From NCBI RefSeq assembly GCF_016406145.1, contig NZ_CP066306.1, positions 5,710,422-5,774,421 on the forward strand: a DNA stretch of 64,000 nt. Reading direction: 5' to 3'. This stretch comes from Pseudomonas putida (GTDB taxonomy: Bacteria > Pseudomonadota > Gammaproteobacteria > Pseudomonadales > Pseudomonadaceae). The notes under the pieces were generated by a model. It did not search any database, had not been told where the DNA came from, and saw only the letters and a list, made by a program, of their open reading frames with translations. Made by a program: the position numbers and the translations under genes. How positions within the stretch are numbered: position 1 is the first letter of the stretch; each line of letters opens with the position of its first letter. Positions 1-64,000 of the stretch are shown piece by piece.

Positions 1-840
1 CACCGTGAAGCCCGCGCAGAGGGCGACGCGGTAGTGATCGAAGGCAAGCGCATCAAGGTCACCGCGAACAAGACCATCGCGGACACTGACTGGTCGGGCT
101 GCGACCTGGTCATCGAGGCCAGCGGCAAGATGAAGTCGGTAGCCGTGCTCCAGGCCTACCTGGATCAGGGCGTCAAACGTGTGGTGGTCTGCGCTCCAGT
201 GAAGGAGAAAGGCGCACTGAACGTGGTGATGGGCGTCAACCAGCACCTGTTCGACCCGGCGCAGCACCGTATCGTCACCGCCGCCTCCTGCACCACTAAC
301 TGCCTGGCCCCGGTGGTCAAGGTGATTCACGAGAACCTGGGCATCCGCCACGGCTCGATCACCACCATTCACGACCTCACCAATACCCAGAGCATCCTCG
401 ATACACCGCACAAGGACCTGCGCCGTGCCCGTGCCTCAGGCATGAGCCTGATCCCGACCACCACGGGCTCGGCCACCGCAATCGCCGAGATCTTCCCCGA
501 GCTGCGCGGCAAGCTGAATGGTCACGCCGTGCGTGTACCGCTGGCCAACGCCTCGCTGACCGACTGCGTGTTCGAAGTGGAACGACAGACCACGGCTGAA
601 GAGGTCAACGCGCTGCTGAAGGCCGCGGCCGAAGGTCCGTTGAAAGACATCCTGGGCTACGAAGAGCGCCCCTTGGTGTCCATCGACTACCGCACCGATC
701 CACGCTCCTCGATCATCGATGCGCTGTCCACCCTGGTGGTCAATGGTTCCCAGGTGAAGATCTACGCCTGGTACGACAACGAGTGGGGCTACGCCAACCG
801 TGCAGCTGAGCTGGCACGCTTGGTCGGCGCAGCGGAGTAA
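1..840 (+). CDS. ArsJ-associated glyceraldehyde-3-phosphate dehydrogenase (5' end outside window)
   Basis: The reading frame is open from base 1, so the gene starts upstream; about 279 C-terminal residues are present, against about 335 in the family. The active-site motif [11 protein letters not shown] with the catalytic cysteine is intact, and the C-terminal [11 protein letters not shown] motif is typical of GAPDH. It ends 9 bp before arsJ. In ars operons this GAPDH is known to make 1-arseno-3-phosphoglycerate from arsenate and glyceraldehyde 3-phosphate, which ArsJ then exports. The arsenic role is inferred from the arsJ neighbour; the sequence alone only shows a GAPDH. Confidence 0.9.
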
Positions 841-849
841 ACCGCGATC

Positions 850-2082
850 ATGAAGGCGTTGTCAGCCCTGTCTGCACAAGTGCGTCAGTACCTGCTGGTT
901 ACCGGCAATTACTGGGCCTTCACCCTCACCGACGGTGCATTGCGCATGTTGGTGGTACTGCACTTCCATTCGCTGGGCTACACGCCGCTGCAGATCGCGG
1001 CGCTGTTCCTGTTCTACGAAGTGTTCGGCGTGATCACCAACCTCGTGGGCGGCTACCTCGGCGCCCGCCTAGGGCTCAACCGCACCATGAACATCGGCCT
1101 TGGCATGCAGGTTGTGGCCCTGCTGATGCTCACGGTACCGGCAGCCGGGCTGACGGTGCCCTGGGTGATGGCCGCCCAAGCGCTCTCCGGCATTGCCAAG
1201 GACCTGAACAAGATGAGCGCCAAGAGCTCCATCAAACTCTTGGTGCCGGACAGCCAGCAAGGCACCCTCTACAAGTGGGTAGCCATCCTGACGGGCTCGA
1301 AAAACGCGCTCAAAGGCGTGGGCTTCTTCCTTGGGGGAGCACTGCTTGCGCTGCTCGGCTTCACCCTGGCAGTGCTGGCCATGGCTGCAGTACTGGCTCT
1401 GATCTGGATCGGCAGTTTGATGCTGCTGAAAAAGGACTTGGGCAAAGCCAAGGCCAAACCAAAGTTCCGCGACATGCTGTCCAAGAGCCGGGCCATCAAC
1501 ATCCTCTCGGCCGCACGGCTGTTTTTGTTCGGTGCCCGGGACGTCTGGTTCGTCGTGGCGTTGCCGGTGTACCTGAGCACGGCGTTTGGCTGGGACTTCT
1601 GGCTGGTCGGTGGTTTCTTGGCCGCGTGGGTGATCGGCTATGGCATCGTCCAGTCGCTTGCTCCTCACATCACCGGCAAGAAGCGCGGTCATGTGCCCGA
1701 TGGCAGAGCGGCCTTCATCTGGGCAATCGCCCTGGCCGGGCTCCCTGCGCTCATAGCCGTGGGCCTGTCGGCAGGCTGGTCGGCACAAATAGTGCTGCTT
1801 GGAGGGTTGATGCTGTTCGGCGTGCTGTTCGCGGTTAACTCATCGCTGCACAGCTACCTGATCGTCAGCTATGCCAAGGAAGACGGCGTATCCCTGGATG
1901 TAGGCTTCTACTACATGTCCAACGCCCTCGGTCGCTTGATGGGCACGTTGCTGTCAGGTTGGGTGTTCCAAGCTTATGGGTTAGAGGCTTGTTTGTGGGT
2001 CTCCAGCATCTTCGTATTGACTGCCGCACTCATCTCGATCGCACTGCCTAGGCATAGTGAAATTGCACACCAGGCAAACTGA
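850..2082 (+). CDS. arsJ: Organoarsenical efflux MFS transporter ArsJ
   Basis: A 410-residue protein with about 12 hydrophobic segments and the layout of the major facilitator superfamily. It starts with ATG 9 bp after the GAPDH stop, so the two are almost certainly cotranscribed. This GAPDH-ArsJ pair is the established organoarsenical export route: the dehydrogenase makes 1-arseno-3-phosphoglycerate and ArsJ exports it across the inner membrane, where it hydrolyses to arsenate. No arsR, arsB or arsC is visible here; they may lie left of the window. Confidence 0.88.
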   Translation: MKALSALSAQVRQYLLVTGNYWAFTLTDGALRMLVVLHFHSLGYTPLQIAALFLFYEVFGVITNLVGGYLGARLGLNRTMNIGLGMQVVALLMLTVPAAGLTVPWVMAAQALSGIAKDLNKMSAKSSIKLLVPDSQQGTLYKWVAILTGSKNALKGVGFFLGGALLALLGFTLAVLAMAAVLALIWIGSLMLLKKDLGKAKAKPKFRDMLSKSRAINILSAARLFLFGARDVWFVVALPVYLSTAFGWDFWLVGGFLAAWVIGYGIVQSLAPHITGKKRGHVPDGRAAFIWAIALAGLPALIAVGLSAGWSAQIVLLGGLMLFGVLFAVNSSLHSYLIVSYAKEDGVSLDVGFYYMSNALGRLMGTLLSGWVFQAYGLEACLWVSSIFVLTAALISIALPRHSEIAHQAN

Positions 2083-2139
2083 TCAGTGAGGAAGGGCGGG
2101 GGCCGTCAGGCCTCCGCTTTCACCAAAAACTGCTCGATT

Positions 2140-3048
2140 TCAGTTGCAGAGCTGCGGGCCGCGTGGGGTGACTCCGCATGGCGAGTCGTGCCCCACCTTC
2201 AGATACGTCTTTGTCCACTCTCGATAACTTTCGACGCGCGTGTACTTCGAAATCAGCTCAGGAAGGGAAAGTTCAGGCCCCTGTGAACCGCTTTGCTCAC
2301 GCAGCGCTTGGTAGATCGACTTGATCGCTGAAAAATAAGGGGCATGCCCATTGACCACGATGCGCACATTGGCCGCGCTAAGTTTTTCAACATCGCAGAG
2401 GGCTGGATTACCGTAGTTGATAAGCATGATCGGCGTGGTGAGGTGTTCCGTGAGTGCCGCTAGGTGATGGAAGTCTTTGACCCCGACCAAACAGATAGCA
2501 TCTGCACCCGCTTTCTCATAGGCCGCAGTACGAGCGATAGAATCTTCTAAAGTGGTTGCGGCCACGTTCGTTCTGGCGATGATGCTGAGGCTGTCATCCG
2601 AGCGGGAAAATCGAGCTGCGTAGATCTTGGCTGCTGCCTCTTCCTCTCCGATCAGCACCGGCGACTGCTCTTCGTACCTGGCCGGCAGATGAGTGTCTTC
2701 CAAGGTTAACGCGGCAACCCCGGCTTTCTGCAACTCACTGACTGTGCGCATGACATTCAGCGCATTCCCAAACCCATGGTCGGCGTCTGCGATGACAGGG
2801 ATTTGGCTCGCGCGCCCAACTCTGGTGACCTGCTCGACGTATTCATCAAGCGTCAGGAGTGCAATGTCCGGTGCCCCAAGCACTTGAAGCGAGGCGACAG
2901 AGCCTCCCTGTATACCCACCTCGAAACCGAGGTCGGATGCCATACGCACCGAGATGGGATCGAATACAGAAGCAGCAAATTTACAGACATGTCCTTGAAG
3001 CAGATCACCAAACGCCTTGCGCAATTCATGATGCGATCGCTCGATCAT
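2140..3048 (-). CDS. Oxaloacetate decarboxylase, isocitrate lyase/PEP mutase family
   Basis: About 302 residues. The ATG at 3048 is chosen because a GGAG lies 7 nt before it and the family begins close to this point ([10 protein letters not shown]); ATGs upstream would add 4 or more residues. The motifs [22 protein letters not shown] and [15 protein letters not shown] match the PEP mutase/isocitrate lyase superfamily and most closely the Pseudomonas oxaloacetate decarboxylase (PA4872 type), a Mg-dependent cytoplasmic enzyme giving pyruvate and CO2. It is the last gene of a minus-strand cluster after a dicarboxylate transporter and a D-tartrate dehydratase. Inferred role: decarboxylating the oxaloacetate made from tartrate. 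Confidence 0.85.
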
Positions 3049-3165
3049 ATTCGGCTCCATTAAGTTCATTCCGCTGGTGCAGAGCACGCCTTGCGAGACT
3101 ATAGAATCAAGATCACGACCGATCACCGCCGACCTCCAAGCGCGATGACCGGAAGTGAGGGCGAG

Positions 3166-4473
3166 TCACTTATGCGCCAGCAAGGCCTTCCTTGCCGCCT
3201 TTTCCTGTTTCATGGCTGCGATTTCTCGTTCACAAGCTTCGACATCAAACGAGTTGTCCCACTTGGCGATCGCGATAGTGCCGATGCCATTACCGATCAG
3301 GTTGGTCACCGCCCGCGCTTCATTGAGGAACCGATCGATGCCCAGCAGCAGCACAAGGCCAACCAGCGGAATGGAATGGATAGTTGTGAGCGTTGCAGCC
3401 AGCGTTACAAACCCCGCACCCGCAACGCCAGCCGAGCCTTTGGAGGTCAGCAGGAATACGGCCAGCAGAATCATTTGATCCATGAATGTCAGCGGCGTAT
3501 TGGTCGCTTGAGCGATGAAGATGGCAGCCATTGTGAGGTAGATGCAGGTGCCGTCCGCGTTAAAGGTGTAGCCCGTAGGCAGCACCATGCCGACCACCGA
3601 TTTCTTGCAGCCGAGCTTCTCTAGTTTCACCATCATTCTCGGTAGCACGGCTTCGGTTGAACACGTGCCGAGGGTGATGAGAATTTCATCTTTGAAGTAA
3701 CGAAGGAACTGCATCAGCGGCATTCCGGACCATCTGGCGACGGCACCGAGCACGACCACAATGAATATCAGAGTGGTGATATACAGTGCGACCAGCAATT
3801 GGCCGAGTGACAGCAACGTGCCGATACCGTATTTGCCAATGGTGAATGCCATGCCGGCACCCGCGCCGATCGGAGCGAGGCGCATGACCATTGCGACGAT
3901 TTTGAACAGGCCTTGAAGGAACAAGTCGATGGTATTGATCAGCGGCTTGCTGGTTTCACCCATCTGCACCAGAGCGACGCCCATCAAGACAGAAAGCAGG
4001 ATCACCTGCAGCATTACGCCGTTGGAGAAAGCGCCGACGAAGGTATGTGGGATGATATTGAGGAAGAATTCGATCGTGCCGCCTTGTTCACTCGCGGCTT
4101 GGCTGTATTTGCTGATGGCACTGCCATCGAGGGCGTTGGCATTGATGTTCATGCCTTCGCCGGGTTTAACGATGTTGACCACAATGAGGCCGACGACCAA
4201 GGCAATGGTCGACAGTATCTCGAAGTAGATAAGCGCCTTAACGCCAATTCGACCAACCTCTTTGATACTGCCCATCTTGGCGATACCAACAACAACCGTA
4301 CCGAAGATGATCGGTGCCAAGAGCATCTTGATCAGTTTGATGAAGCCATCGGCGAAGGGTTGGAGCTTGGCACCGATATCGGGTAAGAAGTAACCGATTG
4401 CCGCGCCGATCACGATGCCGATCAGCACTTGCACATACAGCTGGCCGTACCAGCGGGATTTGGAAATTTCCAC
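3166..4473 (-). CDS. C4-dicarboxylate:cation symporter, DctA type
   Basis: A 435-residue DAACS-family (sodium/proton:dicarboxylate symporter) protein. It has an N-terminal membrane segment (VLIGIVIGAAIGYFLP), the motif ADGFIKLIKMLLAPIIFGTV, and the substrate-binding part with GTCSTEAVLPRMM, LPTGYTFNADGTCIY and GSAGVAGAGFVTLAATL, all diagnostic of DctA. It lies between the tartrate dehydratase and the decarboxylase, so it probably imports tartrate, although DctA proteins generally take succinate, malate and fumarate. It is a second-locus paralogue rather than the housekeeping dctA, hence no gene symbol. Confidence 0.9.
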   Translation of the reverse strand: MEISKSRWYGQLYVQVLIGIVIGAAIGYFLPDIGAKLQPFADGFIKLIKMLLAPIIFGTVVVGIAKMGSIKEVGRIGVKALIYFEILSTIALVVGLIVVNIVKPGEGMNINANALDGSAISKYSQAASEQGGTIEFFLNIIPHTFVGAFSNGVMLQVILLSVLMGVALVQMGETSKPLINTIDLFLQGLFKIVAMVMRLAPIGAGAGMAFTIGKYGIGTLLSLGQLLVALYITTLIFIVVVLGAVARWSGMPLMQFLRYFKDEILITLGTCSTEAVLPRMMVKLEKLGCKKSVVGMVLPTGYTFNADGTCIYLTMAAIFIAQATNTPLTFMDQMILLAVFLLTSKGSAGVAGAGFVTLAATLTTIHSIPLVGLVLLLGIDRFLNEARAVTNLIGNGIGTIAIAKWDNSFDVEACEREIAAMKQEKAARKALLAHK

Positions 4474-4575
4474 GAAAGCACCTCATTTTATTTTTGTGAT
4501 GGGCATGTGGCTTGGCGGTGCTGCGCGCCGCCAGGTACTGCGGCCTCTTCTACAGAGACCGCACACCAAGGATGA

Positions 4576-5745
4576 TCAGCCCTCGCCCAGCTCACGCATG
4601 ACTGCGTACAAGGCGGATTTGGCTTCAAAGCCGACACCCGGGATGTCGGGCAGGCCGACGTAGCCGTTTTCAACTTTGATGCCGTCCGCGAAGCCGCCGA
4701 ACGGCTGGAACACATCCGGATACGACTCGTTACCACCAAGGTGCAGGCCTGCGGCAATGTTGAGCGACATCTGGTGGCCACCGTGGGGTACAACGCGGCG
4801 GGAAGACCAGCCCATTTCTTCCATCACCTTGAGGGTACGCATGTATTCGACAAGGCCGTAAGACAGCGCGCAGTCGAACTGCAGATAGTCACGATCTGGT
4901 CGCATGCCGCCGTGGCGCAGCAGGTTGCGGGCGTCCTGATGAGAGAACAGGTTTTCGCCAGTGGCCATAGGCAGTTCATAGTGATTTGCCAGCTCAGCCT
5001 GCAGCGCGTAGTCGAGCGGATCACCGATCTCTTCGTACCAGAACAGGTTGTACTGCTTGATGGCTTCGGCGTAGGCGATGCCGGTCTGCAGATCGAAGCG
5101 CCCATTGGCATCGACGGCCAGGCGGCGGCCGTCGCCAACCACTTCAAGCACGGCTTCGATACGGCGGATGTCCTCGTCCAGCGGGACCGCGCCGATTTTC
5201 ATTTTCACGACGTCGTAGCCGCGGTCGAGATAGCTCTGCATCTCGGCTTTGAGCTTGGTTTGATCTTTGCCAGGGTAGTAATAGCCGCCGGCTGCGTACA
5301 CCCAGACTTTATCGTCGGCGACGCCGTTGCGGTAACGATCAGCGAGCAAGCGGTACAGCGGTTTTCCTTCGATTTTTGCTACGGCATCCCAAACCGCCAT
5401 GTCGATGGTACCCACGGCGACAGAGCGCTCACCGTGACCTCCTGGTTTCTCGTTGGTCATCAGGGTTTTCCAGATGGCAAACGGGTCCAGGTTGTTGTTT
5501 TCGTGGTCGATGAGAGTCTCTGGGTCTGCTTCAGTGATACGTGCCAGGAAGCGATCACGCATCAAAGCGCCTTGGCCATAGCGACCGTTGGAGTTGAAGC
5601 CATAGCCGATGACCGGCTTACCGTCGCGAATCACATCTGTGACAACAGCGACGACCGAGCAGGTCATCTTGGAAAAATCGATATAGGCATTGGCGATTGG
5701 CGAGGCAATGGAAACGGTTTTTTCACGGATGTCGACGATACGCAT
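4576..5745 (-). CDS. tarD: D(-)-tartrate dehydratase, enolase superfamily
   Basis: A 389-residue member of the mandelate racemase/muconate lactonizing group. It has the lysine motif VVKMKIG, the metal-binding Asp and Glu residues in AVDANGRF, WYEEIGDP and ATGENLFS, and the His motif PHGGHQMSL. These fit the Mg-binding and acid/base residues of D-tartrate dehydratase, which removes water from D-tartrate to give oxaloacetate. The next genes are a dicarboxylate transporter and an oxaloacetate decarboxylase, which complete the path to pyruvate. The substrate is inferred from family similarity and context; other acid-sugar dehydratases of this superfamily are the alternative. Confidence 0.87.
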   Translation of the reverse strand: MRIVDIREKTVSIASPIANAYIDFSKMTCSVVAVVTDVIRDGKPVIGYGFNSNGRYGQGALMRDRFLARITEADPETLIDHENNNLDPFAIWKTLMTNEKPGGHGERSVAVGTIDMAVWDAVAKIEGKPLYRLLADRYRNGVADDKVWVYAAGGYYYPGKDQTKLKAEMQSYLDRGYDVVKMKIGAVPLDEDIRRIEAVLEVVGDGRRLAVDANGRFDLQTGIAYAEAIKQYNLFWYEEIGDPLDYALQAELANHYELPMATGENLFSHQDARNLLRHGGMRPDRDYLQFDCALSYGLVEYMRTLKVMEEMGWSSRRVVPHGGHQMSLNIAAGLHLGGNESYPDVFQPFGGFADGIKVENGYVGLPDIPGVGFEAKSALYAVMRELGEG

Positions 5746-5844
5746 GACGGGTTCCTCTTGTTGTATGTGGCCCCACGTTATGCTTTGAGGTAGCGCTCGC
5801 CCAATGCTATTAATGCCGGACCCTATGCACAGGAGGCATGGCCC

Positions 5845-6738
5845 TTGGAACTTGTTTGGCTAGAAGATCTTTCAGCGCTGGCGGAGTACGGAAGCTTTGT
5901 GCGGGCGGCCGAAGCGCGACACGTAACCCAGCCGGCCTTCAGCCGCAGGGTCCGCTCTCTTGAGAACTGGATGGGAGTTGAGCTGTTCGTGCGCTCACCA
6001 CATGGAGCCACGCTCACCGAGGCTGGCAGGCATATCTTGCCCAGTGCCCAGGAGGCGGCCCGATCCTTGTACCGGATACGCAGCGAAGCTCAAGAGGTCG
6101 CAGGGGTAGCCGCCAGGTCACTACAATTCGCAGCGACACACTCCCTCTCGTTTACATTCTTCCCGAAGTGGCTCCGGAGTTCCGAAAGCGGTGCGCCAAT
6201 CGAGGCAGTTCAACTGCACTCAGATAGCATGGCCGTTTGTGAGCAAATGCTGATTCATGGCCAGGTTCAGTTTTTGCTATGCCACCGCCACCCCGACGTT
6301 CCGCCACTATTGGCACCCGAACAGTTCACCAGCAAGAAGGTAGGCGAAGACACTCTCGTTCCGCTTGCCAGTGCTCGCGCTGACTTCGGTACTTCTCCTG
6401 CAGCATTGCCTTACCTCGCCTACACCCATGAATCCGGACTGGGCCGTATCGTCGCGCACAGACTGCGCGGCAAAGAAGATTACCTTCACCTCAAGCCCCT
6501 GTTCACCAGTCACCTTGCAGCGGTGTTGATGTCCATGGCCTTGGAAAGCAAGGGCGTGGCGTGGCTACCCAAGAGCCTTACGGAGCAGGAGATACTGGAC
6601 GGGCGTTTGATCCGGGCGCTCGATGAAAGCTGGGACATTCCCCTGGAAATTCATCTGACCCGGCCAAAAGCAACTCTCAGTCAGTCTGCAGAAACGTTCT
6701 GGGCCAGGGCGGGATTTGATCAGTCGCCTGCAATGTAA
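5845..6738 (+). CDS. LysR-family transcriptional regulator of the tartrate cluster
   Basis: About 297 residues with an N-terminal winged helix-turn-helix (WLEDLSALAEYGSFVRAAE, then THPAFSRRVRSLE-like residues as HVTQPAFSRRV) and a LysR substrate-binding domain. The start is a TTG at 5845 placed 8 nt after a strong AGGAGG (5831-5836); an ATG at 5838 is out of frame. It is divergent from tarD with about 100 bp between, the usual layout for a LysR activator that senses a pathway compound and controls the divergent promoter. The effector is presumably tartrate (inference). Confidence 0.88.
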   Translation: MELVWLEDLSALAEYGSFVRAAEARHVTQPAFSRRVRSLENWMGVELFVRSPHGATLTEAGRHILPSAQEAARSLYRIRSEAQEVAGVAARSLQFAATHSLSFTFFPKWLRSSESGAPIEAVQLHSDSMAVCEQMLIHGQVQFLLCHRHPDVPPLLAPEQFTSKKVGEDTLVPLASARADFGTSPAALPYLAYTHESGLGRIVAHRLRGKEDYLHLKPLFTSHLAAVLMSMALESKGVAWLPKSLTEQEILDGRLIRALDESWDIPLEIHLTRPKATLSQSAETFWARAGFDQSPAM

Positions 6739-6937
6739 GGCGACGCGGGATGGCGCTTGTCACATTGACGAAGGTGTTTCATCAGCCTGAATTGGGAGGG
6801 GTATGAGAAAACGCCAGTACGAGGTAGGGGAGATGCAGGGAGGCTTGAAAACCGCCGGTAAAGGGAAAGCGAACGCTCCCCTCTACCGGCGACAGTTTCA
6901 ATTGTTCGACGACCGTTTTAATTCAACGAAACCAATT

Positions 6938-7104
6938 TGTTACGGATTAATAAACTTTGTCACAAAAGCTCTTGGATTCCGCGGCCGAGCGGGGGCGCTG
7001 ATCCTGGAGAAGAGAGAATAAAGGTTGTCACAAAGCATAATCTTTCAAAAATTCTTGGGCTTTTCCGTTTAATAAAGGTCGTCACAACAGTAAAGGTTGT
7101 CACA
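6938..7104 (+). repeat. Left end of Tn7-like element: four spaced TnsB-site-like repeats
   Basis: Repeat copies at 6949-6964 (AATAAACTTTGTCACA), 7017-7032 (AATAAAGGTTGTCACA), 7071-7086 (AATAAAGGTCGTCACA) and 7089-7104 (AGTAAAGGTTGTCACA). The spacings are irregular (68, 54 and 18 bp), like the spread TnsB sites of Tn7L. The candidate terminus TGT is at 6938-6940. The same repeat occurs in inverted orientation at 43445-43500. Confidence 0.78.
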
Positions 7105-7407
7105 GCAAAGGTTCAGCCAAAGAAAAATCACAAGGATATATCGTGCAAAAACCCCGGAAAAATTATGATGGTATCTTTGTACACAGAGGTAATCGGTACG
7201 AGCTTCTCCTGTTCACAGGTACTAAGTCTGTCTCATGCCCCCTCTTCACTCTGCCAGCACACAGTCCTAGATCGGGCCTTACAGTCCGGTTGGAAGCGAT
7301 TCTCGGCTGCGCGGCGAAACAAGCAAAGGGCCAGTACAGCGAGCTCATGACGCAGCCCCACCGATACGTCATCAGAAGAAATTTCCATTGCCCGGCAAGC
7401 TGAGTTC
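7105..7407. other. No gene recognised (inside left end)
   Basis: About 300 bp between the left-end repeats and the chromate genes. Short open frames exist on both strands but none has a recognisable product or a good ribosome binding site. Confidence 0.5.
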
Positions 7408-7473
7408 TTACATCTGCGGTGGCCTGGTGTGCGTTTCACCGTGGCAGTCACGGCACCATGCAAAGAGGGCGTC

Positions 7474-7860
7474 TTACAGAATCCGGCCATGTTTGAGCAT
7501 TTCGTGGTCATCCGTGTAGCAGCGAAACAGCCCCAAAGAAATGGCGTAAAGCCCCGCCGACTGGGGCGTGAGATCCAGCCTGGACGTGTCCGCGCCACGG
7601 ACGATTTCGGCGAGCTTGGCCAGAGTGGGATCATCGAGCTGGTACTTCTTGAGGAAGGCGTCGAAGCTGCTTAACGGCCCGACATGGCTCAGGTCTACCC
7701 CTAGAATGTCATAGAGCGTGGCACCTTCATCACTTGCCACGCGCAAGACCTCGCTGCTGGGGACGTAGCGGAAAACCGGGACTGTATCGATGAAGCGCTG
7801 GATGAGCCAAGGACAGGCGATCCGATCGATCTTTGGACGTTCACGCGTTACCCATTTCAT
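7474..7860 (-). CDS. ChrB C-terminal-domain protein, truncated by a stop codon
   Basis: The gene starts at ATG 7860 (MKWVTRERPKIDRIACPWL, the usual start of this family; 11 codons upstream are also open). It carries the chromate-resistance ChrB-C domain seen in small proteins of about 150 residues next to chrA. Translation ends at a TAA (7474-7476) after 128 residues. The same frame continues past that codon as DALFAWCRDCHGETHTRPPQM and stops at 7408-7410, where the full protein would be 150 residues; TAA stands where relatives have a Tyr codon. It is the third gene of the minus-strand chrB-chrA operon. The effect on function is unknown. Confidence 0.8.
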   Translation of the reverse strand: MKWVTRERPKIDRIACPWLIQRFIDTVPVFRYVPSSEVLRVASDEGATLYDILGVDLSHVGPLSSFDAFLKKYQLDDPTLAKLAEIVRGADTSRLDLTPQSAGLYAISLGLFRCYTDDHEMLKHGRIL

Positions 7861-7929
7861 TGGACACCCCACCGCCGGCAGGCGATGGGTCATGAAACAC
7901 CGGCCGATGATGTCGGCCGGCAGTTGGTT

Positions 7930-9300
7930 TCAACCACGCAACATGTGGACTGCCAGGCCTGCCAGGGCGCAAGCGAATAGAACCTGAATGACACCCCGCT
8001 TAAAGCGGAATAGGGCAATTGCTGCAGCAACCGCTATCATCGCTGAAGGCCAGTCAAACGCCCCACTGAAGCCTTTTGGCCAAAGTACGTGGTAGCCGAA
8101 GAACATGGCGAGGTTCAGGATCACCCCCACCACAGCCGCGGTGATGCCTGTCAGCGGTGCAGTGAATTTCATCTCGTTGTGAGTCGACTCCACCACTGGG
8201 CCACCGGCAAGGATGAAGATGAAGGAAGGCAGGAAGGTGAACCAGGTCACGAGGCTCGCCGCGACTGCACCGGCAAGGAACGGGTGCTCCGCACCGAACA
8301 TCGGATGCACGTACCCACCGATGAATCCGACGAAGGCAACCACCATGATCAGTGGCCCTGGCGTGGTTTCCCCCAAAGCGAGGCCATCGATCATTTGGGT
8401 TGGCGTCAGCCACCCGTAATGACCGACAGCGCCCTGGTAGACATAAGGCAGCACCGCGTACGCCCCGCCAAACGTCATCAGTGCAGCCTTGGTGAAGAAC
8501 CAGCCCATCTGCGTCAGGCTGCCGTCCCAGCCAAACGACAGCGTTAGCAACCCCATGGGCAGCACCCACAGCGCTCCACCGACCAGCAGCAGGTGTACCA
8601 GATGTCCCCAGCTGAAACGGGCATGCTCAGGGGTTGGGGTGTCGTCATCGATCAGCGCCGGACCGAAGCTGTTCTTCGCGGCCCCATGACCGCCGCCGAT
8701 CACGAACTTGCCGGGTGCGAAGCGGCCCCCCACATAGCCGATGATGGCGGCCACCAGCACGATCAGCGGGAACGGCACGTTGAGGGCGAAGATAGCGACG
8801 AACGAGGCGCCGGCCATAGCCCACAGCCAGCCGTTCTTGAGGGCTCGTGAACCAATCCGGTGTGCAGCGTGGACGACAATGGCGGTGACCGCCGGCTTGA
8901 TGCCATAGAAAATGCCCGCGACTACCGGCACCTCGCCAAAGGCGACATAGACCCAGGACAAACCGATCAGGATGAACAGTGAAGGCAGCACGAACAATGC
9001 GCCGGCAATTACCCCACCCCAGCTGCGGTGCATGAGCCAACCGATATACGTTGCGAGCTGCTGAGCCTCGGGGCCGGGCAGCAACATGCAGTAGTTCAGC
9101 GCGTGTAGAAACCGTTTCTCGCTGATCCACCCCCTACGCTCGACCAACTCCTGATGCATGACTGAGATCTGTCCGGCAGGCCCGCCAAAGCTGATGAAGC
9201 CTAACTTGAGCCAGAACAGGAAGGCTTCATACAGACCGATCGGCTGCTGAGACGCTTGCGATGGCGGCTGTTCACTTACTGCGGAGGTGGTATCAACCAT
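7930..9300 (-). CDS. chrA: Chromate efflux transporter ChrA
   Basis: A 456-residue inner-membrane protein of the long-chain CHR family: two homologous halves, each with about five or six membrane segments. The repeated motif is visible in both halves (FISFGGPAGQISVMHQE near the N-terminus; ALMTFGGAYAVLPYVYQGAV in the second half), with PGPEAQQLATYIGWLMH and TTPGPLIMVVAFVGFIGGY. ChrA exports chromate using the proton gradient. Its start overlaps the 3' end of chrB by 8 bp, so the two are translationally coupled. Confidence 0.95.
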   Translation of the reverse strand: MVDTTSAVSEQPPSQASQQPIGLYEAFLFWLKLGFISFGGPAGQISVMHQELVERRGWISEKRFLHALNYCMLLPGPEAQQLATYIGWLMHRSWGGVIAGALFVLPSLFILIGLSWVYVAFGEVPVVAGIFYGIKPAVTAIVVHAAHRIGSRALKNGWLWAMAGASFVAIFALNVPFPLIVLVAAIIGYVGGRFAPGKFVIGGGHGAAKNSFGPALIDDDTPTPEHARFSWGHLVHLLLVGGALWVLPMGLLTLSFGWDGSLTQMGWFFTKAALMTFGGAYAVLPYVYQGAVGHYGWLTPTQMIDGLALGETTPGPLIMVVAFVGFIGGYVHPMFGAEHPFLAGAVAASLVTWFTFLPSFIFILAGGPVVESTHNEMKFTAPLTGITAAVVGVILNLAMFFGYHVLWPKGFSGAFDWPSAMIAVAAAIALFRFKRGVIQVLFACALAGLAVHMLRG

Positions 9301-10234
9301 TTTGGGCTTCCTCGCTTGCGAAAGCCGTCAGCAGGCCATCGAAGATGCCTCCTGCGACCATTGTCAGTTGATCGTCATCGCCAATGCTCTCTCTCAATCC
9401 GGCGAGGACACGCTCGATACCGGGTGCTTCGGAAGGTTGTACGCCTCCCACATCCAGGTAGTGGATGACACCCGCCAGGCGTGCCAGGCCTGGCTGCTGA
9501 AAGGCGAAGCTCTCGATGAGGGTTTCGAAGGAAACCCGCTGGCCAACGTGGCTGAATCGGGCCCCATCAAAATCAAAGCCGAGCGCATCGCTTGGGCAGT
9601 CGCTGGGACTGTCCAACCAAATGAATTGGGCATCGGCATCAACGAAGCGACGGATCAGCCAGGCACAGGCCAACCGGTCTACCCAAGGACGTTTTCGCGT
9701 TGCCCATCGGCGACCTTGGTATTCGCTGCGCTCCAGCTGGTTGATCGCCTCATCGTGCGCACTCGGCTCATCAGAAGACAGAGCGCGGCTAATCGCGGTC
9801 TCAAGCTCCTGCAGGGCCGCGTCGGCTTGGGTCTTGAGTACACCTGGGAAGAAATCGATCGCTGCCAACTGGCCGAAGGCCTTCCTGAGCTTGCGCACCT
9901 GTCGGGCTGTCAGCAACGCATTATCCGGGGATAGGTCAGCTCGGCAGCCTGCAATTTCTTCCATCAGCTTGGCGTATTCATCGCTTCTGTCGAATAGCCC
10001 GCTGAAGCGCTCCTCGCGTTCTGGCAACGACAGCAGAAATGCCGTGCCGTTGATGGCTAGCACATCTCGCTCCACGGCTTCGAACGTTTCGCGGCCCGCG
10101 CTTTGTTCCGGCAGCAAGTACACACCATCGCGTAGCACGGCGGCGCCAGAGGCCTTCAGCGTTCTCCAGGCGCGCATTCGTTCGGTGGCGTTTGCTGTCG
10201 GCAGTCCCAAAATCAATAGCGACCAGCTAATCAT
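9293..10234 (-). CDS. chrB: Chromate resistance regulator ChrB
   Basis: A 313-residue protein with the N-terminal ChrB domain (SWSLLILGLPTANATERMR, then residues suited to DNA binding) and a C-terminal ChrB-C domain (WATRKRPWVDRLACAWLIRR). ChrB is known as a chromate-responsive repressor/sensor for chrA. It is the first gene of the operon chrB-chrA-ChrB-C, whose promoter should lie in 10235-10340, back to back with the nickel exporter promoter. The C-terminal domain is paralogous to the small downstream protein at 7474-7860. Confidence 0.93.
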   Translation of the reverse strand: MISWSLLILGLPTANATERMRAWRTLKASGAAVLRDGVYLLPEQSAGRETFEAVERDVLAINGTAFLLSLPEREERFSGLFDRSDEYAKLMEEIAGCRADLSPDNALLTARQVRKLRKAFGQLAAIDFFPGVLKTQADAALQELETAISRALSSDEPSAHDEAINQLERSEYQGRRWATRKRPWVDRLACAWLIRRFVDADAQFIWLDSPSDCPSDALGFDFDGARFSHVGQRVSFETLIESFAFQQPGLARLAGVIHYLDVGGVQPSEAPGIERVLAGLRESIGDDDQLTMVAGGIFDGLLTAFASEEAQNG

Positions 10235-10341
10235 GTAGAAAACTCAACATAAAATGTATCTTTTCCTACATTAAGCCAGTTTCGTCCAAATGCAACGGGT
10301 ATTCATCGAGCGTGTCGAGCCGTATGGAATCGCGTTGACCA

Positions 10342-10360
10342 TATCCCCCTGGGGGGGATA
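10342..10360. promoter_or_regulatory. CsoR/RcnR-type operator upstream of the nickel exporter
   Basis: TATCCCCCTGGGGGGGATA is a G/C-tract palindrome of the kind bound by CsoR/RcnR/InrS repressors. It lies about 65 bp before the exporter start at 10425. An almost identical site (18 of 19 bases) is at 15453-15471 in front of the InrS-like regulator gene. Confidence 0.75.
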
Positions 10361-10424
10361 CGCTGTTGTCGATCTGATGAAGTTCAGGCGATAGAGATCG
10401 CCTCCAGCCGTGCACGGAGGTGCC

Positions 10425-11729
10425 ATGCTATCTGTCCTGAAAAACCGCACTTACAGGCACCTGTTCATTGCTCAGGTGATTGCCTTGATCGGCACCGGCC
10501 TGGCGACCGTAGCGCTTGGGCTTCTGGCCTATAATCTAGCCGGCGCGCAGGCCGGCGCCGTCTTGGGCACTGCGCTCGCGATCAAGATGGTGGCCTACAT
10601 TGGCGTGGCGCCGATTGCCGGTGCGTTTGCCGAACACCTACCCAGAAAAGCCATGCTGGTCTCCCTCGACCTGGTCAGGGCAGCCGTGGCGCTGTTACTC
10701 CCGTTTGTCACCGAGATCTGGCAGATCTACGTGCTGATTTTCGTGCTGCAGTCTGCATCTGCCGCGTTTACGCCAACGTTCCAGGCCACCATTCCTGACA
10801 TCCTCCCTGACGAGCGTGAGTACACCCGGGCGCTATCACTTTCGCGCCTGGCTTATGACCTGGAGAGTGTTATTAGCCCGATGCTCGCGGCAGCCCTGTT
10901 GACCGTGGTCAGCTTCCACAGCCTGTTCGGTGGCACCGTCGTGGGTTTCCTCGTGTCAGCTGCGATGGTGGTTTCAGCGGTATTGCCGGTAGCCGTTCGC
11001 GGGCCCAAGCGGAGCATCTACGAGCGGACGACCAAAGGCCTACGGATCTTCCTGCGTACCCCGCGCCTGCGCGGCCTCCTGGCCTTGAACCTCGCAATTG
11101 CTGCAGCCAGCGCGATGGTTATCGTGAATACGGTCGTGTTGGTTCAGGCGAAGCTTGGGCTGGATCAGAGCGCGATGGCCATGGCGTTGATGGCTTTCGG
11201 TGGCGGTTCGATGGTGGTGGCCATGCTGCTTCCGCGACTTCTTGAGCGTCTGGACGATCGTAAGGCCATGCTTGCCGGCGGAGCGATCCTGGTGGCTGGT
11301 TTGCTGATCGGGGCTTTCGTCTCCAGTTATTCGGCCTTGGTTGTTCTGTGGGTGGTGCTGGGCGCTGGATATTCCCTGGCACAAACGCCGTCGGGGCGGA
11401 TCTTGCGTCGATCTTCTTCGGCTCAGGATCGACCAGCGCTGTTCGCGGCGCAGTTCGCCTTGTCTCATGCTTGTTGGCTGATTACCTACCCGCTGGCCGG
11501 GTGGCTGGGAGCCAGCGTCAGCCTCACTGCTGCGTTCGTTGGCCTAGGTCTACTCGCTGGGTTTGCGTGGACACTGAGCAAATGGATCTGGCATCCCGAC
11601 CATGAGCACGAGGTTGTGTCGCATCAGCACGACGATCTTTCGGAAGATCATCCTCATGTCGCTGATGGAAAATCTCATGCGCACTCGTTTGTCATTGATG
11701 AGCTCCACCGGAAATGGCCACGGCGATAG
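10425..11729 (+). CDS. MFS nickel exporter, NreB/NrsD-like
   Basis: A 434-residue major facilitator with about 12 membrane segments. The ATG at 10425 is chosen because GGAGG lies just before it; an in-frame GTG at 10410 is the alternative. The C-terminal cytoplasmic tail is rich in His and acidic residues (DHEHEVVSHQHDD, HPHVADGKSHAHSF), as in the nickel exporters NreB and NrsD. The promoter carries a CsoR/RcnR-type operator shared with an InrS-like sensor gene 5 kb away. Nickel specificity is inferred from the His tail and operator; cobalt is also possible. Confidence 0.82.
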   Translation: MLSVLKNRTYRHLFIAQVIALIGTGLATVALGLLAYNLAGAQAGAVLGTALAIKMVAYIGVAPIAGAFAEHLPRKAMLVSLDLVRAAVALLLPFVTEIWQIYVLIFVLQSASAAFTPTFQATIPDILPDEREYTRALSLSRLAYDLESVISPMLAAALLTVVSFHSLFGGTVVGFLVSAAMVVSAVLPVAVRGPKRSIYERTTKGLRIFLRTPRLRGLLALNLAIAAASAMVIVNTVVLVQAKLGLDQSAMAMALMAFGGGSMVVAMLLPRLLERLDDRKAMLAGGAILVAGLLIGAFVSSYSALVVLWVVLGAGYSLAQTPSGRILRRSSSAQDRPALFAAQFALSHACWLITYPLAGWLGASVSLTAAFVGLGLLAGFAWTLSKWIWHPDHEHEVVSHQHDDLSEDHPHVADGKSHAHSFVIDELHRKWPRR

Positions 11730-11769
11730 CGCCCTCCATCCAGGGCGGTGGAGAGTCGCTGGGTCGGTG

Positions 11770-11943
11770 CTATTTCTTGAGCGCCTTCAGCCGCGCACTG
11801 GCTTTCTGTACGGCGGCCATCTTCTCCGGACGTTTCATGCGCTTCCACTTGCGGATTTCATCTTTCGACCGTCCGCAGCTTACACAGAGATCGCCCTTCA
11901 ACTGACAGAGTGAAATACAAGGGTTCTCGATCTGCGAAGCCAT
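11770..11943 (-). CDS. DUF1289 small Cys-rich protein
   Basis: A 57-residue protein with the DUF1289 pattern: ENPCISLC, then GDLCVSCGRSKDEIRKW and a basic C-terminal helix. Four cysteines are spaced like a metal site (C-x3-C near the start, C-x2-C at about residues 20-23). Members of this family are widespread small proteins of unknown function, often next to enzymes or transporters. It converges on the nickel exporter gene (40 bp between stops). Confidence 0.8.
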   Translation of the reverse strand: MASQIENPCISLCQLKGDLCVSCGRSKDEIRKWKRMKRPEKMAAVQKASARLKALKK

Positions 11944-12012
11944 GGATGAGTTACCTGTGGGCAGGATTGTGGCGCGTGAGTGCAGGCCGCCTCAGCGGCC
12001 CGCATCCACAGA

Positions 12013-12954
12013 TTAGGCTTGGTGAATTTCGACGGTCAGGTGCCGAATTTCATGAACCGGCAACAGCCGCTCACGAATACTTTCAACACTGGTTGCGGCT
12101 TTGCCAACAACGCTGACGATAGCGGCGTGGGCGTCGGGGCCTACGCGCCAAACGTGAAGATCGCAGATGCGGACGTCACCCGGTTGCTCAATGAACTCGC
12201 GGATTTCCTGCGCTACGTGATCATCAGTTTTGTCCAGAAGGACGCCGGCAGTCACTTTCATCAGGTTCCAGGACCAGCGCCCGATAACAACGGCGCCGAC
12301 GATGCCCATCACAGGGTCGAGCCAGACCCATCCAAGGTATTTGCCCGCCAGCAGTGCGACGATCGCAAGGACCGAGGTCAGTGCATCGGCCAGGACATGC
12401 ACATAGGCCGATTGCAGATTGTTGTCGCCGTGCCCGTGGCCATGATCGTGGTGATGGTGGTGGTCATGCCCGTGATCATGGTTGTGCCCGTGGCCCAGCA
12501 GCAACGCACTCACGATGTTCACCAGCAAGCCAACTATCGCGATACCAATCGCGATGCTGAATTGCACTTCATTCGGTTGGAACAAACGGACGATCGACTC
12601 AGCACCCACTGCCAGGGCAACGAGTCCCAGGATCAGCGCCGAAGCAAACCCACCCAGATCGCCGACCTTGCCCGTACCAAAACTGAACCCAGAGTTGGTG
12701 GCGTGTCGCTTGGCATACGCGTATGCAGCGGCCGCGATGCCGAGCGCACCAGCGTGTGTGGCCATGTGGAAGCCGTCGGCGAGTAGGGCCATCGATCCGG
12801 TGATGTAGCCTGCGGCAATCTCACCCACCATCATTACAACGGTCAGCAACACGACCCAGAGCGTGCGCTTCGCATTCTCTTCATGGGAGGCACCGAGAAA
12901 AACATGGTCATGGGTGGTTGCCGTCGTGCTCATAGCTTGGATGTCCGAAGTCAT
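12013..12954 (-). CDS. dmeF: Cation diffusion facilitator DmeF (Co/Ni efflux)
   Basis: A 313-residue CDF protein with six membrane segments, a His-rich loop (HGHNHDHGHDHHHHHDHGHG, about residues 154-173) between segments IV and V, and a C-terminal cytoplasmic domain (ICDLHVWRVGPDAHAAIVSV). The metal-binding motif HMATHAGALG has His where Zn-specific CDFs have HxxxD pairs, which fits cobalt/nickel specificity. It overlaps the upstream regulator gene by 4 bp, the known dmeRF arrangement. Cobalt is the best documented substrate in the family. Confidence 0.92.
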   Translation of the reverse strand: MTSDIQAMSTTATTHDHVFLGASHEENAKRTLWVVLLTVVMMVGEIAAGYITGSMALLADGFHMATHAGALGIAAAAYAYAKRHATNSGFSFGTGKVGDLGGFASALILGLVALAVGAESIVRLFQPNEVQFSIAIGIAIVGLLVNIVSALLLGHGHNHDHGHDHHHHHDHGHGHGDNNLQSAYVHVLADALTSVLAIVALLAGKYLGWVWLDPVMGIVGAVVIGRWSWNLMKVTAGVLLDKTDDHVAQEIREFIEQPGDVRICDLHVWRVGPDAHAAIVSVVGKAATSVESIRERLLPVHEIRHLTVEIHQA

Positions 12955-13226
12955 TTTGAGTACCGCTGAATGGCTTCCAGGAGTTCTTCTACGCCCTTGC
13001 TGCGCTCTTCGTCAGTAAGTGACGGGTGAGCTACGTGCGCCCTGGCGTGATCCTTGATGATTTCGTCCAGCAACCCATTCATCGCTCCACGGGCCGATGC
13101 CACCAGTAGCAGGGTCTTGGCGCAGTCCTCTTCTTCCTGAAGGGCTTTTTCAATTGCCTGCACCTGCCCAGCAATGCGTTTGACGCGCTTGAGCAGCGCC
13201 TCTTTGTTCGATGCGAGATGGCCCAT
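12951..13226 (-). CDS. dmeR: RcnR/DmeR-type Ni/Co-responsive repressor
   Basis: A 91-residue all-helical CsoR/RcnR-family protein. The four ligands that define the nickel/cobalt sensor RcnR are at the same positions: His3, Cys35, His60 and His64. It is the first gene of a two-gene operon with dmeF, and G/C-tract operator-like sequences lie immediately upstream (13231-13283), so autoregulation of dmeRF is likely. Confidence 0.92.
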   Translation of the reverse strand: MGHLASNKEALLKRVKRIAGQVQAIEKALQEEEDCAKTLLLVASARGAMNGLLDEIIKDHARAHVAHPSLTDEERSKGVEELLEAIQRYSK

Positions 13227-13230
13227 ACCA

Positions 13231-13283
13231 TACTCCCCCTATGTATATTGGCGCGGAGATTGTCATACCCCACCCCCCTATAC
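13231..13283. promoter_or_regulatory. dmeRF operator region (two C-tract sites)
   Basis: TACTCCCCCTATGTA (13231-13245) and ATACCCCACCCCCCTATAC (13265-13283) resemble RcnR/DmeR half-sites (TACT, C5-6, N, AGTA-like). They lie directly upstream of the dmeR start codon at 13226. Confidence 0.65.
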
Positions 13284-13396
13284 AAGAGACCAGTAATCAG
13301 CAGGCGATTTTTGAGACGAGCGGGATGACTGGCGAACGTATCAACCGTCATCCTGAGGAGCGGTAGATAGAGCCTTCCTTGGCTCTAACCGGGGTA

Positions 13397-13519
13397 TCAG
13401 TCGTGAGCGTGGCCATGGCCCGCGCTATCGTTCGACACCTCTGGCTCGGCATCGCCGCATGCGACGAGCAGGCCGAGGAGACCGATTACAGCGAGCGAAC
13501 GTAGCAGTTTGATGGTCAT
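13397..13519 (-). CDS. Small His-tailed lipoprotein
   Basis: A 40-residue frame with a lipoprotein signal: MTIKLLRSL, a hydrophobic run and the lipobox LVAC with Cys21. The mature part is only about 20 residues and ends GHGHAHD. It lies between the dmeR and HupE blocks in the same direction. A metal-related role is inferred only from the His-rich tail and location. Confidence 0.6.
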   Translation of the reverse strand: MTIKLLRSLAVIGLLGLLVACGDAEPEVSNDSAGHGHAHD

Positions 13520-13593
13520 GTCGTAGGTTCCACAGTGGTGAGATCAAAAAATTGATAGGTCGAGGCTCACTTCTAGTGAGCCTCGACCACGCG

Positions 13594-14265
13594 TCATTTC
13601 TTCAGGTTGAGATAGTCGCCAGTCGTGTTCAGCACAATGGTGACGTTACCCGTGGTACGGTTGCGCCAGAACCAGCCATGGGTGCCGTCGAAGAGCGCAG
13701 TCAGCTCACCCTTGTCGCTTTGCACCTGACGACCCTTGCTGTAGCTGTGGAAGTCGCCCTGGGCCGCGTCATAGGTTTCACCGTGGGTGTCGTGGTTGAC
13801 CGGTCCCGAAGCATTCCACTCATATGCAACGACAGTTCCCTTACGCATTTCGAGCTTGATCTCGCGCCCTTCGCCTGGCTTGAGGGTCAAACTGACCTCG
13901 TCGGTTTTTGCCGCTGGCTGCACTGCTTGCTGGGCAGGCTGCACCGCTGCAACTTGTGGAGCCGGAGCGGGAGCAGCCTCGGGAACCGGTGCCGGTATTG
14001 CCGGCGCAGGTACAGCGGCTTTCGTAGCGGCCTCATCGGCCAAGGCTTCTTGGGCGAGGGAGATCTTGATCTCGCCCATCTGGGTAAGACCCATGGCTCG
14101 GCCCAGACCTGTTGGGTCGACGGCATACTCCGAAGGCATGACCACGGTGACCAGAAGGCCCATCGCGGCAGCGAAGGCGATGGCGGTGGATCGAATGAGC
14201 TGACGGCTGCTCGGCAGTTCGTTTGCCGAAGGAAGTGGGGAGTTGAACATGTTCAGAATCCTCAA
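13594..14265 (-). CDS. Membrane-anchored periplasmic protein of the Ni/Co block
   Basis: About 223 residues with one N-terminal membrane helix (about residues 28-43), an Ala/Pro-rich linker (about residues 85-125: PAPAIPAPVPEAAPAPAPQ), and a C-terminal domain (about residues 130-223) with VSLTLKPGEGREIKLEM and YEWNASGPVNHDTHGE. Similar transmembrane-anchor proteins occur beside hupE-like genes in metal clusters. It overlaps the upstream HupE-like gene by 4 bp, so the two are probably coupled. Function unknown. Confidence 0.7.
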   Translation of the reverse strand: MRILNMFNSPLPSANELPSSRQLIRSTAIAFAAAMGLLVTVVMPSEYAVDPTGLGRAMGLTQMGEIKISLAQEALADEAATKAAVPAPAIPAPVPEAAPAPAPQVAAVQPAQQAVQPAAKTDEVSLTLKPGEGREIKLEMRKGTVVAYEWNASGPVNHDTHGETYDAAQGDFHSYSKGRQVQSDKGELTALFDGTHGWFWRNRTTGNVTIVLNTTGDYLNLKK

Positions 14266-14999
14266 GCGGTAACAATCAGGCCAGTCAGCTGATAACCCAT
14301 CAGCAGGAAACCGGCGCTCATCATGGCAACGTTGGCGGTGTAGGCGTGACGCCAGAAACCACCGGTTCTTCTCCAGAAGCCCATCACGATCAGGATGGCG
14401 CTCAGCGCGAGCAACTGACCGATCTCAACCCCGACATTGAAAGCAATGAGGTTGGGGATCAGGCCGTCGGCCGAGATTTCGTACTCCTGGATCTTTGTTG
14501 CCAGGCCAAAGCCATGCAGCAGGCCGAAGACGAGCGTCGCGGCTTTGGTGTTCGGCTGGTAACCGAACCAGCGCTTGAAGGCCCCCAGGTTGTCCATCGC
14601 CTTGTAGACCACCGAGAAACCGATGATCGCGTCGATGATGTAGGAGCTGATGCTGATCTCAGTAAGCACGCCGAACAGCAGCGTGACCGAATGTCCAACG
14701 GCGAATAGCGTGACGTAGAGGCCCACGTCCTTGAGGCGGTAGAGGAAGAAGATGACGCCGAACAGGAACAGCAGGTGGTCATAGCCCGTCATCATGTGCT
14801 TGGCGCCCATGTAGATGAACGGGATCAGCATGACCCCCGAGCTTTCCTGGATGAATCCCTTGTCGCCTTCCGCTACGGCGTGTGCCAATGCCTCCGGCAT
14901 GCCGATAAGCAATGACGCGACGAACAGGAACAAGAGGCAGATGGGATGGCGTGCACGCACAGCGAGCAAGCTCCCACCCGTTATCGAGTGTAAACGCAT
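14262..14999 (-). CDS. HupE/UreJ-family membrane protein
   Basis: A 245-residue protein with an N-terminal signal/membrane segment, then five or six membrane helices and the HupE/UreJ-2 signature GAKHMMTGYDHLLFLFGVIF; further His-containing helices (LLHGFGLA, FAVGHSVTLLFGV) are typical. HupE proteins are secondary nickel transporters; this long form is also found in heavy-metal efflux clusters. It lies within the Ni/Co cargo and overlaps the downstream anchor-protein gene. Direction of transport cannot be told from sequence. Confidence 0.82.
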   Translation of the reverse strand: MRLHSITGGSLLAVRARHPICLLFLFVASLLIGMPEALAHAVAEGDKGFIQESSGVMLIPFIYMGAKHMMTGYDHLLFLFGVIFFLYRLKDVGLYVTLFAVGHSVTLLFGVLTEISISSYIIDAIIGFSVVYKAMDNLGAFKRWFGYQPNTKAATLVFGLLHGFGLATKIQEYEISADGLIPNLIAFNVGVEIGQLLALSAILIVMGFWRRTGGFWRHAYTANVAMMSAGFLLMGYQLTGLIVTA

Positions 15000-15045
15000 G
15001 GATCAATCCTTTTTGCAGTGATCGAGAGCCGCAAAGCGGCCAGGG

Positions 15046-15405
15046 TCAGGAAGCAAAAGCAGGACGAGGTGGGCGTTCGATTCGGAAGATAGGCGGGTGT
15101 GGTACCGAGTTGCCTGACCAGGCCAATGGCATGGACGGGCCGAAGATAGGTGTCAGTTGCGCAGCAGAAGAGAGCTGAGGGGTCTCGTGCTGGTGGTCGG
15201 GCGTGAGCGGGGCATGATAGTGGTCAGTGCAATGCGCGCAGCTCCATGAGGCCTCGCCATGGTCATGCCCATGCTTCATGTTCCCTGCTTCTTGGGCAGC
15301 GACTTGAGTCGGTACTGCCAACGAATAGGCGTGCCCCGTCCAGGCCAGCATAACGGCCATAGCCAAAGCCACGAGGATGGCTGATGACAGGAAACGACGG
15401 GACAT
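15046..15405 (-). CDS. Secreted His-rich protein (CzcI/DUF2946-like)
   Basis: A 119-residue protein with an N-terminal signal peptide (to about residue 26) and a His-rich mature part: MKHGHDHGEASWSCAHC, DHYHAP, PDHQHETP. The end, IFRIERPPRPAF, resembles the conserved tail of small secreted proteins in Cu/Co/Zn resistance operons. It is the first gene of the minus-strand unit leading into the HupE-like gene. A periplasmic metal-binding role is inferred. Confidence 0.65.
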   Translation of the reverse strand: MSRRFLSSAILVALAMAVMLAWTGHAYSLAVPTQVAAQEAGNMKHGHDHGEASWSCAHCTDHYHAPLTPDHQHETPQLSSAAQLTPIFGPSMPLAWSGNSVPHPPIFRIERPPRPAFAS

Positions 15406-15452
15406 TCAGATGCCTATGACGCTGATTCAACAGCAACGTTGCACGTTTGACC

Positions 15453-15471
15453 TAACCCCCTGGGGGGGATA
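15453..15471. promoter_or_regulatory. CsoR/InrS-type operator between two divergent genes
   Basis: TAACCCCCTGGGGGGGATA lies between the divergent His-rich secreted protein gene (start 15405) and the InrS-like regulator (start 15512). It differs at one base from the site at 10342-10360. It is placed to control both directions. Confidence 0.75.
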
Positions 15472-15511
15472 GCATCGCCAGCGTAATGTATCGCCGACAG
15501 AGACTCAAGAT

Positions 15512-15820
15512 ATGTCCGATGATCACCAGCACGATGATGAACAGGGCCATGCCCATACTCACCAGAGCCATGAGGCGATCATCAAGCGCCTGAAGCGTGC
15601 AGACGGCCATCTGCGCAGCATCATTGCCATGATCGAGGATGGGCGCGAGTGTGTAGACATTGCCCAGCAACTGCATGCGGTTGAAAAGGCCGTCTGCCAG
15701 GCCAAGCGCACGCTCATCCAGGACCATATCGACCACTGTCTTGAGGACTCGGTTGCAGCCTTGAGCAAGGGCGATCGATCGGCCCTGGACGAATTCAAGC
15801 AAATTACCAAGTACCTGTAG
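15512..15820 (+). CDS. InrS-like nickel-responsive repressor (CsoR family)
   Basis: A 102-residue CsoR-family protein with a His-rich N-terminus (DDHQHDDEQGHAHTHQSH). Candidate ligands His15, Cys47, His72 and Cys76 have the spacing (32, 25, 4) of the cyanobacterial nickel sensor InrS (His21, Cys53, His78, Cys82). RcnR would have His at the last position and a copper CsoR would lack the first His. Its promoter palindrome is nearly the same as the one before the NrsD-like exporter at 10425, so it probably represses that gene and itself. Copper sensing cannot be excluded. Confidence 0.82.
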   Translation: MSDDHQHDDEQGHAHTHQSHEAIIKRLKRADGHLRSIIAMIEDGRECVDIAQQLHAVEKAVCQAKRTLIQDHIDHCLEDSVAALSKGDRSALDEFKQITKYL

Positions 15821-15824
15821 GGCC

Positions 15825-16265
15825 GTGTTCGAGCTCACCAGCTACCTCGGCCTGTTTCTGGCAGCTTTTGCGGCCGCCACGCTGCTACCCATGCAGTCAG
15901 AAGCCGCGCTGGCCGCGATGCTAGTGTCTGAGCTGTACCTGCCCGTGGCGCTTGTCGCGGTGGCTACCGCCGGCAATGTGCTGGGTTCCGTGGTTAACTG
16001 GTTTTTGGGTCGAGGCGTCGAGCACTTCAAGCACAAGCGCTGGTTCCCGATTAGGGAGTCCAAGCTGGAGAAGGCACAAGTCTTCTACCAGCGCTATGGA
16101 TACTGGTCACTGCTATTGAGCTGGGTACCCATTATCGGCGATCCAATTACGTTGGTAGCCGGGGTCATGCGCGAGCCACTTTGGCGGTTCACACTGTTGG
16201 TGACCTTGGCCAAGGGTGGGCGGTACTTGCTACTGACTCTTTTGGTACTCGGGAGCATGCCGTGA
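15825..16265 (+). CDS. YqaA/DedA-like membrane protein
   Basis: A 146-residue VTT-domain (SNARE-associated/DedA-like) membrane protein; the start is a GTG 4 bp after the regulator stop. Motifs include FAAATLLPMQSEAALA, GNVLGSVVNWFLGRG and a C-terminal membrane segment after YWSLLLSWVPIIGDP. YqaA-type proteins are predicted lipid flippases or transporters of unknown substrate. It is probably cotranscribed with the InrS-like repressor and the following TraX-like gene (4-bp overlap). Confidence 0.82.
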   Translation: MFELTSYLGLFLAAFAAATLLPMQSEAALAAMLVSELYLPVALVAVATAGNVLGSVVNWFLGRGVEHFKHKRWFPIRESKLEKAQVFYQRYGYWSLLLSWVPIIGDPITLVAGVMREPLWRFTLLVTLAKGGRYLLLTLLVLGSMP

Positions 16266-16993
16266 CGTCAGATCCCATCCGTCACAGAGAGCGGCACACG
16301 GGCCAGGACCTGATCAAGTGGATCGCCTTGATTACGATGGTGCTCGATCACATGCGGTTGGCCTGGCCGGCTACCAGTAACCTGTTTGTCTTAGGCCGAC
16401 TGTCCTTTCCTTTGTTCTGTTTGGCGGTGGCCATCAACGTTTCGCGGAACCAGCCTGGTGAGTTGTTTATCCGGAGTAATGGCCGGTATCTCGCCCTTTT
16501 GGTGTTGTTTGCGGCGCTATCAGAAGTGCCATACCGGATGGTCAGCACCTCAGGCACATTCAACGTCCTGGTCACGTTGGCGTTGGGTCTGCTGGTCGCT
16601 TGGGGAGTGCAGCACCGGACGCTCGAAAGCCTGGTACTGGCCGGCGGGGCGATTCTGGCTGCCTATTTGCTGAGCGAGCCGTTGATGTTCGGCTTTTATG
16701 GAGTGTTCGTGCCGGCAGCTCTGGTGCTCGCGATCAAGCGCCCCGAACTTTTCGCGTTACTGCCCGTCGCACTCTGTGCTGCTGCCAACTCTCGAACTGG
16801 CCTGTTCGAGCAAGCAGCGCAACTAGAACCATTCGCCATCCTCGCACTGTCGACCGCCGCTCTTGCACCTCTGCTCGGTTTGGCGCTGTTCTGGGCCCCA
16901 TTGCCGTTCAAGGTCGTGCCTGTCAAACAGTGGAGCTATTGGTTCTACCCCGGCCACCTGGTGGCGCTACTGGGTATTCGCAACTTGCTTTAG
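16262..16993 (+). CDS. TraX-family membrane protein
   Basis: About 243 residues. A GTG at 16262 overlapping the previous stop (GTGA) is the best start. The opening QDLIKWIALITMVLDHMRL and the end KQWSYWFYPGHLVALLG are hallmarks of TraX-family proteins, polytopic membrane proteins first named for pilin N-acetylation in F plasmids and found widely outside conjugation loci. No conjugation genes are nearby. Role in this operon unknown. Confidence 0.82.
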   Translation: MTSDPIRHRERHTGQDLIKWIALITMVLDHMRLAWPATSNLFVLGRLSFPLFCLAVAINVSRNQPGELFIRSNGRYLALLVLFAALSEVPYRMVSTSGTFNVLVTLALGLLVAWGVQHRTLESLVLAGGAILAAYLLSEPLMFGFYGVFVPAALVLAIKRPELFALLPVALCAAANSRTGLFEQAAQLEPFAILALSTAALAPLLGLALFWAPLPFKVVPVKQWSYWFYPGHLVALLGIRNLL

Positions 16994-17065
16994 CTGCTGG
17001 CTTTGCTTCTATGGCTGGCATCCTCAGGGTCAAGAACACCAGCGCTGAAGGACCTGCGGACCGCC

Positions 17066-17197
17066 TTAGTGACAGTGGCGCTCGCCCGTTTTGTGGTTGG
17101 TGTGGCAACCCTTGGAGTCGGTACCGCCGCTATGTGCGAAGGCAGTGACCGAGGAGAACGACAGGACTGCTGCGATCACGAGGTAAACGATTTTCAT
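17066..17197 (-). CDS. YHYH-type small secreted protein
   Basis: A 43-residue protein with a signal peptide (MKIVYLVIAAVLSFSSV, cut near AFA) and a mature part HSGGTDSKGCHTNHKTGERH-C-H, the pattern of YHYH-domain peptides. The Cys/His content suggests metal binding but the function of the family is not established. It is an isolated gene on the minus strand facing the TraX gene. Confidence 0.72.
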   Translation of the reverse strand: MKIVYLVIAAVLSFSSVTAFAHSGGTDSKGCHTNHKTGERHCH

Positions 17198-17480
17198 CAG
17201 GCTACTCCATGCTTGGTTTTTGTACGTGGCTTCGGCCACCGGCGAAGATTATGGCTAATTGCCTTCATACGGCAAGCGGCTGCGTCCCCGACGAGGTGTG
17301 GTCCAATGAAAGGGGTAATTACGGGCGTCGGGCTGGAGCCCGTGGAATTAAACGCTGCGAGAGTTTTAATTCTCTAAATCCAATCGTCCCGAGTCCCGTA
17401 TACACCTACAGGCCTCCTAATGAGGCCCAAAGAGTGGTGAACTGGCGCTTGCGCTACAGCGCAGAACCCGATACGGGGAG
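17198..17480. other. No gene recognised
   Basis: A stretch of about 280 bp between two minus-strand genes. No frame with a recognisable product was seen. Confidence 0.5.
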
Positions 17481-18311
17481 CTAGTTGAAAAGCTCCAAGA
17501 AACGGCTGAAATTGACGGCAGCTATGGCAAGGCCACTCAGTACGATAACTGTCGTGTAGATCGGATGGTCTTTGACGATTTCAATCAACACAACAGGGTG
17601 CACCCCGTTCCGCTCGTACCATTTGGATTTCGTCTTCAAGGACTTGTCATGTGTCCGTTCGAAGAAGTTCGCAAACATATCGAGCTTCCTCAAGGTCGAT
17701 TGATGCATTTTTATGTACTCAGCGTTCACAAAGGCGGCAGCCTCATCAGCGCCCGGCAGCGCGTCTTGGTCGCTGGCATTGTTGAGTTCAGCTAATGCCA
17801 TGATCCTGCCTTTCCTTCCCTTGCTATCGGCATGCGGGGCATAATTTCTTCCATACAACGCAACCAGCTCACGCGCAAGGTCAACCTTCTTGTCATCCGG
17901 CAGCTCTACGGGTTTGCCGCCGAGTACCCGGAAGCGATGCTCAAGCGCAAAGAACCCGAAATTTTCGTCTCGCATATTCCAGTGCAGGAAACGGCAATCC
18001 TTGTGCTTATCAAGCCATTGGAAAAAGCCTTTGAGCATCGACTTTTCGAATTTATTGAGCTCTGCTTGCATGCTGGAGAGCTGTTTGCTGAGCTCTGCTT
18101 CTTTATGGATGGACCATGATTTGGTCTGGCCGGTTTTTAGGTTTCGTGTGGCGATGGAGGTCACACGTTTCGACTCCCCCGTATCGTTCTGATAAAACGA
18201 TTCGCAGGAGTAGTGGATTACGTAAACTCGGTTCGCGTCGAGGTAGAGGTCTTCGATTAACGCTCTGCTCCTTTTGCGATCCTTTACCCGATCTAGCTCT
18301 GCTCCCACCAC
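17481..18311 (-). CDS. Unrecognised protein, RNase H-fold-like core and C-terminal membrane helix
   Basis: About 276 residues from a GTG at 18311 that follows AGGGGAAG; the frame is open to 18497, but the extra 62 residues are low-complexity and basic and probably not translated. The core contains VYVIHYSCESFY, then VTSIATRNLKTGQTKSWSIH, and later RFLHWNMRDENFGFFALEHR. This pattern of acidic residues on strands suggests a DEDD/RNase H-like fold (weak inference). A single membrane helix lies at the C-terminus (YTTVIVLSGLAIAAVNF). I do not recognise the family. It stands alone in the cargo and could be an effector-type gene, but no partner is visible. Confidence 0.6.
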   Translation of the reverse strand: MVGAELDRVKDRKRSRALIEDLYLDANRVYVIHYSCESFYQNDTGESKRVTSIATRNLKTGQTKSWSIHKEAELSKQLSSMQAELNKFEKSMLKGFFQWLDKHKDCRFLHWNMRDENFGFFALEHRFRVLGGKPVELPDDKKVDLARELVALYGRNYAPHADSKGRKGRIMALAELNNASDQDALPGADEAAAFVNAEYIKMHQSTLRKLDMFANFFERTHDKSLKTKSKWYERNGVHPVVLIEIVKDHPIYTTVIVLSGLAIAAVNFSRFLELFN

Positions 18312-18497
18312 CTTCCCCTCAACCCAGTGCAATGTAGGCGAAGCTGGTGATTCTGCCCTCAAATGTGAGTACCCGCTAGATTTACCCCTAGCTTTGCCTT
18401 TGACTCTCCCTGAGGGTATACCGCCTGGGGATAACCAGCTTGCTTTGTCTTGGCGGATTGCCCTGCCGATTGACGTGGCCCACATAAGCCGCTTCAA

Positions 18498-18935
18498 ATG
18501 CCGTCAGAACGCAGGACCATTCGCTCCCGTCGAGCTGGCTGGTGGGCGTGAGCCAAGAGGCGTATCCTACAAGCGCTTGCTCCGAGACTTGTTGGCCTAC
18601 AGCCTCCCCTTGGAGACATCTGATAGCCCGCCGCCGAGGCGGGCTTCTTTGCTACCAGATCTGTACAGCAGCGCCTTTGGTTGGCTAGCTGCCCAAGCTA
18701 GGCTCTGCCAGAACGCATGCCCATAAGCGGTCTACCTGTCTCCCTAGGCACGCCGGTTATCGACGTACCCAAATCTTTTATCAGGCGCATGGAAAGCAGG
18801 CGGAGGTTTGGCGAAATTCGCTTACGCAGTCATTGCTTCGCAGGAATCTGCGCAGGTCATACAGGCCTGTGCGCATTGCTGACAGTGGTCAGCATCTCGG
18901 TGCGAAGGCCTGCCCGATCATTTAAGGCTGGAAAA
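18498..18935. other. No gene recognised; one hairpin
   Basis: This region upstream of the unrecognised gene holds no convincing frame. The only structure seen is a GC-rich hairpin at 18625-18645 (AGCCCGCCGCCGAGGCGGGCT), listed separately. Confidence 0.5.
18625..18650 (+). terminator. Terminator-like hairpin
   Basis: AGCCCGCC-GCCGA-GGCGGGCT is followed by TCTTT. It has a strong stem but a poor T-run, and no clear gene ends just upstream on the plus strand. It may terminate a remnant transcript. Confidence 0.4.
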
Positions 18936-19060
18936 TCACTGCTTCTGAATGCTCACGATTTCGCGACGCTTCCCCCCATACGGAACCCAAATTTCACCTT
19001 GTCTCCTACGTTCAAGCCCTTCAGCTGTGCAGGCTCAGCTTGGATCCGTCCCTGAAAACG
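18936..19060 (-). pseudogene. Remnant of a CusF/CopF-like copper-binding domain
   Basis: The minus strand reads GRIQAEPAQLKGLNVGDKVK then FGFRMGGSVAKS and a stop. Restoring one missing base gives AKIVSIQKQ and a stop at 18936. The LNVGDKVKFGF pattern is that of CusF-type periplasmic copper-binding domains. The N-terminal half and start are missing. It is interpreted as a decayed copper chaperone gene. Confidence 0.55.
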
Positions 19061-19659
19061 TTATGGAGTCATGAAAATGATTCCTCGACAGATCAGCGCC
19101 CAGCCGCGTGCCATCGCCCCGCTGCTACGCAGAACGATGGTGTGAAATTAAGAGGGAGTCAGACGCGGGGAGGACGCCATGGATCGGGGGGGAGAACCTG
19201 TCGCTATGCCTACAGCATAGGTATCGGCAGGTCGTGGGTAACCGTCTGGCCAACTCACCCCTCAGCACACAGACCAGCTCGGACAAGAACGGGTGGAAAA
19301 CAAAGCCTTGCCCGCAGGTATACCCATTGAATAAGCCTGTATCTGACGTAGGTCATGCAGAGCCTGCCAGCGGGTCGCAATCGACGATGGCTTCATTGTA
19401 TACTTCGGCTCCGCATACCCCTTGAGCTACAGGAACATCAGCATGACTGTACTCCAAACGATCTACTGGCAGCCTACGCCGCCTTAGCGCTACGCCCCCT
19501 CGCAACAACCTGCTTCCGCTAGCCTCGCTCGCGGGTGCTCACTGCTGTACGCCTGGTTTTACACCTTAAGCACACAGCAAAAAATCCTCAAAATTTGAAT
19601 TTGTATCGATTCGCTCGCCACTCCCTTGGCGTGCGCGATGCTTTGCCTTGGATATTTAT
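19061..19659. other. No gene recognised
   Basis: About 600 bp with only short frames on both strands, including a 24-codon frame at 19070-19144 (MKMIPRQISAQPRAIAPLL...). Nothing recognisable; it probably contains the promoter of the SulP gene and decayed DNA. Confidence 0.5.
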
Positions 19660-21147
19660 ATGCTGCAAAAACTTAGACAAACGTGGTTTTCCAACGTCCG
19701 TGCCGACGTGCTCGCGGGGCTGGTGGTCGCACTCGCGCTGATCCCGGAAGCCATCGCCTTTTCCATCATCGCCGGGGTAGATCCCAAAGTCGGTCTCTAC
19801 GCCTCCTTCTGTATCTGTGCTGTCATCGCCTTTGTCGGCGGGCGCCCCGGAATGATCTCGGCGGCGACAGGCGCCATGGCACTGCTGATGGTTACGCTAG
19901 TAAAAGAGCATGGACTCCAGTACCTGCTGGCCGCGACGCTACTATGTGGCGTACTTCAAATCCTTGCCGGCTACCTGAAGCTCGGCTCGTTGATGCGCTT
20001 TGTTTCACGCTCGGTAGTCACCGGCTTCGTAAACGCATTAGCGATTCTGATTTTTATGGCGCAATTGCCTGAGCTGACCAATGTCACCTGGCATGTCTAT
20101 GCCATGACCGCTGCGGGCCTGGGAATCATCTACCTGTTCCCGTATGTACCGAAAATCGGCAAGGTGATTCCCTCTCCATTGGTGTGCATTCTGACGCTGA
20201 CTGCCATCGCCATTTACCTCGGTTTGGATATCCGCACCGTCGGTGACATGGGCCAACTGCCTGATACGCTCCCGATCTTCCTCTGGCCTGAAGTTCCGCT
20301 GAATTTTGAAACCCTGCGCATCATTTTCCCGTACTCGGCTGCGTTGGCAGTAGTGGGTCTACTCGAATCAATGATGACCGCGACCATCGTCGACGACCTT
20401 ACCGACACCACCAGCAACAAAAACCGCGAGTGCAAAGGCCAGGGTGTGGCCAACATCGCTGCCGGCATGCTTGGCGGCATGGCAGGTTGCGCCATGATCG
20501 GCCAGTCGATCATCAACGTGAAATCTGGTGGCCGCACCCGTCTCTCGACATTGTGTGCCGGCGTTTTCCTGCTGCTGATGGTGGTATTTCTTGGCGAGTG
20601 GCTCTCCAAAATCCCTATGGCGGCACTCGTGGCTGTGATGATCATGGTGTCCATCGGCACCTTTAGCTGGGATTCCTTGCGTAATCTGAAAGAGCATCCG
20701 CTGTCGACCAACCTCGTCATGGTGGCGACCGTCGTGGTCGTCGTGGCCACTCACAATCTGGCTTACGGCGTACTGGTAGGTGTGCTGCTGGCCTCCCTGT
20801 TCTTCGCAAACAAGGTCGGGCACTACCTGGATATCAAGAGCACTCTTGAAGAGACGAAATCGCATCGGACTTACCGCGTCGTGGGCCAGGTGTTCTTTAG
20901 CTCTGCGGACAAGTTCACTGAGGTTTTTGACTTCAAGGAGGCGCTCAACAAGGTCACCATCGATCTCACACAGGCGCATTTCTGGGATATCACCGCCGTC
21001 GCAGCGCTGGATAAGGTCGTGATCAAGTTCCGACGCGAAGGCGCTGAGGTTGAAGTGCTCGGTCTCAATGAAGCCAGCGCGACAATCGTTGACCGCTTCG
21101 GCGTGCATGACAAACCCGGTGCCATCGACAAGCTCATGAGCCACTAA
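19660..21147 (+). CDS. SulP-family anion transporter with STAS domain
   Basis: About 495 residues; ATG 19660 ([10 protein letters not shown]) is preferred to an upstream in-frame TTG. The SulP signature is near the start ([33 protein letters not shown]), followed by about 11-14 membrane segments. A C-terminal cytoplasmic STAS domain starts at about residue 405 ([20 protein letters not shown]). The family includes sulfate and bicarbonate transporters; substrate cannot be assigned, though the short STAS form resembles BicA/SulP exchangers. A Usp gene follows after 11 bp. Confidence 0.92.
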
Positions 21148-21158
21148 GGAGAACGACA

Positions 21159-22010
21159 ATGACCCGCGTAATGGCATGCATTGATAACTCACAATCCTCA
21201 TTGGCGGTCTGCGATTACGCAGCATGGGCCTCGCAACGACTCAGCGCTCCCCTGACCTTGCTTCATGTGCTGGATAAGGAGAAATATCCTGCATCCGCTG
21301 ACCTCAGCGGCAATATCGGTCTCGGTAGCAGAGAACATCTGCTGGAAGAGTTGGCCATGCTGGATGCGCAGCGGGCAAAACTGGCGTTGGAGCATGGGCA
21401 GCACATGCTTGAAAAAGCTCGCGAGCGAACAGTTCACTCTGGCGCCATGTCACCTGATATGAAGCAGCGCCATGGCCATCTCGTCGAGAGCCTGAGCGAT
21501 CTCCAAGACGATATTCGGTTACTGGTGATTGGAAGAGTCGGTGAGGACAGCACGCGCAGTGCCCAAAGTCTTGGCAGCCAGATTGAAGCGATAGTCCGAA
21601 CTATCCACCGCCCCACCCTGATTACAACCAGCCATTTCAGGAAACCTGAAACGGTCATGGTGGCATTTGACGGCAGCGCAACAGGCCACAAGACCTTACA
21701 GATGCTTGCTTCAAGCCCGCTGTGCGAAGGCCTGCCAATTCATATCGTCATGGTTGGAACGGATTCTGAAGACAACCAGAACGCGCTGGAGAAGGCACGA
21801 ACCACGCTTGCGTCTTCCGGCTCGCTGGTGCATTCCGAGATCCGCCCAGGCGAAGTAGAGTCCACACTGCATGCGTATCAGGCAGAGCACGGCATTGACC
21901 TCTTGGTCATGGGGGCGTACGGGCACTCACGCATCAGGCAGTTTCTGATAGGCAGCACGACCACGACGATGCTGCGTACATCCACTGTACCCTTATTGCT
22001 GCTTCGCTGA
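21159..22010 (+). CDS. Tandem universal stress protein (two Usp domains)
   Basis: A 283-residue cytoplasmic protein with two UspA domains. The second has the full nucleotide-binding pattern (VAFDGSATGHKTL, then LLVMGAYGHSRIRQFLIGST-T-T), while the first is degenerate (LLVIGRVGEDSTRS). Directly downstream of the SulP transporter gene with a good AAGGAG before its ATG, so cotranscribed. SulP-Usp pairs are common; the Usp is thought to act in stress or in control of the transporter (inference). Confidence 0.92.
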   Translation: MTRVMACIDNSQSSLAVCDYAAWASQRLSAPLTLLHVLDKEKYPASADLSGNIGLGSREHLLEELAMLDAQRAKLALEHGQHMLEKARERTVHSGAMSPDMKQRHGHLVESLSDLQDDIRLLVIGRVGEDSTRSAQSLGSQIEAIVRTIHRPTLITTSHFRKPETVMVAFDGSATGHKTLQMLASSPLCEGLPIHIVMVGTDSEDNQNALEKARTTLASSGSLVHSEIRPGEVESTLHAYQAEHGIDLLVMGAYGHSRIRQFLIGSTTTTMLRTSTVPLLLLR

Positions 22011-22102
22011 GCCAGTTCCACTGGCCACAGTATTTCCAGAACTGAGGAAATACCGTGGCCACCCTGGACGATGACTAACTGATCTTGCCGCTACGAGACC
22101 AC

Positions 22103-22636
22103 ATGCAACTCATAACTGAAATTGTTCACCCCGAGCTGAAATCCAAGCAGGGCAGAGTATTCCGTCGACATGCAGCTCGCGGCATCGTGATGCGGGGTGA
22201 ACAGATCCTGTTGCTGTTCACCGAGCGCTATAACGATTTCAGCTTTCCTGGAGGCGGCCTTGATGGTGACGAGGACATTGTCGCAGGCCTGAAGCGTGAG
22301 CTTGAGGAAGAGACTGGTGCTCGTGAAATACAGGTGCTCCAGCACTACGGTTACATCGAGGAGTACCGGCCCTACCAAAAGCCACAGTACGATCTGATGC
22401 ACATGACCTCGCATTTTTATCAATGCGAAGTAGCGCCCCAGCTAGAGCCGGTGAGAATGGAAAGCCACGAAATCGCTAATGGTATGCGGCCTGTCTGGAT
22501 CAACCTGCATGAAGCCATCGCACACAATGAAGCCGTCATGCAGCGTCACGAGTCTTCGATGGGGCAGTCAATTCTGCGCGAAACCTACATGCTGAGAAAA
22601 GTCGCTTCCGAATTGTTGATGCCAATCAGCCTTTGA
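22103..22636 (+). CDS. Nudix hydrolase
   Basis: About 177 residues from ATG 22103 (MQLITEIVHPEL); an upstream TTG in frame is less likely. The Nudix box is complete: GGLDGDEDIVAGLKRELEEE-TG, matching GX5EX7REUXEEXGU with the metal-binding glutamates. Such enzymes hydrolyse nucleoside diphosphate derivatives; the substrate is not predictable. It lies about 90 bp after the Usp gene and ends just before an IS66 copy. Confidence 0.88.
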   Translation: MQLITEIVHPELKSKQGRVFRRHAARGIVMRGEQILLLFTERYNDFSFPGGGLDGDEDIVAGLKRELEEETGAREIQVLQHYGYIEEYRPYQKPQYDLMHMTSHFYQCEVAPQLEPVRMESHEIANGMRPVWINLHEAIAHNEAVMQRHESSMGQSILRETYMLRKVASELLMPISL

Positions 22637-22669
22637 GCTGACTATTTGGCGAAGTCCACTTAGCCTGCC

Positions 22670-24205
22670 TCAGGCAAGCATCCAATGCTGCGGGAGTAAT
22701 TGCGTGATTTCGCTCGCCCGCTGTGTCGGAAGCCGCATCAGTACATCCTTGAGATAGGCATACGGATCGTGCCCATTCATACGCGCCGACTGGATCAGGC
22801 TCATGATTGCCGCCGCCCTTTTTCCACTGCGCAGCGACCCGGCAAATAACCAGTTCGAGCGCCCAAGCGCCCACGGCCGGATCAAATTCTCGATCTGGTT
22901 ATTGTCGATGGGCACAGCACCATCTTCCAGGTAGCGCGTCAGCGCTACCCAGCGTTTAAGGCTGTAATCCAGGGCCTTGGCCGTGGCCGAACCCTCGGGC
23001 ACAAGTTCGCGTTGGGCCAACATCCACTCATGCAGTTTTTCAGCGATGGGCACCGCTGTTTCCTGACGTAATCGCCAGCGGGCTTCGTCGCTCATTTCCT
23101 TGGCGTGTCGCTCGACTTCATACAACCCGCCAATCGAGTGAAGCGCCTGCTCCGCCAACTGGCTTTTATTGGCTGCATGCAGGTCGAAGAATTTGCGGCG
23201 TGCATGGGCCATGCAGCCGATTTCGGTGATGCCCAGCTCGAAGCTGGCCTTGTAGCCGGCGAAGTCATCGCAGACCAGCTTACCGTTCCACGTGCCCAGG
23301 AAGTTACGCGCATGTTCGCCGGCACGGCTGGGGCTGAAGTCGTAGACCACGGCCTTTAGGGCCGAGAAAGGCGTGGTGCTATAGGCCCACACGTAAGCGC
23401 GGTGGGTTTTCTTTTCGCCTGGTGCGAGCATCTGAACCGGGGTCTCATCGGCGTGGATCACGCCCTGGGCCAACACATGCTCACGCAGCGCATCGACCAG
23501 AGGCTGGAGCTGCACACCGGTCTGTCCGATCCATTGCGCCAGTGTCGAACGGGCGATGGGCAGTCCGGCCCGACCAAAAATCTTCTCCTGCCGGTACAGC
23601 GGTAAATGGTCGGCGAACTTCGCCACCATCACGTGGGCCAAAAGGCCTGCGGTCGGGATGCCCTTGTCGATCACTTGGGCCGGTACAGGCGCCTGGATCA
23701 GTGTTTCACACTGACGGCACGTCCATTTTCCACGCACATGCCGCTCAACTGTGAACACGCCCGGAGTGTAATCGAGCTTCTCGCTGACGTCTTCGCCGAT
23801 TCGCTGAAGCTGGCAGCCGCACACGCACTGAGTATTCTCTGGTTCGTGACGGATCACGGTTCGCGGAAACTGCGGCGGCAGTGGTGCACGCTTGGGCTTA
23901 TGACGTGGCTCGGCCGGTGCGGCCGGCGGATTGGCTGCCTTCAGCTCGGCTTCGATAGCTGCGATATCGGTATCGAGCAGATCATCAAGCAGACTGCCTT
24001 GGTCGGGGCTCAGTTGCTCGCTGCGCTTGGCGAACTTGTGTCGCTTGAGGATGGCGATTTCATGAGCCAGTTGCTCGTTGACCGTTTCGAGGCGTTGGAT
24101 TTTCTGGCTCATGGAGTCGACCTGGGACAGCAACTGCATAGCCTGTTCGGCCAAGCCGCGCAGCTGTTCCGGTGTCATCTGGTCGAGATTGGGCGAGGAA
24201 GTCAT
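22670..24205 (-). CDS. tnpC: IS66 transposase TnpC
   Basis: About 511 residues from ATG 24205 (frame open to 24235). It has an N-terminal leucine-rich helix, a zinc-finger-like part with CVCGCQLQRIGEDVSEKLDY, and the DDE-type catalytic core (GVIHADETPVQMLAPG; LVCDDFAGYKASFELG) ending in PIDNNQIENLIRPWALGRSN. It is full length for IS66 family transposases and intact. Confidence 0.95.
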   Translation of the reverse strand: MTSSPNLDQMTPEQLRGLAEQAMQLLSQVDSMSQKIQRLETVNEQLAHEIAILKRHKFAKRSEQLSPDQGSLLDDLLDTDIAAIEAELKAANPPAAPAEPRHKPKRAPLPPQFPRTVIRHEPENTQCVCGCQLQRIGEDVSEKLDYTPGVFTVERHVRGKWTCRQCETLIQAPVPAQVIDKGIPTAGLLAHVMVAKFADHLPLYRQEKIFGRAGLPIARSTLAQWIGQTGVQLQPLVDALREHVLAQGVIHADETPVQMLAPGEKKTHRAYVWAYSTTPFSALKAVVYDFSPSRAGEHARNFLGTWNGKLVCDDFAGYKASFELGITEIGCMAHARRKFFDLHAANKSQLAEQALHSIGGLYEVERHAKEMSDEARWRLRQETAVPIAEKLHEWMLAQRELVPEGSATAKALDYSLKRWVALTRYLEDGAVPIDNNQIENLIRPWALGRSNWLFAGSLRSGKRAAAIMSLIQSARMNGHDPYAYLKDVLMRLPTQRASEITQLLPQHWMLA

Positions 24206-24266
24206 GCCGCTGATTGTGTCAGAGCAGGTCGTCAACAGCGATAAACCGATGGGCTAATGGCAGGGG

Positions 24267-24602
24267 CTAAAGCACTGTGATCGCGCTGCCTGCGCCGACC
24301 CGCTGCCACGGCAAACCCAGTACCAAGGCTTGAAGTTGCTCGTTATCGAGTTCGACTTCCGATCCGTGACGGATGCCGGGCCAATGAAACTTGCCTTGGT
24401 TCAATCGTCGCGCTGCCAGCCAAATGCCCACACCGTCATGCACCAAGACTTTCATTCGGTTGGCACGGCGATTAGCGAAGAGGTATGCGCAGTGCGGCTT
24501 CGCCACACCGAACACCGCGATCACCCTGGCCAGCGCGGTCTCGGTACCGGCGCGCATGTCCATAGGCTCGGTGGCAAGCCAGATGGCATCGATCCGAATC
24601 AT
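24267..24602 (-). CDS. tnpB: IS66 accessory protein TnpB
   Basis: A 111-residue protein of the IS66 Orf2 family; MIRIDAIWLATEPMDMRAG and PHCAYLFANRRANRMKVLVH are typical. It is needed with TnpA and TnpC for transposition in studied IS66 elements. It overlaps the tnpA stop by 4 bp. Confidence 0.95.
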   Translation of the reverse strand: MIRIDAIWLATEPMDMRAGTETALARVIAVFGVAKPHCAYLFANRRANRMKVLVHDGVGIWLAARRLNQGKFHWPGIRHGSEVELDNEQLQALVLGLPWQRVGAGSAITVL

Positions 24603-24931
24603 TCCAACAGGTCTCGCAGAAAGGTGGCACAGGCGACAGCGCTTTCGGTCGGCCAGTTCACTTTGACGGTGCCACGCGGGTGCTGGATTTCAATGCAGAT
24701 ACTTGATGAAGCTGCCTGCGAATGTCCTCCGGCTAGCGGCAAGGGCACTGGAATGAAAGCAGGTTGCAGCGCCATAGTTTTGTTCGTGAGTACCCTAATC
24801 CATTTATGTACGAGGTTCGCGTTAAGGCTGTGCTTCTGCGCGACGCTGGCAATCGATGCGCCGGGCTGGGCGCACTCTTGGACAACTTGGGCCTTGAAGG
24901 ATTTTGAATAGGAACGGCGTTGTGACTGCAT
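24599..24931 (-). CDS. tnpA: IS66 accessory protein TnpA
   Basis: A 110-residue protein with an N-terminal helix-turn-helix of the transposase_8 type (RRSYSKSFKAQVVQECAQPG, then ASIASVAQKHSLNANLVHKW). It is first in the tnpABC order of IS66 elements and overlaps tnpB by 4 bp. Confidence 0.93.
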   Translation of the reverse strand: MQSQRRSYSKSFKAQVVQECAQPGASIASVAQKHSLNANLVHKWIRVLTNKTMALQPAFIPVPLPLAGGHSQAASSSICIEIQHPRGTVKVNWPTESAVACATFLRDLLE

Positions 24932-24957
24932 GGAAAGACCCGCTTAAAAGGCTAGAA

Positions 24958-24988
24958 ATGGTGTCCACTTAAATTAGGTGGACACCAT
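24958..24988. repeat. Palindrome at the right edge of the IS66 element
   Basis: Arms ATGGTGTCCAC and GTGGACACCAT (11 bp, perfect) around a 9-nt centre, TTAAATTAG. It probably belongs to the IS end or to its target site. Confidence 0.7.
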
Positions 24989-25109
24989 CGCCTTTGGCGT
25001 CGGGGTCAGGAAGGTGAGTTGGCCGGACGGTTACGGTCGTGGCTTGGCATAGTCAGTCCAGGCGTTAGGAAGCTGGGCTGCACTGTGCTGGCAGTCCTGC
25101 ACTCCTGGC

Positions 25110-25303
25110 CTACCTTGCAGGATTGGTATGGTCACCAGTCTTTCCCAGGTCTTGGTCCTGGCAGCAGGCATGGTCCATGCCCGCCATCATTTCCATGCCC
25201 ATGGTCTGCATTGGGCAAGGTTCAGTCGCCGAATCGATGCCCGCCATCCCGTTAAGCGGAAGCGCCACGATAAGAATCAGGATGGGCGAGTATAGGTTAC
25301 CGG
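25110..25303 (-). pseudogene. Remnant of a Met/His/Cys-rich small secreted protein
   Basis: The minus strand encodes a hydrophobic signal-like run (SPILILIVALPLNGMAGID) followed by SATEPCPMQTMGMEMMAGMD and HACCQDQDLGKTGDH, ending at a TAG at 25110-25112. No standard start codon precedes the hydrophobic run: the frame has a TGA just upstream and no ATG. The composition resembles small secreted proteins next to copper resistance genes, and it lies directly downstream of copS. It is interpreted as a copper-related gene that has lost its start. Confidence 0.45.
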
Positions 25304-25316
25304 GATGAACTCACCA

Positions 25317-26726
25317 TTAAGGGGTTGGGGCTGCACCAACCAACCGCATGGAGGCTGGGAGACTGATGAAGAAGGTTGTGACACCCTCCGCTGAAGTACA
25401 CCAAATTCGTCCGCTGTGAGCCTCGATGATGGAGCGTGTTATCGACAGGCCTAGGCCTGCATTGCTTGGCCCGCCTTCGCGTCTGGCTGGATCGGCCCGA
25501 TAGAACCGGTGGAAGATCTTGCCAATGTGCTGAGGATCGATGGTTACTCCGCTGTTACGTACGGATAGCGTCACGGTTTCACGTGTTTGCTCGATCTGCA
25601 CTGATATCTCGTTGCCTTCCGGGGTGTAGCGCAACGCGTTCGATAAAATGTTGGAAAGCGCTCGGTCAATCATCAGGCGATCGCCACGAACCTTGCCACG
25701 ACCTTGGAGGGTCAGCTGAATGCCCCGGTCCTCAGCCAGGAACTGGTAGTACTCGAACAGCTTGTATACGAGTTCGGAGAGGTCCACATCGATCTGCTCG
25801 GGCACGATCAGACCGTTGTCCGCCTTGGCGAGGAAAAGCATGTCGTCAATCATGCGCGACATGCGCTTGAGGTCTTCCAGGTTCGAATAGAGGTTTTCCT
25901 CATATGCATCCAGGTCACGCTTCTTGGTGAGCACCACTTCAGTATGGGTCAGTAGGTTGCTGACCGGCGTTCTCAACTCGTGAGCGATATCGGCAGAAAA
26001 GTTGGACAACCGAACGAATGCATCCTCCAATCGTCCCAGCATCCCGTTGAAAGACAGGATGAGCTCCTGAAGCTCAATCGGTACGGGCTTCAGGGGAATG
26101 CGCTCGCGGAGCGATCTTGCTGACATCGCGGTCGCCACTTTGGTGATTTGCCCGACAGGCCGAAGCCCGCTTTTGGCCACGACCCAGCCCAAGCCTGCAC
26201 TCACCACTGCACTGATCACCAAGCCGATCCCGAACCACCACTGCAAGGTGTGGAAGAAATGGGCATGAGTGGTGACATCGAGCATCAGCACCGCCGTCAC
26301 AGGTTCCGGCTCGCCCGCGATGGCCAACTGGGCGGTGATACCGCGGAAGTTCTGCGATTCATCCTGCCACTCCCAGACCGCACCCTGGCGCGCCTGCTCG
26401 AACCGCTGAGGAATTTGGGAGGCTTTGGAGTCTGAAAAAAGGGTCGTTCCGTCAGCCTTGGTGATTTTCGCCGAAAGATCCTGATGTGCGCCGAGCAATG
26501 CCCGCAGCTGCTGCTCCTGATCGCCGAGCTCGCCTCGCGCTGCTGAAATGGACAGAATATGACGCGTTGACTCCAGCTTTTCGGAGAGCGCCTGCTCATC
26601 CAGCATCCGGAAATGGTGCTGGCTGAGCCCGTAGAAAGCCACGCCGGCAACGACCAAGACAGCAGTCACCGCGAACATGAACATCAGGGTCAGTCGCTTG
26701 ACGAGCGATGATTGCGGGCGCATCAC
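25317..26726 (-). CDS. copS: Copper-responsive sensor histidine kinase CopS
   Basis: A 469-residue kinase: a membrane helix at about residues 10-32, a periplasmic sensor domain to about 160, a second membrane helix, a HAMP segment, the H-box with the phosphoacceptor His ([15 protein letters not shown]), and the ATPase domain with N-box [14 protein letters not shown] and G-box NAGLGLSI. It overlaps copR by 4 bp and is divergent from the copper resistance genes, as in heavy-metal sensor kinases of the CusS/CopS group. Copper as signal is inferred from the neighbours. Confidence 0.93.
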
Positions 26727-27400
26727 TCTGCCACATCCATCATGTAGCCCATGCCTCGGGCGGTATGGATGAGCTTTGGCGCGAAGTCGTCATCAATCTT
26801 GGCCCGCAGTCGGCGAATCGCGACCTCGATCACGTTGGTGTCACTGTCGAAGTTCATGTCCCAGACCTGAGAAGCGATCAGCGACTTGGGGAGCACCTCC
26901 CCGCGTCGGCGCATGAGCAGCTCCAAAAGGGCAAACTCCTTGGCAGTAAGGTCGATCCGCTTGCCGTTTCGCGTAGCCCGGCGCTTGAGCAGGTCAACCT
27001 CAAGGTCCGCCATCTTCATGGTGGTTTGAGCAGAACCACCGTTGCCTCTGCGCAGCAGTGTGCGGACCCGAGCCAACAGCTCAGAGAACGCAAAGGGCTT
27101 CACAAGGTAGTCATCAGCACCCAGCTCCAAGCCTTTAACGCGATCATCTACGCCATCACGGGCCGTGAGAAAGAGGACCGGCACGTCTTTCCCCGCTGCC
27201 CGGATCTTGCGCAGGACCTCCCAGCCATCGAGCCCCGGCATCATTACGTCCAAGATCAGCAAGTCATACGCTTCGCTCTGCGCCTGTTGCAGGGCGTCAG
27301 TGCCTGTCATCACCCGGTCTACAGTGAAGCCAGCCTCTGTTAGGCCTTGCTGGAGGTAGACACCGGTTTTCGGCTCATCTTCGGCTACGAGTAATTTCAT
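26723..27400 (-). CDS. copR: Copper response regulator CopR (OmpR type)
   Basis: A 225-residue response regulator with the phosphoacceptor Asp51 ([10 protein letters not shown]), the acidic pair at residues 7-8, a conserved Lys in DYLVKPFAF, and a C-terminal winged-helix DNA-binding domain ([19 protein letters not shown]). It is first in the copRS operon and probably activates the divergent cop genes and the DUF2790 gene through TTACA-N4-TGTAA sites (27780-27793 and 33284-33297). Confidence 0.93.
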
Positions 27401-27565
27401 CTGCTCTCATCCACGCGGAGTGCATCTCCAGTTTGCAGGAAAAAAGACGCCCAACCAGAAGCTGACGGAAAAGTAATGTCGCGATCAGTTTTCTGACAGC
27501 ACCGCGAGGCTAATTTGACCCTGTACCTGACGCCATGAGGCGCAGAACCCACTGAGGATCTCCAG

Positions 27566-27772
27566 ATGAACATGGTCAAAGCAATTGTGGTGGTCGTTAC
27601 CTTCGGCATGGCAGGCATCGCCCTGGCAGAGGGCGGCGCGGACCGGACCTTTGCGCGGATGGAAGCGGCTCGCCAAAACTCCATGCAGGCCTATCAGGTT
27701 GCGCAGCAGGAGAAAGAGCAGCCGCCGGTCGCCGCACAGTCCAGCAAGCATGTCGGCCACGAGAGCTGCTGA
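27566..27772 (+). CDS. PtrA-like small periplasmic protein
   Basis: A 68-residue protein with a signal peptide (to ALA at about residue 21) and the mature start EGGADRTFARMEAARQ, which matches the N-terminal domain of PtrA-type co-regulatory proteins induced by copper in Pseudomonas. The C-terminus HVGHESC could bind metal. It is divergent from copR, and the same EGGSDR start recurs in the DUF2790 protein at 32884-33216, so the two secreted proteins share an N-terminal module. Confidence 0.75.
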   Translation: MNMVKAIVVVVTFGMAGIALAEGGADRTFARMEAARQNSMQAYQVAQQEKEQPPVAAQSSKHVGHESC

Positions 27773-27779
27773 TCCGAGC

Positions 27780-27793
27780 TTACAGAAATGTAA
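27780..27793. promoter_or_regulatory. Probable CopR box upstream of copA
   Basis: TTACAGAAATGTAA is an inverted repeat (TTACA-N4-TGTAA) in the 180-bp gap before copA. The same arms and spacing occur at 33284-33297 upstream of the DUF2790 gene. OmpR-type regulators of copper and zinc systems bind sites of this kind. Confidence 0.6.
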
Positions 27794-27953
27794 TCACTCC
27801 GGAATCTGAACTATGGCAGTTTCAGACTACGGCCTCTCATCAGCCTCGCGCAGTAGCGAAAGTCTACGAGACTGGTGAGAGCTCCAACGAACCCAAGGGC
27901 TGCGCCATCGAGCAGCCTGGATATCAGCGATCTACCTGACTGGACGCAACGGC

Positions 27954-29771
27954 ATGCAAAGCAAAACCACGAGACGATCATTCGTCAAAGGCCTGGCCGC
28001 TACCGGACTTCTGGGTGGGCTCGGCATGTGGCGCGCGCCGGTCTGGGCTGTGACCAGCCCTGGCCAACCGAACGTGCTCAGCGGCAATGAATTCGACCTG
28101 TATATCGGTGAACTGCCCGTCAACATTACGGGGGCAGCTCGTACGGCCATGGCCATCAACGGCTCCGTGCCTGGGCCGATCCTGCGATGGCGCGAAGGCG
28201 ACACCGTGACGCTGCGTGTACGCAACCGGTTGAAACAGGACACCTCCATTCACTGGCACGGCATAATCCTGCCCGCCAATATGGACGGTGTGCCGGGCTT
28301 GAGCTTTCACGGCATCGCTCCCGATGGCATGTACGAATACAAGTTCAAGGTCCACCAGAACGGCACTTACTGGTATCACAGCCACTCAGGCCTCCAAGAG
28401 CAGTCTGGGGTCTATGGCGCACTGGTGATCGATGCTAAGGATCCCGAGCCGTTTGTATATGACCGCGATTACGTCGTCATGCTCAGCGATTGGACGGATG
28501 AGGACCCGGCGCGGGTGCTCTCCAAACTCAAGAAGCAGTCCGACTATTACAACTTCCACAAGCGCACGGTCAGCGACTTCGTTGACGACGTGAGCGAGAA
28601 AGGCTGGTCGGCCGCTGTAGCGGATCGGAAGATGTGGGCTGAAATGAAGATGAGCCCCACCGACCTCGCAGATGTGAGCGGGTATACCTACACCTACCTC
28701 ATGAACGGCCAAGCTCCGAACGGCAACTGGACGGGTATCTTCAAGCCCGGCGAGAAGATCCGCCTGCGATTCATCAACGGCTCGGCCATGACCTATTTCG
28801 ATGTCCGGATTCCTGGGCTCAAGATGACGGTTGTGGCTGCCGACGGCCAGTACGTCAAACCCGTATCGGTCGATGAGTTCCGGATCGCCGTTGCTGAAAC
28901 CTACGATGTCATCGTCGAGCCTGAAAACGAACAGGCCTATACGATTTTCGCGCAATCCATGGACCGTACCGGGTATTCCCGAGGCACCCTGGCAGTTCGC
29001 GAAGGCTTGCAAGCGCCCGTACCGGCGGTAGATCCACGCCCGATCATCGCCATGAGCGATATGGGCATGGACCACGGCAGCATGGGCGGAATGGATCATG
29101 GCAGCATGGCTGGCATGGACCAGGGCAGCATGGCCGGCATGGATCACAGCAAGATGGCTGGAATGGACCACGGCAGCATGGCCGGTATGGACCACAGCAA
29201 GATGACTGGGATGGGCAATGAAGGCATGGCCGGCATGAGCGGCGCAATGCAAAGCCATCCGGCTTCCGAGACCAACAACCCACTGGTCGATATGCAGACT
29301 ATGTCGCCAACGCCAAAGCTGAACGATCCGGGAATTGGCCTACGCAACAACGGGCGTCGAGTGCTGACGTACGCCGATCTGCGGAGCACCTTCATCGATC
29401 CCGATGGTCGAGAGCCTGGACGGACAATCGAACTGCACCTTACCGGCCACATGGAGAAGTTCGCGTGGTCGTTCGACGGTATCAAATTCTCCGACGCTGA
29501 ACCGCTGCGGTTGAAATATGGCGAGCGTCTTCGCATCACCTTGGTCAACGACACCATGATGACTCACCCCATCCACCTCCACGGTATGTGGAGTGATCTG
29601 GAGGACGAGAACGGCAACTTCATGGTTCGCAAGCACACCATCGACATGCCACCTGGCTCAAAACGAAGCTATCGCGTCACCGCAGATGCCTTGGGACGTT
29701 GGGCCTATCACTGTCACCTACTGTTCCACATGGAAATGGGCATGTTCCGAGAAGTACGTGTGGACGAATGA
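27954..29771 (+). CDS. copA: Multicopper oxidase CopA, periplasmic copper resistance
   Basis: A 605-residue CopA-type oxidase with a twin-arginine signal (TTRRSFVKGLAATGLLGG). The copper-site motifs are HWHGIILP and YWYHSHSGLQ in the N-terminal domain, and HPIHLHGMW and YHCHLLFHMEMGMF in the C-terminal domain. Between them (about residues 363-430) is a Met/His-rich insert made of repeated MDHGSM and MDHSKM units, thought to bind copper. It probably oxidises Cu(I) to Cu(II) in the periplasm. It is the first large gene of copA-peptide-copB-cytochrome-copG. Confidence 0.96.
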   Translation: MQSKTTRRSFVKGLAATGLLGGLGMWRAPVWAVTSPGQPNVLSGNEFDLYIGELPVNITGAARTAMAINGSVPGPILRWREGDTVTLRVRNRLKQDTSIHWHGIILPANMDGVPGLSFHGIAPDGMYEYKFKVHQNGTYWYHSHSGLQEQSGVYGALVIDAKDPEPFVYDRDYVVMLSDWTDEDPARVLSKLKKQSDYYNFHKRTVSDFVDDVSEKGWSAAVADRKMWAEMKMSPTDLADVSGYTYTYLMNGQAPNGNWTGIFKPGEKIRLRFINGSAMTYFDVRIPGLKMTVVAADGQYVKPVSVDEFRIAVAETYDVIVEPENEQAYTIFAQSMDRTGYSRGTLAVREGLQAPVPAVDPRPIIAMSDMGMDHGSMGGMDHGSMAGMDQGSMAGMDHSKMAGMDHGSMAGMDHSKMTGMGNEGMAGMSGAMQSHPASETNNPLVDMQTMSPTPKLNDPGIGLRNNGRRVLTYADLRSTFIDPDGREPGRTIELHLTGHMEKFAWSFDGIKFSDAEPLRLKYGERLRITLVNDTMMTHPIHLHGMWSDLEDENGNFMVRKHTIDMPPGSKRSYRVTADALGRWAYHCHLLFHMEMGMFREVRVDE

Positions 29772-29785
29772 ACTGGAGATTTGAG

Positions 29786-30109
29786 ATGAGCAAACCAATG
29801 AAACGAAGCGCCTTTTTCCTTTCTGCTGCGATGGTAGGCATTCTGGCTGTTTATGCCCCGTCGTCGTGGTCCAGCGACAATCATGATCAGCATTCCCAGA
29901 AAACCACAGAGGCCGGCAAAGCCAAAGGCTCGCAGGACAAGCAGGGCCAGGGGATGAACCATGAAGGCATGGACCATGGTTCCATGGAAGGTATGGACCA
30001 CGGCTCGATGAAGGGAATGGACCATGGCTCGATGGAAGGCATGGACCACGACAAAATGATGAAATCGCATGGCAGCGACAAAGCTAAGGCAGGGAAAGAT
30101 GGCCAATAG
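29786..30109 (+). CDS. Small secreted Met/His-rich copper-binding protein
   Basis: A 107-residue protein with an N-terminal signal peptide ([20 protein letters not shown], cut near WSS) and a tail of repeats: [32 protein letters not shown]. The ATG at 29786 follows GGAGATTTGAG, 14 bp after the copA stop. It shares its repeats with CopA and CopB and overlaps copB by 11 bp. It probably stores copper in the periplasm (inference). Confidence 0.85.
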
Positions 30110-31214
30110 CCTCGGGCGGCCTTCGCTGCTGGCTCTGACCGTTTCGATCAGCATGCTGGGCGTAACGCCCAGCTTCGCTGCTGAAGAAATGGATCACTCG
30201 GGCATGGATCATTCGAAAATGGGGCACGGCTCCATGCAAATGGATGCTGCTCCATCCGAATCGATGCCGGCGATGGATCACAGCAAGATGGGGATGGGCA
30301 AACAGCAGAAAAAGCCTGCCCCTGTTGATCACAGCCAGATGGGGCATGCTCAAAGCAAGAGTAAATCCAGCCCGGTGGACCACAACAAGATGGACCACAG
30401 CAAAATGAACCATGGAAACATGCAGGGCATGGATCACGGCTCTATGAAGGGCATGGACCATTCCCAGATGAACCATAGCTCAGCGACTTCTCCGACCACG
30501 ACGAGCCGCACGCCGATTCCAGTGCTCACTGATGCGGATCGCGAGTCGGCCTTTCCGCCCCTGGGTGGCCACCAAGTGCACGACAGCGGAATCAACAGCT
30601 TCTTCCTGTTGGACCAGCTCGAATACCAGGACGCCGATGAGGGCAGCACCCTGGCCTGGGACGCATCAGGCTGGATAGGCGGCGACATTAATCGCCTCTG
30701 GGTTCGTTCGGAAGGCGAGCGCACCAATGGGGTAACCGAAGATGCTGAGCTGCAACTCCTGTACGGGCGCTCGGTCAGCCCTTGGTGGGATGTGGTCGCC
30801 GGGGTCCGCCAGGATTTCAAACCGGAATCCCCACAGACCTGGGCAGCCTTTGGTATTCAGGGCATGGCTCTGTATGACTTCGAGGCCGAAGCCACGGCGT
30901 TTATAGGCGAGAACGGTCAGACTGCTGCGCGTCTTGAGGGCGAATACGACATCCTGCTGACCAATCGCTTGATTTTGCAGCCCACGGCCGAGGTCAATTT
31001 CTATGGCAAGAACGATCCTGAGCGCGGCGTTGGCTCGGGCCTTGCCAATACCGAAGTCGGGCTGCGCCTACGGTATGAAATTGTCCGCCAGTTTGCTCCA
31101 TACATAGGCGTTACCTGGAGCCGCTCCTACGGCAACACCGCTGACTTCATCCGAGACGAGGGTGGAGATGTTGATGAGGCACGCTTCGTTGCCGGTATCC
31201 GGATGTGGTTCTGA
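30099..31214 (+). CDS. copB: Outer-membrane copper resistance protein CopB
   Basis: A 371-residue protein: signal peptide (to about residue 28, PSFAAEE), a Met/His-rich region (about 29-140: [16 protein letters not shown] and others), and the C-terminal CopB outer-membrane beta-barrel domain ([40 protein letters not shown]), ending in Phe (RMWF). It lies downstream of copA as in all Pseudomonas cop operons. Confidence 0.95.
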
Positions 31215-31224
31215 GAATTCCAAC

Positions 31225-32007
31225 ATGAAAAAAACAATTACAACGCTGCTTGGGGCCGGTGCTGTCGGAAGTGCTGCGGTATTGGGCACAGCCTATTTCG
31301 GTCTGGTGAATGTCGGCGCTGATGATCCTCACTTCCCGGCAGTCCATTCCTTTCTCGCCATGGCTCGTGATCGGTCTATTGAGGTTCGAGCGCGAGACAT
31401 CGAAGTCCCTGATCTGAAGGAAGCCGCGTTGATCAAAGCGGGGGCGGGCAACTACAACGCCATGTGTATAGGCTGTCACCTTGCCCCTGGCGTTGGGAAG
31501 ACTGAGCTAAGCCAAGCGCTATACCCGTCGCCACCCGACCTCACCAAGGTGGGTGTCGGAGGCGATCCAGCCGCCGCATTCTGGACAATCAAGCACGGTA
31601 TCAAAGCCACGGGCATGCCCGCCTGGGGCAAGAGCATGGGCGATGAGTACATCTGGGGAATCGTCGCGTTCCTGGATCAACTGCCCCAGATGAATGCCGA
31701 GCAGTACAAGGCCTTGGTGGCCACGAGCGGCGGCCACCAGCACGGCGGCGGTGAAAGCGATATGCACAACCATGAGGGCCAGCACGGCGGGAGCGGTCGT
31801 GCCGAGCATGGTGATCACGATGAAGCGGCAGACGACGATCATGCCCAGGCAGCTCACGACCATGGAGCTGCACCCGCAGGCTCCGCTCAAGCGGCAGATC
31901 ATCACGGTGACCACAATGCGGCCGAGGCCCATTCGGATGCCCACCCGACATCGTCGCCAAAGACGCATGTTCACAAAGACGGTAAGGAGCACACTCATGC
32001 CAACTAA
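31225..32007 (+). CDS. Periplasmic cytochrome c with His-rich tail
   Basis: A 260-residue protein with an N-terminal membrane/signal segment (LLGAGAVGSAAVLGTAYFGL), one c-type haem site CIGCH at about residues 80-84, and a candidate axial Met in KATGMPAWGKSMG. The last about 80 residues are His-rich (HQHGGGESDMHNHEGQHGG; HTHAN end), which suggests metal binding. Such cytochromes accompany copAB in Pseudomonas and may accept electrons from Cu(I) oxidation (inference). Confidence 0.88.
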   Translation: MKKTITTLLGAGAVGSAAVLGTAYFGLVNVGADDPHFPAVHSFLAMARDRSIEVRARDIEVPDLKEAALIKAGAGNYNAMCIGCHLAPGVGKTELSQALYPSPPDLTKVGVGGDPAAAFWTIKHGIKATGMPAWGKSMGDEYIWGIVAFLDQLPQMNAEQYKALVATSGGHQHGGGESDMHNHEGQHGGSGRAEHGDHDEAADDDHAQAAHDHGAAPAGSAQAADHHGDHNAAEAHSDAHPTSSPKTHVHKDGKEHTHAN

Positions 32008-32452
32008 CCGGATATTCGTTCGGCTAGCCGCTATCGCTGGGCTTCTGGTGACCTCGGCGGCCTATGCTGCCGAGCCATTGTCCATCGACGTTCACCGAGA
32101 CGCGAACTGCGGTTGCTGCAAGAAGTGGATCGCGCACCTGGAAGCCAATGGTTTCAAAGTGACCGACCATGTTGAGACGGACATGAGCGCAGTGAAACAG
32201 AAGCTGGGCGTATCGCCACGGTTAGCGTCCTGCCACACAGCTGTGATCGACGGAAAGTTTGTTGAAGGTCACGTGCCAGCTGAGCAGATTCGAGAACTCA
32301 GGGGGCGGAACGATCTAGTCGGGATCGCCGTACCAGGAATGCCAGCTGGGTCCCCAGGCATGGAGGTTGATGGCGTAAGCCATGCCTACCAAGTCATTGG
32401 TTTAATCAAAAGCGGCGAGGACCAAGTAGTCGCCAACTATCCAGCCAAATAA
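31997..32452 (+). CDS. copG: DUF411 copper-binding protein, CopG-like
   Basis: A 151-residue protein with a signal peptide (to AYAAE, about residue 25) and the DUF411 domain: DANCGCCKKWIAHLEANGF, SCHTAVIDGKFVEGHVPA and GSPGMEVDG. The CxCC motif and the later SCH match CopG proteins that bind a Cu cluster and are proposed to work on the redox state of copper in the periplasm. It overlaps the cytochrome gene by 11 bp. The symbol is given by analogy with Pseudomonas/Vibrio CopG. Confidence 0.88.
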   Translation: MPTNRIFVRLAAIAGLLVTSAAYAAEPLSIDVHRDANCGCCKKWIAHLEANGFKVTDHVETDMSAVKQKLGVSPRLASCHTAVIDGKFVEGHVPAEQIRELRGRNDLVGIAVPGMPAGSPGMEVDGVSHAYQVIGLIKSGEDQVVANYPAK

Positions 32453-32557
32453 CGCACCTACCAGGAGGACGGCGGTAGGCTGACTGCCGTCCCTTATTCC
32501 CCCGCTAGAAAGCTTCATCAGCTCAACAGGACGACAGAGAGGGGCTACAAAGGGTAG

Positions 32558-32746
32558 CTAGTCAGATTCACGGCGCTCGCGGACTGGCTTGAGTACGATA
32601 TCGCCGTTGATGAGCTCGATGGAGAGTCTGTCGCCCGTCGTGACCCCGAGCTCGCGCAAAATGTCATCGGGTAATTCCACAATCACATCGCCGGAGCCGT
32701 CGCCGGGATCTAGGCACTTTACCGTGGTGCGCGCTGATTGAGTCAT
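32558..32746 (-). CDS. AbrB/MazE-family small protein
   Basis: A 62-residue protein with the swapped-hairpin AbrB pattern: VIVELPDDILRELGVTTGDR, then LSIELINGDIVLKPVRE. It could be an antitoxin or a transcription factor; no toxin gene of MazF, PIN or similar type follows on the minus strand, so it appears orphaned. Confidence 0.8.
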   Translation of the reverse strand: MTQSARTTVKCLDPGDGSGDVIVELPDDILRELGVTTGDRLSIELINGDIVLKPVRERRESD

Positions 32747-32883
32747 TGGACTCTCCTGCCTGAGCTACCAGTCCTCATCGTACTCCACCAGTCATGAAAG
32801 CCGGTAACCAGGCGATCTATTGCCGGAATTGACGCTTCAACCCGGCGTTTTATCAGAGTAAGTCCTGTCCACTCGCTCAGTGC

Positions 32884-33216
32884 TCAGTTCTGGCCCCGGC
32901 AACCGACTCCAGCGGTCCGGTATTCAAGGATTTTCACGTCTCCGTTGGAATCCTCGTAATTCATCTGTGCCGGCATCACGTCACAGCTCGCCTTGGTCGA
33001 CGTCATGCTGATCACCTTCGCCACGTCGAGCCGCATCCCGTAGCGATAGTGGATCACCTCCGGTGGGTTCTTTCCCTTGGCAGCGGCATAAGCTCGCATA
33101 GCTTGCTCATTGGCCTGAATCATCTTTCCATGCAGACGGTCGGATCCTCCTTCGGCGAGTACGGCTGACGAAGCCACTAGGGCCAGGATAGCGGTGATAC
33201 TTTTGATGACTTTCAT
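32884..33216 (-). CDS. DUF2790 secreted protein, copper-regulated
   Basis: A 110-residue protein with a signal peptide (cut near VLA at about 21), a PtrA-like start EGGSDRLHGKMIQANEQAM, and a C-terminal DUF2790 domain (PEVIHYRYGMRLDVAKVIS; CDVMPAQMNYEDSNGDVKIL). The ATG at 33216 is preferred over an earlier non-ATG start at 33225. A TTACA-N4-TGTAA palindrome about 70 bp upstream suggests CopR control. DUF2790 proteins are common in Pseudomonas copper regulons; molecular role unknown. Confidence 0.88.
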   Translation of the reverse strand: MKVIKSITAILALVASSAVLAEGGSDRLHGKMIQANEQAMRAYAAAKGKNPPEVIHYRYGMRLDVAKVISMTSTKASCDVMPAQMNYEDSNGDVKILEYRTAGVGCRGQN

Positions 33217-33283
33217 TTCAATCACTCCAATAAACGTGACTGAAGATTAGGGGTTGATCGCTGTCAATTGAGTGATACGGGAA

Positions 33284-33297
33284 TTACAAGGTTGTAA
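33284..33297. promoter_or_regulatory. Probable CopR box upstream of the DUF2790 gene
   Basis: TTACAAGGTTGTAA is a palindrome with 6-bp arms, about 70 bp before the start of the minus-strand DUF2790 gene. Its arms and spacing match the site before copA. Confidence 0.65.
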
Positions 33298-33361
33298 GTC
33301 CCGCATGTAAAAAGAGGTAGCGTTGCCTCCTCGCCGCATACCAACCTCGCCCTCAGGCAAG

Positions 33362-33748
33362 CTACTGGTAGACACCCAAGCGTATACGCTCAAGATAGTC
33401 CGCTACGACGCTGAACCCGAGCGACGTGTCGAGCATCTCGAAGGGTACAAACCCCAACAAACGGCCGCACGGCCGACAAAGCCACTGCTCCGCGAGCATC
33501 TGAGAGCCAAATACCTTCGATGCAAGCTCCAGTCCTTTCGCATACTGGAACGCCACCGCGCTCTGCTGGGCATCCAGACGATGGGCCTGAGCGGGATGGC
33601 TCAGACGGTGAATGCTTCTGGTCGATCTTCCTGTGATTCGCCCGACGAGGTTACGAGCCTTGAACAGGCTCGATGACTCGACCATGCACTTCACGTCGCT
33701 GAAAAAGAATCCTGTTTGGACTAGACTCAGGAGCTCCAGCTGGCTCAA
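33362..33748 (-). CDS. Xre/MbcA/ParS-type antitoxin-like protein, apparently without toxin
   Basis: About 128 residues from a TTG at 33748 that overlaps the stop of a small upstream gene (TTGA). The C-terminal half matches the ParS toxin-binding domain: ASKVFGSQMLAEQWLCRPCG, GFVPFEMLDTSLG and YLERIRLGVYQ. In working pairs the RES-domain toxin starts right at the antitoxin stop. Here the downstream minus-strand sequence (33250-33360) gives only a short frame (MRRGGNATSFYMRD) and then the DUF2790 promoter, so the toxin appears to be lost. Confidence 0.72.
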   Translation of the reverse strand: MSQLELLSLVQTGFFFSDVKCMVESSSLFKARNLVGRITGRSTRSIHRLSHPAQAHRLDAQQSAVAFQYAKGLELASKVFGSQMLAEQWLCRPCGRLLGFVPFEMLDTSLGFSVVADYLERIRLGVYQ

Positions 33749-33918
33749 CCCGTCGGGGTGGTTCCGCCCTGCTCAGATTCTCGCGCGAGATCTGCGTATC
33801 CTTCTTCACCACTGAGATGGTCGTAGAGTTCTTCCAGGGTTAAAGCCAAACCAACTTTATAACCCGACAGGTCAGCAAGGTATTCGTTAAGGTCGCCAGC
33901 TCCGAAGCTCATATGCAT
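33745..33918 (-). CDS. Small acidic protein coupled to the antitoxin-like gene
   Basis: A 57-residue frame from ATG 33918 (or 55 residues from ATG 33912): MHMSFGAGDLNEYLADLSGY, then KVGLALTLEELYDHLSGEEG. AGGA lies about 8 nt before the first ATG. Its stop codon overlaps the TTG start of the antitoxin-like gene, so translation may be coupled. I do not recognise a family; it may be a fragment of a larger gene. Confidence 0.5.
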   Translation of the reverse strand: MHMSFGAGDLNEYLADLSGYKVGLALTLEELYDHLSGEEGYADLARESEQGGTTPTG

Positions 33919-34669
33919 AAAAGGGTCCTAGGCGTGAAAGTAATGCGACGATAGTATCGGTTTGCTAAACACTCCACAAAAGGGCCCTGTGGACAGCGAA
34001 ATACAGGCAGATCCTGTCAGTTGCCCGGACCCACTCACGGCCTGGTTTTGGCTTTTTGGCCGAAAAGGCTGTTGCTTAAATTGCAGAGCGATTATTAGCC
34101 TTTTAGACGCCAATGGTCCAACCAAAGCACTCTCGGTTGATCGGAAAACCAAGCGTAGAAAACTAGTGCCGCATGCTGCTAGCTGCCTCTCGCCAGCGTC
34201 TTCTACCGGCCCAGGCTGTGTAAAACCTTGACCAGTGCTAATGTTATTCTGCCGTCGGCAGTCATAGCGGAGTAGTCCATGAGGCCATTCCTCCAAGGCA
34301 AGCATCGAGATTAATGCACGTTGCGGCCTGAGAGCCTGGATGATTATGTCGCAGATACTAACTAGGTTCGAGTAATCGATGTGCTCGACGATGAGCTTGA
34401 TCTCACCCGTTGGGCTTCAGTGGTGTGGTTCTCACCGAAACTGGACGCCCTGCGTACCCTGCTGCACTGCTGAAGATCAACATCTATGGCTATCTCAACC
34501 ATCTTTCCGTCAGCATTGGGATGAGCTTGGTTCCGACCAGCTCCGGAAAATAGCTTTGGGGACTCCTTGGAAAATGAGGTCATAAATGGCCTGGGCTAGC
34601 GAACGGGAGCTTTGCTTCTCGCAGGTTTGGGGGCATGCTGTGAGCGAAACGTGGCAGGAGGAATGCGCC
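33919..34669. other. Long stretch without a recognised gene
   Basis: About 750 bp. Open frames such as 33928-34305 (minus) and 33962-34231 (plus) overlap each other, have unusual composition and resemble no family I know. The stretch presumably holds the promoter of the gene at 34670 and decayed mobile DNA. Confidence 0.5.
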
Positions 34670-35071
34670 ATGAACCAGGGGACACTCCAGACAGCGGTAC
34701 TGTCGGCCGCCGAACTGATCGACTACCTGTGTCCTACGAGCGGGGCGCCTTATTCGGTCGAGCGCTATGCCGAGATCTTTGGCCTCAGCCCTACCGAGTT
34801 TGCCGGTCAGATCGCTGCCTATCGTCACAGCAAACCAGATGCTACCAGCGCATCCGACGCCGAAGCGACGCAACGCTTTATCGCGGATGTCTTGCGGGTG
34901 ATCTTGGCCCTAGACGAGAGCGGAGTCGCCGTCGAACGGGCGATCACTTGGTTTCGACTCGAGCCGTTACCGACCTTCGAACAGCAGACCGCGGAGCAAC
35001 TGGTCAGTCAGGTTCAAGTTGAACGAGTGCTGCAGTTCCTAGCCTCCTGGCAGGCGGGGAGCCAGGGATGA
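34670..35071 (+). CDS. Possible MbcA/ParS-like antitoxin
   Basis: About 133 residues; ATG 34670 follows AGGAGGA with good spacing, although the frame is open further upstream. The N-terminal part looks helical and could bind DNA (SVERYAEIFGLSPTEFAGQI). The C-terminal part (ERAITWFRLEPLPTFEQQTA, then VERVLQFLASWQAGSQG) resembles the C-terminal toxin-binding domain of the Xre/MbcA/ParS family. It overlaps the next gene by 4 bp (ATGA), a common arrangement for two-gene toxin-antitoxin operons. The assignment is tentative. Confidence 0.55.
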   Translation: MNQGTLQTAVLSAAELIDYLCPTSGAPYSVERYAEIFGLSPTEFAGQIAAYRHSKPDATSASDAEATQRFIADVLRVILALDESGVAVERAITWFRLEPLPTFEQQTAEQLVSQVQVERVLQFLASWQAGSQG

Positions 35072-35397
35072 ATCGGGATACCCAATGGCAGGTCGATCAT
35101 CAATCGGCATACCAGTCCTGTTATTGCACTGTCCTGCACACCGTAGATGCGCGTTACGACGTTCGCGGTTCTGTGCTGGCAGAAATGGTGAAGGCCTGTC
35201 TGATTCACCGCGCCACACTGCCCGCAGCGCAGCGGGCCTATTTCGTACAGCACGCATCAGAGGAAGCGGTGACCTACTTGGAAAAGTTCACAGCCAGGCT
35301 GTTTTTTGGCCCCCAGGGACGCTTTTCGCCGCAAGAGTATCGCTACCGGCCTGCTATAGATTTGCTGGAACCGGCTCCTCATGGTCAGCCTCAATGA
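35068..35397 (+). CDS. Unrecognised protein, partner of the upstream antitoxin-like gene
   Basis: A 109-residue soluble protein without signal peptide or membrane segment. Notable parts: SAYQSCYCTVLHTVDARYDV and YLEKFTARLFFGPQGRFS. Its ATG overlaps the upstream stop, so the two are translationally coupled. I do not recognise the family. If the upstream gene is an antitoxin this would be the candidate toxin, but there is no direct sign of RES, NYN or other toxin folds. Confidence 0.55.
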   Translation: MNRDTQWQVDHQSAYQSCYCTVLHTVDARYDVRGSVLAEMVKACLIHRATLPAAQRAYFVQHASEEAVTYLEKFTARLFFGPQGRFSPQEYRYRPAIDLLEPAPHGQPQ

Positions 35398-35440
35398 GGC
35401 TCACTGGTCAATTGAAGGCAATTTGCCATCTGGAAAAATG

Positions 35441-36352
35441 CTAGAGGTCCCAAGCATTCTCGGCGAGTAAAAAATCTTTGACGTAGTCGCGCTGCTTTGA
35501 AAGAGTGGAGCGGTTTAGAGCCCAGCCGAGATGAGCGCTGACAAACTCGCCCTGAGTCTCGTCGAAGTAATAAGCCGTGCGCGCCTTCGCCAAGGAATAC
35601 AGATTGATCAGCCGAGCACGTACGTGCGGCTTGAGATGATCATAGACGACAACGTTGGGGTTATTGGAGAATACTAAAGCTTTACCTGGCGAGATGGCGA
35701 TGATGAACAACAGGTCCCTCAAATAGTCTCCCCAGCGAGATGCGGGGTAATCAGATGCGAGCAAGCCCGGTTGTTCCCAATTGTACTCCCGCATGGTTGC
35801 CTTCAAGAGTCCATCTGAAAATGCCTCGTCAATAAACGGCGAAATCTCGTTCTGGGCGAATAGGACTAACGACATCGCACCGAGGGACTTGCTTGATTTA
35901 AAATAGTCAACCACTTCATTGATCGAAGTATGTGATGAGATCTGCTCATCCTTCATATTTTGCCTAATAAGATCGAGTTCCGAGCGGATATCCATGGCTT
36001 TTAGAATGTCGGGATGGCGAGCCTCCAGAAACGTCAGGGTGTTCGCCAGTTGTCGGCGGTCCAGATGGTTCCAACCCTGAACTCTACTGCTACGTGCCTT
36101 TTCGATGATCTTATGGCCCGCTTCATCAATCATCGGGGTAATATGGCTGGATTCGACCTCAAATCCCCCATCGGGAAAGTCGATACGGTACAAGTCCTCA
36201 ATCGAAGCAGTATGTTTTATAGCAACCGGCTTGATTTCCAGCGCACCATTCGAAGGCAGTCGGCGGTAGCGGAAGACTCTCCCAGGAGCGTATTGCCAAG
36301 CCTTGAGAAAGTGTTGTGGAACGAAATGGTGATTGCGAGGGGGATTCGGCAT
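35441..36352 (-). CDS. DUF4238 protein
   Basis: A 303-residue protein whose start NPPRNHHFVPQHFLKAW is the signature of DUF4238. Further conserved parts: GHKIIEKARSSRVQGWNH and SPGKALVFSNNPNVVVYDHL. The family is of unknown function, is scattered on mobile elements and is sometimes found among defence genes. It is divergent from the second TniQ gene with only 36 bp between the start codons, so the two share a promoter region inside the transposon. Confidence 0.8.
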   Translation of the reverse strand: MPNPPRNHHFVPQHFLKAWQYAPGRVFRYRRLPSNGALEIKPVAIKHTASIEDLYRIDFPDGGFEVESSHITPMIDEAGHKIIEKARSSRVQGWNHLDRRQLANTLTFLEARHPDILKAMDIRSELDLIRQNMKDEQISSHTSINEVVDYFKSSKSLGAMSLVLFAQNEISPFIDEAFSDGLLKATMREYNWEQPGLLASDYPASRWGDYLRDLLFIIAISPGKALVFSNNPNVVVYDHLKPHVRARLINLYSLAKARTAYYFDETQGEFVSAHLGWALNRSTLSKQRDYVKDFLLAENAWDL

Positions 36353-36388
36353 GCAGTGGTTCTCTCCAAAAATGAGGATGCTATAGCA

Positions 36389-37312
36389 ATGAAGATTTTC
36401 ACACCATTACCTGGAGAATATGTGGCGTCGGCACTGCAGCGGGGAAACGAGATGCTCGGTATCCGAACCCTGCCACATGAGGATTTCCGGATAAGACCGA
36501 TACCAAGAACAGGTTACGGACGCAAAGGAATTGGGGGAAAAGCGGAAATTAGGGGGTACGCAATTTTTAAATTTCCCTCCTTATTTACTGAACGAAAAAT
36601 CACGGAAGAGGTTTTGCACAACCACACCCTGTACCCTCTCACCGCAGCGCTAGGCCGACCTACAAACCAAACAATAGTAACCCCCGCTTATTGGAAAAAA
36701 ATTTGCCCCGAATGCGCATTCGAGGACTTTGAGAATCACGGCACAGCGTACGTACATCGAAGCCATGTACAGTCTTATGTTAAGGTTTGTAGCATCCATG
36801 GTTCTGACCTCATAACTATCTGCCCCGCATGTTCAACCCCCATTAATAAGCATAAAATAACCCAACTAGGAATATGCAGTCAAAAATACAAAAACCCGAC
36901 ACGTCAATGGAAATCACCGAACCATCTGTATTCAATATTTATCGCAGAACTTCTGAACTACAAAGGCCCTCCAGCTAAAACGCACAACGCTGAATGGATA
37001 GTGACCAAAAGCTTATACAAAAATTATTTCGATGAAATATACGGCAATTATGGATACGTGTCTGAAATTATAGTGCGTGAGCTCGGCACAAAAACTATAA
37101 ATCCCTATTCAAAGGGGGCGACTGATTACAACTTCGTAATTCAAGCCTTCCTAGGCTGTCGCACCGCTGCCAGATACCTAGACTTGCTAACAAACAGTGC
37201 CGCGTGCACTCAGTTGCAAAACGAAGTTAATGAACTTATTCGGTCTGACTTCATCAAACGCAAATATCATACAGTAGATAGAATACCTAGTACCTCCTCA
37301 TCAGTTACATGA
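36389..37312 (+). CDS. Second TniQ-family protein, convergent with tnsD
   Basis: A 307-residue protein. Its start MKIFTPLPGEYVASALQRGN matches the opening of TniQ/TnsD proteins (compare QPFPDESLYSLAVRYHR in tnsD). A Cys/His zinc-binding segment follows at about residues 107-160: KKICPECAFEDFENHGTAYV, then CSIHGSDLITICPACS. TniQ proteins choose the target in Tn7-like elements. The gene is visibly AT-rich compared with tnsABCD, it lies on the opposite strand, and its last 46 bp overlap the tnsD end. ATG 36389 is chosen from the conserved N-terminus; the upstream open frame is a shadow of the DUF4238 gene. Confidence 0.85.
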   Translation: MKIFTPLPGEYVASALQRGNEMLGIRTLPHEDFRIRPIPRTGYGRKGIGGKAEIRGYAIFKFPSLFTERKITEEVLHNHTLYPLTAALGRPTNQTIVTPAYWKKICPECAFEDFENHGTAYVHRSHVQSYVKVCSIHGSDLITICPACSTPINKHKITQLGICSQKYKNPTRQWKSPNHLYSIFIAELLNYKGPPAKTHNAEWIVTKSLYKNYFDEIYGNYGYVSEIIVRELGTKTINPYSKGATDYNFVIQAFLGCRTAARYLDLLTNSAACTQLQNEVNELIRSDFIKRKYHTVDRIPSTSSSVT

Positions 37313-38736
37313 GACAGCCGAATCCCAGCAAGCCGGTACACAACACTTATAGCACTTCGCTCAGATAGAAGATAATGTCTCACCGCCCATCTGATTTTAC
37401 GAACTTGATGGTCATGATCAGATTCGAGAATATCTTTCATCAACAAAGTACTTATTGGGAACTTATCAGGTACCCTCAAAAAATCATGGCTACGAGCGAC
37501 CTTCCTGCTTAACGCGGCGCGGGTCACCTTTTTCGGTTTGCCCTGCGTAGACAGAATCTGGTCCCTGGCGATTAGCAGATCTTGAGCAAGCGCTGCGTCT
37601 CTCGCATGCCAATCGACCAACCCCCTCCTTACCCTTATGAAAGGATGGGCAGACACATACTGCGCTAACCACTCCTTATCATGGCGGTAAAGCCACTGAT
37701 AGCCCGGCTTATCATGGCATTTCGCGTTCTTGCTGCTCGAGAAAGCTTCGCGGCGTGCCTCAATTTCGCCGTCCTCTATGAGGGGCCTAGTATCGTTGCC
37801 CCTAGCCGCTTCACCGCTGCGAGCATCAGCTCGCGGGTGAAAGGATTTGAGGTGCTCAAGGTCTGCCTCAAGGAGCCAGCAAAGAAAGTAGAATTTTAAT
37901 GGCTGTACGACCGCCCCGCGTGGACGCACGACGCCCAACACCCAGTCCCAAGAGCAACTGAGCTCCTGGAACTCATTAGCGCGAGGGCTACAGAGAAGAC
38001 GCGGCGTCAGGAAGCTCCTTAATACCTGTTCCCTCACCCGACCAGCCTTAAGAAACCCCATCTCATCCAGACGATGCTGAAGGAAGTTTCCGGTCAGCAG
38101 ATTTTGTACATCCGCTGGGTGCTCAAGTCCCCAAAACTGCATTTCACCTATCACAGCAGCTGAAGAGTCAGGAGCCCGCATCACTGGCGACCCCGCTGCC
38201 TCCGCCGGAAACAGCATGCAACGCCAGTCAGTTCCATCCGGAAACATCGTCCCGCAGAGCACCTCTCCATGGAGCGGGCAGATGCAAGTACCCATTGCTT
38301 GGTGAATACGATGCCAGTAGGCCGAGCCGCAGTTTTGAATATCTTCTTCAACACACCTCTCGCAGTACCTGAACGACGCGTGCTTGAGGAAGCCTGAGGC
38401 TGTGAGACCCAGGCTCATTTTCAGGCCCGTGCCGTCGGTACCAGTCATGGCGATACGCGCGGCTTTGCTCTTCGTGTCATTCAAAAAAGGTTCGTACAGA
38501 GGCAAAAGGGTAAAGCGATCGATCAAATGCTCTACCGAATAAGCTGATGCTAACCGTTGCGACAGAGCACCCAAGCAGCACGGCAGGATAGAGCCACAGG
38601 TTCTGGAATACGCGCCGAACAACTCCTGGCTTGTCCGGCGATAGCTGTCGTTCGACGACAGCCTATGATAACGGACCGCCAGGCTGTAGAGAGACTCATC
38701 AGGGAACGGCTGAGGAAACCAATGCAAGCGATCCAT
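37267..38736 (-). CDS. tnsD: TnsD (TniQ family), attTn7 target-selection protein
   Basis: A 489-residue protein with the TniQ start (HWFPQPFPDESLYSLAVRYH), a zinc-finger segment (YCERCVEEDIQNCGSAYWH, then CICPLHGEVLC) and a long C-terminal half rich in basic residues. Tn7 TnsD (508 residues) binds the end of glmS and directs insertion just downstream; the position of this element at glmS agrees with that role. It is the last gene of the tnsABCD order, 24 bp after tnsC. Confidence 0.93.
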   Translation of the reverse strand: MDRLHWFPQPFPDESLYSLAVRYHRLSSNDSYRRTSQELFGAYSRTCGSILPCCLGALSQRLASAYSVEHLIDRFTLLPLYEPFLNDTKSKAARIAMTGTDGTGLKMSLGLTASGFLKHASFRYCERCVEEDIQNCGSAYWHRIHQAMGTCICPLHGEVLCGTMFPDGTDWRCMLFPAEAAGSPVMRAPDSSAAVIGEMQFWGLEHPADVQNLLTGNFLQHRLDEMGFLKAGRVREQVLRSFLTPRLLCSPRANEFQELSCSWDWVLGVVRPRGAVVQPLKFYFLCWLLEADLEHLKSFHPRADARSGEAARGNDTRPLIEDGEIEARREAFSSSKNAKCHDKPGYQWLYRHDKEWLAQYVSAHPFIRVRRGLVDWHARDAALAQDLLIARDQILSTQGKPKKVTRAALSRKVARSHDFLRVPDKFPISTLLMKDILESDHDHQVRKIRWAVRHYLLSERSAISVVYRLAGIRLSHVTDEEVLGILSTV

Positions 38737-38760
38737 TGACCTGATCTCCCGCGGTTCATG

Positions 38761-40209
38761 TCACCAAGCAGAGTCCTTATCTACCCAGCCTCTCTGCTCG
38801 AGCTGGGTCTGCACATCATCGCCTTCGGAGAAATGGGCAGTTGGTGCTGACTCGTTGGCAACCGGAACCACCGGTTTACTAATAGGCTTTGCGGCTGCCC
38901 TTTCACTGTGCTCGACAGGTGTCACTATCGCGGCCTGGGTAATTAAAGAGAGATTCGCCCTGTCTGCACGCCGCGCCAAATCGTAATTCATCATCTTGGC
39001 GACCTGGTCCTTCGTGGGCATCATGTCTTCGAAGTCAGCAATTTGCAGCGGATCCCCGCTTCGTAGAGCCTCGATGGCCTTATGAAGGAGCCTCATCTGA
39101 CTGTCGTACACCTGCTGCAGAACCGCCGGTGTAATCGAGTCGATGCCCTCCCAGATTGCGTGCCGCTGAGCCAGCATTAGAAGTTTGGCCAGGAAATCCG
39201 TGTTTCCTTGAGTGAGGTCATATATTTTGGAAAGGATCTCACCCGTCAACGGAGTGGGGGTTTTGGTCCAGTCGTATGCCCAGAGCAGTGAAACCAGATG
39301 CGCCCAAAACGGATCATCTTCGGTAAACCTGTCAAAAGTGATAGGCCCCATTCCTGCCGCACGCCGAGCATTTCGCAAAACACCAGAAAACAGCGGAAGC
39401 ATGGCATTTGTGCCAACGTAGATCAGCGGGATGCCGGCGTCATTCGACAGCTGCACAAAAAAGTTGAGAAGCTTTTCGCGGTCTTGCCCGCCTCGGGATG
39501 AGCAGAGGTGCTGCATCTCATCAATTATGAGAGCTCCGATGAAATAGGTTTTGCACAACTGACTGATATTTTGAAGCATCACGCTGATGCTGCGGCCAGT
39601 AGCAGCTCTGCCTGAGTACTTTTTTATGCCTAATGCTTCATCCAATGAAGAGAAGAATGCGGTACAAAAACCTCGCAACGAGCCATCGTGCGGACAATCG
39701 ATCTTGAGCCAGACCACCTGCGTCTCAATGAAGATCTGCTCTTTATACTTACTGTGACTGATCACCTGTGGATAAAGCTTGGCAATGGAGTTCAGCGCAG
39801 TCGTTTTACCCATGCCGCTCAACCCGATCAGTGTCAACGTTTCAGCGGTGGACATAAACCCGTGCCCCTTGATCTCCGCAGAAGAGGGCAAGCGATGCCT
39901 AACGGATGACGCATGCAATGGATTGCGCCCGGTGTATCCGTACCGAATCAATTGACTGAACAGGTCCTCAAGCCTGAGGTGGATTTCAAAAGGTACAACG
40001 ACATCCTTCAGCCTGTTGATGCCATGACCACGTAATTTCGGGTCCAAGGCCCGCTCCACGTTGTCAGGCCGGGGCGGGGCGCTCCCAATGCGCCTGACTA
40101 CATCAACATCCGAAAGAATCTTCGGGAGACACTCAATCAGTGGGTTACCGTCGTATTGAGGCATGCCAGTCGGGTTGTAATCTGCTGGCGCAAAACTGGA
40201 ATCACTCAT
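38761..40209 (-). CDS. tnsC: TnsC, AAA+ transposition regulator
   Basis: A 482-residue ATPase with Walker A GLSGMGKT (residues 129-136) and Walker B ALIIDEMQHL (226-235). TnsC links the target-bound TnsD to the TnsAB transposase and is the regulator of Tn7 transposition. Its start overlaps the tnsB end by 8 bp. It is shorter than Tn7 TnsC (555 residues) but has the complete ATPase core. Confidence 0.95.
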   Translation of the reverse strand: MSDSSFAPADYNPTGMPQYDGNPLIECLPKILSDVDVVRRIGSAPPRPDNVERALDPKLRGHGINRLKDVVVPFEIHLRLEDLFSQLIRYGYTGRNPLHASSVRHRLPSSAEIKGHGFMSTAETLTLIGLSGMGKTTALNSIAKLYPQVISHSKYKEQIFIETQVVWLKIDCPHDGSLRGFCTAFFSSLDEALGIKKYSGRAATGRSISVMLQNISQLCKTYFIGALIIDEMQHLCSSRGGQDREKLLNFFVQLSNDAGIPLIYVGTNAMLPLFSGVLRNARRAAGMGPITFDRFTEDDPFWAHLVSLLWAYDWTKTPTPLTGEILSKIYDLTQGNTDFLAKLLMLAQRHAIWEGIDSITPAVLQQVYDSQMRLLHKAIEALRSGDPLQIADFEDMMPTKDQVAKMMNYDLARRADRANLSLITQAAIVTPVEHSERAAAKPISKPVVPVANESAPTAHFSEGDDVQTQLEQRGWVDKDSAW

Positions 40210-42373
40210 GACTAGCCTCGTTACCCGCGTTGATCACCAATTTCAGGAAGGCGGCGCTCCGACCCGAGACAGGTTTCACGGTTACAGGTGTATAAGTCTC
40301 CTCCGCGGCTGGCGAGTTATCCACAAGGCGAAGCTGATTTAGGTCAGCGGTATGCAAGTCGCGCTCAGTCTGGGTTTCAACGGCACGTTTCGAACGCTTG
40401 TCCCGCTTGAACTCAGCGTCAGATTTCGGATCTCCCTGCCCCTGGCGTTTGGCTTGCGCTCGATGAAGAATCTCCTCCTGGCGGCCTTGAAGAAGCGCTC
40501 CAGTATTGGCATCCTCGTACCGGGCATCTGGGGCGACCTGATTCAAAATCTTGATAATATCGAGGACCTCCTCCATACGAAGCCCACCGTACTTAACCCG
40601 CTGCTGCGGTACAATGGTCAACGGCTCGAAACCCGCCTCAGATTTCATCCAGCAGTTCTCAATAGAGTTTGGATCGTAGAAAACCCTAACGTACCTCGTT
40701 TTAAAGTTGTGAGAGCGCTCCAACCATTCCGAACGAATGGCGGTTTCACAGGTGTACTGCACACCTTGGAAATTTATACCTCCTCGACCAATTCGACACA
40801 CCTGCGAGGGTAACAATGCAATCTTCAGCTCCGCTGGTGATACGAATTTCGAATTCAGGAGATTGTTTGCCATAGACCACTTCCACATGGCCATAGGCGT
40901 GGGCTCCACTTCTGCCGCGATCATCTCACGGTTCAGAAGATGAGGAACTCGAAGGCTCTTGTTGTGAGCCAAAACACCGAGGATTACCATCTCAGTAAAC
41001 TCATCGATATCGAAAATTGCGTCGAGCTGGTAGTCACGATCACCACGCTCCATTTTCCGAGCATCTACGCCGCCAGGGACAAATTTCAAATCCAGCTTTT
41101 CGTTGAGCAGTCGGAAACGGCTTTCAATGATACTTTTCCAGTCAGGCCGAAACGGTGGCAAAATCTTCAAGGCTGTACCAAGAGTCTTTGTCATCGTCTC
41201 CCCAGCTTCACTGAGAAGTTCAGCGCGATCTGCGACGATTTCAACCGGTAGATGAGAACATGGCCAGTCAACCTCATCGATCTCAATATTATAACGCTTG
41301 CAAAACTCCTTCTTCGGCGTGCAAGCATTATAAATGGCATGTCGAGCACCATTCCAACTGGGCCCTTCAAGCCCGACATGAATACCTACGATCATTCTGG
41401 TGAACGTATCAACCAACACATACAGCACTGGCCTGCCGATCAACCATAACCGATTGACTCGATGTACCAAATAAACATCAGCAATCGTCGAATCGATTTC
41501 GTACCGATGACTTGCACCGACTAACCCTTGAGAGGCAGATCCAACTAGCGCACGATGGTCTTTATTATAGCGGATTGCGCCGCCGCTCTTCTTCAACCTA
41601 TAGAGTTCATCAAAGAAAAGTTTTCCATGGTACTCCAGTTGATTGATGGACGGGTAGCTACCTCGAACCAGGTTACCTTTTGAACCGTCGGACTTGATCG
41701 ACCGATAAAACTTATTGAGCATCCAATCATAGGCTTTCTTTAGCTTGCCACACCTGCCACTGGCAAAGCGCCCATAGGCCAAGCGAATATGCGAGATGTG
41801 CCGTGACTCGAGCAGAATTGCGCCACCGTCATCCACAACTACGCCACGATATTTAAGCGGTCGGCCAGGAACAATGCCTGAGGCCCGACTTTTTTTCTTT
41901 CCACGGCCTCCACACGTGCTGGTATTCCACAAAAATGCGTTTCGTGTCTGCCCCATGCTCCAATACCGATAGAGAAGTCGATAAATTTGCTTCCGGTCAA
42001 CTCCCACTACCATTGCGTGATTAGCAACAAGGGAACCAAAGTTAGACGTCAAGATATCGAGGGGGCCATGATTCTCCACCAAACCACGTACCAGCTCCCA
42101 GTTCCTATCTCGGCTGTCTTTTTCATTCTCACTGATCTCGTCGTCACTTCGAAGCAAGTGCATAGGTACCATTTCAGGGTTGATCACCGCCGCTCCGTTA
42201 TTGATCTCTTCGATCAATAGTGAGCTTCCAACCCGCCATGGCTTCGTCGGACTTGTACCGAGTTCAATGACTAAGACAAACTCATCCTTTATAGCTAAAA
42301 CTCTGACCGGTTTCTTCAGCAGCTCAGATCCCTCACCCGGAGAAACGATGCAGTTAACTCCCAGACTAAGCAT
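40202..42373 (-). CDS. tnsB: TnsB, DDE transposase
   Basis: About 723 residues from ATG 42373 (MLSLGVNCIVSP), which overlaps the tnsA stop by 8 bp; the frame extends upstream to 42430. The integrase-like core has Asp in YEIDSTIADVYLV, Asp in EIVADRAELLSE and Glu in DWKSIIESRFRLLNEKLD. TnsB cuts the 3' ends of the transposon, joins them to the target and binds the repeats at both ends. It is close in length to Tn7 TnsB (702). Confidence 0.95.
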   Translation of the reverse strand: MLSLGVNCIVSPGEGSELLKKPVRVLAIKDEFVLVIELGTSPTKPWRVGSSLLIEEINNGAAVINPEMVPMHLLRSDDEISENEKDSRDRNWELVRGLVENHGPLDILTSNFGSLVANHAMVVGVDRKQIYRLLYRYWSMGQTRNAFLWNTSTCGGRGKKKSRASGIVPGRPLKYRGVVVDDGGAILLESRHISHIRLAYGRFASGRCGKLKKAYDWMLNKFYRSIKSDGSKGNLVRGSYPSINQLEYHGKLFFDELYRLKKSGGAIRYNKDHRALVGSASQGLVGASHRYEIDSTIADVYLVHRVNRLWLIGRPVLYVLVDTFTRMIVGIHVGLEGPSWNGARHAIYNACTPKKEFCKRYNIEIDEVDWPCSHLPVEIVADRAELLSEAGETMTKTLGTALKILPPFRPDWKSIIESRFRLLNEKLDLKFVPGGVDARKMERGDRDYQLDAIFDIDEFTEMVILGVLAHNKSLRVPHLLNREMIAAEVEPTPMAMWKWSMANNLLNSKFVSPAELKIALLPSQVCRIGRGGINFQGVQYTCETAIRSEWLERSHNFKTRYVRVFYDPNSIENCWMKSEAGFEPLTIVPQQRVKYGGLRMEEVLDIIKILNQVAPDARYEDANTGALLQGRQEEILHRAQAKRQGQGDPKSDAEFKRDKRSKRAVETQTERDLHTADLNQLRLVDNSPAAEETYTPVTVKPVSGRSAAFLKLVINAGNEASHE

Positions 42374-43265
42374 GACGAGGCACCTCGATTTCTGATGTGC
42401 TGGAAAAGGATGGCTCAGCAATCCAAACATGCAAAGGTTCAGATAAGCTTATTACCTTAGCGCTTAGACTCGCCCCCAGTCTGCCCGTCCAAAGAAGATG
42501 GTGGAAGAGGCGTTTAACACCAATATATTCTATAAAAATTACCCTCGAGGCTTTTTGCAGCAGTGCCTTTAGTGGCAATTCACTAGTCTTACATCCCGCT
42601 ATAAATTCGAGCAGATTATTTATATTATTCTCCGTCGGCAACGAAGGATGGATGACCGCGTAAGTTCTAAGTATGACAAGATTTGCTATTTTAACTTGCG
42701 AGAGATTTTCATGGAGAACCAGTTTCCATTCTACCTTTCTCATAGCCCAATATTTAGCTTCGATCTCAAGCTTTTCCGCCATCCGATTCTGCTCCTTGAG
42801 GCTGGCATCCTCGAACTCCTTACGGTATTTCACAGAGCGCGCGGCCAAGGTTGCTTCGCCCTTCGAATCTATGAAAGTTATGAGGAAGTCAGTGGTCATA
42901 ACCACTGGGACTTGAGTACCTGGATACACAGGATGACGGTAATTCAGGCTTGACGCGATCGCTTGAGTCTCAGCTTGCGTTAGGAGCGGGAACTGCTCAC
43001 GAATGTCGATGATGGAAGGATCATGCTCAAGGATCAGGTGATAGTCGCGCTCAGCGTTGGATAGCAAATGATGACTGCGATGAAATTTCACACCCGGTAC
43101 AAGATGCGACACCCCGCTCGACTGGATATCCCAAATCTTGATCCAAGGCTCATAGGACTCTCTAACGCCAGATCCGCGACCCGATTGTATTCTTCTATCA
43201 ATTTTCCGCTGAGTCATTAGCTTCGAGCTAGCTGGATTCACCGGTTCAGTGGGTACAGATGTCAT
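42366..43265 (-). CDS. tnsA: TnsA, 5'-end nicking endonuclease of the transposase
   Basis: A 299-residue protein. The catalytic residues of the restriction-enzyme-like fold can be placed as Glu72 (NAERDYHLILEHDPSI), Asp126 (VMTTDFLITF) and Lys146 (AARSVKYRKEFED), comparable to Glu63, Asp114 and Lys132 of Tn7 TnsA. It cuts the 5' strands so that the element moves by cut-and-paste rather than replicative transposition. It is first in the tns operon, about 180 bp from the right-end repeats. Confidence 0.95.
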   Translation of the reverse strand: MTSVPTEPVNPASSKLMTQRKIDRRIQSGRGSGVRESYEPWIKIWDIQSSGVSHLVPGVKFHRSHHLLSNAERDYHLILEHDPSIIDIREQFPLLTQAETQAIASSLNYRHPVYPGTQVPVVMTTDFLITFIDSKGEATLAARSVKYRKEFEDASLKEQNRMAEKLEIEAKYWAMRKVEWKLVLHENLSQVKIANLVILRTYAVIHPSLPTENNINNLLEFIAGCKTSELPLKALLQKASRVIFIEYIGVKRLFHHLLWTGRLGASLSAKVISLSEPLHVWIAEPSFSSTSEIEVPRHA

Positions 43266-43405
43266 TTCACGAGTCGCTCATCGTTGAGTGACCCGCTCGA
43301 TCGGATCGGAACGACACAGGTCGTGGCGCGGAGAAATTCAAGAGCGGGCTCAGCCAGGACAGCAGTCACTGTGGTGCAGAAGGGATTGTGATCCTATATC
43401 CATGG

Positions 43406-43447
43406 ACAAGGCTCTGCCCCGACAAACGGGCCGTGACAGAGCCTTGT
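43406..43447. repeat. Hairpin between right-end repeats and tnsA
   Basis: Inverted arms ACAAGGCTCTG (43406-43416) and CAGAGCCTTGT (43437-43447) enclose a smaller stem CCCG/CGGG. No T-run follows on either strand. It abuts the innermost TnsB-site-like repeat. It might block read-through from glmS into tnsA or act in transposon-end function; both are inference. Confidence 0.55.
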
Positions 43448-43513
43448 GACAACCTTTCTTAACTTGTGACAACCTTTATTTTTTTGTGACAACCTTTATT
43501 CTTTAAAAACACA
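43445..43513 (-). repeat. Right end of Tn7-like element: three phased TnsB-site-like repeats
   Basis: TGTGACAACCTTTCTT (43445-43460), TGTGACAACCTTTATT (43465-43480) and TGTGACAACCTTTATT (43485-43500) are spaced exactly 20 bp apart. They are the inverted complement of the left-end repeats. The element terminus is read as ACA at 43511-43513. Dense sites at the right end and spread sites at the left end is the Tn7 pattern. Confidence 0.85.
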
Positions 43514-43536
43514 ATTGGCCCCTTAGCCGCCGATGC
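43514..43536. other. attTn7 spacer between glmS stop and transposon
   Basis: The 23 bp between the glmS stop codon and the transposon right terminus. Bases 43514-43518 (ATTGG) are where the target duplication should be, but no direct copy next to the left end was found. Confidence 0.7.
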
Positions 43537-45372
43537 TTATTCCACCGTCACCGACTTCGCCAAGTTACGCGGCTGGTCAACATCAGTGCCTTTGAGCACC
43601 GCCACGTAGTACGACAGCAACTGCAGTGGAATGGTGTACAGGATCGGCGCCAGCGCGTCAGCGATGTGCGGCACCTTGATTACATGGGTACCTTCGCCGT
43701 TGCTCATACCGGCGTGCTCATCGGCGAACACCACCAGCTCACCACCCCGGGCGCGGACTTCCTGCAGGTTCGACTTGAGTTTCTCCAGCAGCTCGTTGTT
43801 CGGCGCTACAGTAACCACCGGCATGTCGTTATCCACAAGCGCCAGCGGGCCATGCTTGAGCTCACCCGCCGGGTACGCTTCAGCGTGGATGTAGGAAATC
43901 TCCTTGAGCTTGAGCGCACCCTCCATCGCAACCGGGTACTGCGCACCACGGCCCAGGAACAGGGTGTGGTGCTTGTCGGCAAACAGCTCGGCGATCTTTT
44001 CGACGGTGTGGTCCATGGCCAGGGCTTCGCCCAGGCGTGCCGGCAGGCGACGCAGCTCTTCGACCAGCTCCCCTTCCACACCAGCCTCGAGGGTGCCACG
44101 CACCTGGCCCAGGGCCAGGGTCAGCAGCATCAGCGATACCAGCTGGGTAGTGAACGCCTTGGTCGATGCCACGCCGATTTCCGGGCCAGCCAGTGTCAGC
44201 AGGGTAAGGTCGGATTCGCGTACCAGCGAGCTGATACCCACGTTGCAGATGGCCAGGCTGCCCAGGAAGCCCAGTTCCTTGGCATTGCGCAGGGCAGCGA
44301 GGGTGTCGGCAGTTTCGCCAGACTGGGAAATCGAAACGAACAGGGTGTCCGGCTGGACCACCACCTTGCGGTAGCGGAACTCACTGGCTACTTCAACTTG
44401 GCAAGGGATACCGGCCAAGCTTTCCAGCCAGTAACGGGCAACCATGCCGGCGTGGTAGCTGGTACCACAGGCCACGATCTGCACGTTGCGCACCTTGGCG
44501 AACAGTTCAGCAGCCTGCGGGCCAAAGGCCTGGACCAGCACATGGTCCTTGCCCAGGCGGCCTTCCAGAGTGCGCTGAACCACGGTCGGCTGCTCGTGAA
44601 TCTCCTTGAGCATGAAGTGGCGGTATGCGCCCTTGTCAGCGGCTTCGGCGCCTTCGTGATACTGCACGGTTTCACGCTGGACTGCGTTGCCGGCCTGATC
44701 CCAGACCTTCACCTGGTCACGGCGGATCTCGGCGATGTCGCCCTCTTCCAGGTACATGAAGCGGTCAGTGACCTGGCGCAGCGCCAACTGGTCGGAGGCC
44801 AGGAAATTCTCACCATGGCCAAGGCCAATCACCAACGGGCTGCCACTGCGCGCGGCAACCAGACGATCGGGTTGTTTCACGCTGATCAGCGCCAGGCCAT
44901 AGGCACCGTGCAGGCGCTTGACCGCTGACTTCAGTGCGTCCGCCAGGTCCGGGATGGTCTTGAGGGTATGGTGGATCAGGTGGACGATAACCTCGGTATC
45001 GGTTTGCGAAACGAACACATAGCCCAGGCCTTTGAGCTCTTCGCGCAGCTCTTCATGGTTTTCGATGATGCCGTTGTGTACCACTGCCACTTCTTCACCC
45101 GAGAAATGCGGGTGCGCATTGCCCTCGGTCGGTGCGCCGTGGGTAGCCCAACGGGTGTGGGCAATGCCCAACTGACCGTTCAGCGGGTCGGCAGCGTTGG
45201 CAGCTTCCAGTTCAGCTACCTTGCCGATGCGGCGTCGGCGCTGCAGTTCACCCTGCTGGGTGTAAACGGCAAGGCCAGCGCTGTCGTAGCCGCGGTACTC
45301 AAGCCGCTTGAGGCCTTCGATGAGAATGGCGGTGATATTGCGTTCGGCTACGGCTCCAACGATTCCACACAT
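43537..45372 (-). CDS. glmS: Glutamine:fructose-6-phosphate aminotransferase GlmS
   Basis: A 611-residue enzyme with the catalytic N-terminal Cys ([12 protein letters not shown]), a glutaminase domain to about residue 240, two SIS sugar-isomerase domains and the conserved C-terminus [13 protein letters not shown]. It makes glucosamine 6-phosphate, the first step toward UDP-GlcNAc for peptidoglycan and LPS. The last codons form the TnsD recognition region of attTn7; the Tn7-like element sits directly downstream. A DeoR-type regulator and glmU lie upstream on the same strand. Confidence 0.98.
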
Positions 45373-45374
45373 GA

Positions 45375-46151
45375 TTATTTCTCCTGGCTGATCGCGGCGC
45401 AGATCAGGTTGACGCCGCGGGCTTGAATTTGTTCGCGTGCCGCTGCTGGCAGGCGTTCGTCTGTAATGAGGGTGCTGACACTGCCCCAGGGCAGCTCAAG
45501 ATTGGGGATCTTGCGCCCGACCTTGTCGGATTCGACCATCACGATCACCTCGCGGGCCACCTCAGCCATGACTCGGCTCAGGCCCAGCAGCTCATTGAAA
45601 GTCGTGGTGCCGCGGTTGAGGTCGATGCCATCGGCGCCGATGAACAGTTGGTCGAAATCGTATGAACGCAGTACCTGCTCAGCGACCTGGCCTTGGAACG
45701 ACTCGGAGTGCGGGTCCCAGGTGCCGCCGGTCATCAGCAGTACGGGTTCATGCTCAAGCTCGCTAATGGCGCGGGCCACGTTCAAAGAGTTGGTCATCAC
45801 CACCAGGCCTGGCTGGCGGCCGAGCTCGGGGATCATGGCGGCGGTAGTGCTGCCACTGTCGATGATGATGCGGGCATGTTCACGTATGCGGCCGACAGCA
45901 GCACGGGCGATGGCTTTCTTATAGGCAGACACCGGCTGTGCGGCTTCCCCAAGCATCTCCTGCGGAACCGGTACGGCGCCGCCGTAGCGACGCAGAAGCA
46001 AGCCATTGGCCTCAAGGGCCGCGAGGTCCTTGCGTATGGTGACTTCCGACGTTTCAAAGCGCTTGGCCAATGCGTCCACACTGACCTCACCTTGCTCGCT
46101 GAGCATGGCCAGGATGTTGTGACGGCGCTGGGGGGTGTTTCGTTTCGACAT
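45375..46151 (-). CDS. DeoR/GlpR-family regulator upstream of glmS
   Basis: A 258-residue regulator with the N-terminal DeoR helix-turn-helix ([21 protein letters not shown], then [20 protein letters not shown]) and a sugar-phosphate-sensing DeoR-C domain ([26 protein letters not shown] motif as [28 protein letters not shown]). It lies 2 bp before glmS, between glmU and glmS, so it probably controls amino-sugar synthesis or is cotranscribed with glmS. The effector is presumably an amino-sugar phosphate (inference). Confidence 0.9.
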
Positions 46152-46306
46152 GGGCGCTTAAGTTTCGATTCGAAAGATAATGATTGCAATCAAAACCTAT
46201 CAGAGGGTATTCGTCAAGGCTGTGGATCTGAAAATCAGCGGCCTGTGGATAAATAAATGCTTCCGATCGCGGTTCAGCGACTTGCCCTCTGATGCCGTTA
46301 AAGCCA

Positions 46307-46341
46307 ATAAAAAAGCCGACTTATTCACATAAGTCGGCTTT
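46307..46341 (-). terminator. Rho-independent terminator after glmU
   Basis: On the minus strand a stem AAAGCCGACTTAT/ATAAGTCGGCTTT is followed by a T-run (TTTTTT). It lies downstream of the glmU stop and ends that transcript before the DeoR-type gene. Confidence 0.85.
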
Positions 46342-46363
46342 CGATCGAAAGGGCTGTGGATAA

Positions 46364-47731
46364 TCAGCTCTTCTTGATCTTCTCCGGGCGGTTCCAGCCA
46401 TCGATGTTGCGTTGACGCGCACGTCCCACGGCAAGTTGCCCAGCCTCGACAGTCTGAGTAATCGTCGACCCCGCCGCAGTGGTAGCACCCGCCTTGATAT
46501 CCACAGGCGCCACCAACGAGTTGTTCGAACCGATGAACACATCCTCGCCCATCACAGTCTTGAACTTGTTGGCACCATCGTAATTGCACGTGATGGTGCC
46601 AGCACCAATATTGGTGCGTGCCCCGATCTCGGCATCACCCAGGTAGCTCAAGTGACCCGCTTTGGCGCCTTCACCCAGGTGGGCATTCTTCAGTTCGACA
46701 AAGTTACCCACATGGGCCTTGGCATCCAGCACGCTGCCCGGGCGCAGACGCGCGAACGGACCGGCATCACTACCCTCGCCCAGCACAGCGCCTTCAATAT
46801 GGCTGTTGGCCTTGACCACCACACCTTTGCGCAGGGTGCTGTCCTTGATCACGCAGTTAGGGCCAATCTGGACGTCGTCCTCGATCACGACCTTGCCTTC
46901 GAGGATGACGTTGATGTCGATCAGCACATCGCGACCAACGGTCACTTCACCACGCACGTCGAAGCGAGCCGGGTCACGCAGGGTCACACCCTGTGCCATC
47001 AATCGTCGGCCTTCGCGCAATTGATAGTGGCGCTCGAGTTCGGATAGCTGGCGCCGGTCGTTGGCACCCTGCACTTCCATCGGGTCGTGCGGTTGCTCGG
47101 TAGCCACCACCAGGCCATCAGCGACTGCCATGGCGATGACGTCGGTCAGGTAATACTCGCCCTGGGCGTTGTTGTTCGACAAACGCCCCATCCAGTCGGC
47201 AAGGCGAGCGGCTGGCAGGGCCAGGATGCCGGTATTGCCTTCCTTGATCGCTTTCTGCACATCGCTGGCGTCCTTGTGCTCGACGATCGCAGTCACCTTG
47301 CCTTGGGCATCACGCACAATGCGCCCGTAGCCGGTCGGGTCTTGCAGGTTAACGGTGAGCAAGGCCAGCTGCTGGTCACTGGCCTTGGCCAGCAGGCGTT
47401 GCAGGGTTTCCACTTCAATCAGCGGTACGTCCCCATACAACACCAGCACCGTGTCGGCAGTGATCGCCGGCAGGGCTTGGGCCACGGCATGCCCGGTACC
47501 CAGTTGCTTGTCCTGCATAACGAAATTCAGATCGTCGGCTGCCAGGCGCTCACGCACCTGCTCCGCACCATGGCCAATCACTACGTGAATGCCTTGAGGC
47601 TGAAGCTGCCGTGCGCTGTGGATAACATGACCGAGCATGGAATTGCCGGCCACCGGATGCAGCACCTTGGGCAGCGCCGAGCGCATGCGGGTACCTTGGC
47701 CGGCGGCGAGAATAACGATATCGAGTGACAT
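46364..47731 (-). CDS. glmU: Bifunctional GlcNAc-1-P uridyltransferase / GlcN-1-P acetyltransferase GlmU
   Basis: A 455-residue enzyme. The N-terminal pyrophosphorylase domain has the signature [19 protein letters not shown] (residues 8-26) and VLYGDVPLI. The C-terminal left-handed beta-helix has hexapeptide repeats and acetyltransferase motifs ([20 protein letters not shown]). It makes UDP-GlcNAc from GlcN-1-P, acetyl-CoA and UTP, working downstream of GlmS. It is separated from atpC by a terminator. Confidence 0.97.
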
Positions 47732-47790
47732 TGACTGGCTACCAATCCTGGGCGGTCAGAGAAATGACCGAGGGGGAATTCGGAAAAAGA

Positions 47791-47818
47791 AAAAGGGTAG
47801 CCGAGGCTACCCTTTTAC
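47791..47818 (-). terminator. Rho-independent terminator of the atp operon
   Basis: On the minus strand, stem AAAAGGGTAGCC/GGCTACCCTTTT with a short TCG-type loop followed by T-rich sequence. It lies about 35 bp after the atpC stop. Confidence 0.85.
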
Positions 47819-47851
47819 TCAATCGCAACAGCAGTTATCAGCCGGGGCCGA

Positions 47852-48271
47852 TTACTTGCCTTTGCGCATTTGCTGGACGGTACGCAGCTGAGCTGCGGCC
47901 TCGGCCAGACGTGCGGCGGCGGCGCCGTAATCGAAGTCCGCGCCTTTCAGACTCAGGGCATTCTCGGCAGCCTTGAGGGCTTCCTGTGCCTGAGCTTCGT
48001 CCAGGTCTGTAGCACGTTGCACGGTATCGGCAAGCACCTTGACCATGTTCGGCTGAACCTCGAGGAAACCACCAGAGATGTAATACACCTCTTGGGCGCC
48101 ACCCTGCTTGGTCAGCGTGATCGGACCTGGCTTCAGATTGGTGATCAGCGGCGCGTGGCCTGGAGCGATACCAAGATCACCCAGGTTACCGTGCGCAACC
48201 ACCATCTCGACCAGACCGGAGAAAATCTCTCCTTCCGCGCTGACGATATCGCAATGGACTGTCATAGCCAT
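47852..48271 (-). CDS. atpC: ATP synthase F1 subunit epsilon
   Basis: A 139-residue protein with the N-terminal beta-sandwich ([35 protein letters not shown]) and a C-terminal helical hairpin. It is part of the rotor stalk and inhibits ATP hydrolysis. It is the last gene of the atp operon. Confidence 0.97.
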
Positions 48272-48315
48272 CTGCTTGCCTCAACCTGATTAGCGCCCCT
48301 TTCGGGGCGCCGGGA

Positions 48316-49719
<1,404 letters not shown>

Positions 49720-50580
49720 TTAAACCGCGGCAGCGCCGCCGACGATTTCCGAGATCTCCTGGGTGATCGCAGCCTGACGCGCCTTGTTGTAGATCAGCTG
49801 GAGTTCGCTGATCAGGTCACCGGCGTTGTCTGTGGCGTTCTTCATGGCGATCATCCGGGCTGCTTGTTCAGCAGCGTTGTTCTCGACCACCGCCTGGTAC
49901 ACCTGCGACTCCACGTAACGCACCATCAAGCCGTCAAGCAGCTCTTTGGCGTCGGGTTCGTACAGGTAATCCCAGTGGTGCTTGAGTTCCTGATCCGGGG
50001 TTGCAACCAACGGTACCAACTGCTCGACCGTCGGAGTTTGGGTCATGGTATTGACGAACTTGTTCGACACCACGGAGAGGCGATCGATACGGCCGTCCAG
50101 GTAAGCGTCCAGCATCACTTTGACGGAGCCGATCAGATCATTGATCGATGGCTCTTCGCCCAGGTGGCTGATCGCTGCTACGACGTTGCCGCCAAAGATG
50201 CGGAAGAAAGTCGCACCCTTGCTGCCGATCACGCACAGGTCGATTTCCACGCCCTGTTCGCGGTTGACGTTCATGTCCTTGACCAAGGCCTTGAACAGGT
50301 TGGTGTTCAAGCCACCGCACAGACCACGGTCACTACTCACCACGATATAACCGGCACGCTTTACAGGGCGCTCGATCATGAAGGGGTGGCGGTACTCCGG
50401 GTTGGCGTTGGCCAGATGACCGATCACCTGGCGGATACGCTCCGCATAAGGACGGCTAGCAGCCATGCGCATTTGAGCCTTGCGCATTTTGCTGACCGCC
50501 ACTTTTTCCATGGCGCTGGTAATCTTTTGCGTGCTTTTGATGCTCGCAATCTTACTGCGAATCTCTTTTGCGCCTGCCAT
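49720..50580 (-). CDS. atpG: ATP synthase F1 subunit gamma
   Basis: A 286-residue rotor-stalk protein with the N-terminal coiled coil ([20 protein letters not shown]), the [11 protein letters not shown] motif and the C-terminal coiled-coil helix ([20 protein letters not shown]). It transmits rotation between the c-ring and the alpha-beta hexamer. Confidence 0.98.
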
Positions 50581-50628
50581 GTATCACCTATCAGGTTAGC
50601 AAGCGGGGGCCAAAGCCCCCGCCGCGGC

Positions 50629-52173
50629 TTACCAGGTTTGGGTGGCCTTGAACTTCTCGATACCGGCTTTGATACCAGCGTCGATTTCGTCGTTGAAGTC
50701 ACCCTTCACGTTGATCTTGGCCATCAGTTCGGCGTGATCACGGTTGAAGTAGGCAATCAGCGCTTGTTCGAAGCTACCGATCTTGGCGATTTCAACGTCG
50801 GTCAGGAACCCACGCTCAGCGGCATACAGCGACAGCGCCATGTCCGCGATGGACATCGGAGCGTATTGCTTCTGCTTCATCAGCTCGGTAACACGTTGAC
50901 CGTGCTCCAGCTGCTTACGGGTGGCTTCGTCCAGGTCAGAAGCGAACTGGGCGAATGCCGCCAGTTCACGGTACTGAGCCAGAGCGGTACGGATACCACC
51001 GGAGAGCTTTTTGATGATCTTGGTCTGAGCGGCACCACCTACGCGGGATACCGAAACACCGGCGTTCACTGCAGGGCGGATGCCCGAGTTGAACATGGCC
51101 GATTCCAGGAAGATCTGACCGTCGGTGATGGAAATCACGTTGGTCGGAACGAACGCGGAAACGTCGCCAGCCTGAGTTTCGATGATCGGCAGCGCGGTCA
51201 GGGAACCGGTTTTGCCAGTTACAGCACCGTTGGTGAACTTCTCGACGTACTCTTCCGAAACGCGCGATGCACGCTCCAGCAGACGGGAGTGGAGATAGAA
51301 CACGTCGCCTGGGTACGCTTCACGTCCTGGCGGACGGCGCAGCAGCAGGGAGATCTGACGGTAGGCAACGGCCTGCTTGGACAGGTCATCGTAAACGATC
51401 AGTGCGTCTTCGCCGCGGTCACGGAAGAACTCGCCCATGGTGCAACCGGCGTATGGCGCCAGGAATTGCAGTGCGGCGGATTCCGAAGCACTGGCAACCA
51501 CCACGATGGTGTTGGCCAGGGCGCCGTTTTCTTCCAGCTTGCGAACGATGTTGGCAACGGTGGAACGCTTCTGGCCGACAGCAACATAAACGCAGAAAAT
51601 ACCGGAGTCTTTCTGGTTGATGATGGCGTCGATGGCCATGGCGGTCTTGCCGATCTGACGGTCACCGATGATCAGCTCACGCTGGCCACGGCCGACCGGG
51701 ATCATGGCGTCGACGGACTTGTAGCCAGTCTGTACAGGCTGGTCTACCGACTTACGCCAGATCACGCCTGGAGCAACTTTCTCGACCGCGTCGGTCTCGG
51801 TGTTGCCCAGAGGACCTTTGCCGTCGATCGGGTTGCCCAGTGCGTCGACGACGCGACCCAGCAGTTCCTTACCAACCGGAACCTCCAGGATGCGGCCGGT
51901 GCACTTGGCGCTCATGCCTTCGGCGAGGGTGTCATAGGCACCCAGGACCACTGCACCTACGGAGTCTTGCTCCAGGTTCAGGGCCATGCCGTAGACGCCG
52001 CCAGGGAACTCGATCATTTCGCCGTACATGACGTCGGCCAGACCGTGGATCCGCACGATACCGTCGGAAACCGAAACGACGGTACCTTCGTTACGGGCTT
52101 GGGAGCTCACATCGAGGTTGTCGATGCGGCCCTTGATGATTTCACTAATTTCGGAAGGATTGAGTTGCTGCAT
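50629..52173 (-). CDS. atpA: ATP synthase F1 subunit alpha
   Basis: A 514-residue protein with an N-terminal beta barrel, P-loop GDRQIGKT (residues 170-177) and the conserved [17 protein letters not shown] with the arginine finger. It is the regulatory, non-catalytic nucleotide-binding subunit of F1. Confidence 0.98.
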
Positions 52174-52194
52174 TGCTCTGCTGCCCCTTCAAAC

Positions 52195-52731
52195 TCAAGA
52201 TTTCAAGGCTTCGGCCAGTTTCGCGATTTTGCCGCGAACAGAGCCATCGATTACCAGGTCACCAGCGCGGATGACGACGCCACCAATCAGGTTGGCATCC
52301 TCCGACGCGTGCAGGCGCACTTCCTGGCCTAACCGTGCACTGAGAACCTTGGCGAGTTTGTCTTGCTGTTCTTGGTTCAACGCAAAAGCACTGGTGACTT
52401 CCACGTCCACGGATTTCTCTTGCTCGGCCTTGTACAGGTCGAACAGAGCGGCAATCTCCGGCAGAAGCAGGAGACGGTCGTTTTCCGCGGCAACACGAAT
52501 GAAATTCTGTGCCTGTGCATTGAACTTGTCACCGCACACGTCAATGAACGTGGCGGCCTTTTCTGCGCTCGTCAGTCGCGGGGCCTTGAGCAGGCGCTGC
52601 ATGGTGTCGTCTTGCGACACCGCAGCAGCCAGGCCGAGCATGGCTGACCAATTGGCCAGTTGCTGATGGGCCTGGGCATGCTCGAAGGCAGCCTTAGCGT
52701 AAGGTCGGGCCAACGTGGTCAGTTCTGCCAT
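52195..52731 (-). CDS. atpH: ATP synthase F1 subunit delta
   Basis: A 178-residue peripheral-stalk protein. The N-terminal helical bundle starts [18 protein letters not shown], and the C-terminal signature [20 protein letters not shown] is complete. It connects F1 to the b subunits. Confidence 0.97.
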
Positions 52732-52743
52732 GATCGCCCTCGC

Positions 52744-53214
52744 TTAAATTTCAGCGGCCAGTTTGTTAACCAGCTCCGCATGCGCGTTTTGATCGATTGT
52801 GGCGCCAAGGATCTTTTCAGCACCGCCAACGGCCAGAGCACCCACTTGGGCACGCAGGGCGTCTTTAGCACTGTTCAGTTCCTGCTCGATCTCGGCCAGA
52901 GCCTGAGCCTTTACACGGTCAGCTTCGACGCGGGCCTGGTCACGGGCTTCCTCGACAAGCTGAGCAGCGCGTTTCTTGCTTTGCTCAATGATTTCGGCTG
53001 CCTGTGCTTTAGCTTCACGCAGTTGCTGACCCGCTTTCTCTTGGGCCAGCTCCAGGTCGCGAGCTGCGCGGTTGGCAGCGTCCAAGCCGTCGGCAATCTT
53101 CTTTTGGCGCTCTTGCAGAGCAGTGATGACCGGAGGCCATACATACTTCATGCAGAAGAGTACAAAAATCAGGAAAGCAACGGATTGGCCAATCAGGGTT
53201 GCATTAATGTTCAC
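52744..53214 (-). CDS. atpF: ATP synthase Fo subunit b
   Basis: A 156-residue protein with one N-terminal membrane helix ([20 protein letters not shown]) followed by a long charged coiled coil, the standard b-subunit layout. A dimer forms the outer stalk. Confidence 0.97.
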
Positions 53215-53270
53215 GCCAACACCTCGCTCGGTCTTAATTCATACAGCCATCAACTCGTGGATACGAGTGA

Positions 53271-53543
<273 letters not shown>

Positions 53544-53671
53544 TTACGTCGTATTGGTTAGGTTTTTAGTTTGAAGCGGTAAAACAAATCGTTTGGTACA
53601 GCTGCCCTTGCGGACTTTTAAAGCCCTCCCCCCAAACGAGCGGGGAAGGCTATCAGACACGCCAGGCGGTC

Positions 53672-54968
<1,297 letters not shown>

Positions 54969-55114
54969 AACTGCTCCTCAGAAGTCGACCAACAAGTCAG
55001 TAACGACTTGGCATAAATTGTGCCGACAAAATGCGCGCAGAGTATAGGGGTGGATTAACCCCTATTCAACTCTTGGGTAGTGATTTCCGACTGCGCGCTA
55101 CAACTGGAATTGTT

Positions 55115-55987
55115 TCAGCGGATGTGAGCAAGGACGCCCTGCAACTCGTCGAGCGAGTTATAGCGAATAACCAACTGGCCTTTTCCCTTGTTTCCGTGAC
55201 GAATCTGCACCGGGGAGCCCAGGCGCTCTGCGAGCCGCTGTTCAAGGCGCTCGATATCCGGATCAGGTTTGTTCGGTTCTACCGGGTCAGGTTTGCCATT
55301 GAGCCACTGGCGCACCAGTGCCTCGGTTTGGCGCACAGTGAGCCCACGTGCGACAACATGACGCGCCCCCTCTTCCTGGCGATCTTCTTCAAGACCGAGC
55401 AAAGCACGTGCGTGCCCCATCTCCAGATCACCATGGGCAAGCATGGTCTTGATCGCTTCAGGCAGCGAGATCAGGCGCAGCAGGTTGGCCACGGTAACCC
55501 GCGACTTGCCCACGGCATCGGCCACCTGCTGTTGGGTCAGCTCGAACTCCTGTTGCAGGCGTTGCAGGGCCAGGGCCTCTTCCAACGGGTTGAGGTCCTC
55601 TCGCTGGATGTTCTCGATGAGGGCCATGGCGATGGCCGCTTCATCAGGCACTTCCCGCACCATCGCCGGGACGGTGTCCAGGCCAGCCTGCTGCGTGGCC
55701 CTCCAGCGGCGCTCACCGGCAATGATCTCGTAGCGGTTGCCATCGATCGGGCGCACCACGATCGGCTGCATCACACCGTGCGTGCGAATCGAGTGCGCCA
55801 GTTCTTCCAGCGCCTGCGGATCCATGTCACGGCGCGGCTGGTATTTACCGCGCTGGATCAACTCGACCGGCAGGTGTTGCAGTTCTTTCTGGTCGATCTT
55901 GACAGCCTGCTCTTCGAGCGCGCTGACGGAAGGACCACTGAGCAGTGCATCCAACCCACGTCCGAGACCCCGTTTCTTAACGGCCAT
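55115..55987 (-). CDS. parB: Chromosome partitioning protein ParB
   Basis: A 290-residue protein with the N-terminal CTPase/ParB domain (GKYQPRRDMDPQALEELAHS; IIAGERRWRATQQAG), a helix-turn-helix (FELTQQQVADAVGKSRVTVA) and a C-terminal dimerisation domain. It binds parS near the origin and works with ParA. Located 9 bp after parA. Confidence 0.97.
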   Translation of the reverse strand: MAVKKRGLGRGLDALLSGPSVSALEEQAVKIDQKELQHLPVELIQRGKYQPRRDMDPQALEELAHSIRTHGVMQPIVVRPIDGNRYEIIAGERRWRATQQAGLDTVPAMVREVPDEAAIAMALIENIQREDLNPLEEALALQRLQQEFELTQQQVADAVGKSRVTVANLLRLISLPEAIKTMLAHGDLEMGHARALLGLEEDRQEEGARHVVARGLTVRQTEALVRQWLNGKPDPVEPNKPDPDIERLEQRLAERLGSPVQIRHGNKGKGQLVIRYNSLDELQGVLAHIR

Positions 55988-55996
55988 GCGGATTCC

Positions 55997-56788
55997 TTAA
56001 GTTGTTTGTGCAGTGCGTGATTGACGGCGTTGACGGCGAACCAGTTCCCCGGCCAGGGCCAGATAGGCCAGTGCGCCACGCGATTGCTTGTCGTAGGCCA
56101 GCGCCGGCATGCCAAAGCTCGGTGCCTCGGCCAAGCGGATGTTGCGCGGAATGACGGTATCGTAAAGCTGCTCGCCGAAGTGCTCCTTGAGCTGCGCCGA
56201 TACATCGTTGTTCAGGCTAAGACGCGGGTCGTACATGGTGCGCAGCAGCCCTTCGATCTTCAGCTCCGGGTTCAGACGGGCGGCAATGCGCTTGATGTTA
56301 TCCACAAGGTCGCTGAGACCTTCCAGTGCGTAATACTCGCACTGCATCGGGATGATCACGCCATCGGAGGCGACCAGGGCATTGAGCGTCAGCATCGACA
56401 GCGACGGTGGGCAATCGATGAGGATGAAGTCGTAATTCTCGCGGATCGGCGCCAGGGCGTTGCGCAGGCGGCTCTCCTTGACCTGCATTTCCAGCAGCAC
56501 CACTTCCGCGGCAGTCAGGTCGCGGTTGGCAGGCAGCAACTGGAAGCCACCATGCTCGGAGTAGTGCATGGCCTGGGCAAGGTCGCATTCCCCGATCAGC
56601 AGGTCGTAGACCGAGTGTTCGAGTTCGTGTTTGTCCACACCGCTGCCCATGGTGGCGTTGCCCTGCGGATCGAGGTCGATCAGCAGCACACGACGCTTGG
56701 TCGCAGCCAGCGATGCGGCGAGATTGATACAGGTGGTGGTTTTACCCACTCCACCTTTCTGGTTCGCGATTGCGAATACCTTAGCCAT
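55997..56788 (-). CDS. parA: Chromosome partitioning ATPase ParA (Soj)
   Basis: A 263-residue ATPase with the deviant Walker A KGGVGKTT (from residue 11) and DLDPQGNATMG, ending in a basic tail. With ParB it segregates the origin region. An exact DnaA box TTATCCACA lies within the gene (56298-56306). Confidence 0.97.
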   Translation of the reverse strand: MAKVFAIANQKGGVGKTTTCINLAASLAATKRRVLLIDLDPQGNATMGSGVDKHELEHSVYDLLIGECDLAQAMHYSEHGGFQLLPANRDLTAAEVVLLEMQVKESRLRNALAPIRENYDFILIDCPPSLSMLTLNALVASDGVIIPMQCEYYALEGLSDLVDNIKRIAARLNPELKIEGLLRTMYDPRLSLNNDVSAQLKEHFGEQLYDTVIPRNIRLAEAPSFGMPALAYDKQSRGALAYLALAGELVRRQRRQSRTAQTT

Positions 56789-56806
56789 TGTTGCGTGTGT
56801 TCCCAG

Positions 56807-57457
56807 TCATGCCTTGCGGCGCAGTATCAGCAGATGGCGCTGGCCCTGGCAACCTGGAACGGTCAGGGCCTGCTCGCTTTCCACTGTGAAGTCTGCGGGC
56901 AATGCTACCAGTTCATCGGCAGGATGCAGCCCCTTCATTGCAAGCCATTGCGTCCCGGTGTCGCCCAAGTGGCGGGTCCAGTTGGTGAAGTTCTCCATGC
57001 TGCTGAAGGCGCGAGAGATGATGCCGTTGAACGGCTGTGCTGGCTGGAAGGCTTCTACCCGGCTGTGGATAACCGTGAGGTTGTCCAGTTTCAGCTCCAT
57101 CTTCACCTGGGTGAGGAAGCGGGTTTTCTTGCCGTTGGCGTCCAGCACAGTTACGCGTTTTTGCGGATGCAGGATAGCCAACGGAATCCCGGGCATGCCA
57201 CCGCCGCTGCCGACATCAAGCCAGCTGTCGCGATCGGGGTGGATAAAACCCATGACGCTGAGGCTGTCGAGCAGATGGCGCGAAACCATCTCGTCCGGGT
57301 CGCGCACGGCGGTCAAGTTGTAGGCCTTGTTCCATTTGATCAACAGGGCCAGGTAGCCAAGCAGCCTTTCGTGCTGCTCGGCGCTCAGCTCGACACCGAG
57401 CTGGCGTGCACCTGTGGACAACTCTTCAGCGTGTTGCGGGGTGACCAGGGAACTCAA
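56807..57457 (-). CDS. rsmG: 16S rRNA (guanine527-N7)-methyltransferase RsmG (GidB)
   Basis: A 216-residue SAM-dependent methyltransferase with the glycine motif [16 protein letters not shown], and [14 protein letters not shown]. It modifies G527 of 16S rRNA. Its start overlaps the mnmG stop by 4 bp. Confidence 0.97.
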
Positions 57458-59349
57458 GCGCTTTGCTCCAATTCGCGGCCAGCGCCGCGTTTTTTCAGAT
57501 GAATCAACAACAGGGAAATTGCCGCTGGAGTCACGCCAGGGATACGCGAAGCCTGGCCTAGCGTCTGCGGCCGAGTCTGGCCGAGCTTGCCCTGGATTTC
57601 CTTGGACAGGCCGGAAATCGAGGTGTAGTCGATATCCACAGGCAGGCAGGTGTCTTCGCTGGCGCGCAGGCGAGCGATCTCGTCCTGCTGACGATCGATG
57701 TAGCCAGCGTACTTGGTCTTGATTTCGACCTGTTCGGCAACCTGTGGATCGATCTGTTCGCCGCCGGTCGCTTCGATCAGCCCGGCGTAGTCCACTTCTG
57801 GTCGCGCCAGCAGGTTGAGCAGGCTGTATTCGTGGCTCAGCGGAGTACCAAACTTATCCACAACGGCCTGGCCCTGCGGTGTATTCGGGCGTACCCAGGT
57901 CGATTTCAAGCGCTGTTCCTCACGCTCGATGCCGTCACGCTTGGCGCAGAACGCGGCCCAGCGCTGGTCGTCGATCAGACCAAGCTCACGACCTTTCTCG
58001 GTCAGGCGCAGGTCGGCGTTGTCTTCGCGCAGGATCAACCGGTATTCGGCCCGCGAAGTGAACATGCGGTACGGCTCCTGGGTACCCAGGGTAATCAGGT
58101 CGTCGACCAACACTCCGATGTACGCCTCGTCACGGCGCGGGCACCAGCTTTCCCGGCCCTGCGCGCGCAGTGCGGCGTTGGTACCGGCCAGCAGGCCTTG
58201 GGCGCCGGCTTCTTCGTAACCGGTAGTGCCGTTGATCTGGCCAGCGAAGAACAAGCCACCGATGACCTTGGTCTCGAGGCTGTACTTGAGGTCACGCGGA
58301 TCGAAGTAGTCGTATTCGATGGCATAGCCCGGGCGCACGATGTGGGCGTTTTCCATGCCGCGAATCGAGCGCACCAGCTCCAGCTGCACGTCAAACGGCA
58401 GCGAGGTGGAAATACCGTTGGGGTACAGCTCATGGGTGGTCAGGCCTTCCGGCTCGATGAACACCTGATGGCTTTCCTTGTCGGCAAAGCGATGGATCTT
58501 GTCTTCGATCGACGGGCAGTAACGCGGGCCGACACCTTCGATGACGCCCGAGTACATCGGCGAACGGTCGAGGTTCGAAGCGATGATTTCGTGGGTACGC
58601 GCATTGGTGTGGGTAATCCAGCAGCTGACCTGACGCGGGTGCATCGCGGCGTTGCCCATGAACGACATGACCGGGATTGGTGTGTCGCCCGGCTGCTCGG
58701 TCATCACCGAAAAGTCCACCGAACGACCGTCGATACGCGGAGGTGTACCGGTTTTCAGACGACCGACGCGCAGCGGGAGTTCACGCATGCGGTGGGCCAG
58801 GGCGATCGACGGTGGATCGCCAGCGCGGCCGCCGGAATGGTTCTGCAGGCCGATGTGGATAAGGCCACCCAGGAAAGTGCCGGTAGTGAGCACCACGGAA
58901 TCGGCGAAGAACCGCAGCCCCATTTGGGTAACCACGCCTTTGACCTGGTCTTGCTCGACGATCAGGTCATCACAGGACTGCTGGAATATCCACAGGTTTG
59001 GCTGGTTTTCCAGGATTTCGCGAACCACGGCCTTGTAGATGGCGCGGTCGGCCTGTGCACGGGTGGCGCGAACAGCCGGGCCCTTGCGGTTGTTCAACAC
59101 GCGGAACTGGATGCCGCTCTTGTCAGTGGCCAGTGCCATGGCACCGCCGAGCGCATCGATCTCTTTGACCAGATGGCTTTTACCGATGCCACCGATGGCC
59201 GGGTTGCAGCTCATGTGACCGAGGGTTTCCACGTTATGGGTCAGCAGCAGGGTTTTCACACCCATGCGTGCAGACGCAAGCGCAGCCTCGGTACCGGCAT
59301 GGCCGCCGCCGATGACGATCACTTCAAAACGGGAAGGGAAATCCACCAC
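57454..59349 (-). CDS. mnmG: tRNA uridine 5-carboxymethylaminomethyl modification enzyme MnmG (GidA)
   Basis: A 631-residue FAD protein with the dinucleotide motif [19 protein letters not shown], and [16 protein letters not shown] and [12 protein letters not shown]. With MnmE it modifies the wobble uridine of several tRNAs. It heads the unit mnmG-rsmG-parA-parB. Upstream is an AT-rich spacer with DnaA-box-like sites. Confidence 0.98.
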
Positions 59350-59860
59350 GCACCTCGTGCCTGTTTTTGCGAATAGAGAAGGTAAGCGGACAAGTATAGG
59401 GACTTCACCCCCTCTAAAGAAACCTTTTGCGCAAATTTTGACCAGGCTGTGGATGAATGGCTGATAACAGAAATTAGAGAGAAGAAATTTAAAAAAGCTT
59501 TGTTTTTATGTTTATTCTTATGCACACACAAATCTGTGGATAACGTTCTGCACGCCTCTGGATTCAATGTGTAGAAGGAAATTAAACCCTGTGGCTGGAG
59601 TGCCATGAGGGCTATGGATAACCGGCTTTAGCCTGTGGATTAAATGCCTATTTACCCACAGGGCAGGTTGTCCTCAGAAAAAAAGGCTGGTTATCAACGG
59701 AGCTGAAGCCGACTTTTCCACAGGGCTCATGAGTGATTTTTTCAGGCTGTTGATTAAAAATCTGCACCTACGAGCCCTGTCTGAGAAGCCCGAAACTCAA
59801 ATCTCAGGCAAAAAAAAGCCGCTCCATGAAGAGCGGCGTCGTGAATGGTTTAGCTAAAAA
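59350..59860. other. AT-rich spacer with DnaA-box cluster (origin-like)
   Basis: An AT-rich gap between mnmG and mnmE. It holds one exact box, TGTGGATAA at 59535-59543, and several near matches: TGTGGATGA (59449), TATGGATAA (59613), TGTGGATTA (59634), TTACCCACA (59652), TTATCAACG (59693), TTTTCCACA (59714) and TGTTGATTA (59749). In P. putida a DnaA-box cluster upstream of gidA (mnmG) is known in addition to the one at dnaA. Whether it fires here cannot be told from sequence. Confidence 0.7.
59811..59836 (-). terminator. Rho-independent terminator after mnmE
   Basis: On the minus strand, stem GCCGCTC/GAGCGGC with loop TTCATG, followed by TTTTTTT. It lies 25 bp after the mnmE stop. Confidence 0.85.
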
Positions 59861-61231
59861 CTACTTACCGATGCAGAAACTCGAGAAGATTCGCCCCAGC
59901 AGGTCATCCGAACTGAACGCGCCCGTGATCTCCCCCAGCGCGTGCTGAGCCTGGCGCAGGTCCTCAGCCAAAAGCTCTCCAGCCCCCGCCAAGGTCAACT
60001 GCGCACGACCGTGCTCCAGATGCGCACAGGCCTGGCGCAGGGCATCAAGGTGCCGCCGGCGTGCGCTGAAGCCACTCTCTGCAGTCTGTTCATAACCCAT
60101 GCAGGCTTTGAGGTGATCGCGTAACAGCAGCAGGCCCTGATCGTCACCTTTGGCGCTCAAGGTGATGGTTACATGACCGTCATCGCACTGTTCCAGCCCT
60201 ACGGGTTCGCCGCTGAGGTCGGCTTTGTTGCGAATCAGTGTGACCTTGCCCGGATCAGGCCTTTGATCAAGAAACTCCGGCCACAGGGCGAACGGATCAC
60301 TGGCCTCAGGGGCGGTGGAGTCGACCACCAACAACACTCTGTCGGCTTCGCCTATGGCCTTCAGGGCGCGCTCGACGCCTATCTTTTCCACATGGTCGTC
60401 GGTGTCGCGCAACCCGGCCGTATCGACGACGTGCAGCGGCATGCCATCGATGTGGATATGTTCACGCAGGATATCCCGCGTCGTACCCGCAATGGCGGTG
60501 ACGATTGCCGCCTCACGGCCGGCCAATTGATTCAACAGGCTCGATTTACCTGCATTAGGCCTGCCGGCGATCACTACCGTCATGCCATCACGAAGCAGCG
60601 CACCCTGCCCGGCCTCACGCTGCACTGTGGACAACTCGGCACGCACTGAGTCGAGCATCGACAGGACATGGCCATCGGCAAGAAAGTCGATTTCCTCCTC
60701 CGGGAAGTCGATCGCTGCCTCGACATAGATCCGCAGCGCGATCAGAGCTTCAGTCAGGCTGTGCACACGCTTGGAGAACTCCCCTTGCAACGAGCGCAGG
60801 GCATTGCGTGCTGCCTGGCTGGAGCTGGCTTCGATCAGGTCGGCAATCGCTTCGGCCTGGGCCAGGTCGAGCTTGTCGTTGAGGAACGCCCGCTCACTGA
60901 ACTCACCCGGGCGGGCCAGACGGCAACCCACCTGCACGCAGCGTTGCAACAGCATGTCCAGTACGACCGGGCCTCCGTGCCCCTGCAACTCGAGCACGTC
61001 CTCACCGGTGAAAGAGTTGGGTCCGGGGAAGAACAGCGCAATACCTTCATCCAGTACCAGCCCTTCCTGGTCGCGGAATGGGCCGTAATGGGCATGGCGC
61101 GGCGTCAGTGTGCGCCCAGTGATGAGCTGGCCAGCCTTGGCCGCCAGCGGGCCGGATAGCCTGACAATGCCTACTCCTCCGCGTCCTTGTGCGGTTGCGA
61201 TGGCAGCGATGGTTTCACGCACAGTGTTCAT
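59861..61231 (-). CDS. mnmE: tRNA modification GTPase MnmE (TrmE)
   Basis: A 456-residue protein: N-terminal folate-binding domain ([11 protein letters not shown]), helical domain, an inserted G domain with [10 protein letters not shown] and the [13 protein letters not shown] region, and the C-terminal C-x-G-K motif (FCIGK). It works with MnmG on wobble uridines. Confidence 0.98.
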
Positions 61232-61265
61232 GCTCGAAAGCCTCTACGACAAAAACGACAGATAG

Positions 61266-61294
61266 CAAAAACGCCCCCGAGGGGGCGTTTTTAT
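61266..61294 (-). terminator. Rho-independent terminator between yidC and mnmE
   Basis: Stem AAAAACGCCCCC/GGGGGCGTTTTT with T-runs in both directions. It lies between the yidC stop (61318) and the mnmE start (61231). Confidence 0.85.
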
Positions 61295-61317
61295 TCACAG
61301 GCTAGCGCAGTAGCCCG

Positions 61318-63000
61318 TCAAGCAGCAGCTTTTTTGGTCGCTGCTTCGATACGGCGGGTGATGTACCACTGCTGCGAAATCGACAGGCAGTTGTTCACAA
61401 CCCAGTACAGCACCAGGCCAGCCGGGAACCACAGGAAGAAGAAGGTGAAGATGATCGGCATCATTTTCATCACCTTGGCCTGCATCGGATCCGGCGGCGT
61501 CGGGTTCAGGCGCTGCTGGATGAACATGGTAGCGCCCATGATGATCGGCAGGATGAAGAACGGATCCTTGATCGACAGGTCGGTGATCCACAGCATCCAT
61601 GGGGCCTGGCGCATCTCGACGCTTTCAAGCAGCACCCAGTACAGGGCCAGGAACACCGGCATCTGTACCAGGATCGGCAAGCATCCACCCAGTGGGTTGA
61701 TCTTCTCTTTCTTGTACAGCTCCATCATCGCCTGGGACATCTTCTGGCGATCGTCACCGAAGCGTTCCTTCAGTGCGGCGAGCTTCGGCGCCACGGCACG
61801 CATGCGCGCCATCGAGCGGTAGCTGGCGGCCGACAGCGGGAAGAACAGGCCCTTGATGAGCATGGTCAGGACAATGATCGACCAGCCCCAGTTACCCAGC
61901 AGGCTGTGGATATGTTGCAGCAACCAGAAGATCGGCTGGGCGATGAACCACAGGAAGCCGTAATCGACGGTCAGTTCCAGGCCTGGGGACAGTTCCTTGA
62001 GCTTGGACTGGATCTTCGGGCCGGCGTACAGCATGGCGCTGGTTTCGGCCTTGCCGCCAGCCGGTACGCTGATGGCCGGGCCGGTGTAGCCGATGATGTA
62101 GTTGCCCTGGCTGTCCTTGCGGGTCTGAACGACGTTGTTGTCCGACTTGGCAGGGATCCAGGCTGTTACGAAGTAGTGCTGCAGCCAGGCAACCCAGCCG
62201 CCAGACACATTTTCTTTCAAACTACCTTTGTCGATGTCCTTCATCGACACTTTCTTGTACGGCTCGCCAGCTGTCCACAGGGCAGCACCCAAGTAGGTGG
62301 CGGTACCGGTGGCGGTGCTCGAGGACGGATCACCACTGGCGTCACGCTTGAGCTGGGCAAACATGTTGCCGCTCCAGGCCTGGCCGCTCTGGTTGTCGAT
62401 CAGGTAGCTGACGGACAGGTCGTACTCACCGCGCTTGAAGCTGAAGCGCTTGATGTAGTTCACACCGTTGTCGCTGAACTTCAGGTCGACCACCAGTTGT
62501 TCCTGGCCATCAGCCAGCTGGAAGGACTTCTGCTCTGCGGCGTACAGCGGACGGCCGGTGGAGCGCGCATCCGGACCGTTGGCACCGGTCAGGCCGCTCT
62601 GGGCCAGATATACGCGCTCGCCACCGTTGTCGAACAGCTGGAACGGAATGTCCGGATGATCCTGACGACGCGGGTACTTCGGCAGGTTCAGCTGGACGAT
62701 GTCACCGCCGACTGGATCGATAGCCAGTTCCAGGACATCGGTCTTGACCCGGATGAGATCCTTGCTGAGCGCAACAGGTGCCAGTTCGGCAGGGCTCGAC
62801 TCGGCGTTGGCGCTCGGTACATCGGCGCTGGCGCCGTTGTTAGCGGCCGGTACGCCATCGGGCAGGCCCGGAGCAACAGTGCTGGCAGCAGTATTCTGAG
62901 TCGGCAAGGCAGCCTGGCCGTAGTCATCGTTCCACTTCAGGACCATGACGTAGGACACGATTGCCAGGGCGGCGATCAGGATCGTGCGTTTAATATCCAT
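61318..63000 (-). CDS. yidC: Membrane protein insertase YidC
   Basis: A 560-residue protein; the start is ATG 63000 (MDIKRTILIAALAIVSYVMV), since the upstream part of the open frame overlaps yidD. It has a large periplasmic domain (about 60-340) and the C-terminal insertase core with NWGWSIIVLTMLIKGLFFPL and GGCLPILVQMPVFLALYWVL. It inserts inner-membrane proteins, including Fo subunit c. Confidence 0.97.
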   Translation of the reverse strand: MDIKRTILIAALAIVSYVMVLKWNDDYGQAALPTQNTAASTVAPGLPDGVPAANNGASADVPSANAESSPAELAPVALSKDLIRVKTDVLELAIDPVGGDIVQLNLPKYPRRQDHPDIPFQLFDNGGERVYLAQSGLTGANGPDARSTGRPLYAAEQKSFQLADGQEQLVVDLKFSDNGVNYIKRFSFKRGEYDLSVSYLIDNQSGQAWSGNMFAQLKRDASGDPSSSTATGTATYLGAALWTAGEPYKKVSMKDIDKGSLKENVSGGWVAWLQHYFVTAWIPAKSDNNVVQTRKDSQGNYIIGYTGPAISVPAGGKAETSAMLYAGPKIQSKLKELSPGLELTVDYGFLWFIAQPIFWLLQHIHSLLGNWGWSIIVLTMLIKGLFFPLSAASYRSMARMRAVAPKLAALKERFGDDRQKMSQAMMELYKKEKINPLGGCLPILVQMPVFLALYWVLLESVEMRQAPWMLWITDLSIKDPFFILPIIMGATMFIQQRLNPTPPDPMQAKVMKMMPIIFTFFFLWFPAGLVLYWVVNNCLSISQQWYITRRIEAATKKAAA

Positions 63001-63002
63001 GA

Positions 63003-63248
63003 TTACTCGGCTATCGAAGAAGTTCGGGAGGAAGGCGCGGGGGGAACGGGATCGAAACCGCCGTCGTTCCACGGATGACAACGCCCCAGGCGACGAACGG
63101 TTAGCCACCCGCCACGCAAGAGGCCATGGGTTTCTATGGCTTCCAACGCATAACAGGAGCAACTGGGGTAGAAACGACAGTGGCTGGCCATCAGAGGACT
63201 GATGGCGTAACGGTAAAACTGGATCGGAACGAGTGCCAGTTTACGCAT
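63003..63248 (-). CDS. yidD: Membrane protein insertion efficiency factor YidD
   Basis: An 81-residue protein with the family motif [20 protein letters not shown] and [29 protein letters not shown]. It lies between rnpA and yidC; the ATG at 63248 overlaps the expected ancestral rnpA stop (ATGCGTAA). Confidence 0.96.
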
Positions 63249-63654
63249 CTTGACTGTCTACCCCTGCGGAATCGGCGTTAGCCGCTGGAGTGTTCGGGCC
63301 GGCTGCGCGCCAGGCGTTTCCAGAGCTTGCCAAAGTGTTGGTGCAATTCCGGGTTTTCTATCTCACCCAATCCCTTGCGCGCGACGATCACTATGTCCAG
63401 GCCAGCGAGCATTTGCTGGTGCAGACGAAAGGAATCGCGCATCAAGCGCTTGAGGCGATTGCGTTGAACGGCAAGCTTGACGCTCTTCTTGCCAATCACC
63501 AAGCCAAGGCGTGGATGATCGAGACCGTTCTCGCGAGGGTTCCAAGGATCAGCAGGTTTTTCCCTGGAACCTTGCCGGTTGGGGAGTCGAAGACCGCTTT
63601 GAAATGCCGGGGTGTAAGCAGTCGCTTTTCCCGACTGAAGTCCTGACTCACCAC
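63241..63654 (-). pseudogene. rnpA: RNase P protein component RnpA, frame broken by two small insertions
   Basis: The gene starts at GTG 63654 ([20 protein letters not shown]) and reads normally to KNLLIL, then runs into a stop (ALAW). The true continuation, [20 protein letters not shown] with [12 protein letters not shown], is in another frame and itself stops early (RSRPEHSSG). The end [12 protein letters not shown] is back in the first frame and stops inside the yidD start. Removing 5 nt (GAACC, near 63538-63542) and 4 nt (GAAC, near 63292-63295) restores one 134-residue frame. RnpA is essential, so a sequencing or assembly error is as likely as true mutation. Confidence 0.85.
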
Positions 63655-63667
63655 CTTTGCCGAAAGA

Positions 63668-63802
63668 TCAAATGGCCAGACGCTTACGGCCTTTGGCACG
63701 ACGACGCGACAGAACAGCACGGCCGTTCTTGGTAGCCATACGGGCACGGAAGCCGTGGGTGCGAGCGCGCTTGATGGTGCTTGGTTGGAAAGTACGTTTC
63801 AT
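63668..63802 (-). CDS. rpmH: 50S ribosomal protein L34
   Basis: A 44-residue basic protein, [20 protein letters not shown] followed by [19 protein letters not shown], the complete L34. It lies 14 bp before rnpA on the same strand. In Pseudomonas its upstream side faces oriC and dnaA. Confidence 0.97.
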
Positions 63803-64000
63803 GGCGTGTTACCTGGTTTGTCGACAACGGGCCGGAATGGCCCCCTTTTTAAGAGATCGGCGATTCTAGAGAAAGCAAGCCAATAGGTCAATTTCCAACC
63901 AGCCTTTCCTTATGGAAGGTGCTTTCAGCGATCGAGCGGGGCGGCGTCTGGTCGGGCAGGCAAACTGATGACAAAACTAAAAAAAAGAAGAGACATATAA
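63803..64000. other. Start of the rpmH-dnaA intergenic region
   Basis: Upstream of rpmH; it should contain the rpmH promoter and, further right outside the window, oriC and dnaA. I see no exact DnaA box in these 198 bp. Confidence 0.55.

Follow-up and report, generated by a model that had tools for sequence, protein, structure and literature searches.

A conserved second TniQ protein in a Pseudomonas Tn7-like transposon found both at glmS and on plasmids

The family of Tn7-like transposons described here has a second, non-glmS route of insertion: near-identical copies lie at glmS and on plasmids, which means that a single lineage naturally inserts into two classes of target. Next to tnsD, these elements encode a second, shorter TniQ-family protein, which we call TniQ2. 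Our preferred reading, to which we give a probability of roughly 55%, is that this is a two-pathway transposon in which TnsD serves glmS and TniQ2 is a TnsC adaptor for plasmids. We assign TniQ2 this role because TnsE was not found, because TniQ2 is strictly kept, and because of its predicted fold and the natural plasmid insertions.

We began from one element in what we call the window, the whole stretch of 64,000 nucleotides that was analysed. The host is a Pseudomonas (the window's GlmS shares 85-97% identity with its counterparts in the Pseudomonas loci that we fetched). The features are, in window positions:

6933..6937, no strand: left copy of the target-site duplication CAATT, read from the sequence
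6938..43511, no strand: the whole Tn7-like element, termini TGT...ACA, read from the sequence
6949..7105, forward: left-end TnsB-type binding sites (at 6949, 7017, 7071 and 7089), consensus AATAAAGGTTGTCACAA
7474..32452, no strand: cargo, with ChrB-like, chromate transporter, MFS, cation efflux, HupE, sulfate permease and copper genes
33362..33748, reverse: Xre/MbcA/ParS-type antitoxin-like gene
34664..35397, forward: two small cargo genes of 135 and 109 codons, with no Pfam match at E <= 0.1
35441..36352, reverse: DUF4238 gene, cargo, divergent from tniQ2 and, among the compared loci, only in the nearest relatives
36389..37312, forward: tniQ2, a core-only TniQ protein of 307 amino acids (ATG at 36389)
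37267..38736, reverse: tnsD, 489 amino acids, TniQ domain plus PF15978 C-terminal region, the expected glmS selector
38761..40209, reverse: tnsC, AAA ATPase (Pfam AAA_22, TniB)
40202..42430, reverse: tnsB, transposase, by position and homology (its Pfam Mu-transpos_C match is below the cut-off)
42366..43265, reverse: tnsA, endonuclease (Pfam Tn7_TnsA-like_N)
43444..43500, reverse: three right-end TnsB-type sites with 20-bp spacing
43512..43516, no strand: right copy of the duplication CAATT, read from the sequence
43537..45372, reverse: glmS, outside the element, with the attTn7 site at its 3' end

The complete element (6938-43511, from ends and duplication read in the sequence) is 36,574 bp long. 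Tn7 has repeated TnsB sites at both ends and inserts just after glmS. Here, the TnsB-type consensus has seven matches in the window with at most three mismatches, four at the left end and three at the right, versus 0.02 expected by shuffling, and the R terminus is 25 bp from the glmS stop codon. An earlier sequence-only reading had placed the tnsD-bearing element at attTn7, and this distance confirms it. With tnsA, tnsB, tnsC and a tniQ/tnsD gene, TnsB-site repeats at the ends, a 5-bp duplication and the attTn7 position, the element is Tn7-like. From the glmS end, the order is tnsA, tnsB, tnsC and tnsD, then tniQ2 on the opposite strand, and then the metal cargo. The start of tnsB may be 19 codons further in, as the copy on plasmid pNY5709-IMP is annotated.

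The copper cargo includes a multicopper oxidase and CopB, and we recognised copRS by eye. An IS66-type insertion of three genes (also by eye, 22670-24931) lies between the sulfate permease region and the copper genes. Of 27 elements that were compared, 12 have a relative of the antitoxin-like gene immediately upstream of tniQ2. Region 31 of P. putida W619 has a similar order: chr genes, nreB, an insertion sequence, cop genes and tnsABCD (PMC3056050). The available text on that region mentions tnsABCD and not a second TniQ, and its likeness to the window is one of gene order by description. The window's genome also holds other sets of this general kind. One, Tn7-like or Tn5053-like (L009:7254-13000, on G000:C1 just past a gene read as gyrB), has tnsA-like, tnsB and tnsC genes and a 638-residue TniQ with HTH_17, and a second copper gene set follows it. 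A third set (L010:7488-13610, G000:C1 near 2.52 Mb) encodes TnsA-like and TnsB proteins, a TniB-type ATPase and an 852-residue TniQ with HTH_17.

The 307 codons of tniQ2 sit inside a longer frame of 432 codons, and the gene overlaps tnsD tail to tail by 46 bp (37267-37312). This overlap is not conserved; a single base separates the two genes in L016/L057. The product passes the Pfam TniQ profile weakly (30.2 bits versus a cut-off of 27), as a family the aligned members match it in 26 of 30 cases at E <= 0.01, the window protein included, and the tnsD product matches TniQ too. The G+C content of tniQ2 is 43.8%, whereas tnsD has 53.3% and the element as a whole 55.6%. Its orthologues from five further elements lie at 39.7-44.4%, so being AT-rich is a trait of the family and not a sign of recent import. 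The sequence-only reading was right about the overlap, the TniQ family and the AT-richness. Of the likeness to TnsD that it described, the Cys/His segment stands (15 of 38 residues identical, E = 1e-6 in a single BLASTP comparison), while the start motif (FPQPFPDES and FTPLPGEY) is common to both proteins by eye only and is left unaligned by BLASTP.

The PF15978 C-terminal region is absent from TniQ2 at E <= 0.1 and from the 30 members at E <= 0.01. The predicted fold of TniQ2 matches part of Tn7 TnsD as solved bound to TnsC, from which we infer that TniQ2 may be a TnsC-binding adaptor.

Could TniQ2 have arisen by decay from a copy of the TnsD in the same element? It has 182 fewer codons, and its detectable likeness is confined to the one 38-residue stretch, but we find this idea hardly credible. 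First, in a 52-row tree of N-terminal regions, a branch with support 100/99 parts 22 TniQ2 rows from 23 TnsD rows together with the Tn7 TnsD of plasmid R721 and a cyanobacterial TnsD; the TnsD side also takes in seven ungrouped rows, of which five have long branches. Second, C106, C109, C134, H137, C145, C148, H155 and C163, which we presume from the alignment to be zinc ligands, are invariant in all 30 rows. A 12-row local TnsD alignment has the first such set invariant (C125, C128, C153, H156) and no second set, so such residues are more numerous in TniQ2 than in its neighbour. Third, nine of 11 compared pairs have finite Nei-Gojobori dN/dS ratios for TniQ2, and these are 0.15-0.34, well below 1, which indicates that the protein is under purifying selection. 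The tree and the ligand comparison had both been proposed along with the sequence-only reading; they set the second TniQ apart from TnsD with its presumed ligands intact. On this evidence, TniQ2 is a real, conserved second TniQ rather than a decayed TnsD. It may have arisen by an ancient duplication.

A search of 5.8 billion proteins, with 527 candidates scored, gave 36 TniQ2 relatives at E <= 0.001. These are 35-99% identical, and 35 of the 36 are 268-307 residues long (the other has 389). One relative from another genus (L131) adjoins a distant TnsABCD core and is encoded on the tnsD strand, so the gene has either moved between cores or persisted for a long time. Around a lone relative that is 29% identical (L077, G214:C1:6637003), 40 kb of sequence (about 9 plus 31 kb on the two sides) encodes nothing that matches the window's tns proteins.

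Within Pseudomonas, we searched 398 genomes with TnsB (E <= 1e-140) and obtained 24 matches, of which 21 are at least 60% identical and the others 46, 37 and 37%. All 21 genomes in the first group encode TniQ2 (E <= 3.1e-30). In 19 of them, tniQ2 and tnsD are adjacent and convergent; they are about 13 kb apart in G300 and on different contigs, one of them small, in G227. The reading frame in G087 has no N-terminal part. TniQ2 distances track those of TnsB (Mantel r 0.91) and TnsC (0.88) across 18 elements, some of which are near-copies, and the TniQ2 protein changes faster than TnsABC. Every related element that we found carries tniQ2; nature thus offers no minus-gene comparison by which plasmid insertion could be tied to the gene.

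The same 21 genomes gave no match to TnsE (profile PF18623), in agreement with the sequence-only reading, although a divergent TnsE could be missed. The profile did match plasmid R721, which holds Tn7, and did not match 14 standard control genomes.

Most chromosomal copies are at glmS. The gene is directly beyond tnsA in 17 of the 21 genomes, and in two more it is about 6 kb (G149) or 26 kb (G087) away, behind other insertions or a stacked element; the contig of G106 ends inside tnsA. Where we could measure it, the distance from glmS to the R terminus was 22-26 bp (14 of 14 glmS-resident copies). Two apparent exceptions were rejected. The copy in G149 (L064), which adjoins streptomycin resistance and resolvase genes (by eye), has lost its outer R-end sites, and it is the one with glmS about 6 kb away. 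L015 and L075 had looked like two elements at one non-glmS site, but their common flank reads as the left end of another Tn7-like element, with its own repeats, apparent TGG...CCA termini and the same duplication, behind which they are stacked. In L075, glmS is about 26 kb further on, and the available sequence of L015 stops before any glmS. A separate Pseudomonas Tn7-like lineage, with two tandem TnsD-type proteins and apparently TGG...CCA termini, is seen in L075:12060-20000 and in L079 and L080; it sits at glmS in the latter two and stacks with the element studied here.

That leaves G038 as the one genome of 21 with the element shown off glmS. A search of 245 kb, from 239,159 up to the end of the contig, found no glmS; both ends and the duplication AGAGC are present, and the flank is not clearly glmS-like (score 8.5, p 0.06). 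The tnsB of this copy now holds an internal stop. The copy (L057/L097, G038:C11 295269-302000) is about 85-110 bp from the apparent end of another Tn7-like element, which has repeats AATAAAGTCTGTCGG and a 368-residue TniQ, with a 547-residue TnsD further on.

Plasmids also provide evidence for a second route. TnsB matches 104 plasmid records, four of them at 60% identity or more, and all four encode TniQ2: pNY5709-IMP, pCF39S, pKF715A and the plasmid of P. veronii 1YdBTEX2. Three have both ends and exact 5-bp duplications (CTAAC, GCAAG and GTTCG), and insertion-free records show the target sequence for those three. On pKF715A the left end was not found; a 70-bp piece that stops at the junction is common to two records. 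Over 10,255 bp, the pKF715A copy and the glmS-resident copy of G159 are 99.97% identical, and over 8,133 bp the pNY5709-IMP copy is 98.4% identical to the window. The P. veronii copy has interrupted tnsC and tnsD genes. The four plasmid flanks do not resemble the end of glmS: they score 6.0-8.5, no better than shuffles (p 0.17-0.99), as compared to 40.0-53.5 for 13 glmS-resident copies besides the reference. In total, four plasmid copies and one chromosomal copy are known off glmS, with target-site duplications in four of the five. The plasmid copies come from a plasmid database and the glmS copies from species genomes, so their frequencies are not comparable. Related elements do not sit only at glmS. 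The suggestion in the sequence-only reading that the element has a second target gains from the conserved second TniQ, from the failure to find TnsE and from these relatives outside attTn7; that TniQ2 drives the second route is what we infer.

Two of these copies also have cargo of their own. That of pNY5709-IMP carries a CBASS-like set (SAVED, nucleotidyltransferase, ThiF and Mov34, by annotation) and a PDC-S06 defence candidate (L083:34423-39104 and L021:14282-16903). The pCF39S copy, of about 67 kb (L139:29738 to L084:46661), has a class 1 integron and several drug-resistance genes inside, by annotation.

What might TniQ2 recognise? It might target a specific second site that five off-glmS copies sample too thinly. 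In the Tn5053 family, TniQ targets resolution sites that are abundant on plasmids (PMC11406308), and relatives of the pNY5709 and pKF715A target regions have a short CGCGTTCCTCCTG stretch in common (by eye). But no pair of plasmid flanks shares a motif above chance (lowest p 0.095 of 10 pairs, among five flanks including pXWY and excluding the G038 flank), and the insertions are in unrelated plasmid regions, one of them inside an annotated gene. We consider a specific site improbable, and the earlier suggestion of another gene as the fixed second site finds no support in the plasmid sites, among which no common sequence was found.

An RNA guide is more doubtful still. TniQ2 could in principle adapt a CRISPR effector or other guide that the host provides in trans, so that plasmid targeting would be RNA-guided: its closest profile matches include the TniQs of CASTs (in PDB, and PADLOC TniQ_IB and TniQ_IF), and core-only TniQs serve CASTs (PMC10293859). 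We think that this is very improbable. Csy4, the sole Cas family searched with a profile, occurs in a single host genome of the 21, where it lies outside the element, some 54 kb past glmS. There are no CRISPR-like repeat pairs in the elements of the window, pNY5709, G038 or pCF39S (the last in two pieces), no Rfam match in window positions 6900-46000, no Cas gene recognised among the element's open reading frames as read by eye, and no upstream block common to all subgroups (by eye). The longest matches between element and target on the four plasmids are 10-11 bases, which does not exceed the null, with means of 11.1-12.3 (for pCF39S and pKF715A, about 47 kb of the elements was searched), and the match at the window's glmS site is 13 bases (p 0.23). 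In line with the sequence-only reading, then, no CRISPR array was found and no Cas gene was recognised in the element, and the RNA-guided route that it had floated finds no support.

Instead, we propose the following. TnsD would bind the 3' end of glmS and direct insertion 22-26 bp downstream; the position is observed, and the role of TnsD is carried over from Tn7. TniQ2 would be another, shorter adaptor for TnsC. It does not have the C-terminal region with which TnsD proteins read DNA, and it would most likely bring TnsABC, the machinery that also serves glmS, to plasmids and further mobile DNA entering the cell. A plasmid route would let the element spread between cells, as TnsE, an unrelated protein, does in Tn7. 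The cue is likely to be either a structure in the DNA or a protein of the host or plasmid, as the few known sites have no fixed sequence. In a more specific version, which we offer only tentatively, TniQ2 is a protein-only replacement for TnsE: with no DNA-reading extension, Cas partner or fixed target, it would sense either some DNA structure or a protein involved in replication or transfer, and direct TnsABC to plasmids and mobile DNA. Among the points against the two-pathway reading are the following. The chromosomal copy in G038 shows that insertion off glmS is not confined to plasmids, and the four plasmid sites and one chromosomal site that are known have no common feature that we could find.

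The main rival to a plasmid selector is a modulator of TnsD: TniQ2 might cap or remodel the TnsC filament at glmS, or damp transposition, and the plasmid insertions would be off-target events. TnsD with relaxed specificity, or relaxed TnsABC activity, could lie behind them. TniQ2 is core-only, without the C-terminal region of TnsD, the plasmid sites lack a common motif, and one chromosomal copy is off glmS, all as a modulator would allow; and in CyCAST, TniQ lowered homing by TnsD, and TnsD lowered RNA-guided insertion (PMC10293859). On the other hand, the tight position of all 14 measured glmS copies implies that TnsD is little relaxed on chromosomes, an element off glmS is shown for just one of the 21 sampled genomes, and most published two-route elements use one TniQ-family protein per route (PMC11406308). 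We therefore regard a modulator as rather unlikely, and we continue to favour the plasmid adaptor.

Elements with two TniQ-family proteins are a published kind, and the idea that the second one serves a second target is a published hypothesis. Dual TniQ-TnsD loci are common, with 998 in Faure et al. 2023, who also report numerous small TniQs with no identifiable partner (PMC10293859). According to a review, two TniQ proteins are, in most cases, the usual way to two pathways (PMC11406308). Like the dual loci, with one TnsD of over 400 residues and one smaller TniQ core (PMC10293859), our element encodes proteins of 489 and 307 residues; unlike those loci, its small TniQ split from TnsD long ago and is no recent local duplicate, it is convergent with tnsD in 19 of 21 genomes, and natural plasmid insertions are documented. 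The type I-B1 CAST AvCAST is similar in having a glmS-targeting TnsD and a core-only TniQ, the latter for Cascade (PMC11406308), and the fold of TniQ2 was compared with that of one type I-B CAST TniQ; in contrast, our element has no array and no Cas gene that we recognised. C. metallidurans CMGI-E also has two tnsD-type genes and no tnsE, but it is not at attTn7 and carries aromatic-degradation genes (PMC3384475), whereas most of our copies are at glmS. Parks and Peters, as quoted in that paper, suggested that where an element has two TnsD proteins, one may permit non-specific targeting.

As for Tn7 itself, the likeness extends to the tnsABCD order (from the R721 annotation), the repeated TnsB-type sites at the ends, the 5-bp target-site duplication and a second route to plasmids. 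The difference is that Tn7 has TnsABCDE, while here TnsE was not found and a second TniQ-family protein is convergent with tnsD. TnsE is described as almost universal among glmS-targeting elements (PMC11406308), so by that account our lineage is an exception. Benler et al. 2021 found that tnsE is absent in most clades, reported plasmid-borne elements without recognisable TnsE, and named plasmid selectors of other kinds as one possible reason for them (PMC8649781). We found no account of the Pseudomonas TniQ2 or its plasmid copies in the open-licence literature, and the main text of Faure et al. does not contain the word Pseudomonas (PMC10293859), although its supplement may hold these loci. 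What is new is a conserved TniQ2 lineage with natural evidence of two targets, which is unusually direct.

The lineage brings together, in one tractable element, the TnsE-less plasmid elements (PMC8649781) and the partnerless small TniQs (PMC10293859). The same transposon, 99.97% identical over 10 kb, is found once at glmS and once on a plasmid, and it has two TniQ-family proteins that could each be removed in turn. If our reading is true, then TniQ2 represents one more kind of factor that finds plasmids, in addition to TnsE, CRISPR effectors and the TniQ of Tn5053 that targets res sites. And if TniQ2 is a plasmid selector, it would help to explain how islands of metal and drug resistance move between Pseudomonas cells.
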